Assembly (NCBI RefSeq): GCF_001624695.1
Contig: NZ_JSEP01000006.1
Coordinates: forward strand, 62,001-126,000
Length of the DNA: 64,000 bases
Direction: 5' to 3'
Source of the DNA: Labrenzia sp. OB1
GTDB lineage: Bacteria; Pseudomonadota; Alphaproteobacteria; Rhizobiales; Stappiaceae
This document shows, piece by piece, positions 1-64,000 of this stretch (positions within the stretch are counted from its first letter, which is position 1; each line of letters starts with the position of its first letter). A program made the position numbers and the translations under genes. The notes under the pieces are model-generated. The model was not told the DNA's origin. It did not search any database and saw nothing but the letters and a program-made list of their open reading frames with translations.

Positions 1-674
1 ACGACGACCTGCGCACCGTCACCACCGGTGCGGACGGGGCATTTCACGGCCTCAAGCAAGGCGCCGTTTTTATCGACAACACCACTGCGTCTGCCGAAGT
101 CGCGCGGGAACTCCACGCGGCCGCCAAAGACAAGGGATGCGGTTTCATCGATGCCCCGGTTTCCGGCGGACAGGCTGGTGCGGAGAACGGCGCGCTGACC
201 GTCATGTGCGGCGGCGACAAGGACGCATTCGAAAAGGCGAAGCCGATTATCGAGAGTTTTGCCAAATTCGCCGGATTGATGGGCGACTGCGGCGCGGGAC
301 AATTGACCAAGATGGTCAACCAGATCTGCATCGCCGGCCTTCTTCAAGGGCTTTCCGAAGCCATTCATTTCGCCAAGAAGGCAGATCTGGATGTGGAGCA
401 GGTCATTTCGGCGATCCGCGGTGGCGCGGCACAGTCCTGGCAGATGGAAAACCGTTGGGAAACAATGAACGAGGGCAAGTTCGACTTCGGTTTTGCCGTC
501 GACTGGATGCGCAAGGACCTCGGCATCTGCCTGAAAACGGCAAATGATACCGGCGCCCGTCTGCCTGTCACGGCCCTGGTCGACCAGTTTTATGCCGAAG
601 TGCAGGCGATGGGCGGCAAGCGCTGGGACACTTCCAGCCTGATTGCCCGGCTGGAAAACGCCGAAAGAAAATAG
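1..674 (+). CDS. NAD(P)-dependent oxidoreductase, 3-hydroxyisobutyrate dehydrogenase family (5' end missing)
   Basis: The gene enters from the left edge already in frame (first full codon at 3) and ends with TAG at 672-674, so about 223 codons are visible. The N-terminal GxGxxG NAD-binding motif lies outside the window. Visible are the substrate-binding signature DAPVSGGQAGAENG and the catalytic helix GAGQLTKMVNQI, whose lysine is the general acid/base of the beta-hydroxyacid dehydrogenase family. The rest is the helical C-terminal dimerisation domain. Family members oxidise 3-hydroxyisobutyrate, tartronate semialdehyde or related beta-hydroxyacids; the substrate here cannot be set from sequence. 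It converges on the DUF302 gene with a 39-bp gap in which I see no terminator. Confidence 0.9.
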   Translation, partial: DDLRTVTTGADGAFHGLKQGAVFIDNTTASAEVARELHAAAKDKGCGFIDAPVSGGQAGAENGALTVMCGGDKDAFEKAKPIIESFAKFAGLMGDCGAGQLTKMVNQICIAGLLQGLSEAIHFAKKADLDVEQVISAIRGGAAQSWQMENRWETMNEGKFDFGFAVDWMRKDLGICLKTANDTGARLPVTALVDQFYAEVQAMGGKRWDTSSLIARLENAERK

Positions 675-713
675 TCCTACGGGCCGCCTCGCCCATTCGT
701 CGCCGTTTCATGA

Positions 714-1214
714 TCACTGCCCGGAAGCTTCCCTGGCGATCTCATCGAGCAGCGCGTTGACATTGGCGATCGTGGCCCGCGATTCCTCTGACCCGGAGGC
801 CGATAGCTGGCGGAAGCCGACCGTGACATTGCCCGCGGTCTCCGGGGTTTCATAGACAAACAGGGTGTAGGGGCAATAGGCGATATTCGCCGCGTCCGCT
901 TCCATGGCCTTTCTCGACAGGTTGGCCGAACAGAACAGTATTGCCTGGGCGTTGGAGAAAATCTCCTTCTTGCCACCGACATCCTCCCCGGTCCGGGCCA
1001 GCATGTCACCTATATGCGAAACATAGTCGATCACCAGACCCCGGTTGACGATGGCGTTTTCCAGATCGAAGCGGATATCGTCGAAGGCGCCCTCGATTTC
1101 ATAGGCGGTCACCCCTTCCGGAACGTTTTGTGCCGTCGAAACAGATGTTGCGCCTGTCATCAAAGCGGTGCCCAGAAGCAATGCCTGAGCACTCTTTACG
1201 ATTTTTTCCAACAT
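714..1214 (-). CDS. Secreted DUF302-domain protein
   Basis: The gene encodes 166 residues. Residues 1-28 form a signal peptide (basic MLEKIVK, hydrophobic core, cleavage near STAQ-N), so the protein is probably periplasmic. The rest matches the DUF302 fold seen in many proteobacterial small secreted proteins: a YEIEGAFDDIRFDLENAI-type first helix, then FCSANL and YCPYTLFVYE, which carry two cysteines about 22 residues apart. The function of DUF302 is not known. The start is well supported by GGGAGGA six bases upstream of ATG. It lies downstream of and in the same direction as the Rieske/reductase operon, but 134 bp separate them, so co-transcription is possible and not certain. Confidence 0.8.
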   Translation of the reverse strand: MLEKIVKSAQALLLGTALMTGATSVSTAQNVPEGVTAYEIEGAFDDIRFDLENAIVNRGLVIDYVSHIGDMLARTGEDVGGKKEIFSNAQAILFCSANLSRKAMEADAANIAYCPYTLFVYETPETAGNVTVGFRQLSASGSEESRATIANVNALLDEIAREASGQ

Positions 1215-1348
1215 ACGATATCCTCCCTAAATGCGACTGCAAGAATACGCTTCTTGCAGCCGGGAGTAATTGATATATCGCATTTTTTGAATATTTCCGA
1301 ACCGACGGCGTCTTCACCCCTCCCCTTGCCAGAAGGCGCGCGGGAAAT

Positions 1349-2422
1349 CTAGACGTCGACCTCGATGGTTCCGATCGGGTTGGAGCAGCAGGCCAGGATG
1401 TATCCGGCTTCGACATCGTCTTCGCTGATGCCGCCGGAATGGACCATATGCACGTCGCCGGACAGTTTCCTGACCTTGCAGGTGCCGCAGACGCCGAAAG
1501 TGCATCCGGAGGGAATGTTGAGGCCCGCGCCCTTGGCCACCGCCAGGACGGTGTCCGTTTCAGAGCACGATGCGGAAACCTTCGAACCGGCAAAAACGAT
1601 CTGCGCCTTGACGTCCTCCTGCGGAACGACATCGTCGAACTCGGTCAGTTCGGCATTTGTTTCCGCCGGAGCATGGAAACTCTCCTGATGATAGCGGTCC
1701 ATGTCGTAGCCAAGCGCGTTCAGGATCTCGCGCACCGCATCCATGAAGCCGTCCGGACCGCAACAATAGACCTCGCGCTCCAGATAGTCCGCGCACATGA
1801 GGCCCAGCATCAACTGGTTGAAGCGGCCGCGATACCCGGTCCAGACCTCGTAAGGATCGCTCTTGCTGACGACGAAATGCAGTTGAAGGCCGCTCACCCG
1901 GCTCGCCATATATTCCAGCTTCTTGCGGAAGATGAGATCGGCCGGGCGGTTGGCGCACTGAATGAAACAGATATCGGGGTCTTCACCGCGTTCAAACAGC
2001 GTGGTTGCCATGGACATCATCGGCGTGACGCCTGAACCCGCCGAGACAAAAAGATATTTACCGTCCGGGTTGGCCGGCAGATGGAAGAGCCCGGCCGGCC
2101 CGTAAGCCCTGATGCGCATGCCTGGAGCCAGATTTTCCAGCATCCATCTTGTGCCGATGCTTCCCTCATGGGCCTTCACCGTCACGGAGATATAGGCGTT
2201 CGTAACCGGCGAGGAGGAAATCGTATAGGTGCGCTGCACATTGGTGCCGGGAACAGGCAGGTCCAGTGTAATGAACTGGCCGGCCTTGTAGAGGAAGGTC
2301 GCGCCGGAGGGCGGACGAAAGGTGAAGGTCTTCACATCGGGCGCTTCCGGCAGCACGTTGACGCACTCCAGAATTTCGCTGTCGGTCCAGACAGGCGTTT
2401 CGCGCCCGGGCATCGGGATCAT
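1349..2422 (-). CDS. Ferredoxin reductase component of a Rieske-type betaine demethylase
   Basis: This 357-residue protein is the electron-transfer partner of the Rieske oxygenase encoded just upstream (4-bp gap). Domains in order: an FAD-binding ferredoxin-reductase barrel (about 15-115; RTYTISS is the flavin-binding RxYS motif), an NAD-binding domain (about 120-240; LFVSAGSGVTPMMSM and CCGPDGFMDAV), and a C-terminal plant-type [2Fe-2S] domain (about 265-357) with CTFGVCGTC plus a downstream cysteine in ACCSNP. This domain order is that of GbcB and of the stachydrine-demethylase reductases. It takes electrons from NAD(P)H and passes them to the Rieske centre. GGAG seven bases upstream supports the first ATG. 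Substrate assignment rests on its partners. Confidence 0.85.
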   Translation of the reverse strand: MIPMPGRETPVWTDSEILECVNVLPEAPDVKTFTFRPPSGATFLYKAGQFITLDLPVPGTNVQRTYTISSSPVTNAYISVTVKAHEGSIGTRWMLENLAPGMRIRAYGPAGLFHLPANPDGKYLFVSAGSGVTPMMSMATTLFERGEDPDICFIQCANRPADLIFRKKLEYMASRVSGLQLHFVVSKSDPYEVWTGYRGRFNQLMLGLMCADYLEREVYCCGPDGFMDAVREILNALGYDMDRYHQESFHAPAETNAELTEFDDVVPQEDVKAQIVFAGSKVSASCSETDTVLAVAKGAGLNIPSGCTFGVCGTCKVRKLSGDVHMVHSGGISEDDVEAGYILACCSNPIGTIEVDV

Positions 2423-2426
2423 GGCT

Positions 2427-3713
<1,287 letters not shown>

Positions 3714-3807
3714 TTAGGCGCTCCCGTTTCCTCCGCCATAGCCAAAAACGGCATCGGCTTATGCAGGTTGGACGCGAGCGGCGAAATTTGCGTGCGATGC
3801 AGCATTT

Positions 3808-5844
3808 CTAGATGTCCTTGACCAGCCGCAGGGCATCGTAAATCGCCGCATGGGTATTGCGCGCGGAAACCGCGTCACCGATGCGGTAAAGCGCGAATGC
3901 CCCGTCCGGATTGGCCTCCAGAGGCTGCGGCCTCCCTGAGAGCAGCGCGTCCTGATCGACGGAACCGAGATTTTTCGAACGTGGTTTCAGATCGAAATAG
4001 AGTTCGTCCATCGGCACTGTGCCATGGTTGACGACAATCTGGTCAAAGTCCCGTTCTTCCGTATGGGTTGAATAATCCGTACCGATCACGGCGGTCAGGA
4101 GGTTGCCCGAGCGCCGCACCGCCTTCAGGCGGTATGTGACGGTGAACCTGACATCCTTTTCCTGCAGGGCGCGCATATAGGGGACCAGGTTCATGGCCAT
4201 GATTTCGGGAGCGAAGGACCGGTCCGGCGTCATGACCTCGACATGGGCTCCGCTCGCCGCGATGAGTTCGGCGGCCTGAAGCGCCGGATGATCGCCGGCA
4301 TCGTCGTAGATGAGCACGCGGTTTCCAGGCTTCACATCCCCGGCAATGACATCCCATGAAGACACGACGAGATCGTTACCTTGCGAAAGCACTTCGGTGT
4401 GCGGCAGTCCGCCCGTCGCAACGATAACCACATCCGGATTTTCCAAAAGGACGTCTTCCGCCTCCGCGAAGACGTTGAAGCGGAAGGCGACATCGCGCGC
4501 AAGACACTGCTCCATGCGCCAGTCGATGATTGAAATCATCTCGCGGCGGCGTTCCGACTGGGCCGTCAGACGGATCTGGCCACCGGCATCCGGCGCGGCT
4601 TCCAGGACCGTGACCTTGTGACCGCGCTCCGCCGCCACACGGGCCGCCTCCAGACCCGCCGGCCCGGCGCCGACGACAACAACGCGTTTGCCGACCTCCG
4701 CCGGTCCGCTCTCATGAGGCATGGTCAGTTCGCGGCCCGTTGCCGCGTTGTGGATGCAAAGCGCCTCGCCACCCTGATAGATCCTGTCGAGGCAATAGGT
4801 CGCTCCGACACAAGGCCGTATCTCCGCTTCCCGCTTTTCCTCGATCTTCCTGACGATGAACGGATCCGCAATGTGGGCACGTGTCATGCCGACCATATCC
4901 AGAAGGCCTTCTGCAATTGCATGGCGAGCGGTCGCGACATCGGGGATCTTCGCGGCATGGAAGGTCGGCATGCCGATCTCCTTGCGGATACGCCCGGCAA
5001 AATCCAGATGCGGCGCGTTCCGCATGCCCTGCACCGGAATGACATCCGTCAGCCCGGGATCGGTATCGATATGGCCACGGATGACATTCAGGAAATCGAT
5101 CTGGCCGGTGGCCTTGAGGCGCCTGGCGATCTCCAGCCCGTCCTCCGGCGAGATCCCGCCGTCCAGATCCTCGTCCGCGGTGAAGCGAACACCGAGAATG
5201 AAGTCCTTGCCGACGCGCTCGCGAATGGCGTCGATCACCTCCAGCGAAAACCGCATCCGGTTTTCCAGCGACCCGTTGTAGGGACCGTCCAGTGTATTGG
5301 TCAGCGGTGACCAGAACTGGTCCATCAGGTGGCCATAGGCCTGCAGTTCGATGCCGTCCATGCCGCCGGCCTTCATCCGTTCGGCCGCACTCGCATAGTC
5401 TTCTATAATCCGGCTGATATCCCAGTCTTCCAGTTTTTTCGGAAACGCCCTGTGGGAAGCTTCGCGCTCGTGACTGGAGGAGACCGCCGGCAGCCAGTCC
5501 GCCTTGTTCCAGTTGGTGCGCCGGCCAAGATGGGTGAGCTGGATCATCACCGCGCAGCCATGCTCATGGCAGGCATCCGTCAATCTGGTGAGCCAGGGAA
5601 CCACCTCGTCCTTGTAGGCCAGGATATTGTTGAACACCGGCGGCGAGTCTCGGGATATGGCGGCGGATCCGGCGGTCATCGTCAGCGCCACCCCTGCTTT
5701 CGCCCGTATCTCGTGGTAGGCGCGGTAACGGTCCTTGGGCATGCCGTCTTCCGGATAGGCCGGTTCATGAGAGGTGATCATGATCCGGTTTTTCAATGTC
5801 AGGGATTTCAGCTTGTACGGCTGCAGCAACGGATCTTTCGACAT
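3808..5844 (-). CDS. stcD: FMN/FAD-dependent N-methyl-amino-acid demethylase (N-methylproline demethylase type)
   Basis: This 678-residue protein joins an N-terminal Old-Yellow-Enzyme-type TIM barrel (1 to about 370) to a C-terminal dinucleotide-binding region (VVVVGAGPAGLEAARVAAERG, about 385-410). Between them lies the cysteine cluster CVGATYCLDRIYQGG, which in the trimethylamine dehydrogenase / 2,4-dienoyl-CoA reductase family binds a [4Fe-4S] cluster. From memory the sequence follows rhizobial StcD more closely than DgcA (HEPAYPEDGMPK, HIDTDPGLTDVIP, C-terminal DALRLVKDI). StcD removes the last N-methyl group to give proline; DgcA acts on dimethylglycine. It is the first gene of the minus-strand operon and is followed by the Rieske oxygenase after 145 bp. 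AGAGGAA precedes the ATG. Confidence 0.8.
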   Translation of the reverse strand: MSKDPLLQPYKLKSLTLKNRIMITSHEPAYPEDGMPKDRYRAYHEIRAKAGVALTMTAGSAAISRDSPPVFNNILAYKDEVVPWLTRLTDACHEHGCAVMIQLTHLGRRTNWNKADWLPAVSSSHEREASHRAFPKKLEDWDISRIIEDYASAAERMKAGGMDGIELQAYGHLMDQFWSPLTNTLDGPYNGSLENRMRFSLEVIDAIRERVGKDFILGVRFTADEDLDGGISPEDGLEIARRLKATGQIDFLNVIRGHIDTDPGLTDVIPVQGMRNAPHLDFAGRIRKEIGMPTFHAAKIPDVATARHAIAEGLLDMVGMTRAHIADPFIVRKIEEKREAEIRPCVGATYCLDRIYQGGEALCIHNAATGRELTMPHESGPAEVGKRVVVVGAGPAGLEAARVAAERGHKVTVLEAAPDAGGQIRLTAQSERRREMISIIDWRMEQCLARDVAFRFNVFAEAEDVLLENPDVVIVATGGLPHTEVLSQGNDLVVSSWDVIAGDVKPGNRVLIYDDAGDHPALQAAELIAASGAHVEVMTPDRSFAPEIMAMNLVPYMRALQEKDVRFTVTYRLKAVRRSGNLLTAVIGTDYSTHTEERDFDQIVVNHGTVPMDELYFDLKPRSKNLGSVDQDALLSGRPQPLEANPDGAFALYRIGDAVSARNTHAAIYDALRLVKDI

Positions 5845-5931
5845 GCGATTTCCTCTGGACGTGGCCTCTCACATTTCCCGGGCCGGAGTTTCGAAGAGAA
5901 TAGTTTGTCCGCCGGTCTCGTGAAAAGACGC

Positions 5932-5969
5932 AAAAACGCCATTCATGTCGTTTTTGAAAACACATGTGT
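5932..5969. promoter_or_regulatory. Palindromes in the stcD/tetR divergent promoter region
   Basis: Two dyads lie between the divergent starts. An inverted repeat AAAAACG (5932-5938) / CGTTTTT (5949-5955) has a 10-bp spacer. A perfect 10-bp palindrome ACACATGTGT follows at 5960-5969. Either is a plausible operator for the adjacent TetR-family protein, which would then control both directions. This is inferred from symmetry and position only. Confidence 0.4.
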
Positions 5970-6014
5970 CATTTTTGTTTGCAGGCGCTCCATGAGGTTG
6001 GTAAAGACGAAGGC

Positions 6015-6683
6015 ATGACTGACGCTTTGATCGACAAGACATCCGGATGGCGCGGAACGCGGGAAATATGGATCCGGGCGGCGTATGAAGCGCTGCTGGA
6101 AAACGGTATCGATGCGGTCAAGGTGATGCCTCTGGCGGATCGGCTCGGCCTCTCGCGCACCAGCTTCTACGGCCATTTTTCCGACCGCAAGGAACTGTTG
6201 AATGCCCTGGTCACGCACTGGCAAGCGCGCAACACCGGCAATCTCGTCCGGCGCACCGAGGATTACGCGGAAACGATCAGCGAGGCGGTCCTGAATCTCT
6301 TCGACCTCTGGCTAAGGCCGGACCTGTTCGACTCGCGGCTTGAATTCGCCGTGCGCAACTGGGCCCATACCGACGAAAGCCTTGCCGGCATGCTGGAAGA
6401 AGCCGACAGGGTGCGGATCGAGGCGTTACAGGCGATGTTCGAGCGTTTCGCCTATGACCCGAATTATGCCAACATCCGTGCCAGCACGATCTATCAGACG
6501 CAGATCGGCTATATCTCGATGAAAAAGGACGGACCCGACGAACCGTTGGCGCCAAGGTTGAGGCGCATGCCCTATTATGCGGAGATCTTTACCGGCCAGA
6601 AGGCAACGGAGGCCGAAATCGCCCGGTTTCTTGCCCGCCATCCGTTGCCGAAGATGACCGGAAGCCAGGGTGTGGACCCATAA
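6015..6683 (+). CDS. TetR-family transcriptional regulator
   Basis: The protein is 222 residues from the ATG at 6015; an in-frame ATG at 5964 would add 17 residues but would overlap the palindromic operator candidate. Residues about 12-60 form the TetR helix-turn-helix (ALLENGIDAVKVMPLADRLGLSRTSFYGHFSDRKELLNAL). The remainder is an all-helical ligand-binding domain with no family I can name. It is divergent from the quaternary-amine demethylase operon with 170 bp between starts, the usual arrangement for a local repressor that senses the pathway substrate or an intermediate. The ligand is unknown. Confidence 0.85.
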   Translation: MTDALIDKTSGWRGTREIWIRAAYEALLENGIDAVKVMPLADRLGLSRTSFYGHFSDRKELLNALVTHWQARNTGNLVRRTEDYAETISEAVLNLFDLWLRPDLFDSRLEFAVRNWAHTDESLAGMLEEADRVRIEALQAMFERFAYDPNYANIRASTIYQTQIGYISMKKDGPDEPLAPRLRRMPYYAEIFTGQKATEAEIARFLARHPLPKMTGSQGVDP

Positions 6684-6728
6684 ATTTTCTCCCCCGGGAA
6701 ATGTCCTCGTGGATACCCGGCCGGTCTG

Positions 6729-7214
6729 TCATTCAGGCTTGGTTTTTTCCGTCGCCACATAGGCGAGCGGCAGCGCTGTAGTGTTCTTGATCTGCTCCAT
6801 CGCGAATGTCGTGGAGACGTCGGAAATATCGATCTTCGCGATCAGCTTCTTGTAGAAGGTATCATAGGCTTCAATGTCCGGCACGGCGACCCGCAACAGA
6901 TAGTCGACCTGCCCGGCCATGCGATAGAATTCCATCACTTCGGGAAATTCCTTGATGACATCGGCGAATTTCTTCAGCCAGTCCTCGGAATGCTGGTTGG
7001 TGGTGATCGCAACGAAGGCCGTGACCTTGGCATTGATCTTCGCGGGATCGAGCAATGCGACCCGGCCGGTGATCACGCCATCCTCTTCCATCTTCTGGAT
7101 ACGGCGCCAGCAAGGCGTCGTGGACAGGCCAACCCGTCTGCCGATTTCGGCGACTGGAACAGTGCAGTCCTCCTGCAGGATGGACATTATGCGGCGGTCG
7201 ATGCGGTCGATCAT
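6729..7214 (-). CDS. Lrp/AsnC-family transcriptional regulator
   Basis: This 161-residue protein has the standard Lrp architecture. An N-terminal winged helix-turn-helix (DRRIMSILQEDCTVPVAEI, then GLSTTPCWRRIQKMEEDGVI) is followed by an alpha/beta ligand-sensing RAM domain containing VMEFYRMAGQVDYLLRVAV, which in Lrp proteins forms the effector pocket and the octamer interface. AGGAT seven bases upstream supports the ATG. It converges on the tetR gene and stands alone; the nearest upstream gene in the same direction is the DNA glycosylase, 171 bp away. Such regulators usually respond to an amino acid. The target genes are not evident from position. Confidence 0.9.
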   Translation of the reverse strand: MIDRIDRRIMSILQEDCTVPVAEIGRRVGLSTTPCWRRIQKMEEDGVITGRVALLDPAKINAKVTAFVAITTNQHSEDWLKKFADVIKEFPEVMEFYRMAGQVDYLLRVAVPDIEAYDTFYKKLIAKIDISDVSTTFAMEQIKNTTALPLAYVATEKTKPE

Positions 7215-7385
7215 GAGCTGTATCCTGCGTTTGGCAGCACAGTTGGCGAGTTACTCTGGTTACGGTGCTTGGGAAATGGTTCCTCATTTACCGAAAAACA
7301 CGTAACGGAATTTCAATAGGCTTGTCAATTCGCGAAGATTTGAGAATTTTATTCGAAACCGGACCCGTCACCTCAGGTAGCCGGT

Positions 7386-8024
7386 TCAAATCAGTCGGGT
7401 AACTTCCGCTCTCAGGACCGGAAGCAGTTCGGTCTCGAACCAGGGGTGCTTTTTCAGCCAGGAATTGTTGCGCCAGGACGGATGGGGCAGCGGCAGCACC
7501 GCTGGTTTGCCGTCCTCCGGTTCCGCCTCGAAATACTCCCGCCAGCAGGCCACAGTTTGTGTCAGCGTTTTCCGCCGCGCCGCTCCCAGATGGTAGGCCT
7601 GGGCATATTGCCCGATCGTCAGGACGAGCTCGATTTGCGGCATGGCGGCAAACAGCCCGTCATGCCAGGTTTTCCGGCATTCGGGCCTTGGCGGCAGATC
7701 GCCGCCTTTCGTATCCAGCCCGGGAAAGCAGAATCCCATAGGGACGATGGCGACACGCGCTGCATCGTAAAAGACATCTTCACCAACCCCCATCCAACCT
7801 CGGAGACGATCGCCCGAGGGATCGGTAAAAGGCTGGCCGCTGCGATGCACCCGTGTCCCGGGGGCCTGTCCGCATATGCAGATCCGGGCTGAGGAAGACA
7901 CCTGCAGCACAGGACGGGGTTCATGCGGCAGCTGCGTCTTCAGCGGATTTTCGACACACACTCGGCAGGCGCGCACCTGTCGGGCAAGAATCTCCAGATC
8001 TTTCGAATTCTTCTTCCTGGACAA
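7386..8024 (-). CDS. Uracil-DNA glycosylase family protein, probable [4Fe-4S] type
   Basis: The protein is 212 residues. The catalytic motif region is GQAPGTRVHRSGQPF followed by DPSGDRLRGWMG, and the second active-site motif is LPLPHPSWRN. Four cysteines fit the family-4 iron-sulphur pattern: the pair ACRVC near residue 20, then GFCFPG and PECRKTW 16 residues apart. It would remove uracil or related deaminated bases from DNA in base-excision repair. The start is TTG: an in-frame TAA lies five codons upstream, no ATG intervenes, and AAAGGTG sits seven bases before the TTG. The next Met is too far inside the fold. Exact UDG family assignment is uncertain. Confidence 0.85.
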   Translation of the reverse strand: MSRKKNSKDLEILARQVRACRVCVENPLKTQLPHEPRPVLQVSSSARICICGQAPGTRVHRSGQPFTDPSGDRLRGWMGVGEDVFYDAARVAIVPMGFCFPGLDTKGGDLPPRPECRKTWHDGLFAAMPQIELVLTIGQYAQAYHLGAARRKTLTQTVACWREYFEAEPEDGKPAVLPLPHPSWRNNSWLKKHPWFETELLPVLRAEVTRLI

Positions 8025-8155
8025 ATAGTTACACCTTTAACGGACAGTTTAACCTTTCGCTTACCACGATCCTGAGGACGATCTTAAGGAATGGTGAGTC
8101 AGAGTGAATAAACAGGCAGTAACATAATAATGATTTCGATACTTCCGGGCGGCTA

Positions 8156-9712
8156 ATGGAATCTCTTTCGTCAGAGAGCGGCGAAAACAAATTCGCCATC
8201 AACGAGCAGCGCGCCATGCGGCGCCGGGAGATGGCGCGTGGCTTGAAGAACGTGCGCAGCCGTCTCGGCGCTTCGGAATACCGCCACACCACTTTCGATC
8301 TCGAACGCCAGCATCTTTTCGCCGACACGCGGATCAACGCGGCCTATGCGGTTCCGCTTCTGTCGCTGATCGTCGCGGCCATTTCCGTTCTGTGGATCAA
8401 TCCTCTTTACATCGGCGCCTGGTTCGCGGTGACACTGTGCACCCACATCGCGATGGTGGTTACCAGTCACGCCTACGAAAAAGCCCCTTCCGACCAGAAG
8501 GCGCGGGTCTACTGGCGCAAACGCTTCACGATGGGCGATTTCATCTACGGCTGCAGCTGGGCGTCTTTCTTTCTTTTACCACAGACGGCCGGATCCGGAG
8601 ATGGGTTTGTCATCTTTCATTTCGCGACGCTGCTGATTGTCGTTGCAATGAACACGATGCAATCGGCGACCTTACCGAAATGCCTTCTGGCCAGCACCAT
8701 TCCGATGACGCTTCTGGTGACGTTCAGTTTTCTGAAGCAGGTGGATCCGATCCACTACACGCTCGCGGCGATGGCCATCGGCGCCCAGGGTTTTTTCTTC
8801 ATTCTCGGCAACCAGCTTCTGAAAAATGCCAACACGATGCTGGAGTACCGGGCCGAGAAGGATCATCTCATCGCAGAGCTGGAAACCGCCAACGCGATGT
8901 CGGACGAAGCCCGGCGGCGGGCAGAAGCCGCCAATATTGCCAAGTCCCGCTTTCTGGCGACCATGAGCCACGAGTTGCGCACGCCACTGAACGCCATACT
9001 CGGCTTTTCCGAGATCATGAAGAATGAAGTCCTTGGCGCGATGCACAACAAGAACTACCGCTCCTACGCGGAGGACATTCACGGTTCCGGCCAGCACCTT
9101 CTCAACCTGATCAACGAAATCCTCGATCTGTCGCGGATCGAGGCCGGGCGGCATGAACTGCATGAAGAACCGCTGTTCCTGGATGATATCGTCGACGAAT
9201 GCGGAAGCATGATGAAGGTGCGCGCGGATGCGAAATCCATTGTGCTGCATCACACCCATGAGCCGGACCTGCCAAAGGTCTGGGCCGACGAACGCGCCTT
9301 GCGGCAGGTGGTTCTGAACCTCATGTCGAATGCGGTGAAATTCACGCCGGTCGGCGGCAAGGTGCGCATCAGGATCGGCCTGACTTCCGACGGCGGGCAG
9401 TATGTCTCCATCCAGGATACCGGCCCGGGTATTCCGGAGGAAGAAATTCCGACCGTTCTGGAAGCTTTCGGCCAGGGGACGCACGCGATCAAAAGCGCGG
9501 AGCCCGGAACCGGCCTCGGACTGTCCATCGTCCAGGCCCTCATCGCCATGCATGACGGCAATTTCAACCTGAAGTCCAAGCCCGGTGTCGGCACGGAGGT
9601 AATCGTCACGCTGCCCCGAGCCCGGGTGATGAATTACGCGCCGGATGTCGACTGGGTCGATCCCGACGATAAGAAGCCAAGCTTTGGCGACAAGACAAGC
9701 CGTTCAGCCTGA
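8156..9712 (+). CDS. Membrane sensor histidine kinase
   Basis: This 518-residue protein has six predicted membrane segments between about 60 and 230, a short coiled-coil (about 235-265), then a HisKA dimerisation domain with the phosphoacceptor His at 272 (MSHELRTPLNAI) and an HATPase_c domain (N box NLMSNAVKFTP, G1 DTGPGIP, F box AFGQG, G2 GTGLGLS). No PAS or HAMP domain and no periplasmic loop of any size is visible, so the membrane region itself is probably the sensor. It is an orphan kinase: no response regulator is in the window. It resembles alphaproteobacterial PleC/DivJ/PdhS-class kinases in the kinase core, but I cannot assign the partner. Confidence 0.9.
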   Translation: MESLSSESGENKFAINEQRAMRRREMARGLKNVRSRLGASEYRHTTFDLERQHLFADTRINAAYAVPLLSLIVAAISVLWINPLYIGAWFAVTLCTHIAMVVTSHAYEKAPSDQKARVYWRKRFTMGDFIYGCSWASFFLLPQTAGSGDGFVIFHFATLLIVVAMNTMQSATLPKCLLASTIPMTLLVTFSFLKQVDPIHYTLAAMAIGAQGFFFILGNQLLKNANTMLEYRAEKDHLIAELETANAMSDEARRRAEAANIAKSRFLATMSHELRTPLNAILGFSEIMKNEVLGAMHNKNYRSYAEDIHGSGQHLLNLINEILDLSRIEAGRHELHEEPLFLDDIVDECGSMMKVRADAKSIVLHHTHEPDLPKVWADERALRQVVLNLMSNAVKFTPVGGKVRIRIGLTSDGGQYVSIQDTGPGIPEEEIPTVLEAFGQGTHAIKSAEPGTGLGLSIVQALIAMHDGNFNLKSKPGVGTEVIVTLPRARVMNYAPDVDWVDPDDKKPSFGDKTSRSA

Positions 9713-9768
9713 ACGGGCAGCCGTTCAAGTACATGGCGCCGGCTTGAGGGCAGTCCGGCCCGTTCCTG

Positions 9769-10794
9769 TCAGTCCGCTTTCCCGGAAACGCCAGCGTCGG
9801 CGAATGTCGCCATGCCGGAGTGCACTTCGGCAGCGGCCTTGGCAAGGCCTGCCGCAAGAGCTGCGCCGGTTCCCTCTCCAAGACGCATTCCGAAATCGAA
9901 CAGGGCCTGCTTGCCCATATGCTCCAGGGCCTTCGCATGGGCCTGTTCCGCGGAGACATGGGCGAACAGGCAGTGGTCCAGTCCCGACGGGTCCATCGCA
10001 TAAACCACGGCCGCGGCGGCGGTGGTCACAAATCCGTCGACGATCACCGGCACGCGCTGCAGCCGCGCGGCAATGATAAGACCGGCCATCGCGGCGATTT
10101 CCCGCCCTCCGGTTCTGCGCAGGATCTCCAGCGGATCCTTCTCGCCGTTCAGCCGGGCGACGGCTTCCTCCACCGCGTCTCGCTTGCGGGTCAGGCCTTC
10201 ATCGTCCACGCCGGTTCCACGGCCGATCCAGTCCTCGGAGCGGCCACCGAACAGGCCGTTGAGGACGGCTGCGGCGACGGTCGTGTTGCCGATCCCCATT
10301 TCCCCCAGGCAGATCAGGTCTATACCGCCGGCGAGAGCTTCCATGCCGTAGGCCATGGTTGCGGCGCAATTGGCCTCGTCCAGGGCATCTTCGCGCGTGA
10401 TGCTGGGTGTGGGCATGTCGACGGCAAGGTCGAACACCTTCAGACCCACATCGTAGGCCCGGCAGATCTGGTTGATGGCCGCGCCACCGGCGGCGAAATT
10501 CTCCACCATCTGGCGATTGACCGAACTTGGAAACGCCGAGACGCCTTCCTCCGCGACCCCGTGGGCGGTCGCGAAAATCGCGACCATCGGCCGGGTGATC
10601 TTTGGCGGGGCGTTCCCCGACCATGCCGCCAGCCACTCGGCGATGTCCTCAAGACGCCCAAGGGAACCGGCAGGCTTCGTCAGCTGTGCATCGCGCGCCT
10701 TTACCTTTCCCACCGCTTCGTCATCCGGACCCGGCATCGACTTGACCAGGTTGCGGATATCTTCGAAAGGAAGCGCGGTGTCGGAAAGAGACAT
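9769..10794 (-). CDS. cobT: Nicotinate-nucleotide--dimethylbenzimidazole phosphoribosyltransferase
   Basis: This 341-residue enzyme makes alpha-ribazole 5'-phosphate, the lower-ligand precursor of cobalamin, from nicotinate mononucleotide and dimethylbenzimidazole. Supporting motifs include KPAGSLGRLE near the N-terminus, GEMGIGNTTVAAAV in the middle, and the C-terminal RLGEGTGAALA carrying the catalytic glutamate of CobT. The length is typical. It is divergent from cobS, whose product uses the alpha-ribazole made here. In the Pseudomonas denitrificans naming system the same gene is cobU. The 132-bp divergent region shows no recognisable cobalamin riboswitch box. Confidence 0.95.
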   Translation of the reverse strand: MSLSDTALPFEDIRNLVKSMPGPDDEAVGKVKARDAQLTKPAGSLGRLEDIAEWLAAWSGNAPPKITRPMVAIFATAHGVAEEGVSAFPSSVNRQMVENFAAGGAAINQICRAYDVGLKVFDLAVDMPTPSITREDALDEANCAATMAYGMEALAGGIDLICLGEMGIGNTTVAAAVLNGLFGGRSEDWIGRGTGVDDEGLTRKRDAVEEAVARLNGEKDPLEILRRTGGREIAAMAGLIIAARLQRVPVIVDGFVTTAAAAVVYAMDPSGLDHCLFAHVSAEQAHAKALEHMGKQALFDFGMRLGEGTGAALAAGLAKAAAEVHSGMATFADAGVSGKAD

Positions 10795-10926
10795 GGATTT
10801 CAGGTTCCCGGTCTGGATCTTAAAGTGTTAGAGCCTGTACGGTCCGGCACCCTGCCGGCCATTGGTCTCGCTAAGCCGCCGATCTATAATGCGGCTTTGC
10901 GAAAACTCAAGCGCAGGACCGGCCCG

Positions 10927-11799
10927 ATGAACCGTGAAACCGACCAAATGCCTGATAGTGAGGCCAAATCCGGCGCGGACAAAACTTGGGATCAAGCCCG
11001 AGACCGGCTGAAGGGCCTGCCGGAATTCGCAGCGGACACCGCCGCCTGCGTGCGATTCTTCTCCCGCCTGCCTGTACCGCGGATCAACGCTCTGGACGAT
11101 CCGGGGACCGCGCCGGATTTTACCCGTATCGCCCGGGCCGCTCCTCTGGCCGGTTTCGTCATCGCCCTTCCCGCCGCCGGATGCGGCCTGCTGCTGGGCT
11201 ATACGCATCTTCCCGGCCTCGCCGTGGCCGCCATTGTCGCCGCGCTTCTGGCGATCACCACCGGCGCGCTGCATGAAGACGGGCTGAGCGATGTCGCAGA
11301 CGGGTTTTTCGGTGGAGCAACCCGCGAGAGGCGCCTGGACATCATGAAGGACAGCCGCATCGGTGCGTTCGGAGCCCTGGCGCTGGTGCTTTCCACTGTC
11401 CTGCGTATCGCGCTTCTGGCGGCGCTCTGGCAGCGGTTCGGCCCTGCCGAAGCTGCTCTCCTGTTTTTGTGCGGTGAAGCGCTCAGCCGCACGCTGCTTG
11501 TCTGGCAATGGCAGATCCTGCCGCTGGCGCGTCCGGAAGGGCTGGCGGCAAGGTTCGGCAAGCCGACGGAAAAAACGGTCCATCTGGCGGCTCTGGTGAC
11601 GATCCCTCTGCTGATCCCGGCAGTGCTGTTGATTTCCCTTGCGGCATTTTCTCTCGCCTGTGTGTTTGCAGCCGCTGCGAGCTATGCTACCGGTCGTCTG
11701 GCGCGCGCCAAGATCGGCGGCGTCACCGGGGATGTCCTCGGAGCCATGCAACAACTCGCCGGGCTTGGTTTCCTGCTGGGAGTGCTGATGGTTCCATAG
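10927..11799 (+). CDS. cobS: Adenosylcobinamide-GDP ribazoletransferase (cobalamin synthase)
   Basis: The open frame runs far upstream, antisense to cobT, but the real start is the ATG at 10927 (MNRETDQMPD), preceded by AGGA and giving 290 residues. The integral-membrane enzyme joins adenosylcobinamide-GDP to alpha-ribazole in the last step of cobalamin nucleotide-loop assembly. The family signature is GALHEDGLSDVADGFFGG followed by IMKDSRIGAFGA, then several membrane helices. An N-terminal soluble extension of about 35 residues precedes FFSRLPVP, where most homologues begin. It is paired with divergent cobT (cobV in the alternative naming). Confidence 0.95.
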   Translation: MNRETDQMPDSEAKSGADKTWDQARDRLKGLPEFAADTAACVRFFSRLPVPRINALDDPGTAPDFTRIARAAPLAGFVIALPAAGCGLLLGYTHLPGLAVAAIVAALLAITTGALHEDGLSDVADGFFGGATRERRLDIMKDSRIGAFGALALVLSTVLRIALLAALWQRFGPAEAALLFLCGEALSRTLLVWQWQILPLARPEGLAARFGKPTEKTVHLAALVTIPLLIPAVLLISLAAFSLACVFAAAASYATGRLARAKIGGVTGDVLGAMQQLAGLGFLLGVLMVP

Positions 11800-11833
11800 G
11801 CCACCTGATCCCTTTTCGAGGCGGAACCTGCCG

Positions 11834-13021
11834 ATGGTATCGATTTACCGGCTTCCAATGATGCGCGTCCTGATCGTGCTGACGGCCTGCGCCGCATTGC
11901 TCGGCGGCTGTTCCAGCCGGCCCGAATTCGGTGCGCTGGCGCTCAATTCGGTTCCTGCGGAAGGCGCCAGGGCTCATGATATCTTCATCGTCACCACCCG
12001 GGCGCGGGATGACCGGCCGGACACCTATTTCAGCGGCGAGCGGTCTGTCGAGGTCAACTACGCTGAAGCGCGGATCTCCGTTCCGCCGGCACACAAGCCC
12101 GGCCTCATCGAGTGGCCAGCCAGCCTTCCGGGTGATCCGGACACCGATTTCGTCGCCCGAAGCGCGGGCTACCTGCCCTCTGCCCAGGCTTTCAAGTCCC
12201 GGATCAATCAGGAACTTGCAACCCGGCCGCGCGGCGAGAAGGAAGTCTTCCTGTTCATTCACGGCTACAACACAATGTTCGCCGAGAGCCTCTATCGCCT
12301 CACCCAGTTCGTCCATGATTCGAACAACGGTGCGGTCCCGGTGCTCTTCACCTGGGCCTCGCGCGGTAAGCTCAGGGATTATCTTTACGACCTGAACAGC
12401 GCCGCCATCGCCCGCGACGCGCTGGAAAAGACCTTGGTCGAGCTGGCGAACAGCGACGCCGACGAAATCAGTATCCTCGCCCATTCCATGGGCAACTACC
12501 TCCTGATGGAAACCATCCGCCAGATGCCGCCGTCCGTTCGGCACAAGATCCAGAAAAAGATCCACTACGTGGTTCTGGCGGCGCCGGATATCGATATCGA
12601 CCTGTTCAAGTCGCACCTGCGCAGGCTCGGCAAGGTCGACAAGCCTTTTGTCGTTATCGTTTCCGCCGATGACCGGGCCTTGCGGCTGTCGCGTGCCCTT
12701 TCCGGCGGTGTGGACCGCCTCGGAGCCTTCTCCGACGACGAGGAGCTGACCAAACTTGGCGCCATCGTCATCGACGTGACCGACCTTGAGGCGGAGGATT
12801 CCGCTCATCATTCCAAATTCGCGATCCTGGCCGAGTTCGCTCCCGAACTTCAGCGTGCCTTCGCGAACGGAAGCCTGACGAGCGAATCCAGTATCGACGG
12901 GACACGCACCTTCGGCGGGGACCTGGGCACTTTCGTCGGAAACACCGCGCAAGCTGCGGTCACCCTGCCCATCCGGATCATCGCGGCCCCGGTCGTCCTA
13001 GCCACGGGTGGCAGTCTGTGA
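11834..13021 (+). CDS. DUF900-type alpha/beta-hydrolase, lipoprotein
   Basis: The protein is 395 residues with a lipoprotein signal: hydrophobic MRVLIVLTACAALLGGC, with the lipobox cysteine near residue 26. The mature part is an alpha/beta hydrolase of the DUF900 (esterase/lipase superfamily) type: FLFIHGYNTMF supplies the oxyanion-hole segment and ILAHSMGN the nucleophile elbow, with Ser as nucleophile. A C-terminal stretch of about 60 residues is probably disordered or a membrane-proximal tail. Natural substrates of the family are not known. ATGs at 11858 and 11861 would also preserve the signal peptide, so the exact start is uncertain. It follows cobS after 34 bp but is functionally unrelated. 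Confidence 0.85.
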   Translation: MVSIYRLPMMRVLIVLTACAALLGGCSSRPEFGALALNSVPAEGARAHDIFIVTTRARDDRPDTYFSGERSVEVNYAEARISVPPAHKPGLIEWPASLPGDPDTDFVARSAGYLPSAQAFKSRINQELATRPRGEKEVFLFIHGYNTMFAESLYRLTQFVHDSNNGAVPVLFTWASRGKLRDYLYDLNSAAIARDALEKTLVELANSDADEISILAHSMGNYLLMETIRQMPPSVRHKIQKKIHYVVLAAPDIDIDLFKSHLRRLGKVDKPFVVIVSADDRALRLSRALSGGVDRLGAFSDDEELTKLGAIVIDVTDLEAEDSAHHSKFAILAEFAPELQRAFANGSLTSESSIDGTRTFGGDLGTFVGNTAQAAVTLPIRIIAAPVVLATGGSL

Positions 13022-13203
13022 CACTGCTTTTCAAGGCATGTCTTGGTTAAACGGATTCATGAATTCAGGAAGCCGCCCGAGGCTGAGTTTGCATTGAAAA
13101 TGAGATCGGGCGACCTCCTGAAGGCAATTCAACGCGACATGCTCCGGCACAAGTTTGAGCCATCTTTTGTCTTGGCAAAGCCACATTCAACCGCCATATC
13201 GGC

Positions 13204-13392
13204 ATGATGCAGTCACCTTGTATTAAAATCTGCCAGATTGACCGGGAAAACGGCCTTTGCACCGGCTGTCATCGCACGCTCGACGAGATCGCCGGCTGGG
13301 CGGGCTTCAGCGAGAACGAACGTTTGGAAATCCTGGCGGATATCGACAGGCGCCGTGACAGCCGGGACACAGGCACGGACGCGCGCGCATGA
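13204..13392 (+). CDS. DUF1289-family small cysteine protein
   Basis: This 62-residue protein has the DUF1289 pattern [10 protein letters not shown]...[15 protein letters not shown], with four cysteines in a CxxxC/CxxC layout that could bind zinc or an Fe-S cluster. DUF1289 proteins are common in proteobacteria and are sometimes linked to Fe-S or redox genes; the function is not established. Two adjacent ATGs (13204, 13207) cannot be told apart. The stop overlaps the start of the membrane aspartyl protease gene (ATGA), so the two are translationally coupled. Confidence 0.85.
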
Positions 13393-14102
13393 GGCAGCCG
13401 AAGCAGTTTCGCGGTCTGGTGACCGCCGTTCTGGTGATCGTCATGGCCGCGGCCGCATTCTACTTCTTCTTCGGCGATCCGACAGATCCGGAAAACGTCA
13501 ACTTCGACAGCAGCGGCCCCCGGATCGTGGCCCTGTCCGCCCTCGCCTTCGTGTTCATCGCAAGTTTCCTGTTCGGACAGCCGAAAGTGCGCGAAATCAT
13601 TCATGGCACCGTGTTCTGGGGCGGCCTCGGCCTTGTGCTGGTCGTCGGCTACACATACCGCGCCGACCTGGTTCAGGTCGGCTACCGCGTGCTGGGAGCC
13701 CTCGCGCCGGGAATGGCGGTCTCGCAGCCGGACGGCTCGATCCTGATTGTCCGCGATGCGACTGGCCATTTCGTCGTCGACGGGCGCGCCAACGGCACGG
13801 GAACGCAGTTCCTGCTCGATACGGGAGCAAGCGCCGTCGTGCTGACCTTCGAGGACGCGCTCCGCGCCGGATACAGGGCCGAGGACCTGTCCTTCACCGT
13901 GCCGGTCTCCACCGCAAACGGCCGTACACTCGTTGCGCCGGTGAAGATCGACACGATCACCATCGGTGACCACACATTGCGCGATATCCGCGGCTTTGTC
14001 GCCCGTCAGGGCACTCTGGACGGAAGTCTTCTGGGCATGACCGCACTCGACCGGCTGCAAAGCTGGCGGATCGAGGGCGACAAACTGATCATCACACCCT
14101 GA
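13389..14102 (+). CDS. Membrane-anchored retropepsin-like aspartyl protease (TIGR02281 type)
   Basis: This 237-residue protein has three N-terminal hydrophobic segments (about 9-28, 46-62, 76-92) and a C-terminal retropepsin-like domain (from about 115) containing the catalytic motif [13 protein letters not shown]. Such single-domain aspartyl proteases act as homodimers, each giving one Asp. The conserved C-terminal pattern ([18 protein letters not shown]) is that of the TIGR02281 clan AA family found across alphaproteobacteria. It is coupled to the DUF1289 gene by a 4-base overlap. Its substrate is unknown. It converges with dusA across 26 bp. Confidence 0.88.
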
Positions 14103-14128
14103 CGCCGGTGTTTCGAGACAAAGCGCGG

Positions 14129-15139
14129 TTATTCCGCCGCCTCGGCCGTCACATCAGCAGGGCTGACAGCCGCAAGTGCCTTTTCGACAACTTCAAGCCC
14201 GGCACCGGGCCGGATCGCCTCGACGGTGAGGATGCGCCGCCAGGAGCGTGCTCCCGGCTGGCAGTGGAACAGCCCCAGCATATGCCGTGTCATATGGGAA
14301 AGTTTCACGCCCCGGCTCAGTTGCTCTTCCATGTAGGCCGTATACGCCCGCACAGCCTCGAAAGGCGAAACATCCGGCAGGTTGCCGTCGTAAAGCCTCC
14401 GGTCGACCTCCCCCAGGATCCGCGGTGTGTGATAGGCGGCGCGGCCGAACATGACGCCATCGACGGTCTCCAGAAACGGCTCCGCCTGATCGAGGCTCTG
14501 CAGGCCGCCGTTCAGGCCGATGAACCGATCCGGGAACCGCGCCTTCAGCCGCTGCACCCTCTCGTAGTCCAGTGGCGGAACATCGCGGTTCTGTTTCGGG
14601 CTCAGCCCCTGAAGCCAGGCCTTTCTCGCATGCACCCACAGCGCGTCGGCGCCGGCGTCAAAGACAGCATCGGCCATCCGGTCCAGCGCCTCTTCCGGGT
14701 CCTGGTCATCGACACCGATGCGGCATTTGACCGTCACCGAAATATCCACCGCCGCCTTCATCGCCGCGACACAGGCCGCCACCAGCTCCGGCTCGTGCAT
14801 GAGGCAGGCTCCGAAGCGGCCGGACTGGACCCGGTCTGACGGACAGCCGACATTGATGTTGACCTCGTCGTAGCCGAAATCCGCAACGATCCGCGCCGCC
14901 TCCGCCATCTCCGCCGGATCCGATCCGCCGAGTTGACAGGCAAGCGGGTGCTCAAGGCCTGAAAACCCGAGCAGATGCTCCCGATCGCCATGGATCACAG
15001 CCCCTGTCGTGACCATCTCCGTATACAGCAGCGCATGCCGGGTCAGATGCCTGTGAAACGCACGGCAATGCCGATCCGTCCACTCCATCATGGGCGCAAT
15101 GGAAAATCTCGCTGCCGCAGCGGCTGCGTTATCGGGCAT
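14129..15139 (-). CDS. dusA: tRNA-dihydrouridine synthase A
   Basis: I start at MPDNAAAAAARFSIAPMM (ATG at 15139); the frame is open 20 codons further, but homologues begin near this point, giving 336 residues. DusA reduces uridine 20/20a in the tRNA D-loop using FMN and NADPH. Motifs: APMMEWTDRHCR at the N-terminus, CQLGGSDPAEMAEAA, and NVGCPSDRVQSGRFGACLM with the catalytic cysteine. An RNA-binding helical domain follows. The 5' end of dusA is a known integration site for mobile elements whose integrases target it, which is relevant because the DNA beyond this end changes character. Confidence 0.93.
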   Translation of the reverse strand: MPDNAAAAAARFSIAPMMEWTDRHCRAFHRHLTRHALLYTEMVTTGAVIHGDREHLLGFSGLEHPLACQLGGSDPAEMAEAARIVADFGYDEVNINVGCPSDRVQSGRFGACLMHEPELVAACVAAMKAAVDISVTVKCRIGVDDQDPEEALDRMADAVFDAGADALWVHARKAWLQGLSPKQNRDVPPLDYERVQRLKARFPDRFIGLNGGLQSLDQAEPFLETVDGVMFGRAAYHTPRILGEVDRRLYDGNLPDVSPFEAVRAYTAYMEEQLSRGVKLSHMTRHMLGLFHCQPGARSWRRILTVEAIRPGAGLEVVEKALAAVSPADVTAEAAE

Positions 15140-15810
15140 TCCTAATTCTCCGATGGTCCGCGATCCGGTTTTTGGAACCATGTTGCACACATACTGCACA
15201 CGAATTAGGGCAGTCTAGCCCCTCGAGGGTAAAGACAGGCAAACGGCGGTGTTTGGTTGCGGCAGTGATCCAGGACCCCTGCTCTACCGCAAGGGCCACA
15301 CGGTAATGGACTTTCAAAATTCCCGGCAGAGACGCTTACTCGCCAAGGGCCGTTATGTTCACGCCAATCACCGACATTTCCATGCAACATTTCGCTTCGC
15401 CTTGCCTTTCCATCGGCCGCCCCACGTGCAACTCGAAGTCAGTGCCAAAACCGGTTCTCCATGTCCGGCGCAGCTATTGTCCGGTTTGAGCCAATTGCGT
15501 TGAAAACCCTGTGTGTTTGCCGTCCTTGAACTTGCCTGTGAGAGTGGAATGGCGGCTTGCGAACATACAAGTTTCACTGGCGGACATTCGCACTGAACTG
15601 GTTCACTTTAACTTCCCGGGCCATATCAACCAACGCAGCATCACAACGAATGGCCGCTTTGGAGGTTGGGCCGAGATCCAGCGAACGTCCGTCTTGGCCG
15701 CGCTTTCCAGACCGCGGCAGATTCCACAAATACCGGCGCAGCGGTTCCGGGCAGTGCCGTGGTCCGGAGAGCGCTCAAAGGTGTCCCGGAATTGGTCCGT
15801 TCATCGGCTG
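15140..15810. other. Gene-poor 0.67 kb stretch between dusA and the iron alcohol dehydrogenase
   Basis: I find no convincing gene here. Open frames are short, lack ribosome binding sites and do not resemble a family I know; the longest ones near 15511 run antisense into the dehydrogenase gene. The DNA reads as decayed sequence, and the part around 15640-15770 looks unlike the neighbouring coding DNA. No tRNA, transposase, terminal inverted repeat or integrase gene was recognised. It may be an integration scar beside dusA. Confidence 0.5.
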
Positions 15811-16956
15811 TCAGAAAGAGGCTTGCAGCATCCTGAGATAGTCGTCAGCGGTTGCGTCAATGTGGTTGGTCTTGTGGCTGTGGTCGGCCAATGCACCGGA
15901 AATGATGCGGTCGAAGATATTTTCCGAAACACCCAGCTCCGACAGACTGACCGGCAACCCGATGGCCGCCGTCATCTCTTTGATGGCCGCTCCGATATCC
16001 GTTCCGGCAGCCAGACCCATGGCGTCGGCCAGCCGGGCATACTTGTCTTCGCTGACGGACGCCGGAGCCGGCTTGTTGAATTCCAGAACCGCAGGCATGA
16101 ACACCGCGTTCAAGGTGCCGTGGTGCAGTTTCGGATTGAGCCCGCCGAGCGCATGACTGAGGCTGTGTACACAGCCCAGGCCCTTTTGGAAGGCCATCGC
16201 GCCCATGGTTGCGGCAATTGCCATGTTGGCGCGGGCGTCCTTGTCGTCCGGTATTTCCGTAGCCTTGCGGATATTCGCCCAGGCGCGGCGCAGTCCTTCA
16301 AGCGCGATGCCGTCTGCCGGCGGATTAAAGGACGGGGCAAGATACGTCTCGATGCAGTGCGAGATAGCGTCCATTCCGGTGGCTGCAGTCAATACGGGTG
16401 GCAGCGTCATGGTCAATTCCGGATCGACAATGGCAGCTTTCGGGATGAGGAATGGAGACAGCAATCCGACTTTCCGGCCGTCATCCAGTATAACAATCGC
16501 CCCGCGCCCAACTTCGCTACCGGTGCCTGACGTTGTCGGAATAGCGATGGTCGGCCATGTCCTGGCCGTGATTTTTTGCAGGCCGCCCTCGATGACCGCA
16601 TAGGTCTTCAGGGTCCCGCCATGTGCGGCGAGGATGACAACTGCCTTTGCAAGATCGATGGCTGATCCGCCGCCAATGGCGATAACCCCGTCGGCTTCGA
16701 CCTCTTTGAACAAATCCGCCGCGACACGGACGGCCGCCTCGTTCGGGTTGCCGGGGGTCTCGTCGTAAATGCCTGCCGGCGCCTCGCCAAGGACGGCTTC
16801 AATCTTGTCGAGAAACCCGAGATTACGGACGCCCTTGTCTGTCACTACGAGCGGGCGCGAAATTCCGGCGAGCGTCAGTTCTTCCTTCAACGTGACAAGT
16901 TCGCCAAAACCAAACTGAATTCGGGTTACGTAATTGATCAGAGGCATGTCGCTCAC
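15811..16956 (-). CDS. Iron-containing (group III) alcohol dehydrogenase
   Basis: This 381-residue protein has the family layout: a Rossmann-like N-domain with GVIAIGGGSAIDLAKA (NAD binding) and a helical C-domain with the metal ligands. The divalent metal residues are visible as GMDAISHCIE (Asp and His four apart), CVHSLSHALGG (His) and KLHHGTLNAV (His). It would oxidise a primary alcohol to an aldehyde, or the reverse. It stands next to a LysR gene, and an aldehyde dehydrogenase is the first gene on the other side of that regulator. An alcohol-to-aldehyde-to-acid sequence within the same system is therefore likely, but the substrate is unknown. A 9-bp inverted repeat lies directly upstream. 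Confidence 0.9.
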   Translation of the reverse strand: MSDMPLINYVTRIQFGFGELVTLKEELTLAGISRPLVVTDKGVRNLGFLDKIEAVLGEAPAGIYDETPGNPNEAAVRVAADLFKEVEADGVIAIGGGSAIDLAKAVVILAAHGGTLKTYAVIEGGLQKITARTWPTIAIPTTSGTGSEVGRGAIVILDDGRKVGLLSPFLIPKAAIVDPELTMTLPPVLTAATGMDAISHCIETYLAPSFNPPADGIALEGLRRAWANIRKATEIPDDKDARANMAIAATMGAMAFQKGLGCVHSLSHALGGLNPKLHHGTLNAVFMPAVLEFNKPAPASVSEDKYARLADAMGLAAGTDIGAAIKEMTAAIGLPVSLSELGVSENIFDRIISGALADHSHKTNHIDATADDYLRMLQASF

Positions 16957-16967
16957 TTTGCTGATAT

Positions 16968-17009
16968 GCCCAATGGAAACTGATCCGAATAGAAATTAAA
17001 CCATTGGGC
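16968..17009. promoter_or_regulatory. Perfect 9-bp inverted repeat upstream of the iron alcohol dehydrogenase
   Basis: GCCCAATGG (16968-16976) and CCATTGGGC (17001-17009) are exact complements separated by 24 bp, so the arm centres are 33 bp apart, about three helical turns. The near arm is only 11 bp from the ATG. It could be a two-site operator on one face of the DNA or a 5'-UTR stem-loop covering the start region. No regulator is assigned. Confidence 0.5.
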
Positions 17010-17191
17010 GAATATTTTCCGATTGGCCGCAAGATAAACTCTAAATGTGACCTGTAAATCCACTCTCTTTCAATTTGGATATAACGAGAAGGGAATTGAC
17101 GCTTACTGCAAAGCCATTTCCTCTGGAGAGAAAGCCTCTTCTGTTGCGCCTGATCTGTTTTCGGGCGCTGTCTTCGACAGGATTAAGTGGC

Positions 17192-18064
17192 TCAACTATC
17201 GCTAAGCAGCTCCCAGAATGCCTCAACAGCACTGCTTCGGTAATCGTTTTCCTGCCTTATCTTTCTGAGCTCGCGACGACTGATCGGGCGTGATGGAACA
17301 AAGAATTCGACACCGTCGGGTTGGCTTTTCACTGCTTCAAACGGCAGGATGCTGACCCCGAAACCTTGGCGGACGAAAGACAGGATGGCTGTCGTATTGC
17401 GTGCCTCCAGGGTGCTGTTCGCCATTAGTCTGTCGACCAGAGGGTCGTCGATGAGGCGGCACAGCGGGTTGACGATTAGCGGCTCTTGCGTGAGCAAGTC
17501 CCAGCCTGAAGAGCCGCCTGCAGCCAAATGCGCTCTGTGGATCGGCCCACCTTCCGCGCAAACTATACCCAGATCGTCGCACAATATCAGATCCCCCTCC
17601 GACGTTTCGTCAGGACGGGCCGACACGATCCCGATGTCCGCATCATCTCGCTGCACACGCCGGCGCACTGCGGGGGTGTCAACATCGCTGATCTCAATGC
17701 GAACATCAGGATGTGTTTTCCGAAAAATTTCAATCACATCCGGTAGCAAAGACACTGTTGCCGAAGGAACCGCGGCAATGCGCACGATACCTGCCGTCGA
17801 GATGGCATGACGCCGGATAGCCTGAGAGCTCTGGTCGAAGACATCTGTGGCCCGGCGGCTCTCCTCCAGCACCAACTGACCCAGCGGTGTAAGGCGGTTC
17901 TTGCGATCCGTCTGAAAAAGGGGCGCACCGACGTCGTCGACAAGTTGCGCAAGTGTCATGGATATCGCCGAGGGCGTTCGATTCAATTCACGTGCAGCAG
18001 CGGTCAGCGTCCCTGCCTCTGCGACCGTTCGAAAGACACGCAGCATCTCCAGTTTTATCGACAT
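17192..18064 (-). CDS. LysR-family transcriptional regulator of the betaine-like catabolic operon
   Basis: This 290-residue protein has a typical LysR N-terminal winged helix (MLRVFRTVAEAGTLTAAARELNRTPSAISM) and a periplasmic-binding-protein-like effector domain with VRIAAVPSATVSLLPDVI. It is divergent from the aldehyde dehydrogenase operon, with a 90-bp intergenic region holding a 10-bp palindrome, and lies upstream of the iron alcohol dehydrogenase in the same orientation. LysR proteins usually activate a divergent operon when they bind a pathway metabolite, so this is the likely local activator. Confidence 0.88.
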   Translation of the reverse strand: MSIKLEMLRVFRTVAEAGTLTAAARELNRTPSAISMTLAQLVDDVGAPLFQTDRKNRLTPLGQLVLEESRRATDVFDQSSQAIRRHAISTAGIVRIAAVPSATVSLLPDVIEIFRKTHPDVRIEISDVDTPAVRRRVQRDDADIGIVSARPDETSEGDLILCDDLGIVCAEGGPIHRAHLAAGGSSGWDLLTQEPLIVNPLCRLIDDPLVDRLMANSTLEARNTTAILSFVRQGFGVSILPFEAVKSQPDGVEFFVPSRPISRRELRKIRQENDYRSSAVEAFWELLSDS

Positions 18065-18081
18065 TCAGAAAACCTGTAATT

Positions 18082-18091
18082 TTCTTAAGAA
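18082..18091. promoter_or_regulatory. Candidate LysR operator palindrome
   Basis: TTCTTAAGAA is a perfect 10-bp palindrome in an AT-rich context between the divergent LysR and aldehyde dehydrogenase genes, 17 bp from the LysR start and 63 bp from the dehydrogenase start. Position and symmetry suit a LysR recognition site. The assignment is inference only. Confidence 0.4.
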
Positions 18092-18154
18092 TTTCCAGAA
18101 TGACTGAAACAAAAAAATAAGTCCAGTTGGTGCAAAGGCAATCAGGAGACGACC

Positions 18155-19606
18155 ATGACCGCGCGCACTCAAATTTATATCGACGGCACCTGGACGGACG
18201 GCGCGTCAATCGTCGAGAACCGCAATCCGTCAGACACGTCTGATCTGATCGGGCTTTTCGCGCAGGCGGATGAATCCCACCTGGACGCAGCCCTTGCGGC
18301 GGCGCGGCGTGCGCAACCGATCTGGTGGGCCACCGGCATTCAAAAGCGCCACGATGTTCTGATGGCCGTCGGCACAGAATTAATGGCTCGCGCTGAAGAA
18401 ATTGGCCGTCTTTTGTCACGCGAAGAAGGCAAGCCGCTTGCCGAGGGCAAGGGCGAAGTTTACCGCGCAGGCCAGTTCTTTACGTATTTCGCGGCCGAGG
18501 TCCTGCGCCAGCACGGTGATCTGGCAGAAAGCGTGCGCCCGGGCATTGAGATCGACGTGCGCCGCGAACCTGTTGGCGTCGTCGCCATCATCAGCCCGTG
18601 GAACTTTCCCGTCGCGACCCCCGCCTGGAAAATCGCGCCCGCGCTGGCCTTTGGCAACTCGGTCGTTTGGAAGCCCGCGAATGTGACACCTGCCAGCGCC
18701 GTGGCGTTGACCGAGATCATCGCCCGTCAGGACATCCCAAAAGGCCTGTTCAATCTGGTGTCCGGTCCGGGCCGAAATGTGGGGCAACGCCTTGTTGAGA
18801 GCAGTCAGGTCGATGCGATCAGTTTCACAGGGTCTGTTCCTGTCGGGCGCGGCATCGCGGCTGCCGCAATCGCGAACATGACCAAAGTTCAAATGGAAAT
18901 GGGATCAAAAAACCCGCTGATCGTGATGGACGATGCGGATCTTGAACTGGCCGTTGTTCATGCCGCCGGGTCGGCTTTTGGCGGAACGGGCCAGAAGTGC
19001 ACCGCTGCCAGCCGCCTGATCGTGCATGCCTCTGTCCATGATGCGTTTGTGGAAAAGTTGGTTGCTGCGGCAAAGGCGCTGAAAGTTGGTCACGCGCTTG
19101 AGGATGGGACCCAGATCGGTCCTGTCGTCAGCGAAAGTCAGTTGACCCAGAATCTCGCGTATGTCGGAACGGGCAAATCCGAGGGCGCAGAGCTGCTCTG
19201 CGGCGGTGAGCGATTGGAACGGGCGACCGACGGCCACTACATGGCCCCCGCCGTTTTTGCGAACACCCGCAACGACATGCAGATCAACCGCGAGGAGATG
19301 TTTGCCCCCATTACCTGTGTGCAAAAAGCAGACAGCTACGCCGAGGCGCTGGCGATTGCCAATGACACGCAATTCGGCCTGACGGCAGGCATCATGACGC
19401 GGTCCCTTTCGCGGGCCATCCACTTTCGCGCGAACATGCGTGCCGGCTGCGTCATGGTGAATCTGCCGACGGCCGGTACGGATTACCATGTGCCTTTCGG
19501 CGGCCGAGGCGCCTCCAGCTACGGTCCCCGCGAACAGGGGTCCTATGCGGCTGAATTCTACACATCCGTCAAAACCGCTTATGTGTCCGCGGGAGAGCCC
19601 GAATGA
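18155..19606 (+). CDS. NAD(P)-dependent aldehyde dehydrogenase (2-ketoglutarate-semialdehyde dehydrogenase-like)
   Basis: This 483-residue protein is a full-length aldehyde dehydrogenase: SPWNFPVATPAWK (cofactor binding), FTGSVPVGRG, the catalytic glutamate in QMEMGSKNP, and the catalytic cysteine in GGTGQKCTAASR. The pattern resembles alpha-ketoglutarate-semialdehyde dehydrogenases, but this class is broad and the true substrate may differ. It is the first gene of a six-gene operon: AGGAGA precedes its ATG and its stop overlaps the next start. It would oxidise the aldehyde released during breakdown of the compound imported by the BCCT transporter. Confidence 0.88.
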   Translation: MTARTQIYIDGTWTDGASIVENRNPSDTSDLIGLFAQADESHLDAALAAARRAQPIWWATGIQKRHDVLMAVGTELMARAEEIGRLLSREEGKPLAEGKGEVYRAGQFFTYFAAEVLRQHGDLAESVRPGIEIDVRREPVGVVAIISPWNFPVATPAWKIAPALAFGNSVVWKPANVTPASAVALTEIIARQDIPKGLFNLVSGPGRNVGQRLVESSQVDAISFTGSVPVGRGIAAAAIANMTKVQMEMGSKNPLIVMDDADLELAVVHAAGSAFGGTGQKCTAASRLIVHASVHDAFVEKLVAAAKALKVGHALEDGTQIGPVVSESQLTQNLAYVGTGKSEGAELLCGGERLERATDGHYMAPAVFANTRNDMQINREEMFAPITCVQKADSYAEALAIANDTQFGLTAGIMTRSLSRAIHFRANMRAGCVMVNLPTAGTDYHVPFGGRGASSYGPREQGSYAAEFYTSVKTAYVSAGEPE

Positions 19607-20616
19607 GCTTTCTGATTGACGGCCTGCAATATGCCAACTGGTCGGAAAAGATCTTCCGCCAAATGCGCGAGGGCGGCGTGGACGCAGTTCACGTGACGAT
19701 CACCTATCATGAGACCTTTCGCGAAACGGTTCTGATCATCGAGCAATGGAACCGCTGGTTTGAAAAGCATCCGGACCTGATCTTTCAGGGCCGCACTGCT
19801 GCTGATGTTCAACTGGCCCGCGACACCGGCCGCACGGCAATTTTCTTCGGCTCGCAAAACCCGTCATGCATCGAGGATGACATCGGCCTGGTCGAGGTCA
19901 TGCACACACTGGGTCTGCGCTTTATGCAACTGACCTACAACAACCAGTCCTTGCTCGCGTCGGGTTGTTACGAGGATGAAGACACAGGCCTGACCCGCAT
20001 GGGCCGCGCTGTGGTCTCGGAGATGAATCGCGTCGGCATGGTGGTCGACATGAGCCATTCCGGAGAACGCTCCACGCTTCAGGCCATCGAACACTCGACA
20101 CGCCCCATTGCTGTCACCCACGCCAACCCGTCCAGCTGGCACATGGCCTTGCGCAACAAATCCGACGATCTGCTGCGAGCGCTCGGGGAATGCGGCGGGT
20201 TTCTGGGGCTATCGACCTATCCACATCACCTTGACGGCGGCAGCGCCTGCACGCTGCAATCCTGGTGCGACATGGCCGCCCTCGCGGTTGATCTGGTAGG
20301 CCCGACGGGCGTCGGGATCGGTACGGACCTTTGCCAGGATCAGCCCGACAGCATTGTTGAATGGATGCGTGTCGGGCGCTGGACCAAGGCAATTGACTAC
20401 GGCGAAGGCAGCGCGGCGAACGCAGGTTTTCCGGCAATGCCCGACTGGTTTCACGACAACCGCGATCTGGCTGGGCTCCGCACGGGTTTGCGCGCCGCCG
20501 GTCTGGACGAGACCACAATAGACGGCGTGATGGGCAACAACTGGCACGCTTTTTTCGAGAGCAGCTTCGGGGCGCAAACCGCACGCCCCGTCACACTAGA
20601 CCGCGCCGCCGAGTAA
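19603..20616 (+). CDS. Membrane-dipeptidase-like (peptidase M19 fold) protein with degenerate metal site
   Basis: This 337-residue protein belongs to the renal-dipeptidase TIM-barrel family and resembles the Pseudomonas protein next to dgcAB (PA5396) in dimethylglycine catabolism, as I recall it. The N-terminal HxD zinc motif of true M19 enzymes is absent: the segment reads IDGLQYANW where the classical form is DGHND. The bridging Glu is replaced in FFGSQNPS. The later histidines are kept (VDMSHSG, AVTHANPS), as are RNKSDD and IGTDL. It is therefore probably not a dipeptidase and may act on a small amine or amide with one metal. Its start overlaps the aldehyde dehydrogenase stop (ATGA). Confidence 0.82.
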   Translation: MSFLIDGLQYANWSEKIFRQMREGGVDAVHVTITYHETFRETVLIIEQWNRWFEKHPDLIFQGRTAADVQLARDTGRTAIFFGSQNPSCIEDDIGLVEVMHTLGLRFMQLTYNNQSLLASGCYEDEDTGLTRMGRAVVSEMNRVGMVVDMSHSGERSTLQAIEHSTRPIAVTHANPSSWHMALRNKSDDLLRALGECGGFLGLSTYPHHLDGGSACTLQSWCDMAALAVDLVGPTGVGIGTDLCQDQPDSIVEWMRVGRWTKAIDYGEGSAANAGFPAMPDWFHDNRDLAGLRTGLRAAGLDETTIDGVMGNNWHAFFESSFGAQTARPVTLDRAAE

Positions 20617-20650
20617 GGCGCGGGGCACATAAGTTCAGGGAGGAACGAAA

Positions 20651-22210
20651 GTGACCACGACGACCACACAAACCAAGCCGGGATCTGGCGCGATAGACAA
20701 AGCGCTTTTTGCAGTCACCGGGGGATTTATAGCGCTCTTCTGCGCCTATGCGCTGTTCGATATTGACGGGCTGTCCGCGCTTGTCGATGCCGGTTTTGGT
20801 TTTTCTGCCCGCTATTTCGGGCTGTATTGGCAGCTTCTTCTGCTCGCAACATTCCTGATCGGTCTGCTGCTATGCGTTCTTCCCGGCAGCAGAACCGTGA
20901 TGGGCGGGCTGGATGTGCCGGAATTCAAAATGTTCAGCTGGGGTTCCATGATCATGTGCACCCTGCTTGCCGGAGGGGGCGTGTTTTGGGCAGCAGGTGA
21001 GCCTATCGCGCATTTCCTGTCCACTCCGCCGGTCTTTGGCGATCTGTCGGATGATACGGCTGCGCGCGCGAATGCGGCCCTCGCGCAGAGTTTCCTGCAC
21101 TGGGGCTTTCTGGCCTGGGCAATCCTCGGATCCCTGACAACCGTGATGCTGATGCACTACCACTATGACAAAGGTCTGCCGCTGGCACCGCGCACCTTGC
21201 TGTATCCAGTGTTCGGGGAACGTGCGCTTCATGGTCCGATTGGTCTGATTGCAGATGCGTCCTGCGTGATCGCGGTGGTAGCGGGCACCGTGGGGCCGAT
21301 CGGCTTTCTGGGACTGCAGTTGTCGTACGGGCTGAATGCACTCACAGGCATTCCAGATAACTTTGCAACTCAGGCCGTCGCCATCATGGCGCTTGTCGCG
21401 GTCTATACAATCTCGGCAATCACGGGCTTGGCCAAGGGCATTCAGCTATTGTCACGGATCAACGTGATCCTTGCCATTGCATTGCTGGTGTTCATGCTTG
21501 TCGCAGGCCCCACCACAGAGATTTTCTCGGGTTTCCTTGGTGGTATGCAGATCTATCTGACGCATTTCTTTGATATGACGCTCTACCGCGGAAATGCAGG
21601 CGTGTTCGGCGATCCCGGCTGGTTGGGCTGGTGGACGGTGTTCTTCTGGGGATGGTTCATGGGCTACGGGCCGCTGATGGCGATCTTTATCGCGCGCATC
21701 AGCCGGGGGCGCTCGATCCGTCAGATCATCATCATGTTGTCTATCGCCGCACCGGTGATCACCAACTTCTGGTTCACGATCATCGGCGGCTCCGGCATTT
21801 TCTTCGAGATTGCACAGCCCGGTATCATCTCCGGACCGTTCGAGGGGTTCAACCTGCCCGCCGGCCTGCTGGCGATCACACAGGCGATGCCCATGGGTCT
21901 GATCCTGTCGGTCCTGTTTCTGGCACTGACCATGTGTTTCGTTGCCACCACCAGCGACTCGATGAGCTATGTCATCGCTTCGACAATGTCTGAAGGCGAA
22001 CCTTCGGCAAGCCTGCGCGCCTTCTGGGGTGTTGCAATGGGTGTCATGGCGCTGATCCTGATCTCGACAGGCGCAGGGGGCATAGGCAAATTGCAGAGCT
22101 TTATCGTTGTTACAGCGGTGCCGGTCTCGCTGATCCTGCTGCCTTCGCTTTGGGATGCGCTGCGCATCACTTTGATGCTCGGACGCGAGGCAAAGACAGC
22201 AACGGCCTGA
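20651..22210 (+). CDS. BCCT-family betaine/choline/carnitine-type transporter
   Basis: This 519-residue membrane protein has about 12 hydrophobic segments and BCCT landmarks: PEFKMFSWGSMIMCTLLAGG near TM3, GAGEP-like AAGEPIAHF, and the TM8 signature WWTVFFWGWFMGYGP followed by FIARISRGRS. In BetP-type carriers this signature reads WW..W.P; the changes to F and Y suggest an altered substrate pocket. BCCT carriers import quaternary ammonium or sulphonium compounds with Na+ or H+. The start is GTG, strongly supported by GGGAGG seven bases upstream. Its presence in the operon is the main argument that the substrate is betaine-like. Confidence 0.92.
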   Translation: MTTTTTQTKPGSGAIDKALFAVTGGFIALFCAYALFDIDGLSALVDAGFGFSARYFGLYWQLLLLATFLIGLLLCVLPGSRTVMGGLDVPEFKMFSWGSMIMCTLLAGGGVFWAAGEPIAHFLSTPPVFGDLSDDTAARANAALAQSFLHWGFLAWAILGSLTTVMLMHYHYDKGLPLAPRTLLYPVFGERALHGPIGLIADASCVIAVVAGTVGPIGFLGLQLSYGLNALTGIPDNFATQAVAIMALVAVYTISAITGLAKGIQLLSRINVILAIALLVFMLVAGPTTEIFSGFLGGMQIYLTHFFDMTLYRGNAGVFGDPGWLGWWTVFFWGWFMGYGPLMAIFIARISRGRSIRQIIIMLSIAAPVITNFWFTIIGGSGIFFEIAQPGIISGPFEGFNLPAGLLAITQAMPMGLILSVLFLALTMCFVATTSDSMSYVIASTMSEGEPSASLRAFWGVAMGVMALILISTGAGGIGKLQSFIVVTAVPVSLILLPSLWDALRITLMLGREAKTATA

Positions 22211-22216
22211 CGATAC

Positions 22217-22245
22217 GGCGTGGCGGGTCATCTGTCCGCCACGCC
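22217..22245 (+). terminator. Intra-operon stem-loop after the BCCT gene
   Basis: GGCGTGGCGG (22217-22226) and CCGCCACGCC (22236-22245) are exact complements around a 9-base loop, followed by only three T residues. It lies between the transporter stop and the next start 31 bp on. It may act as a partial terminator or protect the upstream mRNA 3' end, lowering expression of the three downstream genes. Confidence 0.65.
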
Positions 22246-22276
22246 TTTGCAACTTTGACCGACCGGAGTACCGCGG

Positions 22277-23953
22277 ATGTTCCAATCTGCTCATAACGCG
22301 ACCTCACCAACAGCGCCGTTCCGCCGCCCCGCGTCCCAGGTCATGCAGCTTGAACGGATGGGATGCAGTCACCCCACCCGCCTGTCTTTCCTGCGCACAA
22401 TGTTGCGCCGGTTGCATCGTGAAAACTGGACAGTGGACCGCCCCGTTTGGGACGTCGATGATACAGGCAGCGGCCATGCCGTTTACCGCACCCGATGCGG
22501 CGGCCGCACATACAGCCTCGTGGCTTTTGCTCATGACCTGCCCGACGACATGCGTTCTGACCGGGTGATTGCCACCGCCTGGGATGCGACCTTTACCCTG
22601 TTTGACGGTGAACCGACACTTGCCGATATCGCCCGCCTGCGCGACAACGTCCCAATTCAAGAAGCTGGCCGGATCAGCACGCGTGAACTGACGCTGGCAC
22701 GCGCCAACCGGTCCGTTCGCCTGTTTCACCATGTGGTTGACGCTCTGTCCCAAGGCCGTCAGCCTGACCCAGCCGAAATCGCGGACATCGGATATCTGAT
22801 GCGCACGACCGCCGTTTACGGTTCAGGGAAATTCGGGGCTGCGGACCGCTCTGACATTGCTGACCGCCCTGAATTGGCGGCCCCTTTTCAGGTCGAAATG
22901 CTGACTGTCTGGCTGATACGTGCCTTTACCGTCGATATTGCGGAACACATGGCGATGGTCAAAGGAGGCAATCGCGCCATTAGCCTTGATCGCAACCTGC
23001 GCCGCACCCTTGGTGTCGGCAATTCGACAGGCCTGGGAATGGCACCTTTTATTGTGCGCCATCCCGTTTTGCTGAACAATTGGATGATGGCCCGTGAGGA
23101 AGCTTTGGCACGCGTGCGTGCACAGGCAGGAGCGACACAATCAACCATCGCCGGACTGCGAGTGGCCCTTGATACCACCATCCAAAACGCCGCCTGCTGG
23201 ACATCCAGACATCCCGTGCAAGTGCCAAAACTCGCAGACCTGCGCACTGATGTGCGCCTGTTGTCCGATACGGTCAAGGCTTGGGATTTCGATCAACCGC
23301 ACCCATGGGATGCGCTCTGGCGCTGGGGGCAAGATGCCTTGTCATGCGAGGGACAGGAAGCGCTTCTGTCGGTGATGCTGGAACCCCACGGCGATCTGGT
23401 GGACGACCTCGCCGACTGCATGGGTGCGGATGAGGCACCATCTTTTTGCATCAATGGCGCGATGCGCGTGAGTGAGTTGCGCGCGATCCTGGAACAACAC
23501 TACGGGTGGGCGCTTTCGATCGACTTTACGACACCCGAAAATATTGCGCGCTTCTGGTACGTATCAGAAGAAAAGCTTGAGCCGCGGCTGGGCGAAAGAG
23601 CAACCGAAGACGGGGCGACACTGGAACAGCCATTGTGCATCGCCCGCCTCGCCGCCGAGTTGGACGACACCTTGCGGGACCGTGACGGCGACGAAGCTGT
23701 CGCCGCTATCCTGCTTGCTCACCCCGAACATCGCTATGTGATAAGGCGGGTTCAAATCGCGCAGAACCATCCCTATGCGGAAGTTCAGGACAACCTGATT
23801 GCCGCAGCGATGTTGCCCATCGATCTGCTGCGCTGCAAGTTGTCATTCTTCGGTGCGACACGGTTTGATCCGAGATCAGACCGCTGGGTCCGCATCAATT
23901 TGTTCCAAGGCACACCGTTCCCTGATGAAATCGGTCTGGAAGGTATGCAATGA
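22277..23953 (+). CDS. Protein of unknown function, 558 residues
   Basis: I do not recognise the family. The product is soluble (no signal peptide or membrane segment), acidic, and rich in Arg, Asp and Trp. It begins with a variable 30 residues, then HPTRLSFLRTMLRRLHRENW. Notable segments are FGAADRSD, VKGGNRAISLDRNLRRTLGVGNSTGLGM, where the Gly/Asn-rich part looks like a ligand or nucleotide loop, and a C-terminal IRRVQIAQNHPYAEVQDN. GGAG sits eight bases before the ATG. The stop overlaps the DUF3726-type gene by four bases, so the two are translationally coupled and probably act together. It is almost certainly a real gene, given its length, coding character and coupling. Confidence 0.8.
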   Translation: MFQSAHNATSPTAPFRRPASQVMQLERMGCSHPTRLSFLRTMLRRLHRENWTVDRPVWDVDDTGSGHAVYRTRCGGRTYSLVAFAHDLPDDMRSDRVIATAWDATFTLFDGEPTLADIARLRDNVPIQEAGRISTRELTLARANRSVRLFHHVVDALSQGRQPDPAEIADIGYLMRTTAVYGSGKFGAADRSDIADRPELAAPFQVEMLTVWLIRAFTVDIAEHMAMVKGGNRAISLDRNLRRTLGVGNSTGLGMAPFIVRHPVLLNNWMMAREEALARVRAQAGATQSTIAGLRVALDTTIQNAACWTSRHPVQVPKLADLRTDVRLLSDTVKAWDFDQPHPWDALWRWGQDALSCEGQEALLSVMLEPHGDLVDDLADCMGADEAPSFCINGAMRVSELRAILEQHYGWALSIDFTTPENIARFWYVSEEKLEPRLGERATEDGATLEQPLCIARLAAELDDTLRDRDGDEAVAAILLAHPEHRYVIRRVQIAQNHPYAEVQDNLIAAAMLPIDLLRCKLSFFGATRFDPRSDRWVRINLFQGTPFPDEIGLEGMQ

Positions 23954-24669
23954 CGATCGCACCACACGATCAAACGCGCGGGGATTCCGCGCAGTTCATT
24001 GAATTCGGTCAGTCGGCGTCCCTTTCGCGCAACGAAGTCGCATCCCTTTGCATGAAGGCCGCGCGCGGCGCCGGACTGAGTTGGGGACTGGCCGAAGAGG
24101 CTGGCTTCGCTGCGGAATGGCTGGTTCACCATGGCATCGACGGGCCCAGTCATCTCTATGCCCATCTCGACCAGGCGCAGGGCCGTGCATGGTGCGATCT
24201 GTGCCCGACGGTGACACCGGGAGAGTGGCGGGCACCGGCGGGCTACGCACTTTGTCCAATCGCTCTTGGGGCGACGCTTTGCGACTACGCAGGACTGCCC
24301 GAAGGGATCAAGGTCGGATCATCGCTGAAGATCGGCACGGTGGATCACCCCGTTCTCCTGATCCCGTTTCTCGCAGGAATTGCCGTATCAAACGATATCC
24401 TGTTTGACATCGAGTGGGCAGGTGGAACGGCAAGTCTTGAAGGTGGACACGAGGCACTCATGCAAGCCGTATCCGTGCTTGGCGGACAGCGGGTGCCCAT
24501 CAAGCTGACCGCACGGTTCGGCAAACCACAGGCCGCGAAAGGCGGCAAGGCTCTCAGCATCTCGGCGGAGACCATCGCAGCGCTCAATTCTCTGGCGATG
24601 CGCACAACAGTTCCCTCATCCGAAAGCTCCCGTGCGGGAGCTGGATCAACAACAACCGACAACGATTGA
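23950..24669 (+). CDS. DUF3726-type protein of unknown function
   Basis: The protein is 239 residues. The segment SLSRNEVASLCMKAARGAGLSWGLAEEAGFAAEWL matches the pattern I associate with DUF3726, though this is from memory. No signal peptide or membrane span is seen; the C-terminal 25 residues are Ser/Thr-rich and probably disordered. Motifs otherwise unknown to me include CDLCPT and GTASLEGGHEALMQ. It is coupled to the preceding 558-residue protein by ATGA, with GGAAGG just upstream. The WGLAEEAG segment suggests a conserved helical surface. Its role must lie in the breakdown of the compound handled by this operon. Confidence 0.72.
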   Translation: MTIAPHDQTRGDSAQFIEFGQSASLSRNEVASLCMKAARGAGLSWGLAEEAGFAAEWLVHHGIDGPSHLYAHLDQAQGRAWCDLCPTVTPGEWRAPAGYALCPIALGATLCDYAGLPEGIKVGSSLKIGTVDHPVLLIPFLAGIAVSNDILFDIEWAGGTASLEGGHEALMQAVSVLGGQRVPIKLTARFGKPQAAKGGKALSISAETIAALNSLAMRTTVPSSESSRAGAGSTTTDND

Positions 24670-24683
24670 AAAAGGACGCAATG

Positions 24684-25043
24684 ATGCCCTTGAAGCGCCT
24701 GAACCCCGGCCCCCGCATGAGCCAAGCTGTTTGCATTGGTGACATCGCTTTTCTTGCAGGACAGGTCCCTGATGATCTCGGAGCTGACATTACAGAGCAA
24801 ACCGAGCAGGTTCTGACCAAAATGGACGCTGTCATCAAAGAGTTGGGTGCCGACAAGGCTGACATTGCGTCTGTTCAAGTCTGGCTTGCCGACATGGCGG
24901 ACTTCCAGGGCATGAACGACGTCTGGGACAAGTGGGTCGACCGTCATGCCCCACCCGCCCGCGCAACCGGCGGCGTCGCCTTGGCCCGGCCGGGAATGCG
25001 GGTAGAAATGATTGCGGTCGTCGCGATGCCAAAATCCGTCTGA
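24684..25043 (+). CDS. RidA-family enamine/imine deaminase
   Basis: The protein is 119 residues from the second of two adjacent ATGs (24681, 24684), chosen because AAGGAC is better spaced to it. It has the RidA fold: NPGPRMSQAVCIGDIAFLAGQVPDD, a central VQVWLADMADFQGMNDVWDKWV, and the C-terminal ATGGVALARPGMRVEMIAVVAM. The conserved arginine of canonical RidA, which sits in a short C-terminal R(S/A)xxxVxxLP-like segment, is not clearly present, so this may be one of the Rid1-7 subfamilies. RidA proteins hydrolyse reactive enamines and imines, which supports an imine-forming amine catabolic step in this operon. Confidence 0.85.
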   Translation: MPLKRLNPGPRMSQAVCIGDIAFLAGQVPDDLGADITEQTEQVLTKMDAVIKELGADKADIASVQVWLADMADFQGMNDVWDKWVDRHAPPARATGGVALARPGMRVEMIAVVAMPKSV

Positions 25044-25307
25044 ACTTTTCAATGCGGAATGACAGTCTTGGAGCCTTGTGAACCAGCTCCTCCATCATGG
25101 GGCGACGGAGAAGAGCGGACGCTTGCGGATATCGTATGTTTCTGGTTCCAACACCAACGCGAATGCCTTGTTCCGGTTTTGGTGCGCCCAGCGTTTCGTA
25201 TTTCTCGCCAGGTTGCAGCACTTGGCGAGAGCGAAACGTTTACACACGGTCCTCCACCGCGTATCGGGAAAGTGCGCTGAAATCATGGCTGCGCAAGGGT
25301 ATCCGGG

Positions 25308-25769
25308 TCAGGCCTGCCGCGCGATCAGCAGGATTCCATGGGCCACAAGCGCCGGTTTCTCGCTGGCCTGAAGTTCGATGGTCGAGCGCAGTTCAATGCG
25401 GGCTCCGGTTCCTTTCTCGGTGGCGCCGATGACCTGCTGGCGCAAGCGAATGTTCGAGCCGACGGGCACCGGTGCGGTGAAACGGATGGTCTCGTAACCG
25501 TAGTTCAGGCCTGCGCCGCGCCTTTTGATGCGGAAAAGCTGGCGCTGCAGACGGGGGATCAATCCCAGCAGGAAGAGCCCGTGCGCGATCGTGCGGCCAT
25601 CCGGTTGCTCGCGCAGGGCGCGTGCCACGTCGACATGGATCCAGTGGTCGTCGCCGGTCAACTCGGCATAGCCATCGATCTGCTGCTGCGTGATCTCCAC
25701 CCAGTCCGTCACACCGAGGTCAGCCCCTGCGTGACGCGCGAAGTCCAATGGTTCGGACAGCTCCAGCAT
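25308..25769 (-). CDS. MaoC-like hydratase
   Basis: This 153-residue single hot-dog domain protein has the (R)-specific enoyl-CoA hydratase motif in YAELTGDDHWIHVD, where Asp and His five residues later form the catalytic pair, followed by the usual AHGLFLLGLIPRL. It would hydrate a 2-enoyl-CoA or related acyl thioester. GGGAG precedes the ATG. It is divergent from the fumarase-like genes, with two candidate operators of the island in the shared 305-bp promoter region, so it is probably the leftmost gene of the island regulon. Confidence 0.88.
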   Translation of the reverse strand: MLELSEPLDFARHAGADLGVTDWVEITQQQIDGYAELTGDDHWIHVDVARALREQPDGRTIAHGLFLLGLIPRLQRQLFRIKRRGAGLNYGYETIRFTAPVPVGSNIRLRQQVIGATEKGTGARIELRSTIELQASEKPALVAHGILLIARQA

Positions 25770-25816
25770 AGCGATCTACTCCCTTTGGCCCAAAGTGTGC
25801 ACGGCCATTAAAATCA

Positions 25817-25841
25817 TTGAATCATAATTATATTTTTTATG
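25817..25841 (-). promoter_or_regulatory. Island operator candidate B (MaoC side)
   Basis: On the minus strand this AT-rich site reads AAAATA-TAATTA-TGATTCA. It shares the 13-mer TATAATTATGATT with candidate D at 31 kb. It lies about 50 bp upstream of the MaoC start. It is a weaker dyad than sites A, D and E. Confidence 0.4.
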
Positions 25842-25941
25842 AGCCGCAGGCAATCGACCCGGCTTCGAAAGACAACACCTGCAACGAGACGGGTCGCGAT
25901 TTCCGCTTTGCCGACCAGCGACGCGCAAAAGTAAAATCAAT

Positions 25942-25966
25942 ATAAAGTCATATAATTGACTTTTAT
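25942..25966. promoter_or_regulatory. Island operator candidate A (best dyad)
   Basis: AAAGTCA (25944-25950) and TGACTTT (25957-25963) are exact complements around a 6-bp spacer TATAAT, and the symmetry extends with flanking A/T. It lies in the divergent MaoC/fumarase-like promoter region. It is the clearest copy of a site that recurs through 25.8-48.9 kb, and is a candidate target of the GntR-family regulator at 38.8-39.6 kb. Confidence 0.5.
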
Positions 25967-26074
25967 AATTCCGCCGCTTAGCCTTGGAACCGCCCTGGCG
26001 CCCGACCAGGCGCCACGCCGTTCACCGCCCGAACGCGCAATCGCCGCGTTTCCAGCCGAGGCCAGCCCGCCGCC

Positions 26075-26944
26075 ATGCCAATAACCGACGACATGATCAT
26101 CGAAGCTACCGGGGAACTTTATTCCCGGTCGCTCAGAAAAGTTCCCGAAGATGCGAAGGCAGCCCTGGCCGCCGCCATGGAGACGGAATCGAACGAAACC
26201 GCGCGGCAGACCCTCAAGCTTCAGCTCAAAAGCGCCGAAATGTCCGAAAACAAGGATACATTCGTGTGCTCAGACAGCGGCGTGCCGGTCTATTTCGTCA
26301 AGGTGGGCAGCAAGGCGGAGCTTGCATGCGACTTCAAGGCCTCGATCCGGAAGGGCTATGAAGTCCTCGTGGAGACCATCGAGCCGCCTCTGCTGAAACA
26401 TGTCACCAACCCGATTACCCTGGAACGCGGGTATCACGGCAAGGACATGCCGATCGTTTCCTATGATTTCGAGAGCGGCGCCGATTATGTCGAGATGGTG
26501 TGCTCACCCAAGGCGCTCGGGTCTGGCCGCTGGGCGGCATTGGAACTCTTCACCTTTCCCACTCTCGAACAGATCGAGACCTACATCCTGGATGTCGCGA
26601 TCAAGGCCGGGGCTCAGCATTGCCCGCCTGTCCTCATGGGCGTCGGCATCGGCGGAACCTTCGACCATTGCGCGGGCCTTGCCAAGAAACAGACCCTGCG
26701 GCCAATCGGCGAGAAGAACCCGGACCCGGTGCTGGCGGAGATGGAGGCCAGGCTGACGAAGGCGATCAACGGGCTTGGCTTCGGGCCGATGGGCACTGGC
26801 GGCGACACAACAGTCCTGGGCGTGCATGTGGATTTTTCGAGCGGACACGGTTTTACCCCCGTCGCCGTGTGCTTCAACTGCTGGATCAACCGCCGCGCCC
26901 GCGTGCGGATCTGGGGAGACGGACGCATGGAGTGGTCGGAATGA
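26075..26944 (+). CDS. Class I fumarase/L-tartrate-dehydratase-type hydro-lyase, alpha subunit
   Basis: This 289-residue protein is the N-terminal catalytic domain of the [4Fe-4S] fumarate hydratase class I family as a separate subunit, as in TtdA. The three cluster cysteines are visible in FVCSDSGVP, VCSPKALG and DHCAGLAKK. PMGTGGDTTVLGVHVD near the C-terminus is a conserved active-site segment. The enzyme would interconvert a 2-hydroxydicarboxylate and its unsaturated acid (malate/fumarate, tartrate, or methylated analogues such as mesaconate/citramalate). The context of CoA-transferases and TctC-type uptake favours a pathway-specific substrate over the TCA cycle. Its stop overlaps the beta-subunit start (ATGA). 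Confidence 0.88.
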   Translation: MPITDDMIIEATGELYSRSLRKVPEDAKAALAAAMETESNETARQTLKLQLKSAEMSENKDTFVCSDSGVPVYFVKVGSKAELACDFKASIRKGYEVLVETIEPPLLKHVTNPITLERGYHGKDMPIVSYDFESGADYVEMVCSPKALGSGRWAALELFTFPTLEQIETYILDVAIKAGAQHCPPVLMGVGIGGTFDHCAGLAKKQTLRPIGEKNPDPVLAEMEARLTKAINGLGFGPMGTGGDTTVLGVHVDFSSGHGFTPVAVCFNCWINRRARVRIWGDGRMEWSE

Positions 26945-27573
26945 GCGTGACGGAGCATGACCTGACCCTGCCCCTCAGCCAGGAGGCGGCGCAAAAGCTG
27001 AAGCTGGGCGACTTCGTCTATCTGACGGGGGAAATCTTCGCCACCGCGGGCCTTCCGACCCATGACCGGCTGCTGAAGTGCCTGGAGGGCGCCGAACCCT
27101 TGCCGTTCGACATGAGCGGGAGCGCGCTCTTTCATCTTGGCAGCCTGAATGAGGAAGCCGAGGACGGCACGCTCAGCATTGTCTACATGAACCCGACGAC
27201 GAGCACCCGCTTCAACGCACATATGCCCCGCCTCATCCCAGGGCTTGGCCTGCGCGCAACCGGCGGCAAGGGCGGGCTGGACGCAACATGCGCGCGCGCC
27301 ATGGCTGAGAGCGGCTGCGTCTATCTGTCATTCCTCGGCGGCGGCGCACCGATCATCACGGCGGGGATCCGCAAGGTCACCGGGATCGGCTGGCCGGAAA
27401 TGATTTCGCATTACCGGATCGCCCGGATCGAGGTCGAACGCCTCGGCCCCCTGACCGTCGGGATCGATGCACGAGGCAACAGCATTTACGACCGGACTTC
27501 AAAAGCATCGCTCGAAAAGCGGGCGGCGATACTGGAGGGGATGCGCGCCGAGCGCGACAGCTTCGAGGCCTGA
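26941..27573 (+). CDS. Class I fumarase/L-tartrate-dehydratase-type hydro-lyase, beta subunit
   Basis: The start is the ATG at 26941, which overlaps the alpha-subunit stop; the frame is open further upstream but only as a shadow of alpha. The 210-residue product is the C-terminal domain of class I fumarases, with GDFVYLTGEIFATAGLPTHDR, MNPTTSTRFN, and ATGGKGGLD, which carry substrate-carboxylate contacts. Alpha and beta together form the working enzyme. The order matches ttdA-ttdB. The substrate is undetermined. Confidence 0.88.
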   Translation: MSVTEHDLTLPLSQEAAQKLKLGDFVYLTGEIFATAGLPTHDRLLKCLEGAEPLPFDMSGSALFHLGSLNEEAEDGTLSIVYMNPTTSTRFNAHMPRLIPGLGLRATGGKGGLDATCARAMAESGCVYLSFLGGGAPIITAGIRKVTGIGWPEMISHYRIARIEVERLGPLTVGIDARGNSIYDRTSKASLEKRAAILEGMRAERDSFEA

Positions 27574-27719
27574 AGGGGCTGCCATGCAGTACCTGCCGCT
27601 GGGAAGCCCGTGCAAAACGTGACGAAAGGTGCGTTCAGTGCTCGCGCCCTGGAGATCGCCGCCGCCCCACACATGAGCTCCGGGTAAGAAAAAACTTGCG
27701 CCGCCCCTGAAAAGAGTTA

Positions 27720-27741
27720 AAAACTATATTACTAGCTTTAT
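27720..27741. promoter_or_regulatory. Island operator candidate C (upstream of the first tctC)
   Basis: AAAACTA (27720-27726), a 6-bp spacer TATTAC and TAGCTTTAT (27733-27741) form an imperfect dyad of the same layout as site A. It lies 57 bp upstream of the tctC-like start, in a 224-bp gap after the fumarase-like genes. Confidence 0.45.
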
Positions 27742-27797
27742 GAAGTCGCTCTGGAATTGAGAGGCTATTATCGGGCTTGAACTGGGAGGTTTACCAT

Positions 27798-28793
27798 ATG
27801 CCGAGATTTCACTGGAACAACATCCGCCGCTCGCTTGCCGCGAGTGTCATCGGGGGGCTTGCGGTCGTTTCCGCAGGGACCGCCATCGCCGAGGATTACC
27901 CGACCCAGCCGATCACGCTGGTTGTCGGCTTCCCACCGGGGGGATCGACCGACGTTGTCGCGCGTATCCTTGCCGGGCACATGTCCACGAGCCTGGGACA
28001 GCCTGTTCTGGTCGAAAACCGGCCGGGCGCGGGTGGAACAGTCGGCATTTCGCACGTCGCCAATTCTGATCCCGATGGCTATACGCTGGGTGTCAGCGGC
28101 GTCGGCGCATCGATCCTGATCGATGCCCTGGGCCGCGATTCTGGCTATGACATCGACAACGACCTTGACGTGATCGGCGTCATGGGGACCCTCGGCCTCG
28201 TTATCGCGGGCCGCAACGGACTTGAGGCGCAAACGCTGCCGGAACTGATGGAATTCGCCAAGGCAAATCCGGAAGACCTGACCTATGGCAGTTCCGGAGT
28301 TGGAACACCGGGTCATCTGGCGATGGAATATCTGAAGAGCCTCGCCGGCGTGGAGATGCTGCACATTCCCTACAAGGGTAACACGCCGCTGTTGAATGAC
28401 GTCGTGGGCGGCCATGTCGATATCGCCATGCTGACGACGCCAGGAGCGGCCGAGCACGTTCGCGCCGAAAACATTCAGCCCTTCGCCGTCTCCTCGCCCG
28501 AGCGGTCTTCTCTCATGCCCGATGTGCCGACGGTGATCGAAGGCGGCTTCGAAGGCTACACCGCGACGCTCTGGAACCTGCTGGTCGCGCCGAAAGGCAC
28601 ACCTGCCGATGTTCAGGCGAAACTGTCGGATGCGCTGAATGGTGCAATGAAGGATGTCCGCGTTGTCGGTGAATTCGCCACGAAAGGCCTGGCACCGACG
28701 ATCACCACCCCGGAAGAGGCAACTCAGTTCCTCGTCGATGAACGAGCGAAATGGAAAGGTGTGATCGAAACTGCGGGTGTTCCGAAAAAATAG
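27798..28793 (+). CDS. Tripartite tricarboxylate transporter substrate-binding protein (TctC/Bug type), copy 1
   Basis: The start ATG at 27798 has GGGAGGT seven bases upstream; an in-frame Met at 27777 lacks one. The 331-residue protein has a Sec signal peptide (basic PRFHWNNIRR, then a hydrophobic stretch ending TAIAEDYP). The mature part is a Bug-type periplasmic receptor: GFPPGGSTDVVARIL near the N-terminus and ENRPGAGGTVG. Bug proteins bind di/tricarboxylates or aromatic acids. It precedes tctB and tctA in the order C-B-A. A GC-rich stem-loop directly downstream probably raises receptor mRNA relative to the membrane genes. Confidence 0.92.
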   Translation: MPRFHWNNIRRSLAASVIGGLAVVSAGTAIAEDYPTQPITLVVGFPPGGSTDVVARILAGHMSTSLGQPVLVENRPGAGGTVGISHVANSDPDGYTLGVSGVGASILIDALGRDSGYDIDNDLDVIGVMGTLGLVIAGRNGLEAQTLPELMEFAKANPEDLTYGSSGVGTPGHLAMEYLKSLAGVEMLHIPYKGNTPLLNDVVGGHVDIAMLTTPGAAEHVRAENIQPFAVSSPERSSLMPDVPTVIEGGFEGYTATLWNLLVAPKGTPADVQAKLSDALNGAMKDVRVVGEFATKGLAPTITTPEEATQFLVDERAKWKGVIETAGVPKK

Positions 28794-28802
28794 GAATAAA
28801 GT

Positions 28803-28832
28803 GGAGCGCGGCGGCCTTTTCCACCGCGCTCC
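28803..28832 (+). terminator. Stem-loop between tctC and tctB (copy 1)
   Basis: GGAGCGCGG (28803-28811) and CCGCGCTCC (28824-28832) pair perfectly around a 12-base loop. No T tract follows, so it is more likely an mRNA-stabilising or attenuating element at the end of the receptor gene than a full terminator. The second tctC gene in the window also has a hairpin just downstream. Confidence 0.6.
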
Positions 28833-28856
28833 GCACACCTGAATTCAGAGATCGCC

Positions 28857-29309
28857 ATGAAAACCATTTCGCTTCGGCTCATCGTTGCCGTACTTCTGGC
28901 CGGAATCGGCCTGACTGCCCTCGTCATCGCATCGACCTATGACATCGGCTCGGCCCGCAGAATGGGTCCCGGTTACTTTCCAGTCGTTTTGTCCGCCGTC
29001 CTTGTTCTGCTTGCCGTGGCAGAAGGGGTGACCGCTTTCATGAAGCGTGCCCCCGAAAGCTCTTCTTCCAAAATCGATTGGCGGCCGTTGCTGGCCATCC
29101 TGGGTGCGGTCGCGGGATTTGCGGTCACAATCGCGCTGTTCGGCCTGATCCCGGCATTCTTCGTGGTCATCGGTCTCGCGACCCTTTCGGAGCCCCGTTA
29201 TGGCTGGAAACCGGCTGCGATCCTCGCGATCATCACCTGTATCGGGGCCTGGTTGCTGTTCTCGCAGCTTCTGGGAATGACCCTGCCGCTCTTTCGCCTG
29301 GGATTTTAG
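28857..29309 (+). CDS. TctB-family small membrane subunit, copy 1
   Basis: This 150-residue protein has four hydrophobic segments (about 7-25, 36-56, 75-95 and 113-140), the topology of TctB. A SARRMGPGYFPVVLS segment after the first helix is typical of the family. It forms the small integral-membrane part of the tripartite carrier with TctA. It sits between the receptor and tctA, with a 5-bp gap to tctA. Confidence 0.88.
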   Translation: MKTISLRLIVAVLLAGIGLTALVIASTYDIGSARRMGPGYFPVVLSAVLVLLAVAEGVTAFMKRAPESSSSKIDWRPLLAILGAVAGFAVTIALFGLIPAFFVVIGLATLSEPRYGWKPAAILAIITCIGAWLLFSQLLGMTLPLFRLGF

Positions 29310-29314
29310 CCGAT

Positions 29315-30862
29315 ATGATTGAGAACATTCTCCTGGGTTTCGCCACCGCGTTCACGCCTGAAAATCTGGCCTACTGCTTTCTCGGTGTCTTTCTCGGCAC
29401 CTTCATCGGCGTCCTGCCCGGACTGGGCTCTCTCGCCGCGATCTCGATGCTGCTGCCGTTGACGTTCTATCTGGAGCCGACAACAGCCCTGATCATGCTG
29501 GGCGGGATCTATTACGGCGGCGAGTATGGCGGCTCCATCGCCTCGATCCTCCTGAACCTGCCGGGCACCCCGTCGGCCGCGGTGACCTGTCTCGACGGCA
29601 ATCCGATGGCCAAGCAGGGCCGTGCCGGGGTCGCGCTGTTCATCACTGCGATCGCATCCTTCGTCGGCGGCTCTGTCGGCATCGTGGCGCTCATGGGATT
29701 TGGTCCGTCCATCGCCAGGCTGGGCCTTGGCTTCAGCCCAGCCGATTATTTCGCGCTCATGCTGCTGGGGCTCGTGGCCGCCGTGACAGTCGGCGGCGGT
29801 TCCGTGATCAAGGGCCTCATCATGGTTGTGCTGGGCCTGCTGCTCGGCACGGTCGGCACCGACGTTACAACCGGCGATTTCCGCTACACATTCGACTTTC
29901 TGGAGCTGCGCGACGGGGTCAGCCTGGTCGCCATGGCGATGGGTGTCTTCGGTGTCTCGGAAGTCATCAGCTCGATCACAGGCTCGAAAACCCGGAAGAT
30001 CTCGGAAAAGGTCACCGCGCGCAGCATGATGCCGACCCGCCAGGACCTCCGTAAAATCTTCGGACCGATGGCCCGCGGCAGTACCATCGGCGGGTTCCTG
30101 GGCGCGCTTCCGGGAGCGGGAACGGTAATCGCGGCATTCATGGCCTATGCGACGGAAATCCGTCTCGCAAAAGACAAGACGCGTTTCGGCAAAGGCGCCA
30201 TCGAAGGCATCGCCGCCCCTGAATCCGCCAACAACGCCGCCGCCCAGACTGCCTTCATCCCTACGCTGACAATCGGCATTCCAGGCAGCGCCACCATGTC
30301 GATCATGCTGGGTGCGCTGATGATCCACGGCATCTCGCCCGGCCCGCTGCTGATTTCCGATCATCCGACCGTGTTCTGGGGTTTGATTGCCAGTTTCTGG
30401 ATCGGCAACCTGTTTCTGCTGGTCCTCAATATTCCGCTGATCGGCCTTTGGGTACGCGTTCTGCAGTTCCCCTACAAATACATTTACCCGGTGGTTATCG
30501 CGCTGATATGCATCGGCGTCTTTTCGATGCGCACCAGCGTTTTCGATGTCAGTCTGGTGGTGATTTTCGGCGCTCTGGGCTACCTGTTTCAGAGAACGGG
30601 CTATTCTCCGGCACCGCTCATTCTCGGCTTCGTCCTTGGCCCGATGCTGGAGGAAAACCTGCGCCGTGCGATGCTCATGGCGCGAGGGGATCCGATGCGG
30701 CTGATCTCCGATCCGCTGACCGGATCTCTACTGGCCATTTCAGCACTGATGCTGGTCTGGGCCGTGTTTGGCGGGATCAGAAGTCTGATCGCGGCGCGCC
30801 GGAAGGGCCGGGTGTTCCGCCATAGGCGAGGGCTAAGGTGCTGGCCCCTTCCGCCGGGTTGA
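29315..30862 (+). CDS. TctA-family large membrane subunit, copy 1
   Basis: The real start is ATG 29315 (MIENILLGFATAF); the open frame extends upstream over tctB. The 515-residue protein has about 12 membrane segments and the TctA landmarks FIGVLPGLGSLAA, YYGGEYGGS, NLPGTPSAAVTCLDG and ALPGAGTVIAAFMAYATE. It is the solute-translocating subunit, driven by H+ or Na+. Copy 2 at 46.6 kb has the same length and aligned motifs, so the two carriers are paralogues and may serve related substrates. Confidence 0.92.
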   Translation: MIENILLGFATAFTPENLAYCFLGVFLGTFIGVLPGLGSLAAISMLLPLTFYLEPTTALIMLGGIYYGGEYGGSIASILLNLPGTPSAAVTCLDGNPMAKQGRAGVALFITAIASFVGGSVGIVALMGFGPSIARLGLGFSPADYFALMLLGLVAAVTVGGGSVIKGLIMVVLGLLLGTVGTDVTTGDFRYTFDFLELRDGVSLVAMAMGVFGVSEVISSITGSKTRKISEKVTARSMMPTRQDLRKIFGPMARGSTIGGFLGALPGAGTVIAAFMAYATEIRLAKDKTRFGKGAIEGIAAPESANNAAAQTAFIPTLTIGIPGSATMSIMLGALMIHGISPGPLLISDHPTVFWGLIASFWIGNLFLLVLNIPLIGLWVRVLQFPYKYIYPVVIALICIGVFSMRTSVFDVSLVVIFGALGYLFQRTGYSPAPLILGFVLGPMLEENLRRAMLMARGDPMRLISDPLTGSLLAISALMLVWAVFGGIRSLIAARRKGRVFRHRRGLRCWPLPPG

Positions 30863-31024
30863 CGGGCTGACGGGCTGCACCAAACAGCATGGCGCTTCCT
30901 GCAGAAGGCCGGCCAGTCCGGGCAACGCACCCCTCCCCGGCCCGAGGAGCCAAATCCAGCGGGCCCATCTCATAAGGCTTAGAGCACTCTTCATCTACAT
31001 ATCGGACAACTAAAAATAAAATTG

Positions 31025-31048
31025 ATAAGTTATAATTATGATTTTTAT
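31025..31048. promoter_or_regulatory. Island operator candidate D (upstream of the first CoA-transferase)
   Basis: ATAAGTTA (31025-31032), spacer TAATTA and TGATTTTTAT (31039-31048) have the layout of site A. It shares ATAAGTTATAA with site E and TATAATTATGATT with site B. It ends 60 bp upstream of the CoA-transferase start. Confidence 0.5.
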
Positions 31049-31108
31049 CTTGAGCAAGCCGCCCTGCGGCAGCTACCCTGAAGACAGCGATCGGCGAGGA
31101 GGAACGTG

Positions 31109-32332
31109 ATGGCCGGAACACTCAGTCATATCCGGGTTCTGGATTTGAGCCGTGTTTTCGCCGGCCCGTGGGCGGCCCAGATGCTGGCGGACTTCGGGGC
31201 CGATGTCGTCAAGGTGGAGCATGTGAAGGGCGGAGACGACGTGCGCCGCATGGGTGTGCCGCATCTTGGCGCCGACGGTGAACCCACGGGTGAAACGTCT
31301 TCCTTCCTGGCCATGAACCGGGGCAAGCGGTCCCTCGCTCTGGATCTTTCCAAGCCCGAAGGCCAGGAGATCGCCCGCCGGCTGATCGCCGATGCGGATG
31401 TTCTGATCGAAAACTTCAAGACCGGCACGCTTGCGCGTTTCGGACTGGATTTCGAAACCGTCGCCAAGCTCAATCCGAAGCTGGTCTATTGCTCGATCAC
31501 GGGGTTCGGACAGACTGGACCGATGAAACACTTGCCGGGCTACGATCCGATATTCCAGGCGATGAGCGGATTGCTCAGCATGACCGGCGCGGGCGACGGT
31601 GAGCCCGGCGCGGGCCCTGCCCTTGTCGGCTATTCGATCTCCGACATCACCGCCGGGCAATACGCGGTCTCGGCCATACTCGCGGCATTGACCCACCGCG
31701 ACGCGGTGTCCGGTGAAGGGCAGTTCATCGACATCGCCCTTCTGGATACGCAGATCCACGCCGCATCGCACATGGCGATGAACTACCTGTCCTCGGGCAC
31801 GCTGCCGCGCCGCAACGGCACCGCCTCGCAGATCACCTGCCCCTGGCAGGTTTTCGACTGCGCTGATCGTCCGATCATGATCGCCATCGGAAACGACCCG
31901 CAATTCGCCCGTTTCGCGGCTTATCTGGGCCTTGAAGGCATTGCCGGGGACACGCGGTTTTCCACCAATCTCGCCCGCGTCCAGAATGCCGATATCCTGG
32001 TGCCGATGATCGCCGAAAAGCTCTCAGGGAAGCAGGCGGACACCTGTTATGCGGAGCTGGAAGCCATCGGCATTCCCGCCGGCCCACTCAACACCTTCGA
32101 CGACGTCTTCCGGATGGAGCAGGTCGAGGCACGCGGCCTGTTGCAGGAAATGCAGCATGAAGCGGCCGGGCGTGTGCGCTACGTCGCCAACCCGGTCAGG
32201 TTTTCCGGGTCGAATGCCGCCAATGCGGTGCCCCCTCCCCGCTTCGCCGAACATACAGACGAAATCCTGGCCGGGCTCGGCTTCGACGCCTTGCGGATCG
32301 CAGCTCTGCGCGACGCCGGCATCGTGAAATAG
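31109..32332 (+). CDS. Class III (family III) CoA-transferase, copy 1
   Basis: I choose the ATG at 31109 over a GTG three bases upstream because AGGAGG is six bases before the ATG. The 407-residue protein opens with the family motif RVLDLSRVFAGPWAAQMLADFGADVVKVE and continues with LIENFKTGTLARFGLD and CSITGFGQTGP. The catalytic aspartate is the Asp of IALLDTQIHA. It would move CoA from a donor such as succinyl-CoA to a carboxylic acid, activating the imported substrate without ATP. A paralogue lies 3 kb downstream, so the pathway may contain two different acids that need activation. It leads a unit with two acyl-CoA dehydrogenases. Confidence 0.9.
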   Translation: MAGTLSHIRVLDLSRVFAGPWAAQMLADFGADVVKVEHVKGGDDVRRMGVPHLGADGEPTGETSSFLAMNRGKRSLALDLSKPEGQEIARRLIADADVLIENFKTGTLARFGLDFETVAKLNPKLVYCSITGFGQTGPMKHLPGYDPIFQAMSGLLSMTGAGDGEPGAGPALVGYSISDITAGQYAVSAILAALTHRDAVSGEGQFIDIALLDTQIHAASHMAMNYLSSGTLPRRNGTASQITCPWQVFDCADRPIMIAIGNDPQFARFAAYLGLEGIAGDTRFSTNLARVQNADILVPMIAEKLSGKQADTCYAELEAIGIPAGPLNTFDDVFRMEQVEARGLLQEMQHEAAGRVRYVANPVRFSGSNAANAVPPPRFAEHTDEILAGLGFDALRIAALRDAGIVK

Positions 32333-32340
32333 AGGCATTC

Positions 32341-33405
32341 ATGAGCGAATCGGACACAGAAGACTGGCAGGAAAACGCGCGGATGATCGTCGACAGCGCC
32401 CGCGCTATCGTCCCGGCGGACGGCTCCCTCAGCCGTGTGCGCAAGGCCCGGTTTCACGGTTCCGGGTTTGACCGGGAGGTGATGCGCCAGGCCGCAGACC
32501 TCGGCTGGATGCTGATGCGGGTGGAGGAAGACGCGGGCGGACTGGGCCTTGGCATGCGCGAGACCTGCGCGTTGATGGAAGTTCTTGGCGGCGGGCTGGT
32601 GCCCGAGCCGGTCCTGTCTTCCCTCATGGCGGCGGCCGTGCTGCAGGAAAGGCTGCCCGAGGCTGTCCTGACCGGAGAGGCGGTGATCGTGACCGCCTGG
32701 CAGGACAAGGTCGGCGCGCAAGACTGGCGCGGCGGCGCGTCCGGCGGCCGGCTGCTGGGACGGAAATACAATGTTCCGGGCGCCGCGGACGCGGATTTCT
32801 TCGCGGTTGTCACCGGCGGCGGCGTCGCCGTGGTTCCACGCGGCGCGGAGGGGTTGACCGTAACCAGCGAGGAAACGCTGGACGGCGGCCGAACCGGTCT
32901 CTTGACCTTCGACGGCGTCGAAGCGGAGTTTCTCCCCTGCGAGCGGGTCGAGCAGGTTCTTCAGGATGCCCGGCTTGCCCATTCCGCCTATCTGCTGGGT
33001 TTATCCGAGCGCGCACTTACAATCACGCTGGATTACCTGCGGGTGCGCAAACAGTTCGACAAGCCGATCGGCAGCTTCCAGTCGCTGCAGCACCGGGCAA
33101 CCGAAATGAAGATACGCCTGGAGCTGGCCCGCGCGGCGATTTCCGCCACCGCGCGCCGTTTCGATACGGGTGCCGACGAGCGGACCCGCTCCCGGGACGC
33201 GGCCCGCTGCAAGCTGCGCGCCGGCGAGCTGGCGATGCTGGTCGCGCGCGAGGCGGTGCAGATGCATGGCGCCATGGGGATTACCGACGAGGCCGACATC
33301 GGCTTGTTCGTGCGCAAGGCGATAAGCGAGGCCAACCTGTTCGGCGGTCCACGGCAGCAGCGCGCGAGCCTGGCCGCCCTGCTCGATCAGGAGGAGGCGG
33401 CATGA
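32341..33405 (+). CDS. Acyl-CoA dehydrogenase, small-subunit-like
   Basis: This 354-residue protein is a shortened acyl-CoA dehydrogenase with an irregular middle domain. The C-terminal domain has YLRVRKQFDKPIGSFQSLQH (FAD and CoA contacts) and AVQMHGAMGITDE. At the position of the catalytic glutamate, classical enzymes have YEGT; here the segment reads NLFGGPRQQR. The usual alternative glutamate position after YxxxR is Lys. It overlaps the next acyl-CoA dehydrogenase by four bases, as in paired PimD/PimC-like or mycobacterial FadE heterotetramers, so I infer that the two gene products form one enzyme. Confidence 0.85.
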   Translation: MSESDTEDWQENARMIVDSARAIVPADGSLSRVRKARFHGSGFDREVMRQAADLGWMLMRVEEDAGGLGLGMRETCALMEVLGGGLVPEPVLSSLMAAAVLQERLPEAVLTGEAVIVTAWQDKVGAQDWRGGASGGRLLGRKYNVPGAADADFFAVVTGGGVAVVPRGAEGLTVTSEETLDGGRTGLLTFDGVEAEFLPCERVEQVLQDARLAHSAYLLGLSERALTITLDYLRVRKQFDKPIGSFQSLQHRATEMKIRLELARAAISATARRFDTGADERTRSRDAARCKLRAGELAMLVAREAVQMHGAMGITDEADIGLFVRKAISEANLFGGPRQQRASLAALLDQEEAA

Positions 33406-34556
33406 TTTCCCTGCCCGATTACAACGCCATGAGCGACGCCGACTTCCGCCAGACGGTGCGCAGCTTCGTGGAGGAGAATTATCCTGATATCCCGCGCCAC
33501 ACCCTCAGCCGCCTGCACTGGGAAGATGTCAAGCCCTGGTACCTGATCCTGTCGAAGCATGGCTGGATCTGCCCCACCTGGCAGCGCGAGCACGGCGGCA
33601 TGGGTTTGACCGCCGGCAAGCACCTGATCCTGATCGAGGAATTCGAACGCTACGGCTGCGCCCGGGTCAATGATATCGGTCCGGTCATGCTGGGGCCGCT
33701 TTTGCTGAAATACGGCACGCAAGCGCAGAAGGCGTTTTTCCTGCCGAGGATCCTTTCGGGCGAACACATCTGGGCGCAGGGTTACAGCGAGCCGGGTGCC
33801 GGATCGGACCTGGCGGCGGTGCGCTGCGAGGCCGTCCTGGACGGCCGTGACTGGGTGATCAACGGCCAGAAGACCTGGACCACGCTGGGCATGGACGCCA
33901 ACTGGATCTTCATCCTTGTCCGCACCGACAAGACCGTCCGGAAACAGGCAGGGATCAGCTTTCTGCTCGTGCCGATGGATGCGCCCGGCGTGACCATCCG
34001 CAACATCGAGAACCTGGAACTGGAAGCGGAATTCTGCGAAGTTTTCTTCGACGATGTCCGGGTTCCCGCCGATCACATCCTGGGTGAAGTCAATCAGGGT
34101 TGGACCGCCGCCAAGGCGCTCCTGGGTCATGAGCGGGTGTTCATCGGCGCACCGCGCCTTTCCGCCAGCGCGATGTCGCGGCTGAATCGGATCGCGCTGC
34201 GGGCCGGGGTCTGGGACGATCCGGTTTTCCGTGACCGTTACGTCGCCCTGCAATGCGATGTCCTGGACCTGACAGACCTCTTCGAAATCTACGTCGACAA
34301 GCTGCGCGGCGGTGAGGACATCGGCGCGGACGTGGCGATGCTGAAGATCTTCCAGAGCGAGCTCTACCAGCGCATTTCCGAGCTGATGATGGAGGTCGCG
34401 GAGGAGGACTCCGGCCTGCGCCATCCACCCGAAGGCGACAGGCAGCTTCACGCCGCCGCCACCTATCTTTCAGCCCGGCCCACAACGATTTTCGGTGGCT
34501 CAACCGAGATCATGCGCAACGTGCTGGCAAAGGCGGTTCTCGACCTGCCGAGCTAG
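33402..34556 (+). CDS. Acyl-CoA dehydrogenase, large-subunit-like
   Basis: This 384-residue protein has the full fold: ILSGEHIWAQGYSEPGAGSDLAAVR (substrate/FAD domain), KTWTTLGMDANWIFILVRTD, and LGEVNQGWTAAKALLGHER. The C-terminal active-site segment is TTIFGGSTEIMRNVLAKAVL, with Gly where many members have the catalytic Glu. The IFGGSTEI form is common in FadE and PimC-type enzymes that work as heteromers. It is coupled to the preceding gene (ATGA). Together they would desaturate the CoA ester, probably of a dicarboxylate or alicyclic acid. The substrate cannot be fixed from sequence. Confidence 0.87.
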   Translation: MISLPDYNAMSDADFRQTVRSFVEENYPDIPRHTLSRLHWEDVKPWYLILSKHGWICPTWQREHGGMGLTAGKHLILIEEFERYGCARVNDIGPVMLGPLLLKYGTQAQKAFFLPRILSGEHIWAQGYSEPGAGSDLAAVRCEAVLDGRDWVINGQKTWTTLGMDANWIFILVRTDKTVRKQAGISFLLVPMDAPGVTIRNIENLELEAEFCEVFFDDVRVPADHILGEVNQGWTAAKALLGHERVFIGAPRLSASAMSRLNRIALRAGVWDDPVFRDRYVALQCDVLDLTDLFEIYVDKLRGGEDIGADVAMLKIFQSELYQRISELMMEVAEEDSGLRHPPEGDRQLHAAATYLSARPTTIFGGSTEIMRNVLAKAVLDLPS

Positions 34557-34580
34557 CTTCGCAGACTGCCGAAACCCTGT

Positions 34581-34604
34581 ATAAGTTATAAGATTGACTT
34601 TTTG
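34581..34604. promoter_or_regulatory. Island operator candidate E (upstream of the enol-lactonase-like gene)
   Basis: ATAAGTTA (34581-34588), spacer TAAGAT and TGACTTTTTG (34595-34604) match site A in the right arm and site D in the left arm. It ends 138 bp upstream of the hydrolase start, in a 186-bp gap that holds nothing else recognisable. Confidence 0.5.
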
Positions 34605-34742
34605 TGTTTTATCACTACGGTTACAGGCAATCCCGGGTGCCCATGCAACGTCTGACCTTGCCGGGCTTCCCGCCCTGGCAGAGGTGATGAGAATGGTTTC
34701 CCTCAACAGATCTGCCTTCGCGGCAGGCGTGAAAGGTTACGA

Positions 34743-35567
34743 ATGACCGGACAAATGACCGTTCCATTGCCCGGTGGCGGCCAGATCAACGCCCGGATCG
34801 ACGGGCCGCAGGACGCGCCCCTGGTGGTGTTCTCCAACTCGGTCGCGACCGACCTTTCCATCTGGAAGAACCAGGTCGCAGCGCTTTCGGACCGGTACCG
34901 CGTGCTGTGCTACGACCAGCGCGGCCACGGCGCGTCAAGCGTTTCCCGGGGCCTCATGAGCTTCGACGATTACGGCGCCGACCTTCTGGCGCTTCTGGAG
35001 GCCTGTAACGTCACCACTTGCACATTCGTGGGATTGTCCATGGGTGCCCCCACCGGCCTTGCCGCCCTCACAGCGCGGCCCGAATTGTTCGGCGCTTTCG
35101 TGGTGGTTGACGGGGTTGCGCGGAGCGGGTCGGGACGCGAAGCATTCTGGACGGAGCGGCGTGCAACCGCCCGCTCCGAGGGAATGTCGAGAATCGCCTC
35201 CGACACAGTCGTCCGCTGGCTCCCCGGCGTCGATGCGGAAGCGCAGAATGCACAGGTCCTTTCCGTCATGATCGCCGCGACGCCCGTGGAGGGCTACGCC
35301 GCCGCCACCCAGGCTCTGCAGAGTTACGACTACAGCGCGGTCCTGCCCTCTCTCACATGCCCGTTTCTCGGGATTGCAGGCGAGAAGGACGGGGCTATGC
35401 CCGAAACCATCCGTGCGCAGTTCGCCCCTGTGCCGAACGCGCAATTCGCGGAGATCCCCGGTGCGGGCCATGTGCCCAATTTCCAGGATCCCGATGCTTT
35501 CAATGCCGCGCTGCTTGCGTTTCTCGACGTGCACGCTGCGGCCGACAAATCCAAGGAGCCCCGTTGA
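34743..35567 (+). CDS. Alpha/beta-hydrolase, 3-oxoadipate enol-lactonase-like
   Basis: This 274-residue protein has a complete catalytic set: nucleophile elbow VGLSMGA with Ser, a following GLAALTARPELFGAFVVVDGVA, and a C-terminal PGAGHVPNFQDP holding the His. The overall pattern (LVVFSNSVATDLSIWKNQ; RVLCYDQRGHGASS) resembles PcaD enol-lactonases. It would open a lactone or hydrolyse an ester or thioester. It begins a unit that runs through CoA-transferase 2, the CMD-like, flavin-reductase-like and crotonase genes. AAGG precedes the start. Its stop overlaps the next start (TGATG). Confidence 0.87.
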   Translation: MTGQMTVPLPGGGQINARIDGPQDAPLVVFSNSVATDLSIWKNQVAALSDRYRVLCYDQRGHGASSVSRGLMSFDDYGADLLALLEACNVTTCTFVGLSMGAPTGLAALTARPELFGAFVVVDGVARSGSGREAFWTERRATARSEGMSRIASDTVVRWLPGVDAEAQNAQVLSVMIAATPVEGYAAATQALQSYDYSAVLPSLTCPFLGIAGEKDGAMPETIRAQFAPVPNAQFAEIPGAGHVPNFQDPDAFNAALLAFLDVHAAADKSKEPR

Positions 35568-36757
35568 TGCCCGGCCCGCTTTCGCATGTACGTGTCCTCG
35601 ACCTCAGCCGCATCATGGCAGGGCCGTGGTGCGGCCAGATCCTCGCGGACCTGGGGGCAGACGTCATCAAGGTTGAACGCCTCGGCGCGGGGGACGACAC
35701 CCGGCGCTGGGGGCCGCCCTTCCTGAAGGACAGTGAAGGAAACCCCACGCAGGAAGCCGGCTATTACCTGTCGGTGAACCGGGGCAAACGCTCGGTGGAA
35801 CTCGACCTGAAAAGCCAGGAGGGGCGTGACGCGGTGCGTGCGCTGGCGGCAAATAGCGACATCCTGCTGGAAAACTTCAAGACAGGCACTCTGGAGCGGA
35901 TGGGCCTCGGCTACGAGGACTTGAAAGAGGTCAATCCGGGCCTCGTTTATTGTTCCGTCACAGGCTTCGGCCTGACAGGTCCCCAGGCCCAGGACGCAGC
36001 CTATGATTTCATGATCCAGGGCATGGGCGGACTGATGAGTGTCACCGGCGGACCTGATGACGAACCGGGCGGCGGTCCGCAGAAGGTCGGCGTGCCGATT
36101 GTCGACATCATGACCGGCATGTATGCCGCAATCGGCGTGCTGGCGGCTCTTTCGAACCGCGACAAGACCGGCAAGGGCGAGCATATAGACCTTGCGATGC
36201 TCGACGTATCGGCGGCCATGCTAGCGAACCAGGCGATGAACTTCCTGGTCTCCGGCCAGAAGCCGGTCCGCCGCGGGAACCGTCACCCGAATATCCAGCC
36301 GCAGAACGTTTATCCGGTCGCCGACGGCTTTATCGTGCTTGCGGTTGGCAACGACGGGCAGTTTCGCAAGTTCGCCGAGGTCATCGGCCATCCCGATCTG
36401 GCAGACGAGCCGAAATTCGCCACCAACGCCGCCCGGGTCGAGAACCTGGAAGAGCTTGAAGGCCTGCTGATCAAGGCGCTGGCTGGCCGGACAATCGCCC
36501 AGTGGTGCGAAGCCTTCGCAGCAGCAGGCGTGCCCTCCGGACCGATCAACACCATCGACCGTGTGTTCGAGGAACCGCAGATACAGCACCGCAAGATGCT
36601 GCGCGACATTCCGCACCCGCTGTCCGGCACCGTCAAACAGGTGGTCAGCCCGCTCAATTTCCGCAACGCGCCGCTCGCCTTCGACAAGGCGCCGCCGTTG
36701 CTGGGGGAACATACCGAAGAAGTGCTTTCGGCACTCGGACTGGGAGAGACGCAGTAA
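35567..36757 (+). CDS. Class III CoA-transferase, copy 2
   Basis: The start ATG 35567 shares a base with the preceding stop; the upstream open frame is a shadow. The 396-residue protein opens with RVLDLSRIMAGPWCGQILADLGADVIKVE, continues with LLENFKTGTLERMGL, and has the likely catalytic Asp in LAMLDVSAAML. It resembles copy 1 closely in the N-terminal third but differs further on, so the two probably act on different acids or donors. A succinyl-CoA:dicarboxylate CoA-transferase is the most likely role. It is coupled to the CMD-like gene by a shared base. Confidence 0.9.
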   Translation: MPGPLSHVRVLDLSRIMAGPWCGQILADLGADVIKVERLGAGDDTRRWGPPFLKDSEGNPTQEAGYYLSVNRGKRSVELDLKSQEGRDAVRALAANSDILLENFKTGTLERMGLGYEDLKEVNPGLVYCSVTGFGLTGPQAQDAAYDFMIQGMGGLMSVTGGPDDEPGGGPQKVGVPIVDIMTGMYAAIGVLAALSNRDKTGKGEHIDLAMLDVSAAMLANQAMNFLVSGQKPVRRGNRHPNIQPQNVYPVADGFIVLAVGNDGQFRKFAEVIGHPDLADEPKFATNAARVENLEELEGLLIKALAGRTIAQWCEAFAAAGVPSGPINTIDRVFEEPQIQHRKMLRDIPHPLSGTVKQVVSPLNFRNAPLAFDKAPPLLGEHTEEVLSALGLGETQ

Positions 36758-37380
36758 TGAAGAATGGCCATGGCACACCTGTCGGCGGCGGACGGATCAG
36801 CTTTCCGACCCCCGAAACCATGACCGAAGCGCAGCGCGTGGTCTATGAGCAGATCGTGTCCGGTCCGCGCCGGACACTTGTCGGCCCCTTGCGCGCGGCG
36901 CTGCATAACCCGGAGCTGGCCGACCGCTGGCAGCGGCTCGGGCAGGTGCTGCGGTTCGAAACATCCCTGCCCACGCGCCTGTCGGAGTTGGCCATCCTCG
37001 TGACCGCGCGGCGCTGGAACAGCGGGCTGGAATGGACGATCCATGCCTCCGACGCCACCCGTGCCGGACTGGACGCCGATATCATCGACTCCATCCGTCT
37101 GGGAGAGGTGCCCGACTTCGGAGCGGATGCGGAAGGCAGCGAGGTCTATGCCTTCGCCGGACAGCTGGTGCAGAAGGGCGACGTGGAGCCAGGCACCTAT
37201 GCCGGGATCGTTTCCCGTTGGGGTGAAGTCGGCGCGGTCGAACTGACAGCGGTCATCGGTTATTACTCCATGGTGGCGATGACGCTGAACGTCCACCGCA
37301 TTCCCTTGCCGGAGGGCATGACCTCCTCGCTGCCCGTGGACCCCGGCAAGCTGGCCGAGATCCCGGGCACCGGCGCCTGA
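36757..37380 (+). CDS. Carboxymuconolactone decarboxylase (CMD) family protein
   Basis: Starts at ATG 36757, overlapping the CoA-transferase stop by one base, and encodes 207 residues. The CMD-type core contains RLSELAILVTARRWNSGLEWTIHASDATRAGLD. It lacks the CxxC of AhpD-type peroxidases, so a decarboxylase or another hydrolytic/isomerase role is more likely than a peroxidase. A second helical repeat (ELTAVIGYYSMVAMTLNVH) follows. With the enol-lactonase-like neighbour it recalls the pcaC/pcaD pair of the protocatechuate pathway, but no other pca gene is present apart from the thiolase, so the analogy may be only at family level. Confidence 0.85.
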   Translation: MKNGHGTPVGGGRISFPTPETMTEAQRVVYEQIVSGPRRTLVGPLRAALHNPELADRWQRLGQVLRFETSLPTRLSELAILVTARRWNSGLEWTIHASDATRAGLDADIIDSIRLGEVPDFGADAEGSEVYAFAGQLVQKGDVEPGTYAGIVSRWGEVGAVELTAVIGYYSMVAMTLNVHRIPLPEGMTSSLPVDPGKLAEIPGTGA

Positions 37381-37402
37381 GGCTCAAAGCGGAGCACACC
37401 TC

Positions 37403-38014
37403 ATGTTTTACGACCCTCGAAGCGAGGATCACGGGCTGTCGCACAATCCGTGGATGGCCCTGATCGTGCCGCGGCCGATTGCCTGGATCTCCACCGCGGC
37501 GAAGGACGGCAGGCCTAATCTCGCGCCTTACAGCGCCTTCAACACCGTCGCCTCCAATCCGCCCTTCGTCATGTTCTCCTCCGATGGCCAGAAGCACAGC
37601 ATCGCCAATGCCGAGGCGACCGGCTGTTTCTGTGTCAACATTGTCAGTTACGCCTTGCGTGAGAAGATGAACCAGTCCTCCGCCCCCTTCCCGGCCGAAG
37701 TGGACGAGTTCGCGGCTGCCGAAGTTGCGTCGGAACCCTGCACCAACATTCCCTGCCTTCGGGTGGCCGCCGCGCCAGTTTCGATAGAATGCCGGCTGTC
37801 GCAGATCGTCGACCTGTCCCCGTCGACAGGAGCCTCCTGCAACAACCGGGTGGTTTTCGGCGAGGTGGTGGGAATTCATATTGACGAGAGCGTGCTGCGC
37901 GACGGCAAGGTGGACATAGACCTCATGCAACCGCTCGCGCGGCTGGGGTATCGTGACTACAGCGTCACCAGCCGTTCCTTCGAAATGCCGCGCCCGGTAC
38001 CGTCCGAACACTGA
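37403..38014 (+). CDS. Flavin reductase-like, FMN-binding split-barrel protein
   Basis: This 203-residue protein has the flavin-reductase-like fold: PRPIAWISTAAKDGRPNLAPYSAFN at the N-terminus, where the Ser/Asn-rich loop holds FMN phosphate, PPFVMFSSDG, and a later CFCVNIVSYALREKMN. The family includes flavin reductases that serve two-component monooxygenases as well as FMN-binding proteins of unknown role. No two-component monooxygenase is in the window, so its partner is unclear. It lies 22 bp after the CMD-like gene and 30 bp before the crotonase. Confidence 0.83.
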   Translation: MFYDPRSEDHGLSHNPWMALIVPRPIAWISTAAKDGRPNLAPYSAFNTVASNPPFVMFSSDGQKHSIANAEATGCFCVNIVSYALREKMNQSSAPFPAEVDEFAAAEVASEPCTNIPCLRVAAAPVSIECRLSQIVDLSPSTGASCNNRVVFGEVVGIHIDESVLRDGKVDIDLMQPLARLGYRDYSVTSRSFEMPRPVPSEH

Positions 38015-38044
38015 TCCACGCGCCCACAGGCAGGAGACACGCCC

Positions 38045-38812
38045 ATGAGCAGCTACGAAACCCTTACGCTGGACGTAAACGACTTCATCGCCACGATCAC
38101 CATCAGCCGCCCGCCGGTGAATGCGCAGAACAACCGTTTCCGCGAGGAACTGGTCGAAGTGATCGATGCGCTCGGTGACCGGAAGGACGTGCGCGCCATT
38201 GTGCTCACCGGCGAAGGAAAGGCTTTTTCGGCCGGTGCCGATCTTTCCGAACGTCCCACGCAGGAGCCGGGGCATTACACAGCGCATAACCGCCGGGTCA
38301 GGGCCAGTTTCGACTGCCTTCTGGAGTGTCCCAAGCCGATCATCGCGGCCGTCAACGGGGCTGCCATAGGCGCGGGCTGCGTGACCGCCCTCTGCTGCGA
38401 CATCCTCATTGTTTCGGAAAAGGGCTTTCTGCAGATGACCGAGGTGATGGTCGGTCTCGCCGGAGGTGTCGCCCATGTGCGTCGGCACCTGGGCGAAAGC
38501 GACGCCCGGATGATGATCTACACAGCCCGCAGGGTCTACGGCAGCGAGCTTGTGCGCATGAACGCCGCCTCGGCCTGCGTGGCGCCGGAAGCGCTGATGG
38601 AGACCGCCCGGGGCATCGCCGCTGACATTGCCAAAGCCAGTCCTTCAGCCGTGCGCGCGGCGAAAAAATCGTTCCAGGTGACGGAAGAAATGTCGATCTA
38701 CGACGGCTACCGGTTCGAACAGGGCCAGACCAAGGCGCTCTCCACCTCCGAAGACACAGCCGAGGCAATGGCAGCCTTCCGCGAAAAGCGTGCCCCCGTG
38801 TTCAAGACCTGA
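38045..38812 (+). CDS. Enoyl-CoA hydratase/isomerase (crotonase) family protein
   Basis: This 255-residue protein has the crotonase fold with the CoA/oxyanion-hole segments GKAFSAGADLSE and NGAAIGAGCVTALCCD. Hydratases normally have Glu at the second position of GGGCE; here that residue is Val (GAGCV), while the second catalytic Glu is kept (LQMTEVMVG). It may therefore be an isomerase, hydrolase or C-C lyase of the superfamily and not a classical hydratase. CAGGAGA precedes the ATG. It is the last gene of the plus-strand arm, converging with the GntR gene across 25 bp. Confidence 0.86.
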   Translation: MSSYETLTLDVNDFIATITISRPPVNAQNNRFREELVEVIDALGDRKDVRAIVLTGEGKAFSAGADLSERPTQEPGHYTAHNRRVRASFDCLLECPKPIIAAVNGAAIGAGCVTALCCDILIVSEKGFLQMTEVMVGLAGGVAHVRRHLGESDARMMIYTARRVYGSELVRMNAASACVAPEALMETARGIAADIAKASPSAVRAAKKSFQVTEEMSIYDGYRFEQGQTKALSTSEDTAEAMAAFREKRAPVFKT

Positions 38813-38837
38813 GGTCGACAAGACCCGTGGCGGTGCT

Positions 38838-39590
38838 CTAACGCAGCTTGACCTCGATCTTCATCATGTCGCCGCGATAGATACCGTTGGCGAGAAGGAT
38901 GATGTCGCCGTTCTGGTTCACCGCAATGCGCTGAACGCGCGCTATCGGGTCGCCGATGGACATGTTGAGATGCGTTGCGGTTTCCAGGTCGGCTGAGCCG
39001 ATGGTCACGATCTGGTTGGCGTTCGTCACCGTCTGACCGGGGATATCCGCCACCAGCCGCATGGCGGTGACCCTGGTATAATTTTCTTCCGGGATATGTT
39101 CACAGATCCGCTCGTCGACAAAGACATCGGCCAGCAGGAAGGCCTGTCCGTTCCGGGTATGCTTGCGCTGCAAATGGCGGTAGGACGGCGCCGCATTGCC
39201 CATGTCACCTTCATGACGCGGAAGATGTGCGCCGGACTCCACGCCCAGGATCTCGATCGTCGCGTTGTCGCGCGCGATCAGCATGCCGGTCCAGTCGGTC
39301 TTGACCTCGCACCACAGGTCACGCTTGGGGCGCTCCACGACAAAGGTGCCCTTGGCGCGATAGCGCTCGATCAGGCCTTCCTTTTCGAGGATGTCGAGCG
39401 ACTGGCGGATTGTCATTGTCGCGACGCCGCACTGATCGGCGAGTTCCTTCACCGTGGGGATCTGGCTGCCGACATCCCACTCGCCGCTCTCGATCCGCTG
39501 GCGGAACAGGCTGGCGAGCTGGATGTAGCGCGAGACATTGCTCTTCTGCAACGCCTGCACGGTCGCGTTGTTTGACTTCACGTCTGCCAT
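38838..39590 (-). CDS. GntR-family regulator, HutC/UTRA type
   Basis: This 250-residue protein has an N-terminal winged helix-turn-helix (YIQLASLFRQRIESGEWDVG, then PTVKELADQCGVATMTIRQSLDILEKEGLIERYRAKGTFV) and a C-terminal UTRA effector domain (about 105-245). UTRA regulators bind small carboxylates, sugars or fatty acids. It lies between the two converging arms of the island, and a candidate operator (site F) is upstream of its own start. GAGGGAG supports the ATG. I infer that it controls the 25.8-48.9 kb island and itself, because a related AT-rich dyad recurs at the promoters there. Confidence 0.9.
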   Translation of the reverse strand: MADVKSNNATVQALQKSNVSRYIQLASLFRQRIESGEWDVGSQIPTVKELADQCGVATMTIRQSLDILEKEGLIERYRAKGTFVVERPKRDLWCEVKTDWTGMLIARDNATIEILGVESGAHLPRHEGDMGNAAPSYRHLQRKHTRNGQAFLLADVFVDERICEHIPEENYTRVTAMRLVADIPGQTVTNANQIVTIGSADLETATHLNMSIGDPIARVQRIAVNQNGDIILLANGIYRGDMMKIEVKLR

Positions 39591-39645
39591 AAGGCTCCCT
39601 CATTTCGTTCCCCTTCAGGGTAAAGGGACCGGCAGGCGCTATCAA

Positions 39646-39668
39646 TCATAAAATCTAGTTTTAATACT
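39646..39668. promoter_or_regulatory. Island operator candidate F (upstream of gntR)
   Basis: On the minus strand it reads AAAACTA, a 7-bp spacer and TGATTGAT, and shares TATGATT with sites B and D. The one-base longer spacer makes it a weaker match. It is 56 bp upstream of the GntR start and would allow autoregulation. Confidence 0.35.
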
Positions 39669-39690
39669 TTTTACTGGTGTCGGCAGACGT

Positions 39691-40347
39691 TCAAAAGGTC
39701 AGATGTCCCCTGGTCAGGTCACCGGCGCCGCTGTCCTGATCGTCCACAACCGCTGTGGCAACAACCGAAGAGCGCTTCGCCATGCGGGCTTCCAGTGCCG
39801 ACAGCGCCGGAAAATGATCGCGCCACTGGCAATCGGGCCAACGGAAATCAAGTTGCCCGAGGGCTGAGATAAGCGCGATATGGCCTATGCCGAAGGGGGC
39901 AGCCTCCAGCAAGGGCGCTTCCTTTTCAAGCCGGGCCATCGCGGCGCGGGCCTTGGTCAGCCAACCGTCGGTGACCGCCTGCCACGGGCCACTCTCGCGT
40001 GACAGTTCCGTGCGCCAGATCAGCAGAATATCTGTCAGCCCGTCGGCCAGCGCCTGCCAGCGGAGCTGGTCGAGCCGCGCCAGCGGATCGGCGGGGAAAA
40101 GGCCGGTTCCCGACCTCATGTCGAGATATTCGCAGATCACCCGGCTGTCGAAGACGCTCTTGCCGTCTTCCGTCACCAGCACCGGGATCTTGCCGAGCGG
40201 ATTGTCGGGCATCACCTGCTCGTTGGGCGGCAGATGAACCGCCACCACGGATCGCGTGCATTCCACCTCGTCGAGCAGTCCGGTTTCATGCAGCGCAATC
40301 ATCACCTTGCGGACGAAAGGCGAGCGGGGGGACCAATGCAGTTTCAT
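39691..40347 (-). CDS. Glutathione S-transferase family protein
   Basis: The protein has 218 residues from the second of two consecutive ATGs; the first would add one Met. A thioredoxin-fold N-domain (LHWSPRSPFVRKVMIALHETG, then DNPLGKIPVL and VFDSRVICEYLD, the glutathione gamma-Glu contact) is followed by a helical C-domain. The first segment has Ser where Cys- or Tyr-type catalytic residues are often found. In aromatic and dicarboxylate pathways such enzymes can isomerise maleyl-type compounds or detoxify intermediates. It is the last gene of the minus-strand catabolic operon and follows the thiolase directly. Confidence 0.88.
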   Translation of the reverse strand: MKLHWSPRSPFVRKVMIALHETGLLDEVECTRSVVAVHLPPNEQVMPDNPLGKIPVLVTEDGKSVFDSRVICEYLDMRSGTGLFPADPLARLDQLRWQALADGLTDILLIWRTELSRESGPWQAVTDGWLTKARAAMARLEKEAPLLEAAPFGIGHIALISALGQLDFRWPDCQWRDHFPALSALEARMAKRSSVVATAVVDDQDSGAGDLTRGHLTF

Positions 40348-40351
40348 CATT

Positions 40352-41554
40352 TCACACCGCCTCCAGCGATATCGCTATGCCCTGCCCCACACCGATACAC
40401 ATGGTGGCGAGCGCTGTTTTACCTTCACCGCGAGCGAGCGCGCGTGCGGCCGTTCCGGTGATCCGTGCACCGGACATGCCAAGCGGATGGCCAAGCGCGA
40501 TTGCTCCGCCGCGCGGGTTCACATGATCCGCATCGTCCGGCACCCCGAGACGGCGCAGGACCGCCAGCGCCTGACTGGCGAAGGCTTCGTTCAGTTCGAT
40601 TACATCGAAATCACCGGGCGACAGGCCGAGCCGGCCGCAGAGCTTCTCCGTCGCCGGTGCCGGGCCGATCCCCATGATCCGCGGCGCCACACCGGCCGTC
40701 GCCCCGCCCGTAATGCGGGCAAGCGGCGTCAATCCGTGGCGTTTCGCCCCTTCCGCAGTCGCCAGGATCAGCGCCGCCGCGCCGTCATTCACGCCGGACG
40801 CATTGCCCGCCGTCACCGAGCCGCCTTGTCGGAAAGGCGCTGAAAGCGCGGCCAGCTTTTCCGCGGTGGTCGCACGCGGGTGCTCATCCGTGTCGAAGAT
40901 GACCGGTTCTCCCCTGCGCTGGGGAACGGCAACCGGAACGATCTCTTCGCTCAGCACGCCGGAGGCTATCGCCGCAGCAGCCCGGTTCTGCGACCTGAGC
41001 GCAAAGGCGTCCTGATCCTCGCGCGAGACACCGAACTCCTCCGCCACGTTCTCCGCCGTTTCGGGCATTGAATCCGTACCGTAAACCCGGTCCATTTCCG
41101 GGTTGATGAAGCGCCAGCCGATGGTCGTGTCTTCCATCGCGCTCTGACGGGAAAATGCGCTGGTGGCCTTGGGCACGACGAAGGGCGCGCGGCTCATGCT
41201 TTCAACACCGCCGGCGATGGCCAACTCGCCCTCGCCGACCGCCAACCGCCGCCATGCGGACAAGACGGCATCCATTCCCGAGCCGCAGAGGCGGTTGATC
41301 GTAGTACCGGATACGGTCTCCGGCAGACCGGCCAGCAGCAACGCCATGCGCGCGACGCTGCGGTTGTCCTCGCCGGCCTGGTTGGCACAGCCATAGATGA
41401 CGTCGACGATGGCATCCCAGTCGAGATCCATATGGCGATCGCGAAGGGCCTTCAGCGGCAGTGCTGCCAGATCGTCGGTGCGGATAGACGACAGGCTGCC
41501 GCCGTAGCGGCCGATCAGGGTGCGGATGTAGTCGCAGATATAGACGGCCTGCAT
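40352..41554 (-). CDS. Acetyl-CoA acyltransferase (thiolase, PcaF/PimB-like)
   Basis: This 400-residue thiolase has the acyl-accepting cysteine in NRLCGSGMDAVLSA, the His in GGAIALGHPLGMSGARI and the second cysteine in ATMCIGVGQGIA. DGAAALIL and the N-terminal YICDYIRTLIGRYGG are also typical. The overall pattern resembles PcaF/PaaJ-type 3-oxoadipyl-CoA thiolases. In this operon it would make the final cleavage of a 3-oxoacyl-CoA after the bifunctional hydratase/dehydrogenase. AGGAGA precedes the ATG; it starts 3 bp after the FadB-like stop. Confidence 0.92.
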   Translation of the reverse strand: MQAVYICDYIRTLIGRYGGSLSSIRTDDLAALPLKALRDRHMDLDWDAIVDVIYGCANQAGEDNRSVARMALLLAGLPETVSGTTINRLCGSGMDAVLSAWRRLAVGEGELAIAGGVESMSRAPFVVPKATSAFSRQSAMEDTTIGWRFINPEMDRVYGTDSMPETAENVAEEFGVSREDQDAFALRSQNRAAAAIASGVLSEEIVPVAVPQRRGEPVIFDTDEHPRATTAEKLAALSAPFRQGGSVTAGNASGVNDGAAALILATAEGAKRHGLTPLARITGGATAGVAPRIMGIGPAPATEKLCGRLGLSPGDFDVIELNEAFASQALAVLRRLGVPDDADHVNPRGGAIALGHPLGMSGARITGTAARALARGEGKTALATMCIGVGQGIAISLEAV

Positions 41555-41557
41555 CGC

Positions 41558-43648
41558 TCAGCTCTCCTGTGGGATTTCAATCTGGTCAAGAATTCTGTCC
41601 ACCGGCCCGCTTCGATGCCCTGGCCCGACGGCCTCGGCCAGGGCATCGAGATCGGCGCATAGCGCCGCCGGGTCCTGCTGGCATGCCCAGTAAAGCGGTC
41701 CGCCCAGCCAGCGAGGAAAGCCGTAACCGTTCGCCAGCGCCACATCGACATCGGACGCACGCTGCGCGATGCCCTCGTCCAGAAGACAGGCCGCCTCGTT
41801 CACGATGGCGGCCAAAAGCTGGCGCTGGATGGTCTGTGCATCGAAGCCGCGCGCCGTTACACCGGCCTCAGTCCTTGCGGCCTCGATCAGGTTCGCGACT
41901 TCCGGGTCCGGCTGCGCCTTGCCCGACGTATAGTCGTACCAGCCCTTGCCGGTCTTGCGTCCCAGCCGGCCGGCTTCGCACAGCCGGTCGGGAATGGTGA
42001 CATAACGGGCTTGCGGGTTCCGCGTTGCGGCCTGCCGCTTGCGCATGGCCCAGGCGATGTCGAGGCCCGACATGTCGGAGACCGCGAACGGCCCCATGGC
42101 GAAGCCGAAAGATGTCACGGCCGCATCGACCGCTTGCGGGGACGCACCATCCAGCACCAGAAGCTCGGCCCGGCGGCGATAGGCGGCATAGATGCGGTTG
42201 CCGATGAAGCCTTCTTCAACGCGGGCAACGACGGGTTGCTTGCCCAGCTTGCGCGCCAGTTTCAGCCCGGTTGCCAGAACGGCATCGGAAGTCGCATCAG
42301 TGCGCACGACCTCCAGCAGCTTCATGATATCGGCTGGACTGAAGAAATGCAGACCAAGCACCCGTTCGGGCCGCGCCAGCTCCGCCACCATGTCATCGAT
42401 ATCGAGATAGGACGTATTCGTGGCGATAATCGCCTCGGGCGAAAGAACCGCTTGAAGGCGTCTCAGAACGTCCTTCTTGACCTGCATGTCCTCAAACACC
42501 GCTTCGATGACGAGATCGCAACCGCTCAAGGCGGAATAGTCCACTGCGCCGCTCAGCGCCACCTTGCGGGCATCTGCTGTCTCGGCATCCAGCCGCCCCT
42601 TGCGGACTTGATCCTCAAGGTTGGCGGCAATCTTTTCCATCGACGCTGCCAGCGCGGCCTCGTCGCGTTCGATCAGGACAACGGGAAGTCCGGCAGCAAG
42701 AAACGCCCGGACGATGCCCTGCCCCATCGTGCCGCCGCCGATCACGGCGACGCTCGTCACGGCACGGGCAGCCGACATGTCGAGCCCGTCTACGGCGGCG
42801 GCCTTGCGTTCGGCGAAAAACAGGTATCGCAATGCGACGGCATCCGCGCTCAATCGCAGCTCCTGAAAGACGGCACGTTCATCGGCAAGCGCTGCCTCCG
42901 CGTTTCCGGCGGAGGCTTTCACCAGCCGTATCGCTTCGTCGACGTTGGGCCGTCCCTTGCCACGCCTGAGCGCCGCCACAGCTGCAGCCTCGATGACCTC
43001 GTCCGGTTCCTCCGGCGGGGTCAGGTTCCTGGCGATCCGCTTGGGACGCTGTTCCTGAAGGAATGCCATTGCAGCTTCCAGCAGATCGCCCTCAGCGAGG
43101 GCATCGACCAGCCCGATGTCATGCGCCCTGGTTGCCGGAATACGCGCGGCGCGACAAATAAGGTCGATTGCCAGGGCACGGCCCACAAGACGCGGCAGAC
43201 GCTGGGTGCCTCCCGCGCCGGGAACGAACCCCAGACTTACCTCCGGCAGACCCACTTCGGTGGCAGGCGCGGCGATGCGATAATCGCAGCCCAGCGAGAG
43301 CTCCAGCCCGCCGCCAAGGGCCACACCGTGCAGCGCAGCCACCACCGGGAAAGGTGCTTGCTCCAGCGCGGCGATCACATTGGGGAGTTCCGGCCAGACC
43401 AGCGGCTTGCCGAATTCGCGCAGATCCGATCCTGCGACGAAGCAACGGCCTGCTCCGATGAGCACCGCACCGCTCGCTCCGGCAGCTTGAGCGGCCTGAA
43501 TCCCTTCGACAATGCCCTTGCGCACTGAATGAGATCCGGTATTCACCGGCGGATTGTCGATGGTCAGAACGGCGATTTCACCTTGCATGGCGAATTTCAC
43601 CTGCCCGGGGGACTGGTGAGGCGTTTTTTCCGTAACGATTTTATTCAC
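41558..43648 (-). CDS. Bifunctional enoyl-CoA hydratase / 3-hydroxyacyl-CoA dehydrogenase (PimF/FadB-like)
   Basis: This 696-residue protein has an N-terminal crotonase domain (about 15-195) with both catalytic glutamates kept in ALGGGLELSLGCD and VGLPEVSLG, and a 3-hydroxyacyl-CoA dehydrogenase part from about 300 (VAVIGGGTMGQGIVRAFLAAG, then HFFSPADIMKLLEVV with the catalytic His, and EEGFIGNRI). The length and domain order are those of PimF-type enzymes from dicarboxylate (pimelate/adipate) beta-oxidation as well as peroxisomal-type multifunctional enzymes. It performs the two middle steps between the acyl-CoA dehydrogenase pair and the thiolase. It is flanked by the thiolase (3 bp) and a hydrolase-fold gene. 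Confidence 0.92.
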   Translation of the reverse strand: MNKIVTEKTPHQSPGQVKFAMQGEIAVLTIDNPPVNTGSHSVRKGIVEGIQAAQAAGASGAVLIGAGRCFVAGSDLREFGKPLVWPELPNVIAALEQAPFPVVAALHGVALGGGLELSLGCDYRIAAPATEVGLPEVSLGFVPGAGGTQRLPRLVGRALAIDLICRAARIPATRAHDIGLVDALAEGDLLEAAMAFLQEQRPKRIARNLTPPEEPDEVIEAAAVAALRRGKGRPNVDEAIRLVKASAGNAEAALADERAVFQELRLSADAVALRYLFFAERKAAAVDGLDMSAARAVTSVAVIGGGTMGQGIVRAFLAAGLPVVLIERDEAALAASMEKIAANLEDQVRKGRLDAETADARKVALSGAVDYSALSGCDLVIEAVFEDMQVKKDVLRRLQAVLSPEAIIATNTSYLDIDDMVAELARPERVLGLHFFSPADIMKLLEVVRTDATSDAVLATGLKLARKLGKQPVVARVEEGFIGNRIYAAYRRRAELLVLDGASPQAVDAAVTSFGFAMGPFAVSDMSGLDIAWAMRKRQAATRNPQARYVTIPDRLCEAGRLGRKTGKGWYDYTSGKAQPDPEVANLIEAARTEAGVTARGFDAQTIQRQLLAAIVNEAACLLDEGIAQRASDVDVALANGYGFPRWLGGPLYWACQQDPAALCADLDALAEAVGPGHRSGPVDRILDQIEIPQES

Positions 43649-43685
43649 GTCTCTCGCACTTTCGTTTCTTGATTTGCGTGCCTGA

Positions 43686-44501
43686 TCAGCTTGCGATGCC
43701 CGGCAGTGCCCGGATCCACGGGACCATCATCGCGGCAACCTCGTCCGGCTTTTCGTCGGGCAAGGCATGGCTGGCACCGTCGACGGTCACAAGGTCGACG
43801 CGCGGAGCGAATTCCCTGACGTAGAAGTCGCGCCCATCCGCCGGACGAAACGGGTCCTGCAGCCCGACGATATCGAGGATGGGAGATGTCCCGGAAGACC
43901 ACCAGCTGTCCCGGTCGGTCCTGGCGCGTGCGGCACGCTGTGCCTTAACCAGTTCCCCCGACCAGCCCTTGAGCCAGGGACGCGGGTCATGGCCTTCTGC
44001 AAAGAAGCACAGCCGCAGAGCCGCAAGCCTTTCCGCTTCAGGGGCATCCGGATCCATCGCAATATCGATTCCGCGCGACAATTCCGGCGCCCATTTTCCA
44101 CCGCCTGCCGCAAGCAGAACAATGCCCTTCACGAGATCGGGCCGGTCATGGGCCACGGTTCTCGCGATCCAACAGCCATAGGCATGGCCGACAATCACAG
44201 CGCCACCCCGACCTGCTTCAGCGTCCAGCGCTGCAGCGGCATCCGCCGCGAGGTCGTGAAAGTCGATCTCGTGCAACGGTCCCTCGCTCTGGCCCGTGCC
44301 GCGCGGCCACGGCAGCACCACACGCAAACCGGCTTCGGTCAGCTTTTCAGCCAGATGGGCGAAATCCTCCGGCCCGCGCCCGGTGGAAGCAACAAGGCAG
44401 AGTGTCGGCGCCTCATCGCCGCCGGGACCGCTCACCGTATAGGCGATGCTGGCGGCACCGTTTTCCACAAACCTGACTTCGCCGGACAAAGCGGTGCTCA
44501 T
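43686..44501 (-). CDS. Alpha/beta-hydrolase-fold protein with the nucleophile replaced by alanine
   Basis: The start at the ATG 44501 (MSTALSG) follows AAGGAGG; an in-frame Met five codons upstream lies before that site. The 271-residue product has the alpha/beta hydrolase layout: WPRGTGQSEG, nucleophile elbow VGHAYGCWIA, and a C-terminal DGASHALPDEKP with the His. The elbow is GHAYG, so the catalytic Ser, Asp or Cys position is Ala in the DNA as read. The protein may be a non-hydrolytic member, such as a cofactor-free lyase, or a binding protein. It lies between the FadB-like and D-2-hydroxyacid dehydrogenase genes. Confidence 0.82.
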   Translation of the reverse strand: MSTALSGEVRFVENGAASIAYTVSGPGGDEAPTLCLVASTGRGPEDFAHLAEKLTEAGLRVVLPWPRGTGQSEGPLHEIDFHDLAADAAAALDAEAGRGGAVIVGHAYGCWIARTVAHDRPDLVKGIVLLAAGGGKWAPELSRGIDIAMDPDAPEAERLAALRLCFFAEGHDPRPWLKGWSGELVKAQRAARARTDRDSWWSSGTSPILDIVGLQDPFRPADGRDFYVREFAPRVDLVTVDGASHALPDEKPDEVAAMMVPWIRALPGIAS

Positions 44502-44590
44502 TGGCCCCTCCTTCATGTTTCACGCGTATTGGAGACAGCGCCCGGGAGCGCTTTTGAATTGTGCAGCGGCAGTGGGCGTGGCGGTGTCGC

Positions 44591-45553
44591 TCATGTGAGT
44601 TCGCGCAGCGGCGTGCCATCAAGCCATGCGAGAATGTTTTCGACCGCATCGGAGTAGTAGACGCGATAATTCTCCTCGGTGACGTAGCCGATATGCGGCG
44701 TCGCCAGCACGTTGGGCAGACGGCGATAGGGATGATCGTCCGGCAGCGGTTCCTGCCCGAAAACGTCGAGCACGGCGCCGCCGATGCGCTTGTCCTGCAG
44801 CGCGGCGATCAGGGTTTCCTCATCCGCGATCGGCCCGCGAGAGGTGTTTACGAAAACCGCGTCGCTTTTCATCGCCCCCAGCAGGTCCGCGGAAATCAAC
44901 CCCTCGGTCTCCGGTACTAGCGAGAGCTGAACGGTGATCACGTCGCTGCTGCGGAAAAGTTCCAGCAAGGTCACCGGTTCGATGTTCAGCGCCTCGGCGC
45001 GGGAGGCCAGATCCGTTCGTGTCCAGGCGCAGACTTCCATGCCGAAGGCCTGGCCGAAGCCCACCACCCGGCGGCCGAGTTTTCCCAGTCCGACGACGCC
45101 CAGTTTCCGCCCCTGCAGCGAACGGCCGAGACCTGTCTGCCAGGGACCGCCTGCACGGAAATTGGCGACCTCTTCCGGCAGCTTGCGCATATACGCGAGA
45201 AGCCCGGCCCAGGCCAACTCCGCAGCGGGGTTTCCGGCGGCGCCGGTGCCGCTGACGGTGATGTTCAGTTTCTTTGCCGCAGCAAGGTCGATGCTGCGAT
45301 TTCTCATGCCGGTCGTGACCAGAAGCCGCAGCTTTGGCAGCCGTTTCAGCAGGCTTTCAGGAAACCCGGTGCGTTCGCGCATGGCGACGATCATTGTACA
45401 GTCGGCAAGATCAGCAGCGACGCTGTTTTCGTCGCCAAGATGTTTGTCGAACCGGCGGATTTCAACCCTGTCTTTCAGGCTTGACCAGTCCGCCGACGTC
45501 AGTGCGACGTCCTGGTAGTCGTCGAGGACGGCGCAAATCGGTCTGTCTGTCAT
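44591..45553 (-). CDS. D-2-hydroxyacid dehydrogenase family protein
   Basis: This 320-residue NAD(P)-dependent enzyme has the Rossmann motif GVVGLGKLGRRVVGFGQAFG and the family's catalytic segments: Arg in NTSRGPIADEETL, an acidic residue in DVFGQEPLP and His in ATPHIGYVTEENY. It would interconvert a 2-oxoacid and a D-2-hydroxyacid. In this operon it may feed a 2-hydroxydicarboxylate into the fumarase-like step, but that is inference. It lies directly downstream of the second tctC gene, from which it is separated by a GC hairpin with a short T run on its strand. Confidence 0.88.
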   Translation of the reverse strand: MTDRPICAVLDDYQDVALTSADWSSLKDRVEIRRFDKHLGDENSVAADLADCTMIVAMRERTGFPESLLKRLPKLRLLVTTGMRNRSIDLAAAKKLNITVSGTGAAGNPAAELAWAGLLAYMRKLPEEVANFRAGGPWQTGLGRSLQGRKLGVVGLGKLGRRVVGFGQAFGMEVCAWTRTDLASRAEALNIEPVTLLELFRSSDVITVQLSLVPETEGLISADLLGAMKSDAVFVNTSRGPIADEETLIAALQDKRIGGAVLDVFGQEPLPDDHPYRRLPNVLATPHIGYVTEENYRVYYSDAVENILAWLDGTPLRELT

Positions 45554-45571
45554 CTGGCGTTTTCCGTAAAA

Positions 45572-45598
45572 GGCCCGACCGCGGTCGGCGACCGGGCC
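45572..45598 (-). terminator. Stem-loop between the second tctC and the D-2-hydroxyacid dehydrogenase gene
   Basis: On the minus strand GGCCCG and CGGGCC pair around a loop that itself contains the palindrome CCGACCGCGGTCGG, and a TTTTAC run follows. It is a plausible partial terminator or mRNA-stabilising element after the receptor gene. Its position parallels the hairpin behind the first tctC gene. Confidence 0.6.
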
Positions 45599-45607
45599 GA
45601 GGTTATG

Positions 45608-46558
45608 TTACTTCTTGATACCGGCGGCGTCGGCGAGGGCTTGCCACTTGGTCAGTTCCTCATCGACCTGGGTGACGAAGGCCTCCGAGGTGCCGCCGTT
45701 CAAGGTCCAATCCAGCGGCGTAACCGTGTCGATGAATTCCTGATTGGCGAGGGCCTCGTTGACGTCCGCGTTGATTTTCGCAAGGATCTCCGGATCCGTG
45801 CCTTTTGGCGCAAAAACGCCGAGCCATTGCTTGATCTCAAGATCCGGATAGCCCAGTTCTCCCGCCGAAGGCACGTCCGGAATGACGTCGATGCGTTCAT
45901 TGCCCAGCACCATCAGGGGGCGAACCTTTCCGGCTTCGATGTTCTTGCCGGCCGAACTGATACTCGACCCGTAGATATCCGTTTCATTGCTCAGGATCGA
46001 CACAACAGCAGGACCACCGCCTTTGAAGTGCACGACTTCAACGTCGGCGCCACTGTCGACGATGAATTTTTCCATCGCGAAATGGGTCGTGGTGCCCAGG
46101 CCAGCCGTTGCAGCGAACTTCGGGCTTTCCTTGCTGGCAGCCACGAATTCTTCCAGCGTTTGGTAAGGAGACTCCCCGTTGACGATCAGAACGAAGGAGA
46201 CATGTCCCACATTTACAATCGGGACCAGATCGGTTCGTGAGTCAAACGGCAGCTCCTTCTGGATCGCGGGTGCGGTTACGAATGCCGATGAGGTCATCAG
46301 CAAGGTCTGCCCATCCGGCTTCGCTTGCGACACATAGGCGGTGCCGATCATCGATCCGCCGCCGGGCTTGTTGTCGACCACAACCGCCTGCCCCCATTTT
46401 TCCTCCAGATAGGGTGCAAGATGGCGGGCGAAGACATCGGTGTTGCCTGACGGGGAATAGGGAATGACGATGGTCACGGGCCCGGACGGGTAGTCGGCGG
46501 CCATTGCCGGCAGGGCGAAGCCCAGTGCCGCCACTGCTGCGGTGATAAATTTCTTCAT
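45608..46558 (-). CDS. Tripartite tricarboxylate transporter substrate-binding protein (TctC/Bug type), copy 2
   Basis: The start at ATG 46558 has AGGAGG six bases upstream; an in-frame Met five codons earlier does not. The 316-residue protein has a Sec signal peptide (KKFITAAVAALGFALPAMA) and the mature Bug fold, with VIPYSPSGNTDVFARHL and VVDNKPGGGSMIG. The ligand loop SPSGNTD differs from the PPGGSTD of copy 1, so the two may bind different acids. In this operon the order is B-A-C with the receptor last, unlike C-B-A in copy 1. Confidence 0.92.
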   Translation of the reverse strand: MKKFITAAVAALGFALPAMAADYPSGPVTIVIPYSPSGNTDVFARHLAPYLEEKWGQAVVVDNKPGGGSMIGTAYVSQAKPDGQTLLMTSSAFVTAPAIQKELPFDSRTDLVPIVNVGHVSFVLIVNGESPYQTLEEFVAASKESPKFAATAGLGTTTHFAMEKFIVDSGADVEVVHFKGGGPAVVSILSNETDIYGSSISSAGKNIEAGKVRPLMVLGNERIDVIPDVPSAGELGYPDLEIKQWLGVFAPKGTDPEILAKINADVNEALANQEFIDTVTPLDWTLNGGTSEAFVTQVDEELTKWQALADAAGIKK

Positions 46559-46576
46559 GGTATTCCTCCTCACGTT

Positions 46577-48124
46577 TCAGATGCTCTTTTTGGTTGGATC
46601 TTGGTCAGCTCTTGCCGAAGACGCGCGGTCCGTCCGGCGCTGCCGCACGCCCTCCGAACCCCAGACGCTCCACAACAGGATCAAACCGGTCAACGCCATG
46701 ATCACGGCACTGATCGGACGGTCGAAAAAAGTCATGAAATCGCCGCGGCCCAACAACATGGCCCGGCGGAAATGCTCTTCCATCAACGGGCCCAGCACAA
46801 AGCCAAGCAAAAGCGGCGCGCCGGGAAAGCGGAAGATCCGCATTGCATAGCCCAGGGCACCGAATGCGAAGACCATCCACACGTTCAGCGGAGAAAAGCT
46901 GGCGGTATAGGCACCGATGCAGATGAACATCAGAACCGACGGATAAAGCAGGTTGTACGGGATGGTCAGCATCCGCACCCAGACGCCGATCAACGGGATG
47001 TTCAAAATGAGCAGGATGACATTTCCGACCCAGAAACTCATGATGAGCCCCCAGAACAGCTCCGGCTCGTCGGAAATGAGCGTCGGCCCCGGCGCGATGC
47101 CGTGGATCATCAATGCGCCCAGCATCAGGGCCATGGTGGCGCTACCTGGAACGCCCAGGGACAAGGTAGGAATAAAGGCGGTCTGATCGGCGGAGTTGTT
47201 GGCGGCTTCGGGAGCCATGATACCCTCGATCGCGCCTTTGCCGAACCGTTCCGGCGTTTTGGACAGGCGCTTTTCGACGGCATAGGACAGGAAGGCCGCG
47301 ATGGACGGCCCTGTGCCCGGCAAGGTGCCGAAGAATGATCCCATGGTCGAGCCGCGCAGCATCGGCATCCAGGACCGCCGCACATCGTCCCGTGTCGGTT
47401 TGATGGCCTTCAGCCTGACGCTGTCCGGGTCGATGTCGGTCGCCTTCACGCGCCGGACGGACATGATGATCTCGGCCACACCGAAGACCCCCATCGCCAG
47501 CGCGATCAGGCTGACGCCCTCGAGCAAACCAAGCGATCCGAAGGTGAAACGGGCCGTGGCGGTCTGTGAGTCCATTCCGACAAGCCCGATGATGATCCCC
47601 AGAACCATCATTGCCAGCCCCTTGATCGCCGAACCTTCGGAAATCGTCGACGCCGCGACCAACCCCATCAGCATCAGTGCGAAATATTCGGCCGAGCCGA
47701 AGCGCAGCGCGTATTCGGCAATGACCGGTGTGAACAGGGTCAGAAGGATGATCCCGAAGGACGCGCCGAAGAACGACGCCACCGTCGTCATGAACAGCGC
47801 AACGCCGCCACGGCCCTGTCTGGCCATCGGAAAGCCGTCGAGACAGGTCACCGCGTTGGCCGGTGTGCCCGGCAAATTAAGCAGGATCGAGGCGGTGGAT
47901 CCGCCATAGGTGGTGCCGTACCAGATGCCGGCCAGCATGATCAGCGCGGTGGTGGGCTCCAGGTGAAAGGTCAGCGGAAACAACATCGAGATCGCGGCCA
48001 GAACGCCCAGCCCCGGTATCACGCCAACCAGCGTGCCCAGCAATGCGCCCAGAAAGCAGTAGAAAATATTTGTGAAGCTCAGCGCGACACTGAAGCCAAG
48101 CCCGATATTACCCAGAAATTCCAT
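46577..48124 (-). CDS. TctA-family large membrane subunit, copy 2
   Basis: The start is ATG 48124 (MEFLGNIGLGFSVALSF), overlapping the tctB stop; the frame extends further only as a shadow. The product has 515 residues, the same as copy 1, with matching landmarks LVGVIPGLGVLAAISM, WYGTTYGGSTAS, NLPGTPANAVTCLDG and TLPGTGPSIAAFLSYAVEK. About 12 membrane segments are visible. With TctB and TctC of the same operon it forms a second complete tripartite carrier for a carboxylate. Confidence 0.92.
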   Translation of the reverse strand: MEFLGNIGLGFSVALSFTNIFYCFLGALLGTLVGVIPGLGVLAAISMLFPLTFHLEPTTALIMLAGIWYGTTYGGSTASILLNLPGTPANAVTCLDGFPMARQGRGGVALFMTTVASFFGASFGIILLTLFTPVIAEYALRFGSAEYFALMLMGLVAASTISEGSAIKGLAMMVLGIIIGLVGMDSQTATARFTFGSLGLLEGVSLIALAMGVFGVAEIIMSVRRVKATDIDPDSVRLKAIKPTRDDVRRSWMPMLRGSTMGSFFGTLPGTGPSIAAFLSYAVEKRLSKTPERFGKGAIEGIMAPEAANNSADQTAFIPTLSLGVPGSATMALMLGALMIHGIAPGPTLISDEPELFWGLIMSFWVGNVILLILNIPLIGVWVRMLTIPYNLLYPSVLMFICIGAYTASFSPLNVWMVFAFGALGYAMRIFRFPGAPLLLGFVLGPLMEEHFRRAMLLGRGDFMTFFDRPISAVIMALTGLILLWSVWGSEGVRQRRTDRASSARADQDPTKKSI

Positions 48125-48573
48125 CAGAAAGGCCACCGTACAAGCGGAATGGGAAGTCCGAGACCGACGACAAAGACCAGCGGGGCCATAAGGCTGAGCG
48201 CAATGCAGAGCAGAACAAGGCTGACGGGACGGATGCGCAGTTCGGCAAGTGACGAGATCACCACGATGGAGACGATGGCCGGGATCAGCCCGAAGGGAAC
48301 AATCGTCAGCGCAAACGCCATGACGCCGCCGAGCACGAACAGCGGCGAGAAGAAGCGGACATCCGGCCGATTGCCCGTTCGGCGAAGCGCCTGGACCGCC
48401 AGCGACACCCCCAAAGCGGCGAGCACCACCCCCAGAATTACGGGAAACATGCCCGGCCCCATCCTCTGCAAGGTGCCCAACGGATAATTCCCGACCGAGA
48501 CGAGGCTGACACCTGCGCCGATCAGGAAAAGCAGCATGCCCCCTGCCAGGTCGGTATAGTCGAATCTGTACAT
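48124..48573 (-). CDS. TctB-family small membrane subunit, copy 2
   Basis: I start at the ATG 48573 (MYRFDYTDLAGG), preceded by GGGAGGA, giving 149 residues; an ATG four codons upstream lies before that site. Four hydrophobic segments and QRMGPGMFPVILG after the first helix match TctB. It is the first gene of the minus-strand operon, overlaps tctA by one base, and has candidate operator G about 100 bp upstream. Confidence 0.87.
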   Translation of the reverse strand: MYRFDYTDLAGGMLLFLIGAGVSLVSVGNYPLGTLQRMGPGMFPVILGVVLAALGVSLAVQALRRTGNRPDVRFFSPLFVLGGVMAFALTIVPFGLIPAIVSIVVISSLAELRIRPVSLVLLCIALSLMAPLVFVVGLGLPIPLVRWPF

Positions 48574-48670
48574 CTGTCCTCCCATCCCGGTACGGCTGCT
48601 TGCAGCCCTTCGGTCTGCGCGACATCGGTAAAAGAGGTCCTCCCCCCATCTCCGGGCGCCGCTCCGCCAC

Positions 48671-48694
48671 TAAAAGAATACAAATATAGCTTAT
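48671..48694 (-). promoter_or_regulatory. Island operator candidate G (upstream of the second tctBAC operon)
   Basis: On the minus strand ATAAGCTA, a 6-bp spacer and TATTCTTTTA give the same layout as sites A, D and E, with a good left arm and a weak right arm. It starts about 98 bp upstream of the tctB start. The surrounding 48586-48975 gap holds no gene. Confidence 0.35.
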
Positions 48695-48878
48695 TGTCAA
48701 ATATGAGTTCAAACCGCTCTTTGCGGATACACCGATGGCTCGTATTTCAAGGCAAGGTCAACTTCTCAAGCAACTGTTTTGTTGATTGATTCAGCTAAGT
48801 CTTAACCGAAAACCTTAGTGGAAAGGTCATCTCACCAGGAAGGACAATCCGGCAGATGCAGATCTTCACATGATCAAT

Positions 48879-48900
48879 TGAATCATTTTTATAGCATATT
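48879..48900 (+). promoter_or_regulatory. Island operator candidate H (upstream of the AbrB-type gene)
   Basis: TGAATCA (48879-48885), a 6-bp spacer TTTTTA and TAGCATATT share the left arm with site B and part of the right arm with site C. It lies 76 bp upstream of the chosen start of the AbrB-type gene. Confidence 0.35.
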
Positions 48901-48975
48901 ATACTGTAGATGAAATTCAGCTATCATTTGAACTGCTTTCGCTGCCCGAGCGCCGCGCAACAAGGGACTATCGAC

Positions 48976-50037
48976 ATGGGCTCCAAACTGGCGCTACCGA
49001 TGCTCTATCTCCTCGCCACTTGCGCCGGTTTTCTGTTTTCCCAGATCAACGCACCGCTGCCCTGGATGATCGGCCCACTGTTCGCGACGGCCGTTCTGAC
49101 GGCGACGGGCCTGTCGACAGTCCGGGTCTCGACCCGCACCCGCCCCTTCGGACAGATCGTTGTCGCGACCTTCGTCGGGTCGCATTTCACGCCCGAAGCG
49201 CTGCACTCACTGCTTCGCACCGCTCCCCTGCTGATCTCCGTCGGCCTCTTTGTGCTGCTTGCAGCGATGCTCGTGGCGCAGATCCAGAGACGGATCTACG
49301 GCACCGATCCGGTCTCGGCGCTCCTTGCGGTCGTCCCGACCTCCCCGGTGGAGGCCAGCGTTCTGGCCGAACGTTTTGGCGTCCCTCATGGTCCGATCGT
49401 TCTGGCTCAGACGGCCCGTATCGCGCTGGTCGTCGCGGTTATTCCGTTCCTGCTTCACCTTGGCAGCGACGAACAGGGCGTGTTGTCAGAGGTTCTCCCC
49501 AGGCGGGACGGCCTGGCCGGGATCGCAGTTACCCTCGCGGGGGCACTTCTCGGACCGGTGATCTTCCGTGTCCTGAAATTCGCCAATCCGTTTTTTCTGG
49601 GTCCGCTTTTCCTGATCGCCGCGCTTTCGGCGCTGGACTTTCCTGCCTACGATATTCCCGCGCCTCTGCTTGCCGCCGCGCAGATTGTCCTGGGCACCTG
49701 GCTCGGGTCGAGTTTTCGCCCCGAACTGCTGGAGCAGCGCAACCGGCTTATCGGGCAGATCCTGCTGTCATCGACGCTGCTACTGGTCGCCTGTATCCTC
49801 GGCGCGAAGGCCCTGTCCTGGCTTTTCGGGGCGCCTTTCGCCACGGTGCTGATGGGGATCGCTCCCGGCGGCGTGACCGAGATGGCGCTGACGGCCGGGG
49901 TTCTCGGACAGGACGTGGCGATGGTCACCGCCATGCAGTTGACCCGCATCTTTCTGATCATGCCCAATCTCGGCTGGATCACCCGTCTGACCCACCGCCG
50001 GAAGCCCCCCATAAAGCAACCGGAGGCCGGCGAATGA
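48976..50037 (+). CDS. AbrB-family membrane protein (putative transporter/regulator)
   Basis: I prefer the ATG at 48976 (MGSKLALPM) over an in-frame ATG at 48910, because AAGGGA lies upstream and the hydrophobic fold begins there; the product is then 353 residues. It has about ten membrane segments arranged as two similar halves, each opening with a PWMIGPLFA- or PLLAAAQIVLGTWLG-type segment, as in AbrB-duplication proteins. The region GIAPGGVTEMALTAGVLGQDVAMV is the strongest family signature. The role is unknown, although such genes often stand next to TctA/TRAP carriers. It stands alone, divergent from the tctBAC operon. Confidence 0.87.
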   Translation: MGSKLALPMLYLLATCAGFLFSQINAPLPWMIGPLFATAVLTATGLSTVRVSTRTRPFGQIVVATFVGSHFTPEALHSLLRTAPLLISVGLFVLLAAMLVAQIQRRIYGTDPVSALLAVVPTSPVEASVLAERFGVPHGPIVLAQTARIALVVAVIPFLLHLGSDEQGVLSEVLPRRDGLAGIAVTLAGALLGPVIFRVLKFANPFFLGPLFLIAALSALDFPAYDIPAPLLAAAQIVLGTWLGSSFRPELLEQRNRLIGQILLSSTLLLVACILGAKALSWLFGAPFATVLMGIAPGGVTEMALTAGVLGQDVAMVTAMQLTRIFLIMPNLGWITRLTHRRKPPIKQPEAGE

Positions 50038-50047
50038 GAGTGGCACG

Positions 50048-50075
50048 CGGCTCAGGCCAACAAAGGCCTGAGCCG
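50048..50075. terminator. Perfect stem-loop between the convergent AbrB-type and dctP genes
   Basis: CGGCTCAGGCC (50048-50058) and GGCCTGAGCCG (50065-50075) form an 11-bp perfect stem with a 6-base loop AACAAA. No T run follows on either strand. Its place between two convergent genes suggests a shared 3'-end structure for both transcripts. Confidence 0.65.
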
Positions 50076-50094
50076 GTGAACTTCACTCGCTTCG

Positions 50095-51159
50095 CTAGAC
50101 CCGCTGGGTGTAGGTTGCCGCTTTCATAAGAACCGCATAGTCCCTGGAAAGATCGAGAAACGCATCGTAGCTTTTCTGAACTTCGGCGAATGACGGATTG
50201 GCGGCGGCATTCTCCGCCATGACCTCGGAAACGGCAGTCTTGAGCGCTGCCGTCACGTCTTCCGGGAAGGCCGCAAAGGTGGTGCCTTCCGATTTCAGCT
50301 TCCGCATGGCGACTGCGTTGTAATAATCGAACTGGGCCGTCGTTTCCACCGATGCGGCCTCGGCGGCGTTGGCGATAATCGCCTGAAGATGCGGCGCCAG
50401 GCTGTCATACGCATCCTTGTTGACGACGATCTCAAGACCCGCCGAAGGCTCGTGGAAGGCCGGGACGTAGCAATATTCGGCGACCTTCTGCAGGCCGAAA
50501 GCCTGATCCAGCATCGGTCCGACCCACTCGGCCGCATCGATGGCGCCGGACTGGAACGCCGGGAAGATTTCCGGAGGCGGCAGCAGCACGGCGTTAACGC
50601 CCAGCTTGCGCATCGCCTCCCCGCCAAGACCGGCGATGCGCATGTTCAGCCCGGCAAGATCGTTCAGGCTTTCAATCGGCTTCTTGAACCAGCCGGCCGC
50701 CTGAACACCGGAGTTGCCGGAGTAGAAGGGTACCAGACCGCGTTCGGCGTAGATGCTGTTCCAGAGGTCCTGACCTCCGCCATACCGCAGCCAGGCGGTG
50801 GTTTCTTCGGCGGTCATGCCGAAGGGGACGGCGGAAAAGAAATGCAGTGCCGAGTTTTTCGACGCAGCGTAATAGGGCGTGGAGTGGCCTATTTCCGCCG
50901 TCCCCTGCTCTACCGCATCCTCCACGCCGAACGGAGGAACGAGTTCGCCGCCCGAATAGACCTTGAAGGTCAGCTGGCCATCGGACATGGCGGCCACCCG
51001 GTCGGCGAAGGCTGTGACGTTGGTGCCGACACCCGGCGCTTTTGCCGGAAAGGACGTCGGCAGCTTCCATTCGACCTTGCCCTGGGCGATTGCAGGCGCC
51101 GCAAGCATGGTTGCGGGTGCGGCAACGGCCCCCGCCTTCAGGAAATCACGTCTTTTCAT
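50095..51159 (-). CDS. TRAP transporter substrate-binding protein (DctP family, TakP-like)
   Basis: The start at ATG 51159 (MKRRDFLKAG) follows GGGAGAG; the frame is open further upstream without an RBS. The 354-residue protein has an RR-type signal that may be a Tat signal (KRRDFLKAGAVAAPATML), cleaved near AIAQ. The mature part is a DctP fold; EIFPAFQSGAIDAAEWVGPMLD and YCYVPAFHEPSAGLEI match the 2-oxoacid-binding TakP subgroup, where the Glu-Trp pair and a His coordinate ligand and Na+. It is the last gene of the Q-M-P operon. Confidence 0.9.
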   Translation of the reverse strand: MKRRDFLKAGAVAAPATMLAAPAIAQGKVEWKLPTSFPAKAPGVGTNVTAFADRVAAMSDGQLTFKVYSGGELVPPFGVEDAVEQGTAEIGHSTPYYAASKNSALHFFSAVPFGMTAEETTAWLRYGGGQDLWNSIYAERGLVPFYSGNSGVQAAGWFKKPIESLNDLAGLNMRIAGLGGEAMRKLGVNAVLLPPPEIFPAFQSGAIDAAEWVGPMLDQAFGLQKVAEYCYVPAFHEPSAGLEIVVNKDAYDSLAPHLQAIIANAAEAASVETTAQFDYYNAVAMRKLKSEGTTFAAFPEDVTAALKTAVSEVMAENAAANPSFAEVQKSYDAFLDLSRDYAVLMKAATYTQRV

Positions 51160-51178
51160 GGATTCTCTCCCAGATTGA

Positions 51179-52735
51179 TCAGAACAGAATGGCGGGCAAC
51201 CAGGTTGAAAGCGCCGGAAAAGCGGCGACAAGTGCCAGTGCCAGCAGTTGAATTGCGACAAACGGAATGACCGCGACATAGATGTCCGACGTCCTGATTT
51301 CCGCAGGCGCTACAGACCTGTAATAGAAGAGCGCGAAACCGAACGGTGGTGTCAAGAACGATGTTTGCAGATTGAGCGCGATCAGCACCGCGAACCAGAC
51401 TGGGCTGATATCCGTTTGCAGGATGATCGGCCCGACGATGGGAACGACAATGAAAATGATCTCCACGAACTCCAGGATGAACCCGAGCAGGAAGATCACC
51501 AGCATCGTCAGCAACAGCATGCCGTAGGCCCCGCCGGGCAGCGATTGCAGCAGTTCGGCGACATGCTCGTCGCCGTCGAAACCGCGGAAGACCAGCGACA
51601 GGATACCGGCGGCGATCACGATGCCGAAGATCATGCCGGTGATCGTGACGGTTTCGCGCAGCGCCGGCAGAAGCACACCGCCGCGCAGAAGCGACCCTAT
51701 TGCGCCGAGCAGCAGCGCGAAGGCACATGCCGTCAGCGAAACAGAAAAGACTGTCATAAGCGACCAGTTGATGCTTCCACCGGAAAATTCCAACCCGAAC
51801 ACTCCGGCCTGACGCAGTCCCAGAAGCACAACGGCGAGCGCCGCGCAGGCTGCAGCGATGCGCAGACCGGAACGGCCCCGGACCGCAGCCGCGATCAGGA
51901 TGGCCCCTGCCACACCGACGCTGGCGGCCTCTGTCGGTGTTGCGATACCCAGCAGGATACTGCCGAGCACGGCCACGATAAGCCCAAGCGTCGGGGCGAT
52001 GTTCATAGCCAGTCGAGCGGCGGTAATTTTGGTGCGGACTGGAGCCGGCCGGCCACGCGAGGACGAGGTCCGCAGCTTCAGGACCACATAGGCCGCATAG
52101 AAGGCCACCAGCAGCATTCCGGGAACAAGCGCTCCTGCGAACAGGTCGCCGACGGTCACCGGATCCGGCGCGAAGTTCCCGGCTTCCTGCTGCGCTTCGA
52201 AATAGGCGTTGGAAACCTGATCTCCGAGAAGGATCAGCACGATCGACGGGGGAATGATCTGCCCGAGCGTGCCGCTGGCGCAGATCAGTCCGCTGCTCAT
52301 GTGCTTGTTCACGCCTGCCGACAAAAGCGCCGGCAGCATGATGGTGCCCAGCATGACGATTGTCGCGCCGATGATGCCGGTAGAGGCGGCAATCAGCGCA
52401 CTGACGAGCACCACGGACAGCGCCAGCGCCGACTGGTTGCCACCGAGGGCAGCCGTCAGGCTCTTCAACATGCGCTCGGCCTGGCCGGATTTCTCCAGCA
52501 GCAGGCCCATGAGCACGAAAAGCGGTACGGCAAGCAACAGCGGGTTGGTCATCACCCCGTAGACCCGCTGAGGCACCGCCTGAAAGAAGACCAGATCGAA
52601 ATGTCCCGCCGAGGCCGCAAGCAGCGCAACCAGCGTCGGCGCCCCGGCGATCGCCAGAAGGACCGGAACACCTGTGAGAATCGCGCCGAAGACGGCAAAA
52701 GCCAGGATTGCGAGCCAGAGAAGATCCGGGTTCAT
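51179..52735 (-). CDS. TRAP transporter large permease (DctM), long form
   Basis: The start is ATG 52735 (MNPDLLWLAI), overlapping the dctQ stop. The 518-residue protein is longer than the usual 425-430 because of a central insert of about 90 residues with extra hydrophobic segments around 280-370. This long form goes with TakP-type receptors. Landmarks include MTNPLLLAVPLFVLMGLLLEKSG, IPPSIVLILLGD and GIATPTEAASVGVAGA. It is the Na+-coupled solute channel of the carrier. The C-terminal segment SFLTPPFGFALFYYRSVAP is typical of the group. Confidence 0.92.
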   Translation of the reverse strand: MNPDLLWLAILAFAVFGAILTGVPVLLAIAGAPTLVALLAASAGHFDLVFFQAVPQRVYGVMTNPLLLAVPLFVLMGLLLEKSGQAERMLKSLTAALGGNQSALALSVVLVSALIAASTGIIGATIVMLGTIMLPALLSAGVNKHMSSGLICASGTLGQIIPPSIVLILLGDQVSNAYFEAQQEAGNFAPDPVTVGDLFAGALVPGMLLVAFYAAYVVLKLRTSSSRGRPAPVRTKITAARLAMNIAPTLGLIVAVLGSILLGIATPTEAASVGVAGAILIAAAVRGRSGLRIAAACAALAVVLLGLRQAGVFGLEFSGGSINWSLMTVFSVSLTACAFALLLGAIGSLLRGGVLLPALRETVTITGMIFGIVIAAGILSLVFRGFDGDEHVAELLQSLPGGAYGMLLLTMLVIFLLGFILEFVEIIFIVVPIVGPIILQTDISPVWFAVLIALNLQTSFLTPPFGFALFYYRSVAPAEIRTSDIYVAVIPFVAIQLLALALVAAFPALSTWLPAILF

Positions 52736-53208
52736 CTTGCAGCAGTCCGCCGCATGAGACCGGCAAAGCGGAGAAAAACGATCAGGACAATCAGCAACGG
52801 CAGGATCAGAAGACAGGTCTTGACGATGAACAGCCCCGGCAGCCCCCCGGTTTCCGGCGAGCCTTCGAGAATGGTCCAGGAACTGCGCACCAGAGGGAAT
52901 GCCGACCACGCCATGATAGCGAAAACCGGAAGCGCAAGCAGGAGATCGCCAAGCCAGTCGACCCGCCGGTTGGTGAGCGTGCTCCATCTCTGGCGCAGGA
53001 CATCCACACGCACATGCCTGTCCGCATCGAAGGTGACGGCGACGGACAAGGCAACGAGCGCCGCGAACGCGTAGTTGACCGCATCCTGGATTTCCAGAAA
53101 ACCGACACCCAGTAGATAGCGCATCAGCACCATGGCCAGTTGCCCGAGAAAGACGATGACGGCCAGCCCCATGCAAATCGACCGCACGATCACAATCACA
53201 TTCCGCAT
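52732..53208 (-). CDS. TRAP transporter small permease (DctQ)
   Basis: I start at the ATG 53208 (MRNVIVIVRSICMG), giving 158 residues; an in-frame Met 20 codons upstream would add a charged leader. Four membrane segments are visible, and the N-terminal part FLGQLAMVLMRYLLGVGFLEIQDAVNYAFA matches the DctQ family. The subunit links the receptor to the large permease. It is the first gene of the dctQMP operon and overlaps dctM by four bases. A TGTATACA palindrome lies about 100 bp upstream. Confidence 0.87.
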   Translation of the reverse strand: MRNVIVIVRSICMGLAVIVFLGQLAMVLMRYLLGVGFLEIQDAVNYAFAALVALSVAVTFDADRHVRVDVLRQRWSTLTNRRVDWLGDLLLALPVFAIMAWSAFPLVRSSWTILEGSPETGGLPGLFIVKTCLLILPLLIVLIVFLRFAGLMRRTAAR

Positions 53209-53645
53209 AAAAAACCTGTCTCGCGCAAAATTCCGGCCCTTCGATCCCGAGGCCAGATCACGTGACACCAGCCCGGAAGCTGTTCAACTTAGTCGCCAGA
53301 ATCACGCGTGTATACAATGATTTGCCCGAATTCATGCGGGGTTTCACCGGAATGCACGCGGGACAATCGGATTTCCTGTCTTCACCGGCGCAGCGTTCCT
53401 GAAAAGCGGAGCGGACAGATCTCCGCCGGTGTGGCCGGCCAGGTCCGGACAACCGCGACCGTTGCCTGTCGATATTGTTCGATTGCATCGCAAAATGGAT
53501 TGCGGCACTGCAACAAATACGGTAGGCGAAAAACTGCTTTTGGGCTTCAGGGTGCCAGGGCCCGACCCGCTGTTCCTCCCGCGGCAAAGGCGCGTTCAAG
53601 CGTCCTGAATGTCCTTTTCATCTTTCCTCTCCAAGGAGTTTCCGA
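53209..53645. other. Non-coding region between dctQ and the peroxiredoxin gene
   Basis: This 437-bp divergent gap contains no gene I can support. Open frames here are short or are shadows. It holds the promoters of the TRAP operon (minus) and the peroxiredoxin gene (plus), a TGTATACA palindrome at 53309-53316 and, near 53470-53530, a stretch with repeated GATTGC/TTGCGG words that I cannot interpret. No OxyR site was recognised. Confidence 0.5.
53309..53316. promoter_or_regulatory. TGTATACA palindrome upstream of the TRAP operon
   Basis: TGTATACA is a perfect 8-bp palindrome, continued by AATG, that resembles the core of operators bound by FCD-type GntR regulators (TTGTATACAA-like). It is 101 bp upstream of dctQ. 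No such regulator is encoded in the window, so the assignment is tentative. Confidence 0.3.
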
Positions 53646-54188
53646 ATGCTTGGCAAAAAAGTCCCCTTCGTTACCTTCCGCACGCGCGTTCGCGACGATG
53701 CCATTGAAGGTCCGAACCCGTTCCGCTGGGAAGACCAGACCTCGGACGACTATTTCAAGGGCAAGAAGGTCGTGCTCTTTTCGCTGCCCGGCGCCTTCAC
53801 ACCGACCTGCTCCAACTTTCAGCTTCCGGATTTCGAAAAGCTTCATGAGGAGTTCCGGTCGGAAGGTGTCGACGAGATCTACTGTATTTCGGTGAATGAC
53901 GCTTTCGTCATGAACGCTTGGTCTAAGGCCCAGGGCATCGAGAACGTCAAGGTGATCCCGGACGGTTCCGGCGAGTTTACCCGCAAGATGGGCATGCTGG
54001 TCGCGAAGGACAATCTCGGTTTCGGGATGCGCTCCTGGCGCTACGGTGCTGTCGTCAATGACGGCCTCGTCGAGCAGTGGTTTGAAGAAGAAGGATTCTC
54101 GGACAACTGCGAAAGCGACCCCTATGGCGTTTCTTCACCGCAGAACATCCTTGAAAAGCTGCGCGCTGCAAAGATCGTGGCCGCCTGA
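53646..54188 (+). CDS. Peroxiredoxin, Prx5/PrxII type
   Basis: This 180-residue peroxiredoxin has the peroxidatic cysteine at residue 55 in PGAFTPTCSNFQLPDF, with the conserved Pro and Thr before it. The overall size and NVKVIPDGSGEFTRKMGMLVAKDNLGFGMRSWRYGAVV match Prx5-type enzymes, which reduce hydrogen peroxide and alkyl hydroperoxides using glutaredoxin or thioredoxin. A second cysteine at SDNCESDPYG may act as resolving residue. AAGGAG lies upstream of the ATG. A terminator hairpin shared with the cyd operon follows. Confidence 0.93.
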   Translation: MLGKKVPFVTFRTRVRDDAIEGPNPFRWEDQTSDDYFKGKKVVLFSLPGAFTPTCSNFQLPDFEKLHEEFRSEGVDEIYCISVNDAFVMNAWSKAQGIENVKVIPDGSGEFTRKMGMLVAKDNLGFGMRSWRYGAVVNDGLVEQWFEEEGFSDNCESDPYGVSSPQNILEKLRAAKIVAA

Positions 54189-54255
54189 CAAGGCTTTCCG
54201 CAGGCCTTGCGGAAGAGAAGCTTCCTCGCTGTCGCTTCACATACCGCGGAAAAAA

Positions 54256-54284
54256 GAAGCCCCGGACAATTTGTTCGGGGCTTC
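54256..54284. terminator. Bidirectional rho-independent terminator
   Basis: GAAGCCCCG (54256-54264) and CGGGGCTTC (54276-54284) pair perfectly, with part of the 11-base loop able to pair further. CTTTAT follows on the plus strand and an A-rich run precedes it, which gives a T tract on the minus strand. It ends the peroxiredoxin transcript and the converging cydABX transcript. Confidence 0.85.
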
Positions 54285-54327
54285 CTTTATGCGTAACCGG
54301 ACGTATCGTTGTTATCGGGTAATGCGT

Positions 54328-54447
54328 TCAGAGATCGCTCTCATTTCGTCTCCGGGCGTCATCGGAACGCATTTCCAGCCACATGGCGTTCATGATCGCC
54401 ATAGAGCACGCAAGAGGCATGCCGAGCGCCCAGGCAAAATACCACAT
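54328..54447 (-). CDS. cydX: Cytochrome bd oxidase small subunit CydX
   Basis: A 39-residue open frame (ATG 54447, TGA at 54328-54330) follows cydB by 12 bp, with AGGAG nine bases before its ATG. It opens with MWYFAWALGMPLACSMAIM, the hallmark CydX/YbgT start (W-Y-F-A-W-x-L-G), followed by one membrane helix and a charged tail ending RRRNESDL. CydX is the single-span subunit that stabilises the haem site of cytochrome bd. It is too short for ordinary gene calling and easily missed. Confidence 0.92.
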   Translation of the reverse strand: MWYFAWALGMPLACSMAIMNAMWLEMRSDDARRRNESDL

Positions 54448-54459
54448 TCGTTCGTCTCC

Positions 54460-55617
54460 TCAGTAAGCTGTATGATTGTCGCGTTCGATGGTTTCCTCAT
54501 CGACCTTGCCCCAGAGCACCTTGTAGACCCACGCGGTGTAGACAAGGATGATCGGCAGGAAGATCGCCGTCGCCACCAGCATGTTGAACAGGGTCCGGTG
54601 GGTGGAGGACGCGTCCCACACCGTCAGGCTGGCCTCCGGCTGAATCGAGGATGGCAGGATGAAGGGGAACATGGAGACGCCGACGGTGGCGATGATCCCG
54701 AAGACCGCCGATTTGGAGAACGCGAAGACCAGCATTTCCAGGCGCGTCTGCAGCAGCAGCAGCGTGCCGACAAGGCCGAGGAAGCCGATTCCCGGCGCCA
54801 GCCAGAGGATCGGGTGTGCCGCGTAGTTGCGCATCCAGGCACCGCCTTCGGTCACCACCTGTTTGGCAAGCGGGTTGGCAACCATGTTGGGGTTGACCTC
54901 GGACGTGATGCGGAAGCCCTCGACAAACCCGGTAGAGACCAGATATCCGCCAAGCGCGAAGAGCAGGATGCCAAAACCGGCGGCGACCGTGCCGGCGCGG
55001 CGCGCCCGGCGGGCGATATCGCCGCTCGCCCGCATGACCAGCCAGACCGAGCCATGCATGACCAGCATCGACACGGACAGCAAACCGCACAGCAGGGAGA
55101 AGAGCGAAAACAAACCGAAGAACGAGCCGTCATAGGTCATGCGCAGGTCGGTATCGAGTTTGTAGGGCACACCCAACAGGACATTGCCCACCGCGACGCC
55201 GAAGACCAGCGCCGGGACGAAGGATCCGGTGAAGAGAGCCCAGTCCCAGGCATTGCGCCAGGCAGGGTCCGGTCGCTTGGATCTGTATTTGAAGGCCACC
55301 GGCCGCAGGATCATGGCTGCAAGCACCACGAACATGGCGAGGTAAAATCCGGAAAAGCTGATTGCGTAAAGCGGCGGCCAGGCGGCGAAGATGGCTCCGC
55401 CGGCAAGGATGAACCAAACCTGATTGCCTTCCCAGGTGGCGCCGATGGTGTTGATGACGACACGCCGTTCTATGTCGGTTCCGGCAATGAAGGGCAGAAG
55501 GGTTCCAACCCCCATGTCGAAACCGTCGGTGACCGCAAATCCGATCAGCAGCACACCCAGAAGCAGCCACCAGATCATCTTTAGCGTCGAGTAGTCGATC
55601 AATTCGTAAAGAACCAT
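54460..55617 (-). CDS. cydB: Cytochrome bd ubiquinol oxidase subunit II
   Basis: This 385-residue protein is the second membrane subunit of cytochrome bd oxidase. It has about eight or nine membrane segments; LLIGFAVTDGFDMGVGTLLPF near the N-terminus and NTIGATWEGNQVWFILAGGAIFAAWP are family signatures. CydB pairs with CydA and helps form the quinol oxidase without carrying the main haem ligands. It follows cydA after 5 bp and precedes cydX. The C-terminus ends at DNHTAY. Confidence 0.95.
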   Translation of the reverse strand: MVLYELIDYSTLKMIWWLLLGVLLIGFAVTDGFDMGVGTLLPFIAGTDIERRVVINTIGATWEGNQVWFILAGGAIFAAWPPLYAISFSGFYLAMFVVLAAMILRPVAFKYRSKRPDPAWRNAWDWALFTGSFVPALVFGVAVGNVLLGVPYKLDTDLRMTYDGSFFGLFSLFSLLCGLLSVSMLVMHGSVWLVMRASGDIARRARRAGTVAAGFGILLFALGGYLVSTGFVEGFRITSEVNPNMVANPLAKQVVTEGGAWMRNYAAHPILWLAPGIGFLGLVGTLLLLQTRLEMLVFAFSKSAVFGIIATVGVSMFPFILPSSIQPEASLTVWDASSTHRTLFNMLVATAIFLPIILVYTAWVYKVLWGKVDEETIERDNHTAY

Positions 55618-55622
55618 GTGTC

Positions 55623-57227
55623 TTACTCCGCTGGAACTGGGGCTGGGCCGGCGAGCGGACGCGCGGACGTTTCCCGCGCATCGTCCGCCGTCTCGTCTTC
55701 ATCCGGGCCGATTCCGATGTATTTGATCATCAGGGTGATCTCGATCACCAGAAGGACGCTGTAGAGCGCCACGAACCCGGCCAGCGTCAGCAGGACCTCC
55801 GTCACGCTGAGGCTCGATACCCCGACGGCCGTCGGCAGCATGCTCTCGATGATCCAAGGTTGGCGACCGTATTCGGCGACGAACCAGCCCATCTCGCAGG
55901 CGATCCAGGGAAGCGGGATCGACCAGACCGCAATGTGCAGCAGCCAGCGGCGCTTTTCCCGAAGCTTATCGAGCTGCCCAGAGGAGGAGTAATAGAAGAA
56001 GACCGCCGTGATCAGGATGAAGAAGAAGCCACAAGCGACCATGATCCGGAATGCGTAGAACATCGGCAGGACATTCGGCACCGTCGACCATGCCGCGGCA
56101 TCGATCTGCTCGGCGGTCGCTTCCATCGGATTGTCGGTGTAGGGCAACAGAAGATAGCCATAGCCGAGAGAGTCCGAATTCCTGGCGAAGGTCGCGCGCA
56201 CATCCTCTCCGACGCCTTGCGGGTCATTGCGGATTGTCTGCAAGGCGTCCCAGGCGATGGCTCCTTGCCTGATGCGATCCTTCGAGCGCTCTACAAGATC
56301 CTTGATGCCGGGGATCACCGTGTCGAGAGAGCGGGTGGCAATCAGACCCATCACATACGGGACCTCGATCGCGAAGAGATTGTCGCGCCCTTCCATGTCC
56401 GGCCAGGCAACGACGTTGAACGCCGCCGGAGCGGGTTCGGTCTCCCACATCGCCTCGATGGTGGCGAGTTTCATCTGCTGGTTCAGGTTGGCTTCATAGC
56501 CGCTTTCATCGCCAAGAACGACGACGGACAGAGCCGAAGCGAAGCCAAAGGCGGAGGCAATCGCCATGGAGCGCTTGGCGATCCGAAGATGCCGACCCTG
56601 CAACATGTACCAGGCGGATATACCCAGCATGAACATGGCAGCCGTGATGTAGCCCGCGGAGACGGTGTGGACGAATTTGGCCTGCGCAACAGGATTGAAC
56701 AGGACGTCATAGAAACTGGAGACTTCCATGCGCATCGTGTCCGGATTGAAGATGGAGCCAACCGGATGCTGCATCCAGCCGTTGGCGATCAGGATCCACA
56801 GCGCGGAGAAGTTTGTCGCGATTGCAACAGCCCAGGTCACGGCAAGATGCTGGCGTCTGGAGAGCTTGTCCCATCCGAAGAAGAACAGGCCGACGAAGGT
56901 CGCCTCCATGAAAAACGCCATCAGGCCTTCAATCGCAAGCGGGGCGCCGAAGACGTCGCCGACATACTGGCTGAAGTAGGCCCAGTTCATTCCGAACTGG
57001 AACTCCATGGTGAGGCCTGTGGCGACACCCAGGACGAAATTGATCCCGAAGAGCGTGCCCCAGAACTTGACCATGCGCTTCCAGATCTCTCGGCCGGTCA
57101 TCACATAGACCGTTTCCATGATCGCCAGCAGAATGGAAAGCCCGATGGTCAGCGGCACGAACAGGAAATGGTAAAGCGCCGTCATGGCAAATTGCAGCCG
57201 GGACAGGTCGACAACGTCGAATTCCAT
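55623..57227 (-). CDS. cydA: Cytochrome bd ubiquinol oxidase subunit I
   Basis: Of two adjacent ATGs (57230, 57227) I choose the second, which is seven bases from GGGG and gives 534 residues. CydA binds haems b558, b595 and d, and oxidises quinol. The high-spin haem ligand His20 is in FAMTALYHFLF; a second His is in KFVHTVSAGYI. The Q-loop region lies about 250-380, including GDESGYEANLNQQMKLATIEAMWE. It is of intermediate length (long-Q-loop type to be confirmed). It is transcribed with cydB and cydX. Confidence 0.95.
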   Translation of the reverse strand: MEFDVVDLSRLQFAMTALYHFLFVPLTIGLSILLAIMETVYVMTGREIWKRMVKFWGTLFGINFVLGVATGLTMEFQFGMNWAYFSQYVGDVFGAPLAIEGLMAFFMEATFVGLFFFGWDKLSRRQHLAVTWAVAIATNFSALWILIANGWMQHPVGSIFNPDTMRMEVSSFYDVLFNPVAQAKFVHTVSAGYITAAMFMLGISAWYMLQGRHLRIAKRSMAIASAFGFASALSVVVLGDESGYEANLNQQMKLATIEAMWETEPAPAAFNVVAWPDMEGRDNLFAIEVPYVMGLIATRSLDTVIPGIKDLVERSKDRIRQGAIAWDALQTIRNDPQGVGEDVRATFARNSDSLGYGYLLLPYTDNPMEATAEQIDAAAWSTVPNVLPMFYAFRIMVACGFFFILITAVFFYYSSSGQLDKLREKRRWLLHIAVWSIPLPWIACEMGWFVAEYGRQPWIIESMLPTAVGVSSLSVTEVLLTLAGFVALYSVLLVIEITLMIKYIGIGPDEDETADDARETSARPLAGPAPVPAE

Positions 57228-57265
57228 CATTTTTCCCCTTTTCAAGTCATAATCGACCTGAGTGC

Positions 57266-57279
57266 GATGCATTTGCATC
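57266..57279. promoter_or_regulatory. Palindrome upstream of cydA
   Basis: GATGCA (57266-57271) and TGCATC (57274-57279) form a dyad with a 2-bp spacer, 38 bp upstream of the cydA start; a further GATGCA lies near 57303. It may be an operator in the 265-bp gap between cydC and cydA, but no regulator is assigned and no clear FNR box (TTGAT-N4-ATCAA) was seen. Confidence 0.35.
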
Positions 57280-57492
57280 CAAGGCGTGAAGGCTCATATA
57301 CGATGCAGGTTTGAAGTGTACGGTCGAACCAGTCTCCAGACCAGTGTGTCCAGGTTGGCCAAAGAAATTAACCGGGTAAAGTCAGGACCTTGTACTATCG
57401 CTCTCCACGCCCGGGATCGTGACCCAGTGACCGGGCAAGGTCAATGCGACAGATGGTGTCCAACCCAGGAACCCGCGCGAAGCTGTCCTTGC

Positions 57493-59163
57493 TCACCGGC
57501 CTTCCTGTCCGGGTTCAGGCAGATGCAGGACCCGGCCTGCCGCCTCGAGTTCAAGCCGCTTGTGAGCGATCATCAGAACGGATGCGCTGCCTCTGAATTT
57601 CAGAAACCGGGACAGGACGTCGCAGGACGTTTCGCTGTCGAGCCCTTCGGTCATCTCATCGAGAATAAAAAGTTGCGGCCGGGTCAAAAAGGCCCGTGCG
57701 AGCGCCAGCCGCCGCTGTTCGCCGCCTGAAAGGCCGAGCCCGCCCTCGCCCAGAACCGTGCCAAGGCCCAGCGGGCTTTCCGCAATCCTGTCGGCCAGCG
57801 CAGCATGCTCCAGCGCGGCCCAAAGGTCAGCCTCGGTCGCCTCCGCATTTGCGATGCGCAGATTGGCCGTGACTGTGTCATTGAACAGATATGCCCGTTG
57901 ACCGAGTACCGTGATCGACCGGCGAAGCGCCTCTTCTTCGTATGCGTGAAGGTCCTGCCCGGCCAGAAAGACGTGACCGGTGCGTGGCTCCAGCATGCGC
58001 GAGGCAATGGCCGCAACGGTGCTTTTGCCGCACCCGCTGCGGCCGGCAATCGCGACCACTTCCGCCTTGCCGATGTCAAAGGACAGCGTCTCGAGAACAT
58101 TCCGCGCTGCTCCCGGATACCGGAAAGTCACTGCCTCGAAGCCAAGTACCGGAGGCGTGTCGCCCGGCCGCCAGACCGCGGGCGGTTGCGCACCGCACGG
58201 CTGCGCGGCAGGAACGGATTGAAGAGCCGAGACCCTTTTGGCCGCCAATGCTGTTCGCGGAAGTCTGGCCAGGCCCGGCAGGGCCATGGAAAACAGTTCA
58301 GGCAATGCCACGACGACCAGAACCAGTCCGACCGCAAGTGCGGGGCTGAACGCGGCTTGCGCCACTCCCACGATAGCCACCGCGAGGGAGACGGCAAGAA
58401 AGGTCTGGCCGACAAGGCCCGACAGACAGATCAACCGGGTTGCCCGGCGCTCCTCCACATCCTCGGCCACCGTCAACCGGTTATCGGCGGACAGGATCGG
58501 CGCTGCTGCGGCGTCGAGACCGCCGTAGATGGCAAGGTCGCGGCGGCCCGCGACCAGATCGGCGGCCCGCAGCCTGATAGCGTCCGAGGCGGCGTCCGCC
58601 CGCCGCGCGACCTTTCCGTCCGCCCGGGCAACCGACACCCAGGCGAGACCGGCCCAGGCGCACAGAAACACGGCCCCGGTCAGGAACACCGGTGGGGAAA
58701 TGACAAGCCAGACGCACAGGAGACCGGCGGCGGTGAAAACACACAGAAGGACCGGCACAACGATCCGCAGATAGACCGTGTCCAGCGCGGTGATGTCCAG
58801 AGTCAGGCGGTTGAGGAGAACAGCCGAACGGCGGTGGCGGTCCCTGCTTGCCACGAAGGCGGCGAAGAGCTGATTGCGCAACGCGGTGAGGAACCGGAAT
58901 GTGGCGTCGTGCGTTACCACCCGTTCGCCGTATCTTCCCGCGGTTCTGATGATGGCGAGCGCGCGAATGAGCGCACTCGGCGCGAATATGTTCAGGAACG
59001 CCCCGCTCAGACCCGCCAGCGCCGCAGCTGTGATGAACCATCCGGAGACCCCGAGCAGCAGGATACCGGCAACAGCGGGCAGGATGGCGGTGAGAATGCC
59101 AATCCAGAAGTGGAACCGGTCATGACGATACTGGGAGGAAACGATCTGCCAGACGGCTTTCAT
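57493..59163 (-). CDS. cydC: Heterodimeric ABC exporter subunit CydC
   Basis: This 556-residue ABC exporter half has six membrane segments (to about 300) and a nucleotide-binding domain with Walker A GRSGCGKSTVAA, signature LSGGEQRRLALARAF and Walker B LFILDEMTEGLD. With CydD it forms the exporter needed for cytochrome bd assembly, reported to move glutathione, cysteine or haem. It overlaps cydD by four bases and sits 265 bp upstream of cydA. The signature is intact, so this is probably the hydrolysis-competent site partner. Confidence 0.92.
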   Translation of the reverse strand: MKAVWQIVSSQYRHDRFHFWIGILTAILPAVAGILLLGVSGWFITAAALAGLSGAFLNIFAPSALIRALAIIRTAGRYGERVVTHDATFRFLTALRNQLFAAFVASRDRHRRSAVLLNRLTLDITALDTVYLRIVVPVLLCVFTAAGLLCVWLVISPPVFLTGAVFLCAWAGLAWVSVARADGKVARRADAASDAIRLRAADLVAGRRDLAIYGGLDAAAAPILSADNRLTVAEDVEERRATRLICLSGLVGQTFLAVSLAVAIVGVAQAAFSPALAVGLVLVVVALPELFSMALPGLARLPRTALAAKRVSALQSVPAAQPCGAQPPAVWRPGDTPPVLGFEAVTFRYPGAARNVLETLSFDIGKAEVVAIAGRSGCGKSTVAAIASRMLEPRTGHVFLAGQDLHAYEEEALRRSITVLGQRAYLFNDTVTANLRIANAEATEADLWAALEHAALADRIAESPLGLGTVLGEGGLGLSGGEQRRLALARAFLTRPQLFILDEMTEGLDSETSCDVLSRFLKFRGSASVLMIAHKRLELEAAGRVLHLPEPGQEGR

Positions 59164-60974
59164 GGAATCGCCCCTTCCCTTACCCCGGACACCAGATCCG
59201 CAAGATCAATGGTCCGGCCCGGCATTTCGAGGACAGACGGATCATGGGACGCGATCAGGGAGGTGCGCCCGGCCGTGAGGGTCTTCAGGCCCCGGATGAC
59301 GTCCGCGGCCGTGTCGTCGTCGAGACCCGCAGTCGGTTCGTCGGCAAGGACCAGTGTTGCGTTACGGCGCATTGCGGCACGCGCCAGCGCCACGCGGCGG
59401 ATTTCGCCGACAGACAGGCCGAACCCGTCCTCTCCCAACGGCGTGGCAAGCCCGAGCGGAAGACGCCTGACAAGATCCTCCGCGCCGGCCAGACGCAATG
59501 CCTGCCAAAGGTCGTCTTCGCTTGCTGGCGCACCGCTCTCCACTCCCTTGAGCAGATTGGCTTTCAGGCTGCCATGGAAGAGACGCGGCGACTGGCTGAT
59601 CCAGATTACATTTCGGCGCAAGGGAGCGGCAACCCGCCGTACGCTCTGTCCGCCGATCCGGACTTCCCCGTCAGAGGGCATATGAAACCCGAGCAGGCAA
59701 TCCAGCAGGGTCGTCTTGCCGCTGCCGCTCGGTCCCGCGAGGAAAACCGTTTCTTCCGGCGCGACTTCAAGATCCATATTCGCGAAAATCCGCCGTCCCG
59801 CCAGACAGAGCGTCACATCCGAAAAGCGGATCGATGGCGGCGAGGAGAGAACTTTGCTGGCGACCGTGGCCGGGTTGTCCCGGAAGACGCACTCAGGCTG
59901 CTGCGGACTGCCCGGTCCGATTTCCTCAACCAGTGCGGCCAGTTTTTCCAGCGCTGCGAGACCGGCGGCGCGGTCGTGATAGGCTGCGGCATAGGCCCTG
60001 AGCGGCGCAAAAAAATCCGGTGCCAGCAGCAGGACAAACAACCCGGCCGAATAGGTCAGCGGAGCACCCCAGGTGCCGAATTCAATGTCGCCCAGCAGAG
60101 AAAACCCGACATAGACAGCGCAAAACGCGATGCCGAGTGCGGAAAACAGCTCCAGGACGGTGGAGGACAGGAAGGCGATCTTGAGAACCCGCATGGTTCC
60201 CAGCCGGAACCGCTCTCCGGCGGTGCGGATATCGTCTTCGGTGCGATCTGCCGCGCCGAACAGGATCAGCGTTTCCAATCCGCGTATCCGGTCCAGAAGC
60301 ATGCCGCTCAACCGGGTCAGTTCTTCCTGCTGCGCCGCGCTTGCTGCTTTGGCCCGCATCCCTATCAGGGCCATGAATACGGGGATCAACGGACCACAAA
60401 TCAGGAGTATCAGCGCAGCCAGCCAGCTGAACCAGGCGGTGACAAGAACGATCGCAAGCGGCACCAGTTTCAGGCGCATGACCTGGGGAAGATAATTGCG
60501 GTAATAGGGTCCCAGAAGATCCACCTGCTCGGTGATCCGCGCCGCGAAGGCGCCCGACGCCGGGAAATCCGCGCAGGGGGACCGTTCCACCGCCACCTGT
60601 AGAATGTGCTCCCTCGCCCGGCTCTGGATCTTGCGCGCAATGCGGCGGGCACCGTTCAATGCCCGGTTTTGCAGGAACGCCCTGAGCAACGCGAGGCAGA
60701 CCATGGCCGCAACAATGAGGAACAACTGGCCGGAAACCGATGCCGAATGAGGGCCGGCCGCTCCGGCGCCGGAAAGACCCGCAAGCATTTCACCAAGAGC
60801 AATAGAGATCAGCCCGGCTTGCGGGATCCACAACAGATCGGACACACCGAGCAGATAGCCGGTCCGGCGCAGGCCATGCCCCTCCCCTTCGAGCGGCTGA
60901 CCGATGGCGGCATGTGCCTGCCGCTGCACCGGTTCTCCCGCTCCTGCCGGATCTGAAGTCAATCTCTGTAACAT
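59160..60974 (-). CDS. cydD: Heterodimeric ABC exporter subunit CydD
   Basis: The protein has 604 residues from the ATG 60974; an ATG at 61019 would add 15 residues, and no clear RBS decides between them. Six membrane segments are followed by a nucleotide-binding domain with Walker A GPSGSGKTTLLDC and Walker B LVLADEPTAGLD. Its ABC signature reads LSVGEIRRVALARA with Val for the first Gly of LSGGE, the asymmetry expected in heterodimeric exporters. It is the first gene of the cydDC-cydABX cluster and is required for assembly of cytochrome bd. Confidence 0.9.
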   Translation of the reverse strand: MLQRLTSDPAGAGEPVQRQAHAAIGQPLEGEGHGLRRTGYLLGVSDLLWIPQAGLISIALGEMLAGLSGAGAAGPHSASVSGQLFLIVAAMVCLALLRAFLQNRALNGARRIARKIQSRAREHILQVAVERSPCADFPASGAFAARITEQVDLLGPYYRNYLPQVMRLKLVPLAIVLVTAWFSWLAALILLICGPLIPVFMALIGMRAKAASAAQQEELTRLSGMLLDRIRGLETLILFGAADRTEDDIRTAGERFRLGTMRVLKIAFLSSTVLELFSALGIAFCAVYVGFSLLGDIEFGTWGAPLTYSAGLFVLLLAPDFFAPLRAYAAAYHDRAAGLAALEKLAALVEEIGPGSPQQPECVFRDNPATVASKVLSSPPSIRFSDVTLCLAGRRIFANMDLEVAPEETVFLAGPSGSGKTTLLDCLLGFHMPSDGEVRIGGQSVRRVAAPLRRNVIWISQSPRLFHGSLKANLLKGVESGAPASEDDLWQALRLAGAEDLVRRLPLGLATPLGEDGFGLSVGEIRRVALARAAMRRNATLVLADEPTAGLDDDTAADVIRGLKTLTAGRTSLIASHDPSVLEMPGRTIDLADLVSGVREGAIP

Positions 60975-61109
60975 CGGAAATGTGATGTCGCGCTCCCCCC
61001 GTGATTTCAAGCGGCACATTGCCACGGTATCCCCAGCCTCCCGTCTTAGCGCGCCCGGTTTTCGAGTTCCACCAGGAAACGGGTCAGGTCACAGGTGCAG
61101 AAAGACCTG

Positions 61110-61146
61110 CGGAAAAACAAAAAGGGCGACGCGATTGCGCCGCCCT
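61110..61146 (-). terminator. Rho-independent terminator of mmsA
   Basis: On the minus strand AGGGCGGCGC and GCGTCGCCCT (61123-61146) pair with one mismatch around a 4-base loop and are followed by TTTTTGTTTTTC. It lies 53 bp beyond the mmsA stop in the direction of transcription. Confidence 0.85.
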
Positions 61147-61198
61147 CTCAAAATTTTTGAGCGTTCCTGCCATCAGCAGAAAACAGATTGGTCCGATC

Positions 61199-62698
61199 TT
61201 ACTTCATCGTGGGAATGGAGAACTCGGCGCCATCCTTGAGGCCGGAGGGCCAGCGGGAGGTGACGGTCTTGGTGCGGGTGTAGAACTTGAACCCATCGGA
61301 ACCATGCTGGTTCAGATCGCCGAAGCCGGACTTCTTCCAGCCGCCGAAGGTGTGATAGGCGAGCGGCACGGGGATCGGCACATTGATGCCGACCATGCCG
61401 ATATTGATGCGCGAGGCGAAATCGCGCGCCGTGTCGCCGTCCCGGGTGAAGATCGCCGTGCCGTTGCCGTATTCGTGGCTCATCGGCAGGTCGAGCGCTT
61501 CCTCGTAATCCCTTGCGCGGACAACGGAAAGAACCGGGCCGAAGATTTCGGTCTTGTAGATCTCCATGTCCTTGGTGACATTGTCGAACAGGCAGCCGCC
61601 CATGAAGAAGCCGTCTTCATAGCCCTGCATGGAGAAACCGCGGCCGTCGACCACGAGTTTCGCGCCCTCCTTGACACCCTGCTCGACGAGTCCCTTGACG
61701 CGCCCCAGGGCTTCCCTGGTAACCAGCGGCCCGAAATCGACATCGTTGCCGGCCGTGTAGGGTCCGATCTTCAGGGCTTCGATCTTCGGGGTCAGCTTTT
61801 CGATCAATGCGTCGGCCGTGCTTTCTCCGACCGGAACCGCGACGGAAACCGCCATGCAGCGTTCACCGGCGGCGCCGTAACCCGCGCCGATCAACGCGTC
61901 GGCGGCCTGATCCATGTCGGCATCCGGCATGATGATCATGTGGTTCTTCGCGCCGCCGAAGCACTGCGCCCGTTTGCCGGAGGCCGTTGCGCGCGAGTAG
62001 ACATATTGCGCGATCGGCGTGGAACCGACGAAGCCGACCGCCTGAATGGTTTCGTCGTCCAGAATGGCATCCACGGCACTCTTGTCACCGTTGACGACAT
62101 TGAGGATGCCCGCGGGCAGACCGGCTTCGATCATCAGTTCGGCAAGCATGATCGGCACGGAGGGATCGCGCTCGGACGGTTTCAGGATGAAGCTGTTGCC
62201 AGAGGCAATCGCCGGGCAGAACTTCCACATCGGGATCATCGCCGGAAAGTTGAACGGCGTGATGCCGGCAACAACGCCCAGCGGCTGGCGCATGGAATAC
62301 ATGTCGATGCCCGGACCGGCCCCCTCGGAGAATTCCCCCTTGAGGAGATGCGGAGCACCGATGCAGAATTCCGCCACTTCCAGGCCGCGGATCACATCGC
62401 CCTTGGCGTCCGGGAGCGTCTTGCCGTGTTCACGCGAAAGCGCTTCGGCCAGCTTGTCCATGTCGCGGTTGAGCAGGTCGACGAATTTCATCATCACGCG
62501 GGCACGGCGCTGCGGATTGGTTGCCGCCCAGGCCGGCTGCGCGGCGGCGGCATTGGCAATGGCCGCATCCATTTCCGCCTGACTGGCGAGCGCGACCTGA
62601 GCCTGAACTTCGCCGGTGGCCGGATTGTAGACATCCGCGAAACGGCCGGATGTGCCATCCACATGCTTGCCGCCAATAAAGTGACCGATTTTCTGCAT
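61199..62698 (-). CDS. mmsA: CoA-acylating methylmalonate-semialdehyde dehydrogenase
   Basis: This 499-residue aldehyde dehydrogenase has the CoA-acylating pattern: FNFPAMIPMWKFCPAIASGN, KPSERDPS, the catalytic cysteine in GERCMAVSVAV, and a C-terminal FFTRTK-type end (KFYTRTKTVTSRWP). The enzyme converts methylmalonate semialdehyde to propionyl-CoA and malonate semialdehyde to acetyl-CoA in valine, beta-alanine and inositol breakdown. GGGAGA precedes the ATG. It is divergent from a LysR gene likely to regulate it, and has its own terminator. The 3-hydroxyisobutyrate dehydrogenase-type gene at the left window edge is a metabolic relative but is far away. Confidence 0.93.
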   Translation of the reverse strand: MQKIGHFIGGKHVDGTSGRFADVYNPATGEVQAQVALASQAEMDAAIANAAAAQPAWAATNPQRRARVMMKFVDLLNRDMDKLAEALSREHGKTLPDAKGDVIRGLEVAEFCIGAPHLLKGEFSEGAGPGIDMYSMRQPLGVVAGITPFNFPAMIPMWKFCPAIASGNSFILKPSERDPSVPIMLAELMIEAGLPAGILNVVNGDKSAVDAILDDETIQAVGFVGSTPIAQYVYSRATASGKRAQCFGGAKNHMIIMPDADMDQAADALIGAGYGAAGERCMAVSVAVPVGESTADALIEKLTPKIEALKIGPYTAGNDVDFGPLVTREALGRVKGLVEQGVKEGAKLVVDGRGFSMQGYEDGFFMGGCLFDNVTKDMEIYKTEIFGPVLSVVRARDYEEALDLPMSHEYGNGTAIFTRDGDTARDFASRINIGMVGINVPIPVPLAYHTFGGWKKSGFGDLNQHGSDGFKFYTRTKTVTSRWPSGLKDGAEFSIPTMK

Positions 62699-62933
62699 CT
62701 TGCGTTTCTCCCGTAAGCTCTGCCGCGCGCAGACCCTGTTTCTGCATCTTAATTCTCAGTCTTTTTGACTTTTATTTTTGCAATAAACAAGCTGCAGTTT
62801 TCCGTATCTGTTGTGCATATTTCATAGTTACGGTATAAAAGCGCCTGATTTGTTTTCGATTTTGCCGGGCTTTCATCCTGCAACCCAAGCCTTGGCCTCG
62901 CCCTTTGGGAATGCCTTCCCCTGGAGAGAAAAC

Positions 62934-62966
62934 TTCCTGGATCACCGGGTCAAGCCTGGTGATGAC
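62934..62966. repeat. Dispersed palindromic repeat of the DHRVKPGDD type
   Basis: The arms ATCACCGGG (62941-62949) and CCTGGTGAT (62955-62963) form a hairpin with one G-T pair. Read on the plus strand it encodes LDHRVKPGDDE, the tell-tale peptide of a small intergenic palindrome widespread in Rhizobiales genomes. It lies between mmsA and its divergent LysR gene and tends to produce false N-terminal extensions of neighbouring genes, as it does here. Confidence 0.6.
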
Positions 62967-62996
62967 GAACCCAAGCCGCAACAGGATCAGCTGATC

Positions 62997-63878
62997 ATGA
63001 ACTGGGATGATATCCGCATCTTTCTGGCGATCGCCCGCACAGGGCAAATCCTGGCGGCTGCACGGCGACTCGGCGTCAATCACGCCACCGCCGCCCGAAG
63101 GCTGACAGCCCTGGAGGAGAGCCTGGGCACACGGCTGTTTGACCGGTCCACGTCCGGATGCGTGCTGACCGAAAGCGGTGACCGCTTCTTTGAACGGGCA
63201 GAGCGGATGGAAGCGGAGGCGGTTGCCGCGCAGGCCGACCTTGACGGCGACACGCCCGGCATTACCGGCACCGTGCGCATCGGAGCGCCGGACGGGTTCG
63301 GCGTCGCCTATCTTGCGCCGCGCCTTGGAAAACTCACCGAAAAACATCCCGGGCTGACGATCCAGCTCGTTCCAATGCCCCGCTCCTTCTCGCTGTCACG
63401 GCGCGAAGCCGACATTGCGGTGACGGTCGACCGGCCGGAAACCGGGCGCCTCGTTGCAGGCAAACTGGTGGATTACGCGCTCGGTCTTTATGCCTCCAGA
63501 ACCTATCTCGACCGGCGCGACGCCCCCGAAGCGGCGAGCGATTTTAGCGCGCACGATCTGATCGGCTACGTTGAGGACATTCTCTATTCGCCCTCGCTCA
63601 GCTACGGCACGGAAATAACGCGCGACTGGTCGGCCCGGTTCGAAATTGCCTCCGCTCTCGGTCAGACCGAGGCAGTGCGCGCAGGCGCGGGTATCGGCAT
63701 CCTGCACGACTTTATCGCCCGCGGCGACCCCGGCCTTGTTGCGGTCCTGCCGGAAATCAAGATCCAGCGCGCCTACTGGATGGTGACCCATGAAAGCTCC
63801 CGTCCGCTGCGCCACGTGGCCGCCGTCCAGGAGTTTCTGCGCGATCAGGTCGCACACGATAAGGCGATGTTTGCCTGA
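62997..63878 (+). CDS. LysR-family transcriptional regulator
   Basis: The start ATG at 62997 (MNWDDIRIFLAIARTGQ) is where LysR homologues begin; the frame is open 62 codons further upstream but runs through the dispersed repeat. The 293-residue protein has a winged helix (ILAAARRLGVNHATAARRLTALEESLGTRLFDRSTSG) and an effector domain with GTVRIGAPDGFGVAYLAPRLG. It is divergent from mmsA with about 300 bp between the starts and is the likely regulator of that gene. After its stop, 122 bp to the window end show nothing recognisable. Confidence 0.88.
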   Translation: MNWDDIRIFLAIARTGQILAAARRLGVNHATAARRLTALEESLGTRLFDRSTSGCVLTESGDRFFERAERMEAEAVAAQADLDGDTPGITGTVRIGAPDGFGVAYLAPRLGKLTEKHPGLTIQLVPMPRSFSLSRREADIAVTVDRPETGRLVAGKLVDYALGLYASRTYLDRRDAPEAASDFSAHDLIGYVEDILYSPSLSYGTEITRDWSARFEIASALGQTEAVRAGAGIGILHDFIARGDPGLVAVLPEIKIQRAYWMVTHESSRPLRHVAAVQEFLRDQVAHDKAMFA

Positions 63879-64000
63879 CGGGCGCTCAGTGCTTACGCAC
63901 GAATGGAATGAGCGGCTCAGCGTTCACCGCCACCGAGCCGTCAGCGAAAGCCACTCACGTGTCCGGGCCTCCGGATCCCGGTTGCCGGTGACATCGGAAA

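Follow-up and report, generated by a model that had tools for sequence, protein, structure and literature searches.

The six-gene operon of Labrenzia sp. OB1 described here, located in a 64,000-nucleotide stretch of DNA (the window), is built on a conserved trio of genes encoding an M19-family protein, a 558-aa protein and a DUF3726 protein. On balance, the operon would seem to serve the import and degradation of homarine (N-methylpicolinate), or of a very close N-methylated 2-carboxypyridinium, with a RidA-family protein as the exit; we infer both the identity of the substrate and every chemical step. The first-pass annotation had proposed a candidate betaine-type catabolic system centred on a BCCT carrier, with homarine among the listed test substrates, and while the catabolic proposal is supported, it is not this carrier that anchors the operon.

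An ORF and domain check returned the layout as first described, with all six genes on the forward strand from 18155 to 25043 (Table 1), and the tight packing claimed for the operon is evident from 4-base overlaps at three junctions (ALDH/M19, 558-aa/DUF3726, and DUF3726/RidA), along with gaps of 34 bases ahead of the BCCT gene and 66 bases ahead of the 558-aa gene. The divergent LysR gene had likewise been correctly recognised. A promoter and terminator scan detected no promoter-like site and no excess of terminator-like sites. The neighbouring gene, annotated as an alcohol dehydrogenase and associated with the operon, is probably outside the system, as it scores as a 4-hydroxybutyrate dehydrogenase and does not recur next to related operons. 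Pfam and NCBIfam searches, together with the related loci, indicated no oxygenase or flavin protein among the operon members.

Table 1. The operon and its flanking genes, with positions in the window
Feature	Position	Strand	Supporting match
4-hydroxybutyrate dehydrogenase (annotated as alcohol dehydrogenase)	15811..16956	-	NF058672, 598 bits (cut-off 500)
LysR-type regulator	17192..18064	-	PF03466 and PF00126; divergent from operon
Aldehyde dehydrogenase (ALDH)	18155..19606	+	PF00171, 529 bits
M19-family protein	19603..20616	+	PF01244, 7e-68
BCCT importer	20651..22210	+	PF02028, 482.9 bits (cut-off 27)
558-aa protein	22277..23953	+	no Pfam or NCBIfam match
DUF3726 protein	23950..24669	+	PF12525, 81 bits
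RidA-family (Rid2-like) protein	24666..25043	+	PF01042

The 558-aa family was confirmed in at least 590 stretches from a one-genome-per-species collection, and locus counts are based on the 104 well-flanked loci of the family. A DUF3726 gene was retained near the 558-aa gene in 100 of these loci, an M19 gene in 99, an ALDH gene in 67, and a BCCT gene in only 34, with a LysR gene near the operon in 58. The same gene order was found again in dozens of genera, so the operon is no chance grouping, and in five loci the 558-aa and DUF3726 genes are fused. No homologue of the 558-aa protein was found in phages. The transporter slot is interchangeable, with the BCCT carrier exchanged for a ProXV-like ABC transporter (13 loci) or a Pot-type ABC transporter (8 loci), and the importers found at these loci belong to classes that include betaine carriers. 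The two uncharacterised proteins did prove separable from the BCCT gene, an outcome named beforehand as counting against the system, but this shows only that the transporter can be swapped; both proteins had been considered central and both belong to the conserved trio. Some of the loci without a nearby ALDH gene were opened and inspected by eye, where only M19, 558-aa, DUF3726, Ldh2, and transporter genes were recurrent and no alternative oxygenase was common to them.

In the proposed pathway, homarine would be imported by the BCCT carrier, after which the 558-aa protein and its DUF3726 partner would dearomatise the ring and open it between C5 and C6, yielding 2-(N-methylformamido)-5-oxopent-2-enoate with NAD(P)H and O2 as the formal inputs. 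Oxidation of the C5 aldehyde by the ALDH would give N-formyl-N-methyl-2,3-dehydroglutamate, hydrolysis of the formamide by the M19 protein would release formate and 2-(methylimino)glutarate, and RidA would hydrolyse the latter to 2-oxoglutarate and methylamine. For most of the relatives with a recognised exit gene, the last step would be a reduction by a DpkA-like Ldh2 protein to N-methylglutamate, which N-methylglutamate dehydrogenase (Mgd) would convert to glutamate. Arithmetically, the mass balance is closed for both exits. Weighing against this pathway, the ring-opening step would be without known precedent, since the conserved gene set contains no flavin, haem, or iron protein.

The last slot holds RidA in 24 and the DpkA-like Ldh2 in 42 of the 104 loci, the two never occurring together (Fisher p = 5e-7), and neither exit gene is nearby in the other 38, which counts against the pathway. 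Jannaschia rubra CECT 5088 is a RidA-form strain and Ruegeria sp. TM1040 an Ldh2-form strain. In the 558-aa protein tree, the two forms are intermingled (e.g., RidA-form locus L052 adjoins Ldh2-form loci L036 and L038), with at least seven switches, or at least five when three long or isolated rows are removed. Mutual exclusion and repeated switching point to two alternative fates of one imine. Among solved structures, the window RidA is closest to PSPTO_0102 and PA5083, Rid2 imine deaminases acting on 2-imino acids, and such deaminases are recognised by an Arg equivalent to Arg-105 of RidA (PMC5619798). The window protein has this Arg (PPARAT motif), and PxR motifs occur in nearly all of its relatives. 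To our knowledge, neither PSPTO_0102 nor PA5083 has a known action on N-methyl imines. The exit enzyme of the Ldh2-form relatives is a full Ldh2 protein with DpkA (PDB 1wtj) as its closest solved relative, an enzyme that reduces cyclic imines and, given methylamine, turns keto acids into N-methyl amino acids (PMC6110843). The window operon lacks a full Ldh2 protein, having only the shortened fold of DUF3726 without a conserved catalytic His.

The Ldh2-form relatives are linked to Mgd, which takes part in homarine catabolism according to a report cited in PMC13390433. All seven of the full-length SoxA-like genes within 10 kb of such operons, and one slightly beyond, fall in the MgdC clade (support 100/100), as defined by reference sequences from gmaS-mgsABC-mgdABCD clusters. 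Mgd-clade genes were present in 25 of 26 Ldh2-form genomes versus 10 of 21 RidA-form genomes (p = 2e-4), and thus absent from 11 of the latter, although the 10 that retain them speak against the RidA reading; correcting for relatedness gave the same direction in an underpowered comparison (on average 2.3 pairs for and 0 against). The window genome possesses a single soxBDAG, outside the Mgd clade, with no mgsB and no gmaS-grade match, such that N-methylglutamate would not be usable by that route. Compared to the Mgd-dependent homarine route, the window form lacks Ldh2 and has RidA instead, and its genome lacks Mgd. No known methylamine pathway was found in this genome, where a search for MADH was blank, as was its control. 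A homarine operon yielding N-methylglutamate has reportedly been named homABCDER by Ferrer-Gonzalez et al. 2026 (Nat Microbiol 11:1531); we take it to consist of five enzymes and a regulator, the same count as ALDH, M19, 558-aa, DUF3726, and Ldh2 plus LysR, and the identity of the window operon core with this published operon is a lead. Apart from that work, our literature search on homarine returned no named catabolic genes.

Alternatively, the two forms could differ in substrate, the RidA form acting on some other N-heterocyclic or quaternary compound (a second pyridinium betaine, for instance) through shared core chemistry that ends in an imine releasing ammonia or some other amine; we regard this as unlikely but deserving of real weight. 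Support for it comes from P. inhibens DSM 17395, where a RidA-form operon and a second 558-aa copy share one plasmid, and these copies may differ in substrate; likewise, the BCCT carrier accompanies RidA in 22 of 24 RidA-form loci, whereas the Ldh2 form uses several importers, and no methylamine pathway is visible in the window genome. Against this stand the five to seven switches, at minimum, between the interleaved forms and the single 558-aa copy in 18 of 20 RidA-form genomes.

The 558-aa protein had no match in Pfam, NCBIfam, or PDB sequence searches. Its AF2 model (pLDDT 90, pTM 0.91), compared at full length to the PDB with Foldseek and VIA-align, reached a best Z of 5.0 with 88 residues aligned, an unremarkable match between helices, though the absent match for a predicted model is no proof of a new fold. 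The DUF3726 model (pLDDT 91) gave Z of 10.0–12.9 to 15 Ldh2-family entries, which occupy all of the top rows (next row, Z 5.6), including 3uoe (Z 12.9, rmsd 3.5, 191 residues aligned). As modelled, DUF3726 is a shortened Ldh2-superfamily fold; by sequence, its profile had no match among PDB sequences and aligned to the Ldh2 profile over just 52 N-terminal residues, and a literature search for DUF3726 returned no matching paper. In the column nearest the catalytic His of the Ldh2 SHG motif (His68 in the window), Ala, Leu, or Val are commonest in the family, and DUF3726 is probably a non-catalytic partner subunit, presumably in complex with the 558-aa protein. Its C-terminal tail (residues 219-239) is conserved and might dock on that protein. 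The pair had been suggested to supply C-N cleavage; it is indeed central, but is more likely a ring-opening pair, with C-N cleavage better assigned to RidA and amide hydrolysis to the M19 protein. More tentatively, the pair might found an enzyme class of its own that opens the ring of N-methylpyridinium carboxylates, has an unseen fold and works without a standard redox cofactor, and the window form might be an Mgd-independent homarine branch that releases methylamine to the environment via RidA.

A ring-opening role also raises trigonelline (N-methylnicotinate), like the proposed substrate an N-methylpyridinium betaine. Its TgnABCDE pathway (Perchat et al. 2018) is said to open the ring, then oxidise an aldehyde and shed methylamine and formate. 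The BCCT importer would fit, as would chemistry on an N-methylpyridinium ring and a known bacterial route starting with ring cleavage by TgnA/TgnB, a route judged unlikely to act on homarine (PMC8269262). The TgnA/TgnB-type oxygenase system is absent from the window operon and the conserved set, and the C3 carboxyl of trigonelline gives no glutarate skeleton or N-methylglutamate, which would leave the Mgd linkage unexplained and makes this substrate improbable. BCCT carriers are often osmoprotective, and the operon could be imagined as a non-catabolic osmotic response pairing general compatible-solute import with detoxifying enzymes, but the enzymes persist in the majority of loci, where the BCCT gene is absent, and the Mgd linkage is recurrent, rendering this very improbable.

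The nearest NCBIfam models to the ALDH, below cut-off, are alpha-ketoglutaric semialdehyde and 2,5-dioxovalerate dehydrogenase, and we propose a C5 aldehyde acid as its substrate. A complete M19 binuclear metal site consists of HxD, E, H, and H. The window M19 protein (closest solved chain, 2i5g) has Gln in place of the Glu ligand and LQY in place of the N-terminal HxD, with the two His retained, a pattern conserved across 114 homologues; the dipeptidase-like label therefore holds for family membership (PF01244) but not for the dipeptidase metal ligands, and the protein, whose metal site is non-canonical, is proposed to be an amide (formamide) hydrolase. A reading in which an M19 'dipeptidase' leads demethylation or the catabolism of dipeptides would agree with the family membership, but is the least credible one given the family-wide replacement of these ligands and the absence of any demethylase from the operon.

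Homarine, a methylated pyridine, is abundant in the sea. It has been reported to make up as much as 3% of surface-ocean particulate carbon (PMC8269262), although a 2023 correction states that homarine concentrations were overstated (PMC10134881), and with such abundance the way it is degraded has consequences for the carbon and nitrogen of the ocean. The large 558-aa family, without an assigned function or PDB match, is the best candidate for what would be an unprecedented ring-opening step. If the proposed pathway is true, sequence would separate two kinds of homarine degraders, one yielding N-methylglutamate and glutamate and the other 2-oxoglutarate and methylamine, and some bacteria would be a source of methylamine.

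The six-gene operon proposed in the first-pass annotation is borne out, with genes in the order aldehyde dehydrogenase (ALDH), M19 dipeptidase-like protein, BCCT transporter, 558-aa protein, DUF3726 and RidA, 4-base overlaps at three junctions (ALDH/M19, 558/DUF3726 and DUF3726/RidA), and a divergent LysR gene upstream. The alcohol dehydrogenase that the same annotation had noted beside the operon is set aside, based on its match to a 4-hydroxybutyrate dehydrogenase model and its lack of recurrence near related operons in the gene maps of homologous loci. Downstream, inspection by eye suggests a two-part class I fumarase/tartrate dehydratase and, after it, a tripartite tricarboxylate transporter of the TctCBA type; these genes apparently form a separate hydroxyacid-use cluster.

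Coordinates of the window operon, its flanks and features at homologous loci
Feature	Sequence	Position	Strand	Remark
Iron alcohol dehydrogenase	window	15811-16956		above cut-off of model NF058672
LysR	window	17192-18064	-	
Six-gene operon	window	18155-25043	+	
558-aa protein	window	22277-23953	+	
Putative hydroxyacid-use cluster	window	26075-30862		
RidA and Ldh2 genes	L088	7203-9255		both 3' of DUF3726
Genes adjoining Sulfitobacter RidA-form operon	L034	12964-16084		
Second 558-family copy	pPGA1_262	154728-156356		

Genes were called in 123 homologous loci, 104 of which had sufficient flank to be retained for counts. Neighbors of the 558 gene included DUF3726 (100 loci), M19 (99), ALDH (67), LysR (58), Ldh2 (42), and RidA (24), with 558 and DUF3726 fused in five loci (L035, L090, L095, L103, and L139), while the neighboring transporter varied (BCCT, 34; ProXV-like ABC, 13; Pot-type, 8; Liv-type, 1; none seen, 48). 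Based on these counts and the varying transporters, the enzymatic core consists of M19, 558 and DUF3726, usually plus ALDH.

The system is real and widespread. The 558-aa family occurs in 40 of 289 genomes of the class, including genomes of 1.2–1.6 Mb, in 29 of 398 genomes in an even draw of the phylum, and in at least 590 confirmed stretches of a one-genome-per-species collection. Among the matches listed, the nearest relatives of the window protein (73–88% identity) belong mostly to the Rhodobacterales (including Jannaschia, Palleronia and Neptunicoccus), the family is missing from most listed genomes of the window's own order in the phylum draw, and GC3 of the LysR, 558 and DUF3726 genes (0.61–0.64) is lower than that of surrounding genes (mostly 0.70–0.82), which suggests horizontal acquisition. 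Four MAGs labelled Deltaproteobacteria or Acidimicrobiales (L102, L097, L144, and L152) carry alphaproteobacterial-looking copies, which points to either transfer or mis-binning. A distant rhizobial branch of the 558 family (L039 and L042; ~30% identity), with M19 and polyamine-type ABC transporters and no recognised DUF3726 domain, probably acts on a different substrate.

The 558-aa protein was modelled with high confidence (pLDDT 90, pTM 0.91) but had no convincing PDB match by structure comparison. DUF3726 is modelled with an Ldh2 fold that is shortened (3uoe aligned at Z 12.9 over 191 residues; Ldh2 in all of the top 15 structural matches) and in which the column of the catalytic His is not conserved; its C-terminal tail, though low-confidence in the model, is conserved (P222, S227, R228, G230, A231, G232, D239) and is likely a docking tail. 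In the M19 protein, the usual metal site is incomplete.

RidA and Ldh2 never co-occurred at the 104 loci (neither, 38; Fisher p = 5e-7). The sole map with both, L088, either falls outside this count due to a shorter flank or has its genes beyond the distance rule. The exit label switches at least seven times on the 558-aa protein tree (five without three long or isolated rows), including sister operons with unlike exits (L052, RidA, beside L036 and L038, Ldh2), and such switching and exclusion are expected if a single imine is the substrate of both enzymes. The closest solved relative of Ldh2 is DpkA, an NADPH imine reductase that also combines keto acids with methylamine to form N-methyl amino acids (PMC6110843). 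The window RidA, which retains the required Arg, is nearest to the Rid2 proteins PSPTO_0102 and PA5083, both imine deaminases (PMC5619798); for the window ALDH, alpha-ketoglutarate semialdehyde dehydrogenases come closest. All three are compatible with a C5 dicarboxylate carrying an N-methyl imine. The genes adjoining the Sulfitobacter operon (L034) encode a TRAP transporter, two FAD oxidoreductases, a 2Fe-2S protein and another RidA, a set resembling a three-part amino-acid dehydrogenase cluster.

The most likely function of the system is the catabolism of homarine (N-methylpicolinate). By our own formal balance, homarine (C7H7NO2) with 2H and O2 would yield 2-(N-methylformamido)-5-oxopent-2-enoate (C7H9NO4), to which ALDH would add O, and M19 would then remove formate to give 2-(methylimino)glutarate (C6H9NO4). 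RidA would convert this imine to 2-oxoglutarate and methylamine, and Ldh2 would convert it to N-methylglutamate. The M19 prototype, renal dipeptidase, cleaves dehydropeptides, an activity that would be in keeping with an N-acyl dehydroamino acid as the M19 substrate. An O2-free alternative also balances by our arithmetic (homarine + 4 H2O -> N-methylglutamate + formate + 2H), so the use of O2 is putative.

Genes resembling soxBDAG lie near Ldh2-form operons, and in a tree of 37 SoxA-like proteins all operon-adjacent members fall in a single 100/100 clade with L207 and L208, references drawn by gene context from gmaS-mgsABC-mgdABCD clusters. A role for N-methylglutamate dehydrogenase (Mgd) in homarine catabolism comes from a report as cited by PMC13390433. 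Across 47 genomes, an Mgd-clade protein (≥51% identity) was present in 25 of 26 with the Ldh2 form versus 10 of 21 with the RidA form (p = 2e-4); corrected for relatedness, pairs were too few to decide, with all informative pairs in the same direction. On the Phaeobacter inhibens DSM 17395 plasmid pPGA1_262, which also carries a second 558-family copy, the RidA-form operon (L037) adjoins a DMSP demethylation cluster (dmdA, dmdD). A single 558 copy occurs in 18 of 20 RidA-form genomes, in which the RidA form thus stands alone. The single soxBDAG of the window genome falls outside the Mgd clade (44% to MgdC), and neither a separate MgsB-like protein nor a strong GmaS was found there (best GmaS match, 39% over part). 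The window operon is a RidA variant of this most likely homarine-catabolic system and does without Ldh2 and Mgd.

Follow-up and report, generated by a model that had tools for sequence, protein, structure and literature searches.

What does ORF558, a 558-residue protein encoded in a catabolic operon of Labrenzia sp. OB1, do, and does it act together with the DUF3726 protein encoded next to it? The gene lies in a window of 64,000 nucleotides (the whole stretch of DNA that was analysed), where the gene order is LysR (divergent), aldehyde dehydrogenase (ALDH), M19, BCCT, ORF558, DUF3726 and RidA. An earlier note on this DNA had proposed that ORF558 and DUF3726 are two subunits of one enzyme, and that neither could be placed in a known enzyme family. 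Our analysis indicates that the pair probably helps mostly marine bacteria to use a cyclic, betaine-like compound, for example homarine, as a nutrient.

The ORF558 gene, its relatives and its predicted structure

ORF558 (22277..23953, + strand) starts with ATG and is preceded by a ribosome-binding GGAG about 8 nt upstream. Its GC content by codon position (0.66/0.47/0.64) is like that of the neighbouring genes, and an open frame of 558 codons would arise by chance at this base composition with a probability of ~9e-9. These results confirm each of the gene features that had been read from the sequence earlier, i.e. a long frame, a good ribosome-binding site, coding like the neighbours and an ATGA junction with the next gene. 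ORF558 is a real gene, with relatives in 19 of the 87 investigated genomes of the family and in 53 of 385 that were sampled from the class.

Scanning species genomes yielded 558 confirmed ORF558 candidates. The 80 that were kept came mostly from Rhodobacteraceae, with some from gamma- and deltaproteobacterial bins. Another 168 records came from plasmids, among them those of Phaeobacter, Ruegeria TM1040, rhizobia, Variovorax and the haloarchaeon Natrinema. The pair is retained in genomes of only 1.2-1.4 Mb. Two of these (L136, L144) carry, in one stretch, Ldh_2, a three-gene betaine ABC importer, ALDH, M19, ORF558 and DUF3726, and another (L135) carries M19, ORF558 and DUF3726. A decayed relative with many stop codons was seen in a genome of 1.8 Mb (G163:C43:756-2305). 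In hundreds of relatives, including those of reduced genomes and of a haloarchaeal plasmid, neither protein has an annotated function.

Sequence searches did not assign ORF558 to a family. Comparison with Pfam and NCBIfam at E-values up to 1 gave no match, and neither did comparison with the Ldh_2 family give a confident one. Searches of the PDB sequences with phmmer and with a 68-row profile gave chance-level matches only, in the latter case noise on helical proteins. When 68 relatives were compared with Pfam, only seven scattered matches appeared (best E 0.025). The earlier statement that neither protein could be placed thus holds for ORF558, which has no match in Pfam, NCBIfam or the PDB sequences, but not for DUF3726, which has a truncated Ldh_2-type fold (see below).

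The AF2 model of ORF558, the proposed large subunit, has a pLDDT of 89.9 and a pTM of 0.91. Foldseek returned 85 PDB matches at E-values up to 10, the best at 0.3 and none at or below 0.001, with probabilities of at most 0.10 among the matches listed. Hence, the structural comparison of the predicted monomer that had been suggested earlier gave no confident match to any known fold. Similarly, the best VIA-align match had a Z-score of 4.8 over 88 residues, followed by one of 4.7 (JetABC), and a search of BFVD gave no match at E ≤0.001. Further VIA-align matches were phage Mu Mom (Z 4.5, 144 residues, rmsd 4.8) and several NAT10 or NAT10-homologue entries (Z 2.4-3.7). A GNAT-like core, at which the Mom and NAT10 matches hint, is a weak lead that we do not claim. 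A haem dioxygenase (TDO/IDO-like), considered because of the conserved residue H262 and formamide logic, was absent from both fold-search lists, and this idea was dropped. The long chain was modelled whole, and absent matches in the PDB and BFVD do not prove that ORF558 has a new fold.

Two loops, GGNRAISLD and GVGNSTGLGM, had been proposed as a ligand site. The second (residues 246-255; codons at 23012..23041, + strand) is at the 98th conservation percentile and forms a Gly-rich loop that links a strand and a helix in the model, whereas the first is only at the 30th percentile and is not conserved. The top-ranked window of 11 residues is GNSTGLGMAPF, followed by GYLMRTTAVYG and then WYVSEEKLEPR. 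In total, 39 positions, many of them charged, have a weighted conservation of at least 0.97. Across the alignment no Cys is conserved, and H262 is the only His with strong conservation.

Pairing of ORF558 with a truncated dehydrogenase-like protein

The DUF3726 gene (23950..24669, + strand) encodes 239 amino acids, the proposed small subunit, and overlaps the ORF558 gene by the 4 nt of an ATGA stop/start junction (23950..23953, + strand; ...GCAATGACG). The protein belongs to PF12525 (E 5.7e-23), which it matched with 81 bits against a gathering cut-off of 22.1. The Pfam entry gives no function and its model spans 73 positions only; a text search of the literature for DUF3726 found nothing.

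PF12525 occurred in 43 genomes of the class sample, all among the 53 with an ORF558 relative, and in 18 genomes of the family, all among the 19 with an ORF558 relative. Fisher tests gave p-values of 9e-48 and 1e-17, respectively, which are only indicative since the genomes are related. These genome searches with PF12525 are independent of our locus-built profiles. The exclusive tie of DUF3726 to ORF558 within the sampled genomes is new here. In all 80 loci the DUF3726 gene lay directly 3' of ORF558 on the same strand, and it was found within 8 kb in 104 of 106 loci. These counts of adjacency are not wholly independent evidence, since some of the loci also went into building the profiles of ORF558 and DUF3726. 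The junction was a 4-nt overlap in 60 of the 80 loci, a fusion in three (L039, L047, L060) and of another kind in 17 (one at -1 and 16 within 60 nt). On a finished Mesorhizobium plasmid the pair is annotated as a single CDS (RefSeq WP_199201047.1). In Phaeobacter inhibens DSM 17395 the pair has the accessions WP_014881811.1/WP_014881812.1. One further locus that reads as one chain (L011) was not counted, because its junction resembles a frameshift relative to L006.

The genomes with ORF558 and without PF12525 (10 in the class, one in the family) partly represent distant or fragmentary matches. In three of them (G344, G459 and G071; loci L140, L134 and L130) the gene immediately after ORF558 encodes a protein that resembles the partner and has a related tail. 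Among relatives at about 30% identity, in S. meliloti, Bosea and Variovorax, an IclR regulator gene is followed by ORF558, an overlapping gene for a hypothetical protein and a dipeptidase gene. The hypothetical proteins carry an equivalent tail at their ends, P-D-S..SRR-AG. The distant pair on S. meliloti pSymB (L148, 8220-19626) is surrounded by genes for an IclR regulator, dipeptidase, ABC transporter, aminotransferase, semialdehyde dehydrogenase and RidA, a gene set that suggests a related but different substrate. A partner was looked for and not found next to the relatives in L150 (Vibrio) and L131. Taken together, the genomic data strongly back the proposal that the two coupled genes encode parts of one functional unit. 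We conclude that ORF558 and DUF3726 very probably form an obligate pair.

The fold of DUF3726 was deduced from a natural fusion. The model of L060 has a pLDDT of 85.8 and a pTM of 0.72, as compared with a pTM of 0.91 for ORF558 alone. Its DUF3726 part, which stands in for the window protein, aligned with 15 entries of the Ldh_2 family at Z-scores of 10.9-13.9 over 168-198 residues (rmsd 3.3-4.1 A), while the next unrelated entry reached 4.7. In Foldseek the best Ldh_2 matches had a probability of ~1, but E-values of only 0.025 or higher. A local profile comparison of DUF3726 with Ldh_2 gave an E-value of 1.7e-4, and PF02615 matched the divergent partners of Variovorax (E 0.0054) and Natrinema (E 4.8e-9). 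In contrast, the DUF3726 profile found nothing of note among the PDB sequences (best E 0.073), and therefore the Ldh_2 link rests on the fold, the local profile comparison and the divergent partners. The window protein itself matched PF12525 only in Pfam at E-values up to 1 and did not reach the PF02615 cut-off.

Ldh_2 (PF02615) comprises malate/lactate type-2, ureidoglycolate and sulfolactate dehydrogenases and DpkA. DUF3726 shares the fold of this family, but is about 100 residues shorter, carries an extra C-terminal tail and has an obligate partner. The solved members are mostly 332-361 residues long (313 in 4h8a_B) as opposed to 239 in DUF3726, which is therefore truncated and falls short of a full-length member. 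The models and profiles identify DUF3726 as a truncated fold of the type-2 malate/lactate/Δ1-piperideine-2-carboxylate dehydrogenases, and this identity is new here. The N-terminal active-site motif of Ldh_2 enzymes is Ser-His(-Gly). In the profile alignment DUF3726 has a gap at this position, and the string SHG occurs in four of 60 DUF3726 proteins, which is a weak test since even the Ldh_2 proteins of the operons have it in just 17 of 28 cases. According to the earlier note, a confident match to a well-known fold of unrelated role would speak against the pair. A well-known fold was indeed found for DUF3726, but its role is not unrelated, given that many of these operons also encode a full-length Ldh_2/DpkA-like enzyme.

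The haloarchaeal pair on the Natrinema versiforme plasmid pNVE500 (L149, 9088-11618) includes a partner of 317 residues that scored 36.2 bits against PF02615 (cut-off 38.8), and by its sequence appears to be intermediate between full Ldh_2 proteins and DUF3726.

The C-terminal tail of DUF3726 (TTVPSSESSRAGAGSTTTDND; codons at 24604..24666, + strand) stands out in the alignment of relatives. Its motif (P-x-[S/T]..SR..AG...DND) was found in 75 of the 80 loci, with the DND end in 54. In the L060 fusion model the last residues, which form this tail, have a pLDDT below 50. A tail that is conserved yet disordered alone is what would be expected if it folds into a partner. Three relatives in deltaproteobacterial bins (L049, L058, L062) lack the DND end (..DDPTS / ..DNPTS); in these loci a gene that by eye looks pentapeptide-repeat-like lies nearby on the opposite strand.

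Gene content of the operon

To count neighbouring genes, we used loci with at least 4 kb of flanking sequence on both sides and considered genes within 8 kb of ORF558. Of 139 loci, 26 with short flanks were omitted and seven distant relatives were tabulated apart, leaving 106 loci (101, 94 and 82 after dereplication at 97, 85 and 75% identity). M19 was present in 99 of these loci, ALDH in 76, LysR in 67, BCCT in 47, Ldh_2 in 38, RidA in 35, an ABC ATPase in 21 and SoxA-like genes in 9.

In the window, a LysR-type regulator (17192..18064, - strand) is divergent from the operon; next to it lies an iron-containing alcohol dehydrogenase gene (15811-16956, - strand), whose product scored 597.9 bits against the NCBIfam model of 4-hydroxybutyrate dehydrogenase (cut-off 500). 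The aldehyde dehydrogenase (18155..19606, + strand) was below the cut-off of every NCBIfam equivalog among the matches listed, the best of which was of the alpha-ketoglutaric semialdehyde dehydrogenase type. It is followed by the Peptidase_M19 gene ('membrane dipeptidase'; 19603..20616, + strand) and by a transporter of the BCCT family (betaine/carnitine/choline type by Pfam and NCBIfam; 20651..22210, + strand). Downstream of the pair lies RidA, of the imine/enamine deaminase family (24666..25043, + strand), which starts at TTG 24666 or at the in-frame ATG 24681. Farther downstream (26075-33405, + strand), translations read by eye suggest another catabolic block, with two fumarase-like subunits, TctC/TctA-like tricarboxylate transport, a CoA-transferase and an acyl-CoA dehydrogenase.

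The M19 protein of the window clearly belongs to its family (229.6 bits, cut-off 26), and among solved structures it is closest to the amidohydrolase 2i5g (3.2e-57). In renal dipeptidase the binuclear metal centre of M19 is bound by an N-terminal HxD and by the Glu of a GxEGG motif. The Glu of this motif in 3id7 aligns with a Gln in the window protein; of the 67 cluster members, 65 share this substitution and the other two have a gap or X. In place of the N-terminal HxD they have D-x-L-Q-Y-x-N-W without any His (D-Q-Y-W in 64 of 67), whereas the later metal ligands H152, H173 and D242 are retained in all 67. Judged from these substitutions, the operon M19 is a reprogrammed subfamily and not an ordinary dipeptidase.

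Transporters and imine-processing enzymes both alternate among loci. BCCT and the ABC ATPase occurred together in three of the 106 loci, and an ABC importer of the glycine-betaine type replaces BCCT elsewhere. RidA and Ldh_2 likewise occurred together in three loci, with neither in 36. After dereplication at 97, 85 and 75% identity, this mutual exclusion had p-values of 2.9e-5, 1.1e-4 and 0.003, although shared ancestry inflates such tests. The alternation of RidA and Ldh_2 in ORF558 operons is new here. The closest PDB relative of the operon Ldh_2 is delta1-piperideine-2-carboxylate reductase (1wtj, 1e-60; next 2.5e-39), which acts on cyclic imines that bear a 2-carboxylate. The source genome has RidA in its cluster, and the Ldh_2 matches in this genome all lie away from the operon, at 33-39% identity.

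A possible role in the use of cyclic betaines

Homarine is betaine-like, being N-methylpyridinium-2-carboxylate (N-methylpicolinate), and therefore the importer, the reductase and an N-methyl oxidase would all fit this compound. RidA and Ldh_2/DpkA enzymes both act on C=N compounds, by hydrolysis and reduction, respectively; we therefore read them as alternative treatments of the same imine or enamine. A SoxB/SoxA/SoxG-like operon adjoins the cluster in L097 and in Ruegeria TM1040, and would encode a sarcosine oxidase or N-methylglutamate dehydrogenase (SoxBDAG / MgdABCD; the two are not distinguished in these loci). Such an enzyme fits an N-methyl amino acid intermediate; it would act downstream and is no relative of ORF558. 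One of the 9 loci with nearby SoxA-like genes also has RidA. The linked SoxA type, defined at an identity of at least 61% among the matches listed (a cut-off chosen in this analysis), was present in six of the 19 family genomes with ORF558 as compared with three of the 68 without it. It occurred in none of the 10 ORF558 genomes that have RidA in the cluster, but in six of the eight others that are close relatives (the distant G071 excluded). The source genome lacks this type (best match 46%).

Ferrer-Gonzalez et al. 2026 reportedly described a homarine operon, homABCDER, with five genes and a regulator, in alpha- and gammaproteobacteria. The cluster investigated here (ALDH, M19, ORF558, DUF3726 and Ldh_2 plus LysR) agrees with it in gene number, a likeness in number and not in compared gene identities; the window cluster differs from this version by having RidA in place of Ldh_2. 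A literature search on the gene names of the operon found nothing relevant. In PMC13390433, N-methylglutamate dehydrogenase (Mgd) is described as participating in homarine catabolism.

We lean towards an operon that serves the degradation of an N-methyl cyclic betaine. As a concrete pathway, which is new here, a BCCT or ProVWX-like transporter would import a betaine-type compound for use in the cytoplasm, with homarine or a similar N-methylated cyclic 2-carboxylate as the likeliest substrate. ORF558 would be the large and DUF3726 the small subunit of a single enzyme that attacks or opens the N-heterocycle. The small subunit may descend from an Ldh_2-type dehydrogenase that was pared down by about 100 residues and gained the C-terminal tail, which might insert into ORF558 near GVGNSTGLGM to form a physical complex. 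The minimal cluster of the streamlined genomes contains no recognised oxygenase or ring-opening enzyme, and hence the ring-attacking step is assigned to the pair by elimination; that the pair performs it is an assignment that may fail about as readily as hold. Its product would then be handled by the reprogrammed M19 hydrolase and by the aldehyde dehydrogenase. In the RidA variant, as in the window, the imine or enamine would be hydrolysed, which should set methylamine free, while in the Ldh_2 variant a DpkA-like enzyme would reduce it to an N-methyl amino acid for oxidation by an N-methyl-amino-acid dehydrogenase of the sarcosine oxidase/Mgd type. The scheme is not uniform, as ALDH lies nearby in just 76 of the 106 loci and the 36 loci mentioned above have neither RidA nor Ldh_2 nearby. 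The low number of loci with SoxA/Mgd-like genes, the missing SoxA type in the source genome, the lower pTM of the fusion model and the two relatives next to which no partner was found also speak against the explanation, and the link to homarine is drawn from gene content and from the statement in PMC13390433.

Two chemical routes can be envisaged. The reduced N-methyl ring might be converted into N-formyl-N-methylglutamate semialdehyde, followed by oxidation by ALDH and deformylation by M19. Alternatively, hydrolytic opening might give a methylamino-muconate semialdehyde, on which ALDH and then RidA would act. The hydrolytic opening may fit the RidA variant better than the N-formyl route, and we make no choice between them. 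The complete explanation, a two-subunit enzyme attacking the N-heterocycle ring of an N-methylated cyclic betaine, probably homarine, is put forward tentatively, at slightly less than an even chance; a homarine-type substrate together with a ring-attacking step is, as a joint claim, somewhat more doubtful still.

The same obligate pair might instead act on another substrate, such as proline betaine/stachydrine, N-methylproline, hydroxyproline betaine or trigonelline, with the DpkA-like enzyme then working on pyrroline-2-carboxylate. This seems rather unlikely, although the betaine type of the importers agrees with it, and the closest solved relative of the Ldh_2 neighbour acts on piperideine-2-carboxylate, in a reductase family that also takes pyrroline-2-carboxylate. 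A Pro_racemase gene lies downstream in L091, yet in this one locus only among the neighbours scanned; genes for an MttB-like methyltransferase and an FAD oxidoreductase adjoin the Mesorhizobium fusion. The tie of Mgd to homarine in PMC13390433 argues for homarine.

Other explanations concern the role of the proteins themselves. DUF3726 could be an accessory chaperone or a cofactor-loading or regulatory protein for ORF558, and no subunit of the catalytic site. It is much shorter than Ldh_2 proteins and may not bind a nucleotide, and adjacency and co-occurrence would suit a dedicated helper just as well; the one-chain fusions (three of 80 loci plus the RefSeq record), however, suggest a stable 1:1 unit and the strongly conserved tail suggests a functional contact, and we regard a helper role as rather unlikely, to about the same degree as another substrate. 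Far less probable is that the pair has no enzymatic activity and serves to bind or sense the imported compound. The lack of a recognised catalytic motif and of a conserved Cys, with H262 as the single strongly conserved His, would agree with such a role. But the many charged residues among the 39 most conserved positions of ORF558 and the retention of the pair in streamlined genomes, where its neighbours from the set are all genes for transporters and enzymes, argue against it, and an ordinary LysR regulator is often present.

Our preferred reading thus remains that of a two-subunit, ring-attacking enzyme. In its boldest form, which we consider improbable but worth stating, the pair would be a new class of heteromeric enzyme, with an unseen fold in ORF558 and a dehydrogenase-derived scaffold as small subunit. 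It would open the N-methylpyridinium ring without a classical oxygenase, flavin or metal centre, and would be a main entry of homarine-type carbon and nitrogen in marine alphaproteobacteria. No such centre is proposed because ORF558 has no conserved Cys and one strongly conserved His, and no oxygenase was recognised in the minimal cluster.

The co-occurrence of the two proteins, the nature of one as a degenerate dehydrogenase and their place in a betaine operon make a single testable enzyme out of what were two 'hypothetical' annotations. If the operon is the published homarine operon, its role is known at the level of the pathway, while the enzyme and its fold remain open. If the pair does open the ring of homarine, this would explain how widespread bacteria start to use this compound, and would add an unfamiliar way to cleave an aromatic N-heterocycle.
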